From a virus, in IMG/VR virus record IMGVR_UViG_3300031951_016915, positions 1 to 27,395 of that record: 27,395 nt of DNA; one strand, 5' to 3'. The notes under the pieces are model-generated. The model was not told the origin of the DNA. It saw nothing but the letters and a program-made list of their open reading frames with translations, and ran no database searches. Made by a program: the position numbers and the translations under genes. Below are positions 1 through 27,395 of the stretch, piece after piece; positions within the stretch are counted from its first letter, which is position 1; every line of letters starts with the position of its first letter.

Positions 1-2
1 GT

Positions 3-944
3 GGACAACGCTTAACTCAGGAAAGTATTATTCATGTTAATAAAACCATAAATAATGAATTAGGTACTAATAAACAACATATTTGTATTAGTGACACTGA
101 TTCTATGTATATTGTGTTAGGTGATTTGATTAAATATAGATACCCAAATCTTAAATCTGAAGGCAAAAATGATAAAATACTTGAACTAGCTCATGAAATA
201 CAAACATATTCAAATGATTACCTAAACAGTTTAAGTAAATGTCTATTCAATATTAAACCAGATACTCACTATTTCCAGCTAAAACAAGAAGTAATATGCG
301 CTGGTGTGCTTACAACAGGTAAACGTCGTTATGCAATGTATGTAACTAATAAGGAAGGTGTGCCTGTTGAAGAACTAGATATGAAAGGACTTGAATTAAT
401 GAAGTCCAATATGAATAAACTGTTTAAATCATTTGGGGAACAGTTGATTAAAAACATATTGTTTGGCAAAAATAAGGTAGACATTGATACAGACATAATT
501 GAGTTTTATAAAACACTTAAAACACTAGATCCAAGACAATTAGGTAAACCAATGGGTGTTAAACATATGGGTTCATATTACATACCACCTAGAGCAGGAG
601 AAATGTTTAGTTCATTTAAAACAGGTGCACCTGCAAATACTAAAGCAGCTGTTCGTTATAATGATTTATTACGTTTTAAAAAACTAGATACTAAATTTGA
701 ATCTATTATTGAGGGTGATAAAATATTCATTATTAATCTAAAACCCAATGTTTATAAATTAGAAACAATAGGTTTACCAAATGCTAAGGTACCTGATGAA
801 ATAGAAAAATTTGTTAAGGAATTTATTGACATAGATGAAATTTTTGAATCATTATTGTTAAATAAATTGAAGGAACTATATAAAGATTTAAGTTGGCAAT
901 TCCCAGCATTAAATGAAAATATAGGTAGATTTTTTAAATTCTAG
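3..944 (+). CDS. 43: DNA polymerase, family B (T4 gp43-like), C-terminal part; 5' end outside window
   Basis: This is the replicative DNA polymerase; only its last 313 codons are present and the reading frame is open to the window edge. Bases 90-104 encode SDTDS, the motif C metal-binding signature of family B polymerases. About 75 codons later KRRYAMYV matches the KxY motif of the palm/thumb. The C-terminus ends in a hydrophobic IGRFFKF peptide, placed like the clamp-binding tail of T4 gp43 and RB69 polymerase, and the next gene encodes the clamp. The exonuclease domain and motifs A and B must lie upstream. An internal ATG at 105 is not a credible start because the conserved DTDS lies before it. 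The family call is firm; the clamp-binding role of the tail is inferred. Confidence 0.93.
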   Translation, partial: GQRLTQESIIHVNKTINNELGTNKQHICISDTDSMYIVLGDLIKYRYPNLKSEGKNDKILELAHEIQTYSNDYLNSLSKCLFNIKPDTHYFQLKQEVICAGVLTTGKRRYAMYVTNKEGVPVEELDMKGLELMKSNMNKLFKSFGEQLIKNILFGKNKVDIDTDIIEFYKTLKTLDPRQLGKPMGVKHMGSYYIPPRAGEMFSSFKTGAPANTKAAVRYNDLLRFKKLDTKFESIIEGDKIFIINLKPNVYKLETIGLPNAKVPDEIEKFVKEFIDIDEIFESLLLNKLKELYKDLSWQFPALNENIGRFFKF

Positions 945-978
945 TTTGCCTATATTAATTTTTATTATTATATTATAA
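945..978 (+). promoter_or_regulatory. Predicted promoter for the sliding clamp gene
   Basis: TTTGCCT (945-951) is followed after exactly 17 bases by TATATTATAA (969-978). The same arrangement and spacing recur at five other gene starts in this window. It resembles the Bacteroidota primary-sigma promoter (TTTG near -33, TAnnTTTG near -7). The clamp ATG lies only 2 bases after the downstream element, so the transcript is predicted to start at or next to the ATG. Confidence 0.6.
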
Positions 979-980
979 TT

Positions 981-1712
981 ATGATACATAAACTAACATT
1001 ACAAAGTATTATTTCAAAATACCATCTTAATGGTATGATTGAATCAGTAAAATGGTCTATAAAAGATGAAGTGTTAAGTATTAGGTTTATGTTGCCTACT
1101 CGAGACATGATTGGTGAACTTGAATTTAAAGGACTAAAACTAACAGATACTGAACTAGCTATTTTTAATACTAGTCAACTAAATAAATTAATTGGTATAA
1201 CACAAGGTGATTTATTGTTAGATGTTAATAAACAAGGTGGTATAGCTAATAGATTAATTATTCAAGATAACCAATATAATCTAACTTACGCTTTAGCTGA
1301 TACATTATTGATTGGTAAAGTAGGTACTGTAGAAGAACCTTTCCATCATAATGTAGGGACAATACTTTATAATGAACAAATAACAGCCTTAATTAAAGCT
1401 AAATCAGCTTTACCTGATACAAATCATATATTACTTGTTACTGATAATGACTTTAATGGTGATACAATATTAAATTTTATTTTAGGTGATAATGGTGAAT
1501 TTTCAAACAAAATAACATACTCAATTCAATCTACTGTTAACTCTCCAGTAAATTTACCATTTGACGCAGATACATTTAAAGAAATATTAAGCGCCAATAA
1601 AGACGCAGAAAATGGAGAATTATACATTTTTGATGGTGGATTAATGAAACTCCATTTTAACTATGATGATATGTTAAAAACAACATATTATATGGTAAGA
1701 AAACAAGAATAA
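981..1712 (+). CDS. 45: DNA polymerase sliding clamp (T4 gp45-like)
   Basis: The 243-residue product is close in length to T4 gp45 (228 residues), the trimeric ring that tethers the polymerase to DNA and, in T4, also activates late transcription. No short catalytic motif exists for this family. The call rests on size, position directly after the polymerase and before the clamp-loader genes, an N-terminal helix followed by strand-rich sequence, and the C-terminal stretch around LPFDADTFKEIL (residues 193-204), which matches the last repeat of phage clamps. It has its own predicted promoter immediately upstream, with almost no leader. It is separated from the clamp-loader gene by about 2.6 kb of inserted genes, including the chaperonins. 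Confidence 0.8.
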   Translation: MIHKLTLQSIISKYHLNGMIESVKWSIKDEVLSIRFMLPTRDMIGELEFKGLKLTDTELAIFNTSQLNKLIGITQGDLLLDVNKQGGIANRLIIQDNQYNLTYALADTLLIGKVGTVEEPFHHNVGTILYNEQITALIKAKSALPDTNHILLVTDNDFNGDTILNFILGDNGEFSNKITYSIQSTVNSPVNLPFDADTFKEILSANKDAENGELYIFDGGLMKLHFNYDDMLKTTYYMVRKQE

Positions 1713-1713
1713 A

Positions 1714-1747
1714 CTTGGCTCTCCAATAAACATTTGTTATATTTATA
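1714..1747 (+). promoter_or_regulatory. Predicted promoter upstream of 1768 gene and groES-groEL
   Basis: CTTGGCT (1714-1720), 17 bases, then TATATTTATA (1738-1747). It has the same spacing as the other five members of this promoter family. The next ATG is 20 bases downstream, leaving room for a short leader ending in AAAAGTTATG. It probably drives the 1768 gene and, by read-through, groES, groEL and the clamp-loader genes, since no terminator is visible between them. Confidence 0.65.
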
Positions 1748-1767
1748 TCATATTAAAAATAAAAGTT

Positions 1768-2109
1768 ATGGACATAGAATTATTTAAAACTGCCACTTTA
1801 ATTAAAGATCCAGCAATTGAACCTTATTTTATCGCTAAAGATAGTAACTCATATACTTTATGGGAAGCATGTGTGACAAATGAAAGTACTAAACCAAAAC
1901 GTGGTAGAAAAAAAGTTATTACTGATGAAAATAGAAATAAAGTAACTTACAAATCACATGGCTATTATACTCAGTTTGAAAATTGTTTAAATGGAATAGC
2001 TAAATTGAAAATTAACCACACTAAAAACTATGACACCATCAAGACATATGTTGATGAGTTTAAACGAGTTAAAGATGAATTAAACCAAATTATTAATACA
2101 GGATTATAA
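1768..2109 (+). CDS. Hypothetical protein with a basic RGRKK patch
   Basis: A 113-residue protein I do not recognise by function. A basic stretch KPKRGRKK (residues 43-50) resembles an AT-hook core and may contact DNA. The second half is predicted helical and has the pattern YYTQFENCLNGIAKLKI, followed by a charged helix (KTYVDEFKRVKDELNQI). It is the first gene after a predicted promoter and lies 2 bases before groES, so it is probably co-expressed with the chaperonin pair. Its size and context suggest a small phage accessory or replication-associated protein, but nothing in the sequence decides that. Confidence 0.8.
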   Translation: MDIELFKTATLIKDPAIEPYFIAKDSNSYTLWEACVTNESTKPKRGRKKVITDENRNKVTYKSHGYYTQFENCLNGIAKLKINHTKNYDTIKTYVDEFKRVKDELNQIINTGL

Positions 2110-2111
2110 TT

Positions 2112-4073
<1,962 letters not shown>

Positions 4074-4074
<1 letters not shown>

Positions 4075-4319
4075 TGACTGAAACAGTAGAAAAAAATATA
4101 TTGATAGCTGAGCGTGTTCCGCCTGGTGATCAATGGAAAATGGGGGATACAGTGTATCCCTCATTAATTGAAATGCTTAACGCTTTTCATAAAAGGGCTG
4201 CTGGAAAATATAAAGCGTATAGATTAGAACCATCAGCTGGTGTAGTATACGCTATTACAGAATCAATACAAGAAGTACCTCAACCTAAAAAATACGACCT
4301 ATACGGAGACTATGACTAA
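4074..4319 (+). CDS. Hypothetical protein between groEL and clamp loader
   Basis: An 81-residue protein of unknown function. The start overlaps the groEL stop (TAATG) and the end overlaps the clamp-loader start, so it is read within the same message. It is mixed-charge with no signal peptide, membrane segment or cysteine motif. The stretch WKMGDTVYPSLIEMLNAFHKR (split by a turn) suggests one helix followed by strands near AYRLEPSAGVVYAIT. The tight coupling on both sides supports it as a real gene. Confidence 0.7.
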
Positions 4320-5226
4320 AAAACATACTATACTAAATGAAAAATATAGACCAGATACTTTAGATGGTTATGTTTGTAGAGATGAAGATAAAGTTAAATT
4401 CCAAGAATTTATTGATAACCAAGATATTCCTCATCTCTTGTTTGCTGGTAAACCAGGTGCAGGTAAAACTACATTAGCTAAAATATTAGTTAAAAATATT
4501 AACTGTGATTATCTTTATATTAACGCTACAGACGAAAGATCGATAGATGTTATGAGAGATAAAGTAGGAGCGTTTGCAGCAGCAGGTTCATTTAAACCAC
4601 TTAAAATAGTAATATTGGATGAAGCAACCCATATACTTCAAGCATCACAAGTAATATTACTTAATATGATGGAAACGTTTAGTTTAAATACTCGTTTTAT
4701 TCTAACAGGTAATTACCCAGAAAGATTAATTGAGCCACTTAGAAGTAGATGTCAGGAATTTGATTTACAGCCTCCATCTAAAAAAGTAATCGCTAAACAC
4801 ATTGATGATATCTTAAATAAAGAAAACATAGAACATACAGTTGAAGATGTTGTTAATGTAGTTAAGAAATTTTATCCTGACTATAGAAAGATAATTAACA
4901 GCTGTCAGAAATATACTGTTAATGGAGTTCTGAAATTAGATAATTTATCAAGTGTAGATAGTGAATACAAAGAAAAAATAATAAATGAACTAAAAAACAA
5001 AGCATCAAAATCACTTACAAACATTAGACAGATAATAGCTGATAGTGAAGTAGAAGATTTTAGTGAGTTATTTAGATTTTTATTTGATAATATATCTGAG
5101 TATTCTAAAGGCAATGATGGAGCTATTATTATAGCAATAAGTGAACATCAATTTAATGCTAATTTTAGAGTAGACCAAGAAATAAACGCTATGGCTTTAA
5201 TAAGTAAAATACTACAAATAATATAA
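4312..5226 (+). CDS. 44: Clamp loader ATPase, large subunit (T4 gp44-like, RFC-type AAA+)
   Basis: A 304-residue AAA+ ATPase that opens the sliding clamp and loads it at primer-template junctions, working with the gp62-type subunit. It starts with the RFC box NEKYRPDTLDGY. Walker A is GKPGAGKT (residues 46-53), Walker B VILDEA (100-105), sensor 1 LTGN (131-134) and the SRC arginine-finger motif LRSRCQEF (143-150). The C-terminal third is the helical collar. The length matches T4 gp44 (319 residues). It overlaps the upstream gene by 8 bases and is 3 bases from the next. An 84-residue gene separates it from the gp62-like gene, whereas in T4 genes 44 and 62 are adjacent. Confidence 0.92.
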   Translation: MTKKHTILNEKYRPDTLDGYVCRDEDKVKFQEFIDNQDIPHLLFAGKPGAGKTTLAKILVKNINCDYLYINATDERSIDVMRDKVGAFAAAGSFKPLKIVILDEATHILQASQVILLNMMETFSLNTRFILTGNYPERLIEPLRSRCQEFDLQPPSKKVIAKHIDDILNKENIEHTVEDVVNVVKKFYPDYRKIINSCQKYTVNGVLKLDNLSSVDSEYKEKIINELKNKASKSLTNIRQIIADSEVEDFSELFRFLFDNISEYSKGNDGAIIIAISEHQFNANFRVDQEINAMALISKILQII

Positions 5227-5229
5227 ATT

Positions 5230-5484
5230 ATGCAACCACAAGAACAATTAAAAGTAAACATTGATTTAAAAAACACACAACCAGTATTATCAGAAAGTGG
5301 TAATCATGTATTCACAGAAGGTTTTGTATTAAGAAAAGTATCTAAATTTATCACAGGTACAACTGAAGATGGAGTTATCCCAGTTCCATGTTTTTATGAT
5401 GTTAAAACAGGTGAAATATTACTTGAGACATTACCTAAAGATTTAAGAACTGAATATGAGGAGTACCAAAAGTCAAGTAAGTAA
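5230..5484 (+). CDS. Hypothetical protein inserted between genes 44 and 62
   Basis: An 84-residue protein of unknown role. It has an N-terminal polar segment, a central strand-rich part (HVFTEGFVLRKVSKFI), a cysteine at PVPCFYD, and an acidic/basic C-terminal helix (RTEYEEYQKSSK). Its last 29 bases overlap the start of the gp62-like gene in another frame, so translation of the two is probably coupled. Its place between the two clamp-loader subunits suggests a link to the replisome, but no domain is recognised. Confidence 0.7.
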   Translation: MQPQEQLKVNIDLKNTQPVLSESGNHVFTEGFVLRKVSKFITGTTEDGVIPVPCFYDVKTGEILLETLPKDLRTEYEEYQKSSK

Positions 5485-5896
5485 TTTTACTATATTTGAC
5501 TGGCTCAAGGAGATTACATACAATAAATCTCCATGGAACAAGTTTTCAAATGAACAAATTAAAACATTTGAACCGTACATGATTAATCGTTTTTTAAGTA
5601 TGAGTTCTGATTACTTAGAATTGGTTAATTATGTACAAACTATTCCTTATACTGAGAAAGAAAAATATTATAAAATATATTGTGATTTACTTCCTAAGAA
5701 ACAATTTTGGTCAAAATACATTAAGTCAAATATTAAACAACCAAATAAAGACTTAATGAAATATCTAACAACATATTTTGAATGTTCAAGTAAAGAAGTT
5801 ACTGAATATTTAAATTTACTTAATGAAAATCAAATAAAAGATATATTATCTGATTTTGGTATTGATAATAAAGATATTAAAAAACTAATAAAATGA
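5456..5896 (+). CDS. 62: Clamp loader small subunit (T4 gp62-like)
   Basis: A 146-residue helical protein, probably the non-ATPase partner of the gp44-type ATPase. The pattern FDWLKEITYNKSPWNKF, the NRFLSM segment (residues 46-51), a middle section around LLPKKQFWSKYIK and the C-terminal DIKKLIK follow the layout I associate with clamp-loader small subunits of T4-like phages. T4 gp62 is longer (187 residues). The position soon after gene 44 supports the call. The ATG at 5456 is used because it is the only usable start before conserved residues. No catalytic motif exists to confirm it, so the assignment rests on context plus pattern. Confidence 0.65.
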   Translation: MRSTKSQVSNFTIFDWLKEITYNKSPWNKFSNEQIKTFEPYMINRFLSMSSDYLELVNYVQTIPYTEKEKYYKIYCDLLPKKQFWSKYIKSNIKQPNKDLMKYLTTYFECSSKEVTEYLNLLNENQIKDILSDFGIDNKDIKKLIK

Positions 5897-6147
5897 GAGA
5901 TAAAATTACAGAAGCAGTCATTGAAGATTTAAAATTAAGAAGTGAACGTGGTATTAAAAAATACAATACTACACTGTCAGAAAACAATAAAGATGATTTT
6001 ATGAATCATTTATATGAGGAGTTATTAGACGCTGCTCAGTATTGTAAAAAAGAAATGTCTATTATCCCAGCACTTCAAGAATTAATTTGTAGATTTCCCA
6101 ATGATCAAGAGTTAGGAGCTATAGTTAGAGAATTTTTTAAAAAATAA
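5893..6147 (+). CDS. Small MazG-like / phosphohydrolase-related protein
   Basis: An 84-residue helical protein whose start overlaps the previous stop (ATGA). The arrangement RSERGIKKYNTTL followed by a helix with EELLDAAQYCKKE (residues 43-55) is typical of small phage proteins related to MazG-type nucleoside triphosphate pyrophosphohydrolases, where an EExxD motif binds magnesium. Only one such helix is visible and the protein is short, so catalytic activity is not assured. If active it would trim noncanonical or excess nucleotides near the replication genes. The family call is moderate and the function is inferred. Confidence 0.6.
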   Translation: MRDKITEAVIEDLKLRSERGIKKYNTTLSENNKDDFMNHLYEELLDAAQYCKKEMSIIPALQELICRFPNDQELGAIVREFFKK

Positions 6148-6151
6148 TATT

Positions 6152-7096
6152 TTGGCTAAAGTACCTAAAATAGTAAAACAAATACAACAACAACAGTTAA
6201 CTGAGATAAACTATGCTTATCAACGTAGTATATCTTACAGTCAATTATCTATATATAATAGTTGTGCTCATAAATGGAAACTACAATATAGAGATGGAGT
6301 TGTTATTCCTTCATTTAGTATTCATACTATATTTGGAACTGCCCTACATGAAACTCTTCAACATTATTTAACTATTTTTTATGAAAAAAGTGGGACTGAG
6401 GCTGACAATTTAGATATTGAAGAATATTTTAAAACTAAATTTATTGAACAATACCAAATAGCTTTTAATAGTAATAATAAAACTCATTTTTCCTCATCTC
6501 AAGAATTAAGAGAATTTCATGATGATGGTTTAGAAATTATTAAATGGTTTAAAAAACACAAATCAGAATATTTTGGTAAACGAGGATGGTATTTAGTAGG
6601 ATGTGAAATCCCACTTGTAATCACCCCAGATAAACGTTATAAAAATGTGTTATACAAAGGATATTTGGATTTGGTACTATATCATGAACCTACTGAGACT
6701 ATTAAAATTATAGACATTAAAACATCAACTAGAGGATGGGGTGATAAAGAAAAGAAAGACGAACAAAAACAATATCAATTGATTCTATATAAAGAATTTT
6801 TAAGTAAACAATTTAATATAGATCCAGATAATATTGAGATAGAGTTTTTTATTGTTAAACGTAAAATATATACTGAATCTGAGTTTCCTCAAAAACGAGT
6901 TCAGTTATTTTCACCTCCATCAGGTAAAATTAAAACTAAAAAAGCAGTTAGTAGTGTTACTAGCTTTATTGAAGAAGTGTTTAATATAGATGGTACTTTG
7001 AAAGATAAAGAATATATAGCTAATCCTTCAAAATGGAATTGTTCTTATTGCCCATTTGCCTCTAAAAAAGAACTTTGTGATAAAAGTATACTTTAG
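6152..7096 (+). CDS. PD-(D/E)XK nuclease, RecB/Cas4-like with four conserved-pattern cysteines
   Basis: A 314-residue nuclease of the RecB/Cas4/AddB type. The sequence shows SYSQLSIYNSC (residues 28-38), a histidine in GTALHETL (His66), an acidic residue in YLDLV (Asp173), the core D-I-K (Asp188, Lys190) and a following Q-Y (207-208). Together these form the order H, D, D-x-K, Q-Y of this superfamily. One early cysteine (Cys38) and three late ones (Cys297, Cys300, Cys309) match the layout of the 4Fe-4S staple in Cas4 and AddB. The start is TTG at 6152, since no in-frame ATG lies before the conserved N-terminus. It probably processes DNA ends in replication or recombination; the exact activity is not known. 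Confidence 0.8.
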   Translation: MAKVPKIVKQIQQQQLTEINYAYQRSISYSQLSIYNSCAHKWKLQYRDGVVIPSFSIHTIFGTALHETLQHYLTIFYEKSGTEADNLDIEEYFKTKFIEQYQIAFNSNNKTHFSSSQELREFHDDGLEIIKWFKKHKSEYFGKRGWYLVGCEIPLVITPDKRYKNVLYKGYLDLVLYHEPTETIKIIDIKTSTRGWGDKEKKDEQKQYQLILYKEFLSKQFNIDPDNIEIEFFIVKRKIYTESEFPQKRVQLFSPPSGKIKTKKAVSSVTSFIEEVFNIDGTLKDKEYIANPSKWNCSYCPFASKKELCDKSIL

Positions 7097-7107
7097 TTGT
7101 TTTGTTA

Positions 7108-7117
7108 TATATTTATA
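7108..7117 (+). promoter_or_regulatory. Possible -7 promoter element (no matching upstream box)
   Basis: A perfect TATATTTATA, identical to the downstream element of the promoter family, sits 13 bases before the ATG at 7131. No TTTGGCT-like box is found 17 bases upstream, so this is either a weak promoter, a factor-dependent one, or chance in AT-rich DNA. Confidence 0.3.
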
Positions 7118-7130
7118 TACAAAATATGTT

Positions 7131-7313
7131 ATGGCAAAATCAGATAATCAAATATTAACATCTGTCAAAGTAGACAAGGATCTATTTGAACAGTTTAAAA
7201 TTCAATGTATTAAACACAAATTTTCATTACAAAAATTAACAGACAGAGTAATTGATTTGTATTTAAAAGATGAAACGTTTAGAAAATCAATTCATAATCA
7301 TCAAATAAAATAA
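7131..7313 (+). CDS. Small RHH-like protein, possible DNA-binding
   Basis: A 60-residue protein. Translation could formally be extended upstream to 7056, but that region overlaps the nuclease gene and codes for its shadow. The ATG at 7131 has the typical TTATGG context and follows a TATATTTATA element. The sequence ILTSVKVDKDLFEQFKIQC followed by a helix (KFSLQKLTDRVIDLYL) follows the strand-helix-helix pattern of ribbon-helix-helix proteins, as in 'xxVxVDxxLFxxFK..C'. It would act as a dimeric DNA-binding regulator. It sits at the junction between the replication genes and the glycan cluster. Confidence 0.65.
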   Translation: MAKSDNQILTSVKVDKDLFEQFKIQCIKHKFSLQKLTDRVIDLYLKDETFRKSIHNHQIK

Positions 7314-7318
7314 GTTAT

Positions 7319-8764
7319 ATGGAAGAAAAATTAGGTTATATTCCTCAAAAAGACAGAAAAAAGATACTCTTAATATGTGATGATATTAGAGTTCATTCTG
7401 GAGTAGCGACAGTAGCTAGAGAGTTAGTTGTAAATACAGCTCATCATTTTAATTGGGTAAATGTTGGAGGTGCTATCAACCACCCAGAAATAGGTAAACG
7501 ATTAGATTTATCTCAGGACACAAATGGCCATGCTGGTATAACAGACTCATCTGTTATAGTATATCCAGTTAATGGTTATGGAGATATAGGTTTGATTCGC
7601 CAATTATTACAAATTGAAAAACCAGATGCTATATTTTTAATCACTGATCCAAGATATTTTGTTTGGTTATTTAATATTGAAAATGAAATCAGAAAACAAA
7701 TTCCTATTATTTATTTAAATATATGGGATGATTTACCTGCACCTCATTATAATAAACCATACTATGAAGCATGTGATGCTTTATTAGGTATTTCAAAACA
7801 AACAGTTAATATCAATAAATTAGTTTTAGGTGATAAAGCTAAAAACAAAATTATTAAGTATGTACCTCATGGTTTAAATGAAAATATATTCAGACCATTA
7901 ACTGATCTTGATCCAGATTGGAAAGAATTTAATGTGTTTAGAAAAAATTTCTTTAAAGGTAAAGAATATGATTTTGTTTTGTTTTTTAATTCTAGGAATA
8001 TTAGACGTAAACAAATACCTGATACAATGATGGCGTTTAAATTATTTTTAGATAGTTTAACTCCAGAACAAGCCAAAAAATGTGCTTTAGTATTACATAC
8101 TGAAACAATAAGTGAACATGGAACTGATTTATTAGCTGTTAAGGAATTATTTTTTGATGGGTATGAGGATAATATTATTTTCTCAACTGACAAAAAAGAT
8201 CCTAAACATATGAATTTCTTATATAATTTGGCTGATGCTCAAATTTTATTAACTTCAAATGAAGGTTGGGGTTTAGCATTAACTGAAGCAATGTTAGCAG
8301 GATTACCAATAATTGCTAATGTAACTGGTGGTATGCAAGATCAAATGCGTTTTGAAAATGATAAAGGTAAATGGGTTGATTTTGACGCTAATGTTCCTTC
8401 AAACCATAGAGGCACTTATAAGAAACATGGCAAATGGGCGTTCCCAGTATTTCCAAGTAATATTTCAATTATGGGTTCACCTCCAACACCTTATATTTTT
8501 GATGATAGATGTCGTCCTGAAGATGCTACTGAACGTATCAAAGAATTATATGATATGTCTATCAGTGAGAGAGTAGAAAGAGGATTAGCGGGTAGAGAAT
8601 GGGCCACAAGTGATGAGGCTGGTCTTACAAGTGAAAAAATGGCTAATAGAGCTATTGAGGCAATAGATGAATTATTTGCTACTTGGAAACCAAGAGAAAA
8701 ATTTGAATTCATCAATACAAACGAAGTTAAAAAAAGAGTTTTAAACCATAAATTAATTTACTAA
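7319..8764 (+). CDS. Glycosyltransferase, GT4 family (GT-B fold)
   Basis: A 481-residue transferase that would move a sugar from a nucleotide donor to an acceptor in the cytoplasm. It begins with KILLICDDIRVHSGVA, the N-terminal Rossmann strand and glycine-containing loop. YVPHGLNENIF marks the domain boundary. The C-terminal donor-binding domain carries NEGWGLALTEAM with the EX7E pair at Glu315 and Glu323, followed by GLPIIANVTGG. No signal peptide or transmembrane helix is evident. It is the first gene of the sugar cluster, 5 bases after the small RHH-like gene and 2 bases before a second GT4. Donor and acceptor are unknown. Confidence 0.88.
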   Translation: MEEKLGYIPQKDRKKILLICDDIRVHSGVATVARELVVNTAHHFNWVNVGGAINHPEIGKRLDLSQDTNGHAGITDSSVIVYPVNGYGDIGLIRQLLQIEKPDAIFLITDPRYFVWLFNIENEIRKQIPIIYLNIWDDLPAPHYNKPYYEACDALLGISKQTVNINKLVLGDKAKNKIIKYVPHGLNENIFRPLTDLDPDWKEFNVFRKNFFKGKEYDFVLFFNSRNIRRKQIPDTMMAFKLFLDSLTPEQAKKCALVLHTETISEHGTDLLAVKELFFDGYEDNIIFSTDKKDPKHMNFLYNLADAQILLTSNEGWGLALTEAMLAGLPIIANVTGGMQDQMRFENDKGKWVDFDANVPSNHRGTYKKHGKWAFPVFPSNISIMGSPPTPYIFDDRCRPEDATERIKELYDMSISERVERGLAGREWATSDEAGLTSEKMANRAIEAIDELFATWKPREKFEFINTNEVKKRVLNHKLIY

Positions 8765-8766
8765 AA

Positions 8767-10107
8767 ATGAGTAAACCGTTATTTATAATAAGCTCTCCAT
8801 ATGATACTTATTCAGGTTATGGAGCGCGTAGTCGTGATTTAATAAAAGCAATTATTGAATTAGATAAGTATAATGTTAAACTAATTCCACAACGTTGGGG
8901 TGATTGTGCTTGGGGATTTTGTAAAGACAATCCTGAATGGAGTTTTTTATATAACTACAATTTAAATGCTCCTCAATTACCTAAACAACCTGAGATTTGG
9001 ATGCAAATAACAGTACCAAATGAATTTTCACCTGTAGGTAAATATAATATAGGTGTTACAGCAGGTATTGAATCTACAATTTGTGCTGCTGACTGGATTG
9101 AAGGCGCTAATAGAATGAATTTAACATTAGTATCATCTAATCACTCTAAACAAGTATTTCAGAATAGTAAATTTGAAAGACGTAATAAACAAACAAATCA
9201 AGTTGAAGCTATCATTGAATTGAAAAAACCAGTAGAAGTATTATTTGAAGGAGCAAATACTGATGTTTATAAAATATTAGAAAATATTCCTCAAAATGAT
9301 ATAACTAAAACTTTAGATGGTATTAAAGAAGACTTTTCTTATCTATTTGTAGGACATTGGATTAATGGTGATATAGGTGAGGATAGAAAAAATGTTGGGT
9401 TGTTAATTAAAGCGTTTTTTGAAACATTTAAAAACAAATCTAAAAAACCATCTTTAGTATTAAAAACATCAAGTGCTGTTTCTTCATATGTTGATAGAGA
9501 AATTATACTAAACAAAATTCAACAAATTAGAGACACAGTGGACTCTAAAAACTTACCAAATGTTTATTTACTACATGGTGAATTTACAGATGAGGAAATG
9601 AATCAGATATATAATCATCCTAAATTAAAAGCAATGGTTAGTTTAACCAAAGGTGAAGGTTTTGGTCGCCCATTACTTGAATTTAGTTTAGTTAAAAAAC
9701 CAATCATAGTAACTAATTGGAGTGGTCATATGGATTTCTTAAATTCAGAATTTGTTAAAGCAATTAACGGTGAGTTAAAAAATGTTCATCCAAGTGCTGC
9801 TAATCAATTCTTATTACAAGAATCACAATGGTTTAGTCCATATTATAATGAAGTAGGTAATGCTCTTAAGGATATGTTTGAAGATTATAAAAATTATATT
9901 GATGGAGCTAAACGTCAAACATATAGAAGTAAAAGTGAGTTTAATTGGGAGAAAATGAAAGATAAAATTGATTCATTATTTGTCCAATATATTCCTGAGT
10001 TTCCTAAAGAAGTACAAATAAAATTACCTTCATTAAAGAAAACCAGTATTTCTGATTTAAAGAAAATAGAACTACCAAACCTTAAAAAAGTAGAATCAAA
10101 TGGATAA
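8767..10107 (+). CDS. Glycosyltransferase, GT4-like (GT-B fold)
   Basis: A 446-residue transferase with an N-terminal SSPYDTYSGYGARSRDL, the glycine-rich acceptor-domain loop. The C-terminal domain has GEGFGRPLLEF with the EX7E pair at Glu297 and Glu305, followed by KKPIIVTNWSGHMDFL, as in the GT4 donor site. The last 35 or so residues are a basic tail with a repeated LKK pattern (PSLKKTS, DLKKIELP, NLKKVES), absent from typical family members and perhaps an interaction tail. Its stop overlaps the next gene (ATGGATAA). It is paired with the preceding GT4, but the two are too different to be a recent duplication. Confidence 0.85.
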   Translation: MSKPLFIISSPYDTYSGYGARSRDLIKAIIELDKYNVKLIPQRWGDCAWGFCKDNPEWSFLYNYNLNAPQLPKQPEIWMQITVPNEFSPVGKYNIGVTAGIESTICAADWIEGANRMNLTLVSSNHSKQVFQNSKFERRNKQTNQVEAIIELKKPVEVLFEGANTDVYKILENIPQNDITKTLDGIKEDFSYLFVGHWINGDIGEDRKNVGLLIKAFFETFKNKSKKPSLVLKTSSAVSSYVDREIILNKIQQIRDTVDSKNLPNVYLLHGEFTDEEMNQIYNHPKLKAMVSLTKGEGFGRPLLEFSLVKKPIIVTNWSGHMDFLNSEFVKAINGELKNVHPSAANQFLLQESQWFSPYYNEVGNALKDMFEDYKNYIDGAKRQTYRSKSEFNWEKMKDKIDSLFVQYIPEFPKEVQIKLPSLKKTSISDLKKIELPNLKKVESNG

Positions 10108-10549
10108 TTTAGTAATTTGTGATCGTTGTGGATCAGATGCTTGTTATAAACAAGAAGTAAGTTTAGATGTTAATTTATATTGGTGTTATGGATGTGGTTT
10201 CACATCCAACACTGCTATGAAAATGGATAGTGAGTTTTTAAAAGAACAAATGGAAATACTTCCTGAATTATATAAATCATTAATGGTTGAAGATGAAATA
10301 GGAAAAATATGGATGCCATCAATGGTAAATATACCAAATAAAGGAATGGTATTTGCTGATGGTACTAATCCAACCAATTGGAGATGGGCAGCTGTTTTAG
10401 CTACAACTGTTAAGGAAGAAGAAAAAGAAAAATTCAAACTTAAGAGTGGTGGTTATGCTGAATGGAAAATGGATATGTCAACTATAAAACATTTTGATGA
10501 ACGTGACTATATAGAGGCTTTATCTTACATAGGCATACTACCAGAATAA
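10100..10549 (+). CDS. Zinc-ribbon hypothetical protein
   Basis: A 149-residue protein starting with a four-cysteine zinc ribbon, CDRC at 7-10 and CYGC at 29-32. The rest is soluble and rich in Trp and Lys (NWRWAAVLATTV, EEEKEKF), with a conserved-looking end DYIEALSYIGILPE. It lies between glycosyltransferases, overlapping the upstream GT4 by 8 bases. Nothing indicates sugar chemistry; the ribbon suggests a structural or nucleic-acid-binding role. Function not recognised. Confidence 0.75.
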   Translation: MDNLVICDRCGSDACYKQEVSLDVNLYWCYGCGFTSNTAMKMDSEFLKEQMEILPELYKSLMVEDEIGKIWMPSMVNIPNKGMVFADGTNPTNWRWAAVLATTVKEEEKEKFKLKSGGYAEWKMDMSTIKHFDERDYIEALSYIGILPE

Positions 10550-10564
10550 TATTATATTAACAAT

Positions 10565-10708
10565 ATGACAACAAATGAGTTTTTAAAATGGTTACAAGGT
10601 TATCTTGATGGTATTGATGCTGCTGCTGGTTCAACAGCTAAAACAGAAGCCATTAAAGAAAAATTTAAACAAATTTCTGAGCATACTCAGAATGTAATAA
10701 AAGGTTAA
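10565..10708 (+). CDS. Small hypothetical protein (47 aa)
   Basis: The product starts MTTNEFLKWLQGYLDG and continues as two predicted helices with an Ala-rich turn (DAAAGSTAKTEAI). It fills the only gap between the zinc-ribbon gene and the next glycosyltransferase, and its stop is 1 base before the next ATG, which supports it as a real gene. No domain is recognised. Its size and its FLxWLxGYLDG opening are typical of small soluble phage proteins. Confidence 0.65.
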   Translation: MTTNEFLKWLQGYLDGIDAAAGSTAKTEAIKEKFKQISEHTQNVIKG

Positions 10709-10709
10709 T

Positions 10710-11342
10710 ATGAAAATAAGTTATGGTATCACAGTTTGTGATGAAAATGAAGAGTTATTTAACCTATTAAATTATCTACATGATAAGATAGATGAGGATG
10801 ATGAGGTTATTGTATTAAGGGATATGGAGAAAACTAATCATGATGTAACTAAAACTATAGTTCATTTTCATGAAAAGTTTAAGTATCAAATGAAATCAGC
10901 GGATACTAATTTAAATGGTGATTTTGCTACATTTAAGAATTATTTATTAGATTTAGCATCAGGTGATTACTTATTTCAGATTGATGCAGATGAGATACCA
11001 AATCAATTTCTAATTGAAAATATTAAACCAATACTTAAAGTCAACTCAGATATAGATTGTTTCTATATACCTCGAGTTAATAAGGTAAATGGTTTGACCC
11101 CACAACACGTTCAAAAATGGGGATGGAGAGTTGACGAACAAGAAAGAGTCAACTTTCCTGATCCCCAAATGAGACTTTTTAAATTAAATCAAGGTATTAA
11201 ATGGAAAAATAAAGTACATGAGGTATTAGATGGATATAAAACTATAACTACACTACCATATGACACTGAGGATTTTTGCTTAAACCATATTAAATCAATT
11301 CAAAAACAAGAAAAACAAAATAATTTTTATGAGCAACTATAA
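10710..11342 (+). CDS. Glycosyltransferase, GT2 family (GT-A fold)
   Basis: A 210-residue, short GT2-type transferase. It opens with ISYGITVCDENEELFNLL, the nucleotide-binding strand. The region FATFKNYLLDLASGDYLFQ precedes the metal-binding DAD at residues 92-94 (IDADEIP). A later segment, MRLFKLNQGIKWKNKVHE, is typical of GT2 enzymes of the SunS/WaaE-like group, which often transfer hexoses or heptoses. Its end overlaps the cupin gene by 14 bases. Substrate unknown. Confidence 0.82.
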   Translation: MKISYGITVCDENEELFNLLNYLHDKIDEDDEVIVLRDMEKTNHDVTKTIVHFHEKFKYQMKSADTNLNGDFATFKNYLLDLASGDYLFQIDADEIPNQFLIENIKPILKVNSDIDCFYIPRVNKVNGLTPQHVQKWGWRVDEQERVNFPDPQMRLFKLNQGIKWKNKVHEVLDGYKTITTLPYDTEDFCLNHIKSIQKQEKQNNFYEQL

Positions 11343-11676
11343 AGAAGAAAGACCTTGGGGTGAATTTGAAAATTTGATTGACTCAGATTTTTGTAAAGTA
11401 AAACAAATTATTATTAAACCAGGTCAAGCTCCTAGTTATCAATATCATTTTAAACGTAGTGAAATATATGTTGTTACTAAAGGTAAAGCTTTATTATGTT
11501 TAGATGATGTTGAATGTGAATTAAATGTTGGTGATGTAGCTAAAATACCTGTTAAAGCTAAACATCAAGTAACTAATATAGGAGATGAGGATTTAGTTTT
11601 TATCGAAGTACAATTAGGAGAATATTTTGGAGAAGATGACATAGTTCGAGTAAAAGATAATTATGGCAGAATATAA
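11329..11676 (+). CDS. Cupin, mannose-6-phosphate isomerase type II-like
   Basis: A 115-residue single-domain cupin. ERPWGEFENL at the start, an alternating strand core with likely metal ligands His40, Glu45 and His79, and the closing QLGEYFGEDDIVRVKDNYGR are hallmarks of the C-terminal isomerase domain of ManC/AlgA-type enzymes, which interconvert mannose-6-phosphate and fructose-6-phosphate. Here the domain stands alone. It overlaps both neighbours (14 bases each side) and is followed by a nucleotidyltransferase fusion, so isomerase and activation functions are encoded next to each other. The exact sugar phosphate is not certain. Confidence 0.82.
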   Translation: MSNYKEERPWGEFENLIDSDFCKVKQIIIKPGQAPSYQYHFKRSEIYVVTKGKALLCLDDVECELNVGDVAKIPVKAKHQVTNIGDEDLVFIEVQLGEYFGEDDIVRVKDNYGRI

Positions 11677-13198
11677 AGTATTAATAACTACAAGTGGTTT
11701 AGGTAGTAGATTAGGACAACTTACTGACTATACCAATAAATGTTTAATTAGAGTAGCGGATAAACCCGCTATTTCTTATATTATTGAATCATATCCTACA
11801 GATACAGAGTTTGTTATTACATTAGGACATTTTGGTTCTCATGTTAAACAATTTTTAGAATTAGCTTATCCGGATCATAAATTTACTTTTGTTGAAGTAG
11901 ACAAATATAAAGGAGAAGGTAGTAGTTTAGGATACTCAATTTTACAAACCAAACATCATCTCCAATGCCCTTTTATATTTCATGCTTCAGATACTATTTT
12001 AAAAGATCATACTTATGTATCACCAACATTTAATTATGTTATTGGATCCTTTAAAGAAGATCCAGCTCAATATAGAACATTAAGTATAACTAGTAATAAC
12101 ATATTATCTAAGATAAATGAAAAAGGAGATTTAATTCAAGGTTTATCATATGTTGGAATTACAGGTATAAAAGATTTTGAATTATTTTTTTATAATTTAG
12201 AAAAATTAGTTTATAATAACCATGAAGATACTTCAGATGTACATGCTATAAATAACATATTATCTGAAGTTGAATTTAAGTATATAAAAGTAAAAAATTG
12301 GTATGATGTAGGTAATACAACAGAATTAATTAAAACTAGAAGAGAATTTCATTCTAATATTGAAGTGTTAGATAAAAAAGATGAGTCAATATTTTTCTTT
12401 GATGATTTTGTAATTAAGTTTTTTTATGATACTGATATAAATAAAAATAGAGTTATTAGAGCTAATAATTTAAAAGGATTAGTTCCTGAAATTATAGATT
12501 CAACTGATAATTTTTATAAGTATAAGAAAGCTGAAGGTAAATTATTTTCTAAATCTGTTAAAAGAAATTCATTTAATTATTTTTTAGATTGGACTAAAAA
12601 TAATCTATGGGTGCCTAAAGAAAATAATAATTTTCAATCTCAATGTTTTGATTTTTATATAAATAAAACATTAAAACGTGTTAAACAATATTTAGCCTCT
12701 AACATAGAAACAAACTATATTAATGGAGAAAATATACCGTCAGTTTATACTATGCTTGATTCAATTGATAAGAATTGGTTAAGTAATGGAATACCAAGTC
12801 AATTTCATGGTGACTTTATTTTAGATAATATTATTGAAACTAAAGATGGATTTTGTTTAATTGATTGGAGACAGGACTTTGCTGGTGATTTAGAAATAGG
12901 AGACATATATTATGATTTAGCTAAATTGAACCATAATTTAACTGTTAATCATGATATTGTAAATAAAAATTTATTCAATTCAACCCCAGATAATTGTTAT
13001 ATATTAACAAATAGTACTTTAAATGAATGTAAAGAATCATTATATAAATTTATAGTTGATAATGGTTATGATTTAAAAAAAGTTCAAACCTTAACAGCTA
13101 TAATATGGTTAAATATGGCTCCATTACATGAGTATCCATTTAATAATTTTTTATTTAATTTTGGAAAATATAATTTACATAAAGCTTTAACATTATGA
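11663..13198 (+). CDS. Fused sugar/choline-type nucleotidyltransferase and APH-fold kinase
   Basis: A 511-residue two-domain enzyme. Residues 1-230 form an NTP-transferase domain: TTSGLGSRLGQLTDYTNKCL (residues 9-28) matches the glycine-rich nucleotide loop and lysine, and WYDVGNTTELI closes the domain. Residues 240-511 form an aminoglycoside phosphotransferase/choline-kinase fold with HGDFILDN (His382, Asp384, Asn389) and the metal-binding Asp401 in LIDWRQDF. It would phosphorylate a small alcohol or sugar and then activate it as an NDP derivative. Fusions of this kind are known for phosphocholine (LicC/LicA) activation, but the neighbouring isomerase, aldolase-like protein and HAD point to a carbohydrate. 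Substrate unknown. Confidence 0.8.
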   Translation: MAEYKVLITTSGLGSRLGQLTDYTNKCLIRVADKPAISYIIESYPTDTEFVITLGHFGSHVKQFLELAYPDHKFTFVEVDKYKGEGSSLGYSILQTKHHLQCPFIFHASDTILKDHTYVSPTFNYVIGSFKEDPAQYRTLSITSNNILSKINEKGDLIQGLSYVGITGIKDFELFFYNLEKLVYNNHEDTSDVHAINNILSEVEFKYIKVKNWYDVGNTTELIKTRREFHSNIEVLDKKDESIFFFDDFVIKFFYDTDINKNRVIRANNLKGLVPEIIDSTDNFYKYKKAEGKLFSKSVKRNSFNYFLDWTKNNLWVPKENNNFQSQCFDFYINKTLKRVKQYLASNIETNYINGENIPSVYTMLDSIDKNWLSNGIPSQFHGDFILDNIIETKDGFCLIDWRQDFAGDLEIGDIYYDLAKLNHNLTVNHDIVNKNLFNSTPDNCYILTNSTLNECKESLYKFIVDNGYDLKKVQTLTAIIWLNMAPLHEYPFNNFLFNFGKYNLHKALTL

Positions 13199-14172
13199 TA
13201 CCTAAATATTTTATTGGACCAATGTCCAAAAATGTAGTTGATACTATAATTGAATTTTGTGAAGAAAATAAAGTAACAATGGGACTTATCCCATCACGCA
13301 GACAAGTAGAAAGTACAGGTGGTTATGTTAATAACTGGACTACTTCTGATTTTTCTAAGTATGTTAATGAAAAAACAGATAGAATACTTTTACAACGAGA
13401 TCATGGTGGCCCAGGTCAAGGTATTTTAGATGATAATGGAATTGAATCATTAAAAGAAGATTGTAAATATTTGGATTATATTCATATTGATCCATGGAAA
13501 CAAAAAAATGGTGATCTAATGGAAGGATTAATAACTACAAGAGATTTAATTCAAATGTGTTATGATATAAATCCTAATACTAAATTTGAAATAGGTACAG
13601 AACAATCAATAAGACCATTTGAAGTAGATGAATTAGAGACAATGATTAAATTTCTTAAAAACTATCTACCTGAAAAAGTATTTAATAATATTAAATATTT
13701 AGTTATCCAATCAGGAACATCACTTAAAGGTAATACTCAAACTGGAGATTATAATAGTGATCGTTTAAAACAAATGGTTGAATTAGCTAAAAAATATGAT
13801 TTATTAACCAAAGAACATAATGGTGATTACATTCCTGTATCTGTTATTAAGGAAAAATTTAATTTAGGTTTAGATGCTATAAATATAGCTCCTGAGTTTG
13901 GTCTTATAGAAACTCAAACTTATCTTGATACTATTAAAGATAATGATATTTTAGAAAAATTTTTCTTAATATGTTATGAATCTAAAAAATGGGTTAAATG
14001 GGTTGATAAAGATTTTGATCCATTTACTAATAAAATAGAATTAATTAAAATTTGTGGTCATTATGTTTTATCAAATAATAATTTTTTAGGTTCAATCAAA
14101 GCCTATTACCCAGGAATTGATAAAATAATTTGTAAAAATATAAAAAATAAGTTATATGAATTATATAAATAG
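13195..14172 (+). CDS. TIM-barrel aldolase-like protein (GatZ/KbaZ-related)
   Basis: A 325-residue protein resembling the GatZ/KbaZ group linked to tagatose-bisphosphate aldolases. Visible signatures are MGLIPSRRQVESTGGYVNNW (residues 29-48), QRDHGGPGQG (67-76) and YIHIDPWK (95-102), followed by KFEIGTEQSIRPF, all placed on the C-terminal ends of predicted barrel strands. In metabolic operons GatZ/KbaZ helps a class II aldolase, but no such aldolase is in the window, so this protein may work alone on a different aldol or lyase reaction. It overlaps the kinase fusion by 4 bases (ATGA) and the methyltransferase by 17, indicating a shared pathway. Family moderately sure, reaction unknown. Confidence 0.65.
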   Translation: MIPKYFIGPMSKNVVDTIIEFCEENKVTMGLIPSRRQVESTGGYVNNWTTSDFSKYVNEKTDRILLQRDHGGPGQGILDDNGIESLKEDCKYLDYIHIDPWKQKNGDLMEGLITTRDLIQMCYDINPNTKFEIGTEQSIRPFEVDELETMIKFLKNYLPEKVFNNIKYLVIQSGTSLKGNTQTGDYNSDRLKQMVELAKKYDLLTKEHNGDYIPVSVIKEKFNLGLDAINIAPEFGLIETQTYLDTIKDNDILEKFFLICYESKKWVKWVDKDFDPFTNKIELIKICGHYVLSNNNFLGSIKAYYPGIDKIICKNIKNKLYELYK

Positions 14173-15286
14173 AGATAAAAGTGTTATTACTAAAAAACAA
14201 AACTTAGAGCATTTATACACATTTAAAGATTTTCCTGTTTTTTTTGGCTGCACCTCAGAACCTAAAAGTAAAGACATCACTTTAGATATGGTTTGGGAAA
14301 TTGATCCAGAAACAGGTATTATTCAATTATCTAAATTAGTTCCATTAGATATTTTATATATGGAACAGCATGTTGATGCAACAGGACCAACTTGGGATAA
14401 GTATAATCATGCTTTTGCTAATTATATTTTAGAAAAAAGAGTTGGTAATGTTATTAAAATTGGTGGTGGTAGTGGTAAAATAGCTAAAATTGTTTTAGAT
14501 AAATTAAATAGTATTACTTACACAGTTATTGAACCTAACCCATTATTTGAAGAAACAAATAATTTAAAAATTATACCTAAATTTTTCTCAAAGGAATTTA
14601 AAAATGATTTTGATGAAAATAATACAATTGTATTCTCTCAAGTATATGAACATGTGTATGACCCAGAAGAATTTTTAAGTGAAATTAGTGAGTTTTTGCC
14701 AGTTGGAGGAAGATTAGTATTTGCTTACCCTAATTTAGAATATTGGTTTTCAAATAAGTTTACTAATGCTATTAATTTTGAACACTCAATGTTAATGACT
14801 GATTATTTTGTAGATTATTTTTTAACTAAAACTGGATTTAAAATTATAGAAAAAATCAATTATGAAAACCATAGTCATTTTTACACTGTTGAAAAACTTG
14901 AAACTCCTAATAATGTTTTGTTAGAAAATAAATATGAACATTATAAAACTATGTTTAATGATTATATTAATTATCATAAAGAATTAGTTAATAAAATAAA
15001 TAATCAAATTGATAAAACTAATTCACCTATATTTTTATTTGGCGGTCATATTTTTTCTCAGTATTTAATTATGTTTGGATTAAAAACAGATAAAATTATT
15101 CATATATTAGATAATAGTCCTCTTAAACATGATAAACGTTTGTATGGAACTGATTTAATAGTTAAATCACCTAAAATACTTTCAGACTATGATAACCCAG
15201 TAGTTATACTTAAAGCAGGATTATATAATAATGAGATTCAAAATGATATATTAATTAATATAAACGCAACAACTAAATTTATATAA
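14156..15286 (+). CDS. SAM-dependent C-methyltransferase-like protein
   Basis: A 376-residue protein with the layout of sugar C-methyltransferases. It has an N-terminal segment with a single cysteine where zinc-binding family members have four, a class I SAM-binding core with IGGGSG (residues 102-107) and the post-loop acid in VIEPNP, then QVYEHVYDPEEFL. A C-terminal Rossmann-like domain contains FLFGGHIFSQYLIMFG and HILDNSPLKHDKRLYG. This C-terminal domain is the signature of the TylCIII/NDP-hexose C-methyltransferase type. Loss of the zinc cysteines is unusual. It overlaps the aldolase-like gene and abuts the HAD gene (TAATG). It probably methylates a ketosugar made by the neighbours. Confidence 0.75.
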   Translation: MNYINRDKSVITKKQNLEHLYTFKDFPVFFGCTSEPKSKDITLDMVWEIDPETGIIQLSKLVPLDILYMEQHVDATGPTWDKYNHAFANYILEKRVGNVIKIGGGSGKIAKIVLDKLNSITYTVIEPNPLFEETNNLKIIPKFFSKEFKNDFDENNTIVFSQVYEHVYDPEEFLSEISEFLPVGGRLVFAYPNLEYWFSNKFTNAINFEHSMLMTDYFVDYFLTKTGFKIIEKINYENHSHFYTVEKLETPNNVLLENKYEHYKTMFNDYINYHKELVNKINNQIDKTNSPIFLFGGHIFSQYLIMFGLKTDKIIHILDNSPLKHDKRLYGTDLIVKSPKILSDYDNPVVILKAGLYNNEIQNDILININATTKFI

Positions 15287-15645
15287 TGGATACAAGACCT
15301 AAAACAATTATTTGTGATATTGATGGTACATTAGTATACCATCGTGATCCTCATACTGTGAGTAAATCTAATCATAAAATGGAGTTACTAATAGGCACTA
15401 TTGAAAAACTATTAGAATGGGAACGTAAAGGTTATAATATTATTCTATTAACTGGTAGAAAAGAATCAATGCGTGAAGTGACTGAAAATCAATTAAGAGA
15501 AATAGGTATATTTTATGATCAATTAATAATGGGTGTAGGTGGTGGAGCTCGTTATTTAATCAATGATTCTAAACCAGATGGTGAACAGTCAGCGTTTGCC
15601 ATTAATATTGAAAGAAACTTAGGTATAGGAGGTATTAACATATGA
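15286..15645 (+). CDS. HAD-superfamily phosphatase
   Basis: A 119-residue HAD hydrolase, close to the minimal size for the fold with no cap domain. Motif I is CDIDGT (Asp11 and Asp13), motif II is LLTGR with Thr56, and motif IV is NDSKPD with Asp94. The order and the ending SAFAINIERNLGI match small HAD proteins of capsule and polysaccharide gene clusters that remove phosphate from sugar phosphates. It starts on the last base of the methyltransferase stop and ends overlapping the next gene by 4 bases. It probably supplies the dephosphorylation step in the same sugar pathway. Confidence 0.85.
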   Translation: MDTRPKTIICDIDGTLVYHRDPHTVSKSNHKMELLIGTIEKLLEWERKGYNIILLTGRKESMREVTENQLREIGIFYDQLIMGVGGGARYLINDSKPDGEQSAFAINIERNLGIGGINI

Positions 15646-16859
15646 TTTTACTAGTTAATACTTTTATGACAAATGAGTCTCCTACTAATGGAGCTTGGGA
15701 GGCAGCTGGAATAAAACAAGATAGAGGTAATCTAAAAAAAGATTATAAAATTGATATTTTAAAATACAATTTATCTAGTTTTTCAACAATGTATCCTTGG
15801 AAACGAGTTATAATTAAAGTTCAACTTGACACAGACTATGACTCAGACAAAATTAGATTAGATTTAGAAAATTATGTTAAAGAAGAATTTAAAAATTTTG
15901 ATTTGCATTTTTCTTTTAAAAGAAATTTAATTCAACAAGATTGGATAGACACATATTCATTAGTTAATGATGATGATTTTATTTATTGTTTCTGTGGACA
16001 TGACCATATATTTATGGATTATTCTCAAGAATATATAGAACAAATTATATCCTCAGTTAAACAAGAATCTAATCCTTATACTACAATATTAGTTAGTCAT
16101 TTTCCTGACCATATCAGAACAGCTAAAGCTGGTCCTCCAAGACATAGTGATTTAGGACCTGAGTTTTATCATACTAATTATAAATTAGAAGAAAATTATA
16201 CTTCACATGATGGATATAATTATGATAGTATAACTATTATATCTAAAGTATTATATGAAGATTGGTTTTTAAAAGGAAAATGGGACGATATATACCATAG
16301 ATACCCACCTGGGCTTTTCAAATCAGGTCATATAGAATTACCTCGTATTGATGGAGTTGGAAAAACAGATTTAAATTTCATCAGAAATAAATTATTAAAT
16401 ATTCCTACTCCAAAGCAAAAAATTATTACACCATATAGAGAATTATCTAGACATTATGATGGATATTTCTTTCATGGTATAACAAATGATCAAGTTCCAT
16501 CAATTGAAATACCTGAGGGATTTTTTGAAAATAATATTAAAATTAGATATGGATATGATGATAGGAAAGAGGGATGGGTGAATATAAATCCCAAATCAGA
16601 ATACTATTACGCATCAAATAAACTAGGAGCTGACTATAAATTAACCTTAAAAGAAATTCCTTTATTCTGGAAACATAGAATATCCGAAATAGATATTAAT
16701 CCAAATATTGATGAGATAGAAATGATACAATATAGATTAAAAACTGTATTAGAAATGGTTTATACTAGTCCTAATTTTAATTCATATATAGATAAAGAAT
16801 TAGAAGAAAAAATATTAAATGAATATCTTAAAATATATCCTGAGGTTCAATTAGCATGA
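15642..16859 (+). CDS. Unrecognised protein of the sugar cluster, possible glycosyltransferase
   Basis: A 405-residue soluble protein that I cannot place in a family with confidence. It opens MILLVNTFMTNESPTNGAW. It has an acid-rich stretch NDDDFIYCFCGHDHIFMDY (about residues 108-126) that looks like a GT-A style nucleotide/metal loop, and many aromatic residues, as in carbohydrate enzymes. There is no signal peptide or membrane segment. Overlaps of 4 bases on both sides place it inside the operon. A transferase role is inferred from context and the acidic loop only. Confidence 0.6.
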   Translation: MILLVNTFMTNESPTNGAWEAAGIKQDRGNLKKDYKIDILKYNLSSFSTMYPWKRVIIKVQLDTDYDSDKIRLDLENYVKEEFKNFDLHFSFKRNLIQQDWIDTYSLVNDDDFIYCFCGHDHIFMDYSQEYIEQIISSVKQESNPYTTILVSHFPDHIRTAKAGPPRHSDLGPEFYHTNYKLEENYTSHDGYNYDSITIISKVLYEDWFLKGKWDDIYHRYPPGLFKSGHIELPRIDGVGKTDLNFIRNKLLNIPTPKQKIITPYRELSRHYDGYFFHGITNDQVPSIEIPEGFFENNIKIRYGYDDRKEGWVNINPKSEYYYASNKLGADYKLTLKEIPLFWKHRISEIDINPNIDEIEMIQYRLKTVLEMVYTSPNFNSYIDKELEEKILNEYLKIYPEVQLA

Positions 16860-17719
16860 AAATACTTTATATAACAAATCATAATAGTATAGCTCAATCT
16901 AGTGGGGGTTATATTAATGATTACATGAATGATGTTTTATTTCATGGTTTAAATGAATTAGATTTTATTGAAGTAACAGACAGTACTCCTATAATTCATT
17001 TATACAACAATTATAAAAATCAAATACCACAACAAAATCTTTGGGGTAAGGGATTTACAACAACTTTTTTAATCAATCAAGATAAAAAAGATAGATCTAA
17101 TATTGAAGAAAAAATTAAAGAAAAATATTATGATTTGATTATATATGGAGCTGTAAATAGATGTTTAGATTATTATGATATTGTCTCTAAAGCATACCCT
17201 AATAATAAAATATTTTTAATTGATGGAGATGACTCAACTGACATTCATCCATTAAGTGAGAAACATCCTTATTTTAAACGAGAATTAACCTCGGATAAAT
17301 TTATACCTATCCATTTTGCTATCCCAGAAATAAAAATAACTCAAGTAGCTTTAGATAAAACTCAAGAATACGGCTCTATAATTCCAGGTCAAGGTGGTTA
17401 TAAGTTTGATGATGAGCGTTCTTATTATATAGATTATAATAAATCATATTATGGTGTCACTATGAAAAAAGCAGGGTGGGATTGTATGAGACATTATGAA
17501 ATATTAGCTAATCACTGTATTCCATACTTTATAGATTTAGAGTCATGTCCTAAACAAACATTAACTAATTTACCTAAAGAATTATTAATTGAAGCTAGAG
17601 AATTATCTTCTAACTTTGATAATCAAAAATATGATGTTATATTGAATGAATTATTTGATTATACTAGAAAAAATTTAACAACTAAAAAATTAGCAGAATA
17701 CATTTTAAGTTATGTTTAA
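16856..17719 (+). CDS. Glycosyltransferase-like protein
   Basis: A 287-residue protein. The N-terminus MKILYITNHNSIAQSSGGYI resembles the first strand and loop of GT-B transferases. The middle has DLIIYGAVNRCLDYY. The segment MKKAGWDCMRHYEILANHCI (about residues 202-221) followed by PYFIDLESCP resembles the donor-site region of GT1/CgeB-like and exostosin-like transferases, where a conserved acidic residue precedes 'EILA..C.P.F'. It is shorter than a usual GT-B enzyme (about 350-400), so one domain may be reduced. It is translationally coupled to both neighbours. Confidence 0.6.
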   Translation: MKILYITNHNSIAQSSGGYINDYMNDVLFHGLNELDFIEVTDSTPIIHLYNNYKNQIPQQNLWGKGFTTTFLINQDKKDRSNIEEKIKEKYYDLIIYGAVNRCLDYYDIVSKAYPNNKIFLIDGDDSTDIHPLSEKHPYFKRELTSDKFIPIHFAIPEIKITQVALDKTQEYGSIIPGQGGYKFDDERSYYIDYNKSYYGVTMKKAGWDCMRHYEILANHCIPYFIDLESCPKQTLTNLPKELLIEARELSSNFDNQKYDVILNELFDYTRKNLTTKKLAEYILSYV

Positions 17720-18377
17720 AAACAATATATATACTCCTGAAGCACAAAGAAATCTAAACTCTGAGGTTCAAAGATTTCATATTATAAATTATTTACTTGA
17801 AAAAAATAATTTTTTAAATTATCTTGAAATAGGTGTTTTCCAAGGAGAAAATATTAGATTAATAAAAGCTCTTCATAAAGATGGAGTTGACCCAGGTGCT
17901 GAAGGATATATAATCCCAGAGGTTAACTATCCTATGACCTCAGATGAATTTTTTGAATTGATAAAAGATCATGAAGATATTAAATATGATGTTATATTTA
18001 TTGATGGATTACATCATGCCGATCAGGTAGATAAAGATATAACTAATGCTATGAAACATATTGTTGAAGGTGGTTTTATTGTATTACATGATTGCAATCC
18101 TATTAGTTATGAAGCACAAATTATACCTAGAGAAACAGTAGTGTGGAATGGTGATGTTTGGAAATCATTTGTTAAATTTAGGTTTAATCATCCTAATTTC
18201 AAAACATGTGTTATTGATACTGATTTTGGGGTGGGTGTGATTCAAAAGTGTTCTGATTATAGAGGACCATCTATACCTGAATTAGAAGAAAAAATTCAAG
18301 AATGGGAATACTTTGACACTAATAGAAAAGATTTATTAAATTTAATTACAGTAGAAGAATTTAAACAATTATTTTAA
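17712..18377 (+). CDS. Class I SAM-dependent methyltransferase (Methyltransf_24-like)
   Basis: A 221-residue methyltransferase. The SAM-binding loop is YLEIGVFQGENI (residues 37-48). VIFIDGLHHADQVDKDI (94-110) is the post-motif typical of this small-molecule and sugar methyltransferase group, and GGFIVLHDCNP follows as the next core strand. Families with this pattern often methylate sugars or macrocin-type hydroxyls. It starts 8 bases inside the previous gene and ends 2 bases before the epimerase gene, so its substrate is probably a sugar of this cluster. Confidence 0.85.
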   Translation: MFKNNIYTPEAQRNLNSEVQRFHIINYLLEKNNFLNYLEIGVFQGENIRLIKALHKDGVDPGAEGYIIPEVNYPMTSDEFFELIKDHEDIKYDVIFIDGLHHADQVDKDITNAMKHIVEGGFIVLHDCNPISYEAQIIPRETVVWNGDVWKSFVKFRFNHPNFKTCVIDTDFGVGVIQKCSDYRGPSIPELEEKIQEWEYFDTNRKDLLNLITVEEFKQLF

Positions 18378-18379
18378 GT

Positions 18380-19381
18380 ATGAATATATTAATAACAGGA
18401 GTAGCGGGATTATTAGGCAGTCGATTAGCTGATTGGATTATTGAAAACCACCCAGAACATAAAGTAATAGGAATTGATGATTTAAGTGGTGGTTATGCTG
18501 AAAATATTAATTCTAAGGTTATATTTCATAATATAAATTTAGCCAAAGAAACAACTCAGTTAGATCAAATATTTAATTATTATAAACCAGACTATGTTTT
18601 TCATTTTGCCGCATATGCTGCTGAAGGTTTATCTCCATTTATTAGAACATATAATTACGATAATAATTTAAGAGCCACCGCCTCTATAATAAATGAATGT
18701 ATCCGTTATAATATCAAACGTTTAGTGTTTACTTCAACATTAGCAGTTTATGGTCATGGAGAAGGAGGTTTATTTGATGAAAAACAAATACCTAAACCAA
18801 TTGATCCATATGGTGTAGCTAAATTTGCTTGTGAGATGGATATTCAAATAGCAGGTGAACAACATGGTTTAGATTGGTGTATTATACGACCTCATAATGT
18901 TTATGGTGTTAAACAAAACATTTGGGACAAATATCGTAATGTGTTAGGTATATGGATGTTCCAATATATGAATGGTGAACCAATGACTATTTTTGGTGAC
19001 GGTAATCAAACCAGAGCCTTTAGTTATATAGATGATAATTTAGAACCACTTTTCAAATCAGCTATATTACCTGAGGCTTCAAAACAAATTATTAATTTAG
19101 GTGGTATTGAAGAAATTTCAATTAATGATGCTTGTTCTACATTACAAGAAGTAATTGGTGGTGGAGATATTGTTTATAAAGAAGCTAGACATGAAGTTAA
19201 ACATTCAATACCAACATGGCAAAAGTCAGTTGATATCTTAGGATATGAATATAAAACTAATTTAAAAACAGGATTAACTGAAATGTGGAATTGGGCTCAA
19301 CAACAACCTAAGCGTGAAAGATTTGTTTGGCCATCATATGAATTAGATAAAGGTATTTATAGTTTTTGGAAGACAAAATAA
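18380..19381 (+). CDS. NAD-dependent nucleotide-sugar epimerase/dehydratase (extended SDR)
   Basis: A 333-residue extended short-chain dehydrogenase/reductase acting on an NDP-sugar. The NAD-binding GVAGLLG lies at residues 7-13, followed by an acidic residue in IDDLSGGY. The active site has the Ser/Thr segment TSTLAVYG and Tyr144-x3-Lys148 in PYGVAKF. RPHNVYGVKQN and the C-terminal FGDGNQTRAFSYIDD are the NDP-sugar binding signature of the GalE/WbpP type. The product could be a C4 epimer or a dehydrated sugar; the exact reaction cannot be fixed. The stop shares one base with the next start (TAATG). Confidence 0.87.
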   Translation: MNILITGVAGLLGSRLADWIIENHPEHKVIGIDDLSGGYAENINSKVIFHNINLAKETTQLDQIFNYYKPDYVFHFAAYAAEGLSPFIRTYNYDNNLRATASIINECIRYNIKRLVFTSTLAVYGHGEGGLFDEKQIPKPIDPYGVAKFACEMDIQIAGEQHGLDWCIIRPHNVYGVKQNIWDKYRNVLGIWMFQYMNGEPMTIFGDGNQTRAFSYIDDNLEPLFKSAILPEASKQIINLGGIEEISINDACSTLQEVIGGGDIVYKEARHEVKHSIPTWQKSVDILGYEYKTNLKTGLTEMWNWAQQQPKRERFVWPSYELDKGIYSFWKTK

Positions 19382-20181
19382 TGGTTTTAAAAGATTTAGC
19401 TAATAAAGGTTGTTATACTGCTAATGGTTTTATTGAGTCATTAGATAGTTTTAATTTATTAGAAGGATATATACTTTATAATTTACCTGTTCTAAAACAA
19501 TTTAAACATATTGTTATAGTTAATACTTATAAAGAATATAGTGAAGAATTAGTTAAAATAAATACTCAACTTTGGAATGAATATTTTTCTAATGTTGATT
19601 TCATTGATTTGAAAGAAAATAGAGGTCATTCATTTGGTATAGCAGATAGTGAAAATGCTTTAATTGAACACTGTCAATCTTTAGGTTATGAGTGGATATG
19701 TAAATCATCTAATGATGTTTTATTACAAGAAAAAATATTAAATAAAGAAATAAAAGAAGCTGATTTATATTATTTTAATGGTATATCATATGAAGATTTA
19801 TACTTAAATAATTTTGATTATAAAAAGATATATGATAATCACTTCTATCCTCAAACTAATTTTTACTTTATTAGAGTAGATAAAATTGATTATTTATATG
19901 ATAAAAAATATATTGATGAAACCTATCAATATAGACTAAATATACCTAATTACAGTAATAAAATATGGGAATACATTCCTGAATGGAGTTGTGAGAATTT
20001 TTTAAAGAAATGTGTTTCTAGAAATAGGCTATCTAAAGAATATTTATTAGATTTAGATACACATAATAAATTATGTGAGACAATTAAAATGTGTAAAATT
20101 GGAGACCCATCACATAAAAATATTATGTATGAAGGAGTTTGCCATTTTCAATACCCAGAACAAAATATAATTGAAATATGA
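19381..20181 (+). CDS. Glycosyltransferase-like protein
   Basis: A 266-residue protein. An upstream TTG at 19366 would add five residues, but the ATG at 19381 forms the TAATG overlap used elsewhere in this operon and is preferred. The stretch IVIVNTYKEY, then KENRGHSFGIADSENALIEH and YEWICKSSNDVLL resembles a GT2-type nucleotide-binding core in which 'N.G' and 'D' loops bind the donor, with SSNDV in place of DxD. Its end overlaps the RGP-like gene by 4 bases. The assignment to glycosyltransferases is likely but the substrate is unknown. Confidence 0.62.
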   Translation: MVLKDLANKGCYTANGFIESLDSFNLLEGYILYNLPVLKQFKHIVIVNTYKEYSEELVKINTQLWNEYFSNVDFIDLKENRGHSFGIADSENALIEHCQSLGYEWICKSSNDVLLQEKILNKEIKEADLYYFNGISYEDLYLNNFDYKKIYDNHFYPQTNFYFIRVDKIDYLYDKKYIDETYQYRLNIPNYSNKIWEYIPEWSCENFLKKCVSRNRLSKEYLLDLDTHNKLCETIKMCKIGDPSHKNIMYEGVCHFQYPEQNIIEI

Positions 20182-21122
20182 AAAAAGTTATAGCAACAAC
20201 CACTATTAATCCACCAACAGAAGCATTTTGGAAATACGCTTCAATGCATGATTGGAGTATAATTGTAGCTGGTGATTTAAAAACTCCTCATGAGTTGTAT
20301 CAAAATATTCCTAATGTTACTTATCTTTCTCCAGAATATCAAGAAAAAGAGTATCCAATATTAAGTGAATTAATTGGATGGAGATGTATTCAACGAAGAA
20401 ATTTCGCTATTTTAGAAGCGTATAAACAAGGAGCAGATATTATAGCAATTATTGATGATGATAATGTTCCATATGATGGTTGGGGAGAAGATTTAGTGGT
20501 AGATAAATTAACAGAAGTTAATATGTTTGACACTAAAGATATTGTTTTTGATCCTATTGGTTCTTTAAAAGAACATAAAGAACTATGGCATCGTGGTTTT
20601 CCATTAGAAAAAGTACCTTTTAGAGATTATAGTGAAAAATGGACAACTTCTATTATCCCTAAAATACAAGCTATATTTTGGGATGGAGAACCAGATGTTG
20701 ATGCAGTTTGTAGAATGATATATAATCCATATTGTAAATTTGATCCTTCACAATTTCCAATCTCAAGTACTAAACCATCTCCATTTAATTCTCAAAATAC
20801 TATTATAAGTAGAAGTGTTGTTAAGGATTATTTTTTATTTCCACATATTGGAAGAATGGATGATATCTGGGCAGCGTATTATGTTCAATCTAAAGGACAC
20901 AAAGTAGTTTTTACAAAACCAGGAGTATTAAGTGATAGAAGTTTAGGTACAGCAGGTAGATATTCTATGATTGAAGATATGAAAAGAGAATATATTGGTA
21001 TGGAAAATAATACTAATTTACTTAATGATTTATCTACCAACTCAGAATTAATTGAAAAATACTTACCTAAAAAATCTTGGGAAGCATTTATTGAATGGAA
21101 AAATATAATTGAAAAAATATGA
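20178..21122 (+). CDS. GT75/RGP-like glycosyltransferase or mutase (STELLO/DUF288-like)
   Basis: A 314-residue protein with features of the reversibly glycosylated polypeptide and DUF288 group. These include an N-terminal MKKVIATTTINPPTEAFWKY, the metal/nucleotide motif IIDDDNVP (Asp93-95), the segment PFNSQNTIISR after a hydrophobic PISSTKPSP, and GRMDDIWAAYYVQ. Relatives include UDP-arabinopyranose mutases and transferases acting on UDP-sugars. It is the only member of this type in the window and overlaps an epimerase gene, so the pair could make and use the same NDP-sugar. The family call is from memory of the pattern. Confidence 0.68.
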   Translation: MKKVIATTTINPPTEAFWKYASMHDWSIIVAGDLKTPHELYQNIPNVTYLSPEYQEKEYPILSELIGWRCIQRRNFAILEAYKQGADIIAIIDDDNVPYDGWGEDLVVDKLTEVNMFDTKDIVFDPIGSLKEHKELWHRGFPLEKVPFRDYSEKWTTSIIPKIQAIFWDGEPDVDAVCRMIYNPYCKFDPSQFPISSTKPSPFNSQNTIISRSVVKDYFLFPHIGRMDDIWAAYYVQSKGHKVVFTKPGVLSDRSLGTAGRYSMIEDMKREYIGMENNTNLLNDLSTNSELIEKYLPKKSWEAFIEWKNIIEKI

Positions 21123-21997
21123 ATATATTAATTACAGGTCATAAAGGTTTTGTTGGCCAGGAGTATGTTAAATACTTTACAAAACAAGGACATAAAGTAA
21201 CTGGTATTGATATTAAAGAAGGTAATGATTGTAGAGATTTTTTTAAGAGCTGTAATGAGCAATTTGATTTAATAGTGCATTTAGCTGCTATTGTTGGTGG
21301 TAGAGATACTATCGAAAATGATCCTTTAGCTGTAGCTACTGATTTATCTATTGACGCTGAATTTTTTAATTGGGCTGTTAGGACAAAACAAAATAAAGTA
21401 ATTTATTTTAGTTCATCAGCTGCTTATCCTATTCATCTTCAAACTAAAGGAAGTACTCATAAACTAATAGAGTCAGACATTAATTTAATGGATATAAATT
21501 CACCAGATTTTACTTATGGATGGGCTAAATTATCAGGAGAATATCTAGCTCATTTTGCTCGCCAATATGGTCTTAAAGTATATGTGTTTAGACCTTTTAG
21601 TGGTTATGGTGAAACTCAAGATTTAGATTATCCATTTCCTTCTTTTATTAAAAGAGTATTAGACCAAGTGGATGAATTTGAAATTTGGGGTGATGGAACT
21701 CAAGTTAGAGATTTTATTCATATTGAAGATATAGTTGAAGCCACTATGAAAGCAGTTGAACTTGATATTGAAGGTCCTATTAATTTAGGAAGTGGAATAG
21801 CAACTTCATTTAATGATTTAGCTGAACAGATATTTGAAATAGTAGGGTGGAAGCCTAAAAATGGTATCAAGCTTAGAACAGATAAACCTGTTGGAGTAAT
21901 GTATAGATGTTCAGATAGTTCTAAAATGTTAAGTTTTTATACTCCAAAAATTAGTCTAAAAGAAGGAATTGAGAGAGCTTTAAATCAAAATAAATAA
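21119..21997 (+). CDS. NAD-dependent nucleotide-sugar epimerase/reductase (extended SDR)
   Basis: A 292-residue extended SDR. The NAD-binding GHKGFVG is at residues 7-13, with the substrate-side AAIVGGRDT. The catalytic pair is Tyr133 and Lys137 (FTYGWAKLSGE), preceded by FSSSAAYP. VFRPFSGYGETQD and the WGDGTQVRDFIHIEDI signature bind the NDP-sugar. The AAIVGG motif and overall size recall GDP-fucose synthase and related 3,5-epimerase/4-reductase enzymes, but it could equally be a 4-epimerase. It is distinct from the SDR at 18380, so two different NDP-sugar conversions are encoded. It overlaps the FkbM gene by one base (TAATG). Confidence 0.86.
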   Translation: MNILITGHKGFVGQEYVKYFTKQGHKVTGIDIKEGNDCRDFFKSCNEQFDLIVHLAAIVGGRDTIENDPLAVATDLSIDAEFFNWAVRTKQNKVIYFSSSAAYPIHLQTKGSTHKLIESDINLMDINSPDFTYGWAKLSGEYLAHFARQYGLKVYVFRPFSGYGETQDLDYPFPSFIKRVLDQVDEFEIWGDGTQVRDFIHIEDIVEATMKAVELDIEGPINLGSGIATSFNDLAEQIFEIVGWKPKNGIKLRTDKPVGVMYRCSDSSKMLSFYTPKISLKEGIERALNQNK

Positions 21998-22770
21998 TGA
22001 AAATAGCTTTTGAAATTATTGAAACACCATATGGTCATTTTTTTATAAATAGCTATGATTTAATAGGTTACTCATTAGGTAAATTAAAAGTATGGGAAAG
22101 TCATTTACTTGATTTTTACAGTAGAGTCTTAACTAAAAATGATGTTTGTGTGGATGCTGGAGCAAATTTAGGATTTCACTCAGTACAATTTGGTAGATTT
22201 AGTAAATTAGTTTACTCTTTTGAACCTCAAAAAATGGTGTTTAATAATCTTTGTGCTAATATATTATGTAATGATTTAAATGAAAACATTATTCCTTTTA
22301 GATTAGGTCTTGGAGATAAAAAAGAAATTAAACAATTATGGCCTGTTGAAAATGAAACTTGGTATGGTCATGATATAATTAATTGGGGTGGAAGAGGAAT
22401 TGATCAAACTGATTCTATTGAATATAAAGAAGAAGATCAAATTGAAGTAGTTAATTTAGATTCATTAAATATCTCAGAATGTAGTTTATATAAATTAGAT
22501 ATTCAAGGATATGAATATTTTGCTTTACTTGGATCTAAAAACTTAATAGAAAAATGTAAACCTATTATTTTATTAGAAAATTTTCCTGGTAATGAAAATG
22601 ATTCAAATGCTTTAGAATTTTTAAAAGATTTAGGATATGAGAATTATAGATATTATTCTAACAATAATGAAGATTGTATTTTAATTCACCCAAATAGCAA
22701 CAAATATAATATTAGTATTGAAACCATTAATTTACTTAAAAATAAATACGATTTAAAACAAGATTTTTAA
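21997..22770 (+). CDS. FkbM-family methyltransferase
   Basis: A 257-residue SAM-dependent methyltransferase of the FkbM type, which usually O-methylates sugars or polyketide sugars. The SAM loop is VDAGANLGFHSVQF (residues 52-65). The post-I acid is Glu76 in FEPQKM, and YKLDIQGYEYFALLG is the FkbM signature (KxDxxGxE) placed near residue 165, followed by PIILLENFPG. It starts on the last base of the previous stop. As the last methyltransferase of the cluster it probably finishes a sugar substituent. Confidence 0.88.
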   Translation: MKIAFEIIETPYGHFFINSYDLIGYSLGKLKVWESHLLDFYSRVLTKNDVCVDAGANLGFHSVQFGRFSKLVYSFEPQKMVFNNLCANILCNDLNENIIPFRLGLGDKKEIKQLWPVENETWYGHDIINWGGRGIDQTDSIEYKEEDQIEVVNLDSLNISECSLYKLDIQGYEYFALLGSKNLIEKCKPIILLENFPGNENDSNALEFLKDLGYENYRYYSNNNEDCILIHPNSNKYNISIETINLLKNKYDLKQDF

Positions 22771-22772
22771 TT

Positions 22773-23642
22773 ATGAAAATATCAGCAGTTATAGTCTCCA
22801 GAAATGATAATTATGGAGGTCATTTAAATGAAAGAGCAACTTATTGTTTAAACTCAGCAATTGATACTTATGATGAAGTATTTTATATTGACTGGAACTC
22901 AGATGAAGACAGTTTACTTGATAATATTAGAAATAATATTACTTTTAAAGGTAATTTAAGACATATTGTCATAACTCCTGAGATAGCTTCTATTCTTACT
23001 AATCATGATCCAAATGCTCAAAAATGTTGTGAAGTATTAGCTCGTAATATAGGTTTAAGAAGAGCAACAGGTGATTATTTAATTTCAACTAATATTGATA
23101 TAATTCACCCTAAACGTGATGAATTAGAAAAAATTATTAATTCATTAGATAAAAATACATTTTACACCATTAGTAGAAGACCATTAGATTGGGATACTAT
23201 TAAACAATATCATAATGGTGAGATTATTTTTAATAAATGGAAAGAACTTAGAGACTATTTAATAATTAATTCTGAAGAACGTTATTTTGAAGAATCAACT
23301 GTTAATGGAGATAATTTTAGTATAATTAATTGTTGTGGAGATTTTCAAATAGCTCCTAAACATATATGGCATGAAATTAGAGGAATGGAAGAAAGTTTGA
23401 TATACTCATTATACGCTGACACTAATGTACAGAAAAAATCTGTTATGCATGGTTTTGGATTAAAAGCAATTTACAACCCAGCTTTATTTCATATTAATCA
23501 TGGTCGTGGTGGTGGAGGATTTTTAGATGGTGTTAATAAAGTAACTAATGATCCTATGCGAGCTATCATATTACAAGGTAAAACAGAAAATGATGATACT
23601 TGGGGATTCTCAAATATAGAAATTGAATATGAAATACTTTAA
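22773..23642 (+). CDS. GT2-like glycosyltransferase
   Basis: A 289-residue protein, the last gene of the glycan cluster. It opens with MKISAVIVSRNDNYGG, the GT2 nucleotide-binding strand and loop. The segment CCEVLARNIGLRRATGDYLI followed by STNIDIIHP is the usual 'R N.G...a.Gdyll..D.D' region, with NID replacing DxD. Later NCCGDFQIAPKHIWHEIRGM resembles the acceptor/aspartate region of GT2 enzymes, and a glycine-rich NHGRGGGGFLDG loop is near residue 245. The next gene begins after a fresh promoter, so the operon probably ends here. Confidence 0.78.
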   Translation: MKISAVIVSRNDNYGGHLNERATYCLNSAIDTYDEVFYIDWNSDEDSLLDNIRNNITFKGNLRHIVITPEIASILTNHDPNAQKCCEVLARNIGLRRATGDYLISTNIDIIHPKRDELEKIINSLDKNTFYTISRRPLDWDTIKQYHNGEIIFNKWKELRDYLIINSEERYFEESTVNGDNFSIINCCGDFQIAPKHIWHEIRGMEESLIYSLYADTNVQKKSVMHGFGLKAIYNPALFHINHGRGGGGFLDGVNKVTNDPMRAIILQGKTENDDTWGFSNIEIEYEIL

Positions 23643-23656
23643 TATTTATAATAAAG

Positions 23657-23690
23657 TTTGGCTTTTTAATTCTCATTTAATATATTTACA
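23657..23690 (+). promoter_or_regulatory. Predicted promoter for the 23693 gene
   Basis: TTTGGCT (23657-23663), 17 bases, then TATATTTACA (23681-23690). The ATG follows 2 bases later. With the Bacteroidota numbering (TAnnTTTG ending near -5) transcription would start on the A of that ATG. It marks the border between the glycan operon and the small-gene region. Confidence 0.65.
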
Positions 23691-23692
23691 TC

Positions 23693-24007
23693 ATGGCAAA
23701 AACTGTAAAACAATACACACCACCCAATATTGAGTTGGTGATATATGAACAAGAACAAATAAAACTATTAAATGACTCAGTTGAATTTAAAATATTCATA
23801 TTTGAACAGGTTCTTAATGCTATTAAAGATGCTATTAAAAATAATATTAATGAAATTAAAGTATTGAATGTTACTAATTTTAGTTATTCATTAGTTATAT
23901 TTAAATCTCAATTTAAAGATATTTTGAGTAATATTCTTAAATTTTATGAGAATCAAGAAGAATACATTAAATGTAAAGAAATAAATAAATTAATTAAAAA
24001 AATATGA
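23693..24007 (+). CDS. Hypothetical protein, intact paralog of the interrupted gene at 25756
   Basis: A 104-residue protein with a central strand (NEIKVLNV) followed by two helices and the pattern FKDILSNILKFYENQEEYIKC (split across two helices), ending LIKKI. It aligns along most of its length with the interrupted gene at 25756-26061: IKVLNV with IHVISV, FKDILSNILKFYENQEEYIKC with FLDTLEKNLKIFEYHEDYEGC. Function unknown. It is the first gene after a predicted promoter and starts a run of three overlapping small genes. No cysteine cluster, signal peptide or membrane segment is seen. Confidence 0.78.
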   Translation: MAKTVKQYTPPNIELVIYEQEQIKLLNDSVEFKIFIFEQVLNAIKDAIKNNINEIKVLNVTNFSYSLVIFKSQFKDILSNILKFYENQEEYIKCKEINKLIKKI

Positions 24008-24168
24008 GATCTTATAGTTTTGCTTATTTTAATGATGAAACTAATGAGGCTATTGATACTAGACAATTCAATAACTTATTAGAAGCCATTGAGTTTTTTG
24101 CTATGGTAAAACATTTATCTATAGATGAATTTTTAAAAGTATATAAAGTTTTTGATAAAAATGGGTAA
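24004..24168 (+). CDS. Small hypothetical protein (54 aa)
   Basis: The start overlaps the previous stop (ATGA), and the end overlaps the next ATG by 8 bases (ATGGGTAA). It opens MRSYSFAYFNDETNEAID and continues as a helix (FNNLLEAIEFFAMVKHLS). The tight coupling on both sides supports a real gene. No domain is recognised. Confidence 0.68.
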   Translation: MRSYSFAYFNDETNEAIDTRQFNNLLEAIEFFAMVKHLSIDEFLKVYKVFDKNG

Positions 24169-24595
24169 TAAACAAGAATTAAATAAAATATTCAGCAATA
24201 TACTAGGTGTAGAAGTTAGTTTACAAAGCAATGAAGGTTTTGATGAGCAAATGTTTATTAGTATTATCAATAATTGGGAAAAGGCTTGGATTATGAAAAA
24301 TGAATTAATTGATAAGTATGGTATATTATTTGAAGGTTATGATACTTTATTATTTGAAGCTTTAGAATATCAAACTAGTTTATTATTTGGGAAAAGTAAA
24401 GCAGAAGTAATAGAATGGTATATATATGAAGGTAAAGATGAAAAAGGTGAATCTTATTCATTAATTGATCCTCAAACTAAAAAATCATATAAATTAAAAA
24501 ATGCTAAAGACTTATATGAATTTTTAAAAATTATAGACAACTTTCAATCTCTTAATTTTGAAAATGAAGATGATGATAATAATGATGATGAATAA
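24161..24595 (+). CDS. Hypothetical acidic-tail protein
   Basis: A 144-residue protein. An in-frame TTG at 24152 would add three residues, but the ATG at 24161 overlaps the previous stop and is preferred. The sequence is helical and aromatic-rich (FISIINNWEKAWIMKNELI, FEALEYQTSLLFGKSKAEVI), with a short strand region (SYSLIDPQTKKSYKL) and a very acidic tail (NEDDDNNDDE). Acidic tails of this kind occur in DNA-mimic and DNA-binding-partner proteins, but nothing here proves such a role. Confidence 0.72.
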   Translation: MGNKQELNKIFSNILGVEVSLQSNEGFDEQMFISIINNWEKAWIMKNELIDKYGILFEGYDTLLFEALEYQTSLLFGKSKAEVIEWYIYEGKDEKGESYSLIDPQTKKSYKLKNAKDLYEFLKIIDNFQSLNFENEDDDNNDDE

Positions 24596-24615
24596 AATAA
24601 AGGTTATAAATAGTT

Positions 24616-24945
24616 ATGTTAAATAATCAACAAATGAAACCATGTGTTAAATGCGGGAATGATATACACCCGAAGCGTTTAGAAATACTTCCAAATACAA
24701 CAACATGTGTTAATTGCTCAACAGCAGGTAAGAAAAGAGGAGTAAATGTTCAATTAGGTGAAGGTGATCATACCTATAATGAAATTGTCATTATGGAAGA
24801 AGATCAATATAAAAAATACCTTGAACTAGAACAGTCACATCGTAAAACATTAGCTGGGCAAACAGCTCTACATGAGTTTGAAACAGGTACTACTGAATCA
24901 GAATTTATAGAACCTGAAGTAGACATTCCAAATGATAGTGAATAA
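24616..24945 (+). CDS. DksA/TraR-type C4 zinc-finger protein
   Basis: A 109-residue protein with the DksA/TraR zinc-finger pattern: CVKC (Cys10, Cys13), GNDIHPKRLEILP, then CVNC (Cys31, Cys34). In DksA relatives this domain docks on RNA polymerase. Here it is N-terminal and followed by an acidic, helical C-terminal part, the reverse of the usual order, so the coiled-coil arm that enters the RNA polymerase channel is missing. A role in transcription is plausible but not shown. The start context is AATAGTTATG, like many genes in the window. Confidence 0.78.
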   Translation: MLNNQQMKPCVKCGNDIHPKRLEILPNTTTCVNCSTAGKKRGVNVQLGEGDHTYNEIVIMEEDQYKKYLELEQSHRKTLAGQTALHEFETGTTESEFIEPEVDIPNDSE

Positions 24946-24947
24946 TA

Positions 24948-25580
24948 ATGGCTAAACCAAAACCACTAAGTAAAGAAGATGTCACTCGAGCAATAAACAT
25001 GACTAAATCTAATCGAGCCGCTGCTCGTTATTTAGGTTGTAGTTATATTCATTATAAAGGATATGCTAAAATATATAAGGATGAGAATGGTGTAGATTTA
25101 TTCACTAAACATAAAAATCAGTGTGGTAAAGGTATTCCTAAATTTCTAAATAATTCTAAAAAAGAACCTAAATTACTTGACATACTTGAGGGTAGGATTG
25201 ATGCGAGTCATTTTAAACCTGAAAAAATTAAAAATCGTTTACTTAAAGAAGGTTTATTAAAAGAGGAATGTTATATATGTGGATTCCATGAACGTCGTGT
25301 AAGTGATTATAAAGTACCACTTATAATGGATTTCATTGATAGGAACAAGAAAAACTATCAAAACAGCAATATTCGTCTGTTATGTTACAATTGTTATTAT
25401 TTAAATGTAGGTGATTTGTTTACAAATAAACAGATTGAAGGCTTAGAGGACCATGTGGTAAAATATGACAGTGAGGTGGATTGGGAATTAGATGAATACC
25501 AACTTCAAAGGTTAGCTGAGTTAGGACTAACTGACCATAAAACAGATGATGATGGCTCTGAATTTATCAGTAAATGGTAA
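24948..25580 (+). CDS. HNH-fold protein with substituted catalytic residue
   Basis: A 210-residue protein. Residues 8-45 form a predicted helix-turn-helix (VTRAINMTKSNRAAARYLGC). Residues 105-155 have the zinc-finger part of an HNH nuclease: CYIC (108-111), a core reading LIMDFIDRNKKNYQNSNIRL, and CYNC (146-149). In active HNH enzymes the core reads DHIDGN; here the histidine position is Phe129 and the glycine is Arg132. DNA cleavage is therefore unlikely and the fold may serve as a DNA-binding module. The C-terminus is acidic. Such HTH-HNH proteins are common as homing endonucleases, so this may be a domesticated relic. It follows the zinc-finger gene after 2 bases. Confidence 0.75.
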   Translation: MAKPKPLSKEDVTRAINMTKSNRAAARYLGCSYIHYKGYAKIYKDENGVDLFTKHKNQCGKGIPKFLNNSKKEPKLLDILEGRIDASHFKPEKIKNRLLKEGLLKEECYICGFHERRVSDYKVPLIMDFIDRNKKNYQNSNIRLLCYNCYYLNVGDLFTNKQIEGLEDHVVKYDSEVDWELDEYQLQRLAELGLTDHKTDDDGSEFISKW

Positions 25581-25592
25581 TATTTATACCAA

Positions 25593-25751
25593 ATGGCTAA
25601 AAATAAAAAGCATATAGAAGTTATAACTGATTATGAAGAAGCTAAACGTAAACATTTAGAAAAGTTAGCTACTAAAATGCTTAAAAATGATGAGAAAAGC
25701 CAGAAACTAAAAGAAAAACAAATTAATACAAAGTTTTTAAATTTATTTTAA
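25593..25751 (+). CDS. Small basic helical protein (52 aa)
   Basis: The sequence runs MAKNKKHIEVITDYEEAKRK and continues as one long charged helix (HLEKLATKML, KSQKLKEKQI) ending KFLNLF. Lys is the most frequent residue. A TATTTATA element lies 4 bases before the ATG but has no upstream TTTGGCT box. The gene fits exactly between its neighbours. A coiled-coil or nucleic-acid-binding role is possible; the function is not recognised. Confidence 0.65.
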   Translation: MAKNKKHIEVITDYEEAKRKHLEKLATKMLKNDEKSQKLKEKQINTKFLNLF

Positions 25752-25755
25752 TGTT

Positions 25756-26061
25756 ATGAAACCATTAGAAATTACAGTTAAAGATAGTGAAGAGTTAGCT
25801 TCACTAATTGATGGAGAGTAAAGTTATGAAATAGCAAATTCATTGGTTTCAAATATTATAGAAAATTTAAATACTAAGAAAAAAAGAATTCATGTTATAA
25901 GTGTGTTTTGTGAAGAAGATCAGGCTATTTATGATCTGACACTTGAACGAAATAATTTCCTTGATACACTTGAAAAAAACTTAAAAATATTTGAGTATCA
26001 TGAAGACTATGAAGGTTGTGCTAAAATTAAAAATGCAATTTCACAACTTAATCCTTCATAA
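25756..26061 (+). pseudogene. Paralog of the 23693 gene interrupted by an in-frame stop
   Basis: Reading from the ATG at 25756 gives 21 residues (MKPLEITVKDSEELASLIDG and E) and then TAA at 25819-25821. The same frame continues without further stops to 26061, beginning SYEIANSLVSNIIENL. The downstream half matches the C-terminal half of the intact protein at 23693-24007, and LIDGE / SYEIANSLV across the stop aligns with LLNDSVEFKIFIFEQV there. This suggests one gene of about 100 codons broken by a nonsense change. The downstream part could still be made from a TTG at 25843. An ATG at 25826 has the preferred start context but runs into TAG after one codon. A sequencing error is possible. Confidence 0.7.
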
Positions 26062-26063
26062 CA

Positions 26064-26207
26064 ATGGCAAAAAAATCATCTTTAACCGCTGTAAAACAAT
26101 TTTTAGAAAAACCAAGAAAAAAGAGACCAGGTGTTCACTCAAAGAAAAAATCAAGTAAATTAAAAACATCTAAAAATTACTTGAAACGTTCAGTTGGTCA
26201 AGGTTAG
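26064..26207 (+). CDS. Small lysine-rich basic protein (47 aa)
   Basis: A 47-residue, highly basic protein starting MAKKSSLTAVKQFLEKPRKK. The rest reads RPGVHSKKKSSKLKTSKNYL and ends KRSVGQG. About a third of residues are Lys or Arg and no acidic patch balances them, so it is expected to bind nucleic acid. Short proteins with the GVHSK..SK..K.SKNY pattern look familiar from other Bacteroidota phages, but I cannot name a function. It follows the interrupted paralog by 2 bases and is followed by a hairpin and a new promoter. Confidence 0.7.
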   Translation: MAKKSSLTAVKQFLEKPRKKRPGVHSKKKSSKLKTSKNYLKRSVGQG

Positions 26208-26216
26208 AATCACTTG

Positions 26217-26250
26217 TTTGGCTCCTCAGGGAGCCTTCATTATATTTATA
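26217..26250 (+). promoter_or_regulatory. Predicted promoter for the 26273 gene
   Basis: TTTGGCT (26217-26223), 17 bases, then TATATTTATA (26241-26250). The ATG is 22 bases further on, with AAATAGTTATG as start context. The upstream box is also the left arm of a stem-loop (26220-26235), so the promoter and hairpin share bases. Confidence 0.7.
26220..26235 (+). terminator. Perfect hairpin overlapping the promoter (possible weak terminator)
   Basis: GGCTCC, loop TCAG, GGAGCC: a perfect 6-base stem with a 4-base loop. It sits 12 bases after the stop of the 26064 gene. It is followed only by TTCATTATATTT, not a clean T-tract, so termination may be weak or absent. The left arm is part of the TTTGGCT promoter box. 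Confidence 0.5.
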
Positions 26251-26272
26251 ATGTAATAAAAAATAAATAGTT

Positions 26273-26563
26273 ATGTCAAAACGAGGTAGACCTAAAAAAC
26301 AAACTGGAGTAGAAGTAGTAGTTAATACAACTAAATTTGAAAGACACTACACAAATGAAGATGGTTCTGTTCAAATATGGAAATTTGATTTAAAGAAAAA
26401 TCCAAATGGTCCTTATGAAACAATAATTGAATATCCTAAGGGCACTAAAACATTTGAACAATTACAATCAGAATTACCTAAAACTAAGCGTAAGTACTTA
26501 AATCCTAAAAATAATAAGTACGTTAATTATCTTCGCGCCAAACAACTTGGAATTGTAAAGTAA
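26273..26563 (+). CDS. Hypothetical basic protein with N-terminal RGRPKK
   Basis: A 96-residue protein. It opens MSKRGRPKKQTGVEVVV; the RGRPKK block is a classical AT-hook core that binds the minor groove of A/T-rich DNA, fitting this AT-rich genome. The middle (FERHYTNEDGSVQIWKFDL) is strand-like, and the C-terminus KTKRKYLNPKNNKYVNYLRA is basic and helical. A DNA-binding or architectural role is suggested, not proven. Own promoter upstream. Confidence 0.72.
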   Translation: MSKRGRPKKQTGVEVVVNTTKFERHYTNEDGSVQIWKFDLKKNPNGPYETIIEYPKGTKTFEQLQSELPKTKRKYLNPKNNKYVNYLRAKQLGIVK

Positions 26564-26564
26564 T

Positions 26565-26574
26565 TATATTTATA
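26565..26574 (+). promoter_or_regulatory. Possible -7 promoter element (no matching upstream box)
   Basis: A perfect TATATTTATA lies 3 bases before the ATG at 26578, the same placement as at the 981, 23693 and 27344 genes. No TTTGGCT box is found 17 bases upstream; a TTGGAA lies 12 bases upstream. Weak or chance element. Confidence 0.3.
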
Positions 26575-26577
26575 GTT

Positions 26578-26739
26578 ATGAAAAACAAGAATAAAAATAT
26601 TGATGGGTATAATGAAAGACATTTAGCCCAATTGATTAGGAGAAAAATGATCTCCAAAATAAAACCAAGTGGTAAAGTATATTCAAGAAAAAATAAACAG
26701 GACTCAAAAGAGTCCTCTTTTATCCTAAGTTTGGCTTAA
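26578..26739 (+). CDS. Small basic protein (53 aa) whose 3' end contains a terminator
   Basis: A 53-residue basic protein: MKNKNKNIDGYNERHLAQLI, then RRKMISKIKPSGKVYSRKNK, ending QDSKESSFILSLA. The last 14 codons span the rho-independent terminator at 26699-26721 and run into the TTTGGCT box of the next promoter. Either the gene uses its 3' end for control signals, or the real end is the hairpin and the last residues are incidental. The start has the usual TAGTTATG context. Function unknown. Confidence 0.6.
   Translation: MKNKNKNIDGYNERHLAQLIRRKMISKIKPSGKVYSRKNKQDSKESSFILSLA
26699..26721 (+). terminator. Rho-independent terminator
   Basis: AGGACTC, loop AAAA, GAGTCCT: a perfect 7-base stem followed by CTTTT. 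It closes the unit starting at the 26217 promoter. It lies inside the reading frame of the 26578 gene, 8 bases before the next promoter begins. Confidence 0.75.
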
Positions 26740-26763
26740 TAAAATGATTTACTTATATTATAA
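26730..26763 (+). promoter_or_regulatory. Predicted promoter for the HTH gene at 26789
   Basis: TTTGGCT (26730-26736), 17 bases, then TATATTATAA (26754-26763). The downstream element is identical to that of the clamp promoter at 969-978. The ATG is 25 bases further, with AAAAGTTATG as start context. Confidence 0.7.
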
Positions 26764-26788
26764 TAGTAAATAAATTAAATTAAAAGTT

Positions 26789-27001
26789 ATGAGAAAATTA
26801 AACAGAACTGCTAAATTGAGTTTCTTCAATAGCAGAAAAAGAACTGGTGATGTTACTCGTTTAGCTGAGTCAACAGGTTATTCAGTATCACATGTTAGTA
26901 ATGTTGTATCTGGTGTACGTAGTGTACCTCAAGATTTGGCTAATGAAATGTATAACATTAGCCGTAGACGTATGAAGAACAGTGAGCGTGTTAGCGCTTA
27001 A
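26789..27001 (+). CDS. Helix-turn-helix DNA-binding protein
   Basis: A 70-residue single-domain DNA-binding protein. Residues 18-45 (TRLAESTGYSVSHVSNVVSG) form a clear helix-turn-helix in which VTRLAESTGYS is the first helix with its turn and VSHVSNVVSGVRSV the recognition helix. The tails are basic (MRKLNRTAK; SRRRMKNSERVS). It is alone between its own promoter and a strong terminator, so it is a single-gene unit, as expected for a regulator. It could control the promoter family of this window, but its target is unknown. Confidence 0.8.
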   Translation: MRKLNRTAKLSFFNSRKRTGDVTRLAESTGYSVSHVSNVVSGVRSVPQDLANEMYNISRRRMKNSERVSA

Positions 27002-27018
27002 TTAAGTTCTAAATGTTC

Positions 27019-27054
27019 AAGGGCCTTTAGTTTTTTACTTTAGGCCCTTTTTTT
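27019..27054 (+). terminator. Rho-independent terminator after the HTH gene
   Basis: AAGGGCCT (27019-27026) pairs with AGGCCCTT (27042-27049) in a perfect 8-base, GC-rich stem with a 15-base T-rich loop. A run of seven T residues (27048-27054) follows. It is the strongest terminator in the window and lies 18 bases after the HTH stop. Confidence 0.9.
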
Positions 27055-27074
27055 AATTCAATTAAATAAAGGTT

Positions 27075-27302
27075 ATGAATAAAAGATTATCAATTACAAA
27101 GCTTTATACTAAAGCAAAACAATTACTTGAAAAAGGTAAAATTAATGAAGCAGATGAAACATTAGATTGGTGTTTAGTAGTTTTATCTAAAAATGCTCTA
27201 AATGGAGCTAAAGATACTGACTTACTTGAAGGTGTTAAAATGGGAGTTTGGTATGAGAGAGTTTGGACATCTATTGAACACGCTGGACTTCTTCCTGAAT
27301 AA
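27075..27302 (+). CDS. Small helical hypothetical protein
   Basis: A 75-residue protein made mostly of helix (LSITKLYTKAKQLLEKGKI, then EADETLDWCLVVLSK), ending WTSIEHAGLLPE. It looks like a short TPR-like helical pair, but a single pair is too little for a call. The ATG has an AAAGGTTATG context. No clear promoter lies between it and the strong terminator upstream, so how it is transcribed is unclear. Function unknown. Confidence 0.72.
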   Translation: MNKRLSITKLYTKAKQLLEKGKINEADETLDWCLVVLSKNALNGAKDTDLLEGVKMGVWYERVWTSIEHAGLLPE

Positions 27303-27306
27303 AAGA

Positions 27307-27340
27307 TTTGGCTTTTTAAACTTAATATTTTAAATTTATA
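27307..27340 (+). promoter_or_regulatory. Predicted promoter for the gene at 27344
   Basis: TTTGGCT (27307-27313), 17 bases, then TAAATTTATA (27331-27340). The ATG follows 3 bases later, so transcription is predicted to begin at or one base before the start codon, as at the 981 and 23693 genes. Confidence 0.6.
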
Positions 27341-27343
27341 TTT

Positions 27344-27395
27344 ATGATTAAGAAAAAACGCAAACATAGAAAATTTACTCCTGAAAAAGAGTATA
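27344..27395 (+). CDS. Start of a basic protein, cut by the window end
   Basis: Seventeen codons are visible: MIKKKRKHRKFTPEKEY, very rich in Lys and Arg. The frame is open to the window end. The gene directly follows a promoter of the repeated family. The basic start resembles the other small basic proteins of this region, but too little is seen to say more. Confidence 0.55.
   Translation, partial: MIKKKRKHRKFTPEKEY

Follow-up and report, generated by a model that had tools for sequence, protein, structure and literature searches.

A set of four genes, encoding a cupin (CUP), a nucleotidyltransferase-kinase fusion (NTK), a metal-dependent TIM barrel of the GatZ/KbaZ superfamily (KBZ) and a small HAD phosphatase (HAD), was found on a T4-like marine phage contig; dozens of other, divergent viral contigs carry it too, as do bacterial genomes. 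We propose, with a probability of about 55%, that this module is a nucleotide-sugar pathway that takes a central ketose phosphate as its starting point. The analysis supports isomerase, kinase, nucleotidyltransferase and phosphatase functions, in line with the original prediction of an activated-sugar module. That prediction came from a reader who knew of no named pathway with exactly this set, and a search of the open-access literature gave no description of it, and nothing relevant on a sedoheptulose-7-phosphate (S7P) 4-epimerase.

The gene block and its surroundings

The window, as the whole stretch of DNA analysed is called here, is a 27.4-kb virus record, and the phage genome is a fragment. 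T4-type replication genes on the contig encode a DNA polymerase, clamp-loader subunits and a recombination exonuclease; a full-length GroEL chaperonin is encoded at 2404-4074, beside the clamp-loader genes. A run of closely packed glycan genes, most of them overlapping, extends from 10710 to 23642 (~13 kb), and the block of five consecutive genes lies near its start (Table 1). The five ORFs are real, are placed as predicted, all on the plus strand, and overlap successively by 14, 4, 17 and 1 bases. Since the block also overlaps the genes on both of its sides, it belongs to a longer operon. Scans for promoters and terminators gave no signal above the chance level. The other genes of the cassette differ from phage to phage. 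Another record, L139 (IMGVR_UViG_3300032093_001900), matches the window with 100% identity across NTK residues 1-301 and thus represents this virus, or one very close to it, assembled elsewhere.

Table 1. Genes of the glycan cassette in the window.
Gene	Position	Strand	Remarks
Upstream family-2 glycosyltransferase	10710..11342	+	PF00535 5.4e-5; 14-base overlap with CUP
CUP, cupin	11329..11676	+	115 aa
NTK, nucleotidyltransferase-kinase fusion	11663..13198	+	511 aa
KBZ, GatZ/KbaZ-superfamily metal-dependent TIM barrel	13195..14172	+	325 aa
CMT, SAM methyltransferase	14156..15286	+	376 aa
HAD, small HAD-IIIA-like phosphatase, PNKP-like	15286..15645	+	119 aa
g405, uncharacterised 405-aa protein	15642..16859	+	4-base overlap with HAD
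Cassette remainder	16856..23642	+	g287, Methyltransf_24, two NAD-dependent epimerase/dehydratase proteins, two unknowns, FkbM methyltransferase, family-2 glycosyltransferase

A conserved core in viral loci

Viral loci (n = 48) were picked by KBZ similarity, some of the contigs being near-duplicates; together with the window they hold 45 distinct KBZ sequences. Every one of the 48 loci has NTK at most 3 kb from KBZ, and the cupin and HAD each lie within 3.5 kb in 46, contigs cut at their ends (L001, L015) being among those that miss one or the other. All four genes are on one strand. Sixteen of the 48 loci have CMT no more than 4 kb from KBZ, and 23 have g405 within 5 kb; in sister phages a TylF-type or Methyltransf_24 methyltransferase occupies the optional CMT slot. 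The cupin and NTK are fused as one protein of ~638 aa in 16 loci, and all 16 fusions are accompanied by a gene resembling shikimate dehydrogenase (AroE-like; e.g. L011 7388-8002). This pattern argues for a core of cupin, NTK, KBZ and HAD to which interchangeable modifying enzymes are added, and the AroE-like and methyltransferase variants indicate that the product varies. Of the five genes originally grouped as the set, four therefore stand as the core and the methyltransferase falls outside it, and the limits first drawn have to be widened at the 3' end, where the conserved set extends to g405.

Two of the viral loci (L011 13274-16657 and L034 12111-14169) also carry an RmlB-like dehydratase with a split mini-transketolase (about 205 + 157 aa), to which L011 adds a DegT/ColD-like PLP enzyme; these RmlB-transketolase genes are a candidate branched deoxy sugar pathway. 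The split transketolases were considered as a source of S7P and rejected for the company they keep, as the RmlB-like dehydratase beside them makes it more likely that they serve another, branched deoxy sugar. No GmhA-like protein was found in seven large phage records, a search that is uninformative as a negative. Matches labelled as Listeria 'phage' are unverified contigs that correspond to Listeria PTS operons.

Fold and active site of KBZ

Proteins of the GatZ/KbaZ family are annotated as 'non-catalytic aldolase subunits'. A Pfam search with KBZ matched no family, PF08013 included, and the NCBIfam KbaZ model matched weakly (0.0012, 18 bits against a cut-off of 707); PF08013 does match relatives ~30% identical to KBZ. 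The predicted model of KBZ (pLDDT 91) is closest to the GatZ-type structure 2FIQ (Z 28.3, rmsd 2.9 over 319 aligned residues, 15% identity to GatZ), followed by 3TXV (Z 26.7) and by tagatose 4-epimerases and UxaE (Z 23-24), with class II aldolases below the epimerases at Z about 21. GatZ and KbaZ are D-fructose-6-P/D-tagatose-6-P 4-epimerases, for which the conversion of fructose-6-P to tagatose-6-P was demonstrated, and the Zn site of GatZ was modelled with His88, Glu171 and His257, together with Asp87 (PMC11907403). Residues D87, H88, E171 and H257 of GatZ align to D69, H70, E136 and H208 of KBZ, and the catalytic Asp and the three metal ligands are kept in almost all aligned KBZ relatives. 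On the substrate side, C20, E44 and K279 of GatZ are replaced by G8, I32 and N230, and the basic residues R35, R36, R68 and K206 are new with respect to GatZ. In the tree, a long branch with support of 100/100 separates KBZ from GatZ/KbaZ.

The GatZ fold, the retained Asp and metal site and the demonstrated activity of GatZ/KbaZ make C4 epimerisation the best-supported reaction, and on the predicted structure KBZ is proposed to be a ketose-phosphate 4-epimerase. The long branch and the altered pocket residues mean that the substrate, and even the reaction, may differ from those of GatZ, so fructose-6-P need not be the substrate. KBZ had originally been read as an aldolase lacking its partner. 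This idea was dropped as the leading reading on the fold search and the literature, as GatZ and KbaZ themselves catalyse C4 epimerisation (PMC11907403) and it is to these epimerases that the modelled KBZ comes closest.

The remaining enzymes

CUP matches PF01050 MannoseP_isomer (1.7e-25, 89.9 bits against a cut-off of 23.6) and contains the conserved motifs QYH...E...H and DD..R..D.Y.R, with the metal-binding Q.H...E...H present. By its sequence it is a cupin of the type-II phosphomannose-isomerase kind, and we propose it as a ketose-P/aldose-P isomerase. The N-terminus of NTK (~residues 1-235) is an NTP_transferase domain (Arch_glmU model 1.7e-14) and the C-terminus (~residues 240-511) has an APH kinase fold (PF01636 3.1e-5) with the motif FHGDFILDNI...LIDWRQ; relatives keep the motifs FHGD...DWRQ and G.G.RL...NK. 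In the predicted model (pLDDT 88.8) the NTase domain matches LicC/GalU/RmlA at Z ~25, with PntC scoring equally, and it ties among UDP-glucose, dTDP-glucose, phosphocholine and GlcNAc-1-P enzymes. Owing to these ties the nucleotide cannot be called, an assignment from the fold was rejected, and the cytidylyltransferase type suggested at the outset could not be upheld. A MurU profile gave no specific match on NTK (23 bits; cut-off 250). NTK is proposed to combine an anomeric kinase with an NDP-sugar pyrophosphorylase.

HAD carries DIDGTL, and the pattern DIDGTL...GR...ND.K is conserved across 43 sequences; the protein in the window is a HAD-IIIA relative at 27.7 bits (cut-off 44.6), is not GmhB, and is proposed to be a sugar-phosphate phosphatase. 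CMT has a Methyltransf_23 (PF13489) domain and a PF08484 C-terminal domain at 23.4 bits against a cut-off of 23.5; the zinc domain (PF08421) gave no match in the window and a weak one in the relative in L078. By these domain matches CMT is of the PF13489/PF08484 C-methyltransferase type, with an apparently degenerate zinc-binding N-terminus, and is an optional accessory; it also occurs near NTK/KBZ in L070, L072, L074, L078, L081, L169 and L170. No convincing Pfam or PHROG family was found for g405, which is probably a dedicated glycosyltransferase and is present in the bacterial-bin loci L065, L072 and L074. A pattern search for g405 in viral contigs found nothing, probably because the patterns were built from one sequence.

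Counterparts in SAR11 and other bacteria

When bacterial genomes were scanned, modules turned up in several lineages, among them a Pelagibacteraceae genome, a Flavobacteriaceae contig and Gribaldobacteria. A few of these loci may be viral contigs that were binned with bacteria, for example L065, whose neighbours are of phage type. SAR11 are among the commonest bacteria of the ocean. Among 197 genomes of the SAR11 order, full-length NTK was found in seven and KBZ in six, all six within the seven (hypergeometric 9e-11, kinship not corrected). All seven NTK-bearing genomes have a HAD in the same locus. Bacterial loci swap the phage-type HAD for other types, KdsC-like in six of the seven SAR11 genomes and GmhB-like in one (L081), and the phage protein, PNKP-like, is a third; the presence of three HAD subfamilies in one slot speaks for dephosphorylation as a necessary part of the pathway. 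In the seventh NTK-bearing genome (L172) KBZ was undetectable, and a GmhA-like isomerase (TIGR00441 3e-18), seen among the bacterial versions in this locus only, lies with a split transketolase downstream of cupin-HAD-NTK. This isomerase in a genome that lacks KBZ places NTK downstream of ketose-phosphate isomerisation, and the varied phosphatases, together with a ketose-phosphate isomerase substituting for KBZ, point to sugar-phosphate intermediates. In SAR11 locus L173 (9424-10212) a shikimate-dehydrogenase-like gene follows NTK.

Relatives of KBZ were also found in other settings. In marine Bacteroidota a lone KBZ, about 53-58% identical, occupies a conserved site adjoining the fumarate reductase gene frdB in 12 of 14 contigs (L052-L055, L058-L063, L067, L069), where the remaining module genes are absent, so the role of KBZ is not confined to the module. 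Fructose-type PTS operons (L133, a Klebsiella plasmid, 1-8289; L130; L085, L095, L098, L116, L125, L126, L128) contain a KBZ homologue, annotated 'class II D-tagatose-bisphosphate aldolase, non-catalytic subunit', recurrently with a transketolase and sometimes with a transaldolase. This homologue belongs to the same superfamily branch as KBZ and has the SR.Q, RDHGGP and KEHNGDY motifs in common with it, but its operons are catabolic and it forms a separate clade (99/100). The operons constitute an uncharacterised catabolic pathway whose substrate is perhaps a heptulose or pentulose; a neighbouring transketolase or transaldolase is expected if they deliver a ketose of the pentose phosphate pathway such as S7P. 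Actinobacterial relatives occur with a cupin and a DegT aminotransferase (L112, L075) or with a HAD-IA phosphatase (L073, L075-L077, L082, L084), possibly in an amino-sugar natural-product pathway.

Proposed pathway and alternatives

The analysis establishes which genes are present, how they co-occur, the predicted fold and the conservation of catalytic residues; from this we infer every enzymatic step, the nucleotide and the acceptor. KBZ would invert C4 of a ketose phosphate by metal-assisted retro-aldol/aldol chemistry, and the cupin would convert the ketose to an aldose. HAD would then remove the terminal phosphate and the APH-type kinase domain would phosphorylate the anomeric carbon, the order of these two steps being presumed, after which the NTase domain would form the NDP-sugar. 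This sugar, optionally methylated, would serve to decorate a glycan through glycosyltransferases encoded in the operon, g405 perhaps among them. By sugar stereochemistry, a start from fructose-6-P would yield an NDP-sugar of the galactose or talose type with no NDP-sugar epimerase, and a start from S7P, through its 4-epimer mannoheptulose-7-P, would yield NDP-D-glycero-D-galacto- or -talo-heptose. KBZ has a pocket unlike that of GatZ, and the GmhA-like, GmhB-like and transketolase neighbours make S7P at least as likely a start as fructose-6-P. We lean tentatively towards a heptose, at somewhat under even odds, regard a hexose as a possible but lesser candidate, and think another substrate unlikely. 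The narrower claim that KBZ is a new S7P 4-epimerase founding an NDP-heptose pathway of marine phages and SAR11 is speculative, and we would expect it to fail more often than not. If it is true, the PTS operons would run the same type of enzyme in reverse, from a heptulose to the pentose phosphate pathway. The branched or short-chain sugar suggested originally found no support: there is no sign that the chain is short, and the C-methyltransferase is an optional gene whose place other methyltransferases take in sister phages. The better fit is a heptose or hexose epimerised at C4.

KBZ might instead be a class-II-type aldolase that joins two fragments into a new ketose phosphate, possibly branched or of unusual length, which the cupin, HAD and NTK would then activate. 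The fold family is common to class II aldolases, the catalytic Asp-His is retained, KBZ has profile matches to the sulfofructose-phosphate aldolase SqiA (1.6e-6), its pocket residues are unlike those of the GatZ epimerases, and CMT is often close by. However, the nearest folds are those of epimerases, the metal ligands are His/Glu/His as in GatZ and not His/His/His as in aldolases, and the core has no obligate enzyme for a second fragment, so that we consider an aldolase improbable.

NTK could alternatively be LicA/LicC-like and make a CDP-alcohol of the choline or polyol type for a phosphodiester substituent, with KBZ, the cupin and HAD preparing the alcohol. LicC tops the profile matches of the NTase domain (3.8e-11) and is near the top by fold (Z 25.7), and choline kinases fall in the family of the kinase domain; but LicC shares its rank with GalU, RmlA and archaeal sugar-1-P NTases, the cupin is a phosphomannose-isomerase-type protein, and no LicD-type transferase or reductase could be recognised among the four core genes. 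Such a role thus seems less probable still than an aldolase. That the genes are an ordinary, loose glycan set with no shared pathway would agree with their place in a longer cassette that also encodes glycosyltransferases and further sugar enzymes, the rest of which varies between phages. The near-perfect co-occurrence in phages, SAR11 and other bacteria, the gene fusion and the common strand in phages make this very improbable.

Relation to known systems and significance

The preferred reading, a nucleotide-sugar pathway from a ketose phosphate, resembles known systems in part. KBZ is like GatZ/KbaZ (PF08013) in predicted fold, catalytic Asp and His/Glu/His metal site, and unlike them in the profile match, in the positions of E44, K279 and C20 and in the extra Arg/Lys residues; GatZ/KbaZ belong to a catabolic operon with GatY/KbaY, whereas KBZ lies in a nucleotide-sugar module. 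Pairs of a sugar 1-kinase and an NDP-sugar pyrophosphorylase, such as AmgK-MurU, use an APH-type kinase and an NTP_transferase enzyme to make an NDP-sugar; NTK shares both, but is a single fused protein with the NTase first. The GDP-heptose pathway runs through GmhA-HddA-GmhB-HddC (PMC10680097). The module is similar in the logic of its steps, with an isomerase, an anomeric kinase, a terminal phosphatase and a nucleotidyltransferase, the latter also of the NTP_transferase fold (~Z 25), and some bacterial versions contain GmhB-like or GmhA-like proteins. The enzyme families are mostly different, however: in place of the SIS isomerase GmhA there is a cupin in the window and in most versions, in place of a separate HddA there is an APH-type kinase fused to the NTase, and a GatZ-like enzyme is added.

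A divergent branch of GatZ/KbaZ is thereby placed in what would be a compact nucleotide-sugar pathway of marine phages and some SAR11. If the proposed pathway is correct, it provides a second route to 4-epimeric sugars, with epimerisation before instead of after nucleotide activation, and may define a new substrate for the GatZ/KbaZ enzyme superfamily. By analogy with pelagimyophages (PMC7029224), the module may change the host surface, and a correct pathway would name the genes by which these viruses may alter the surface of the host or of the virion.
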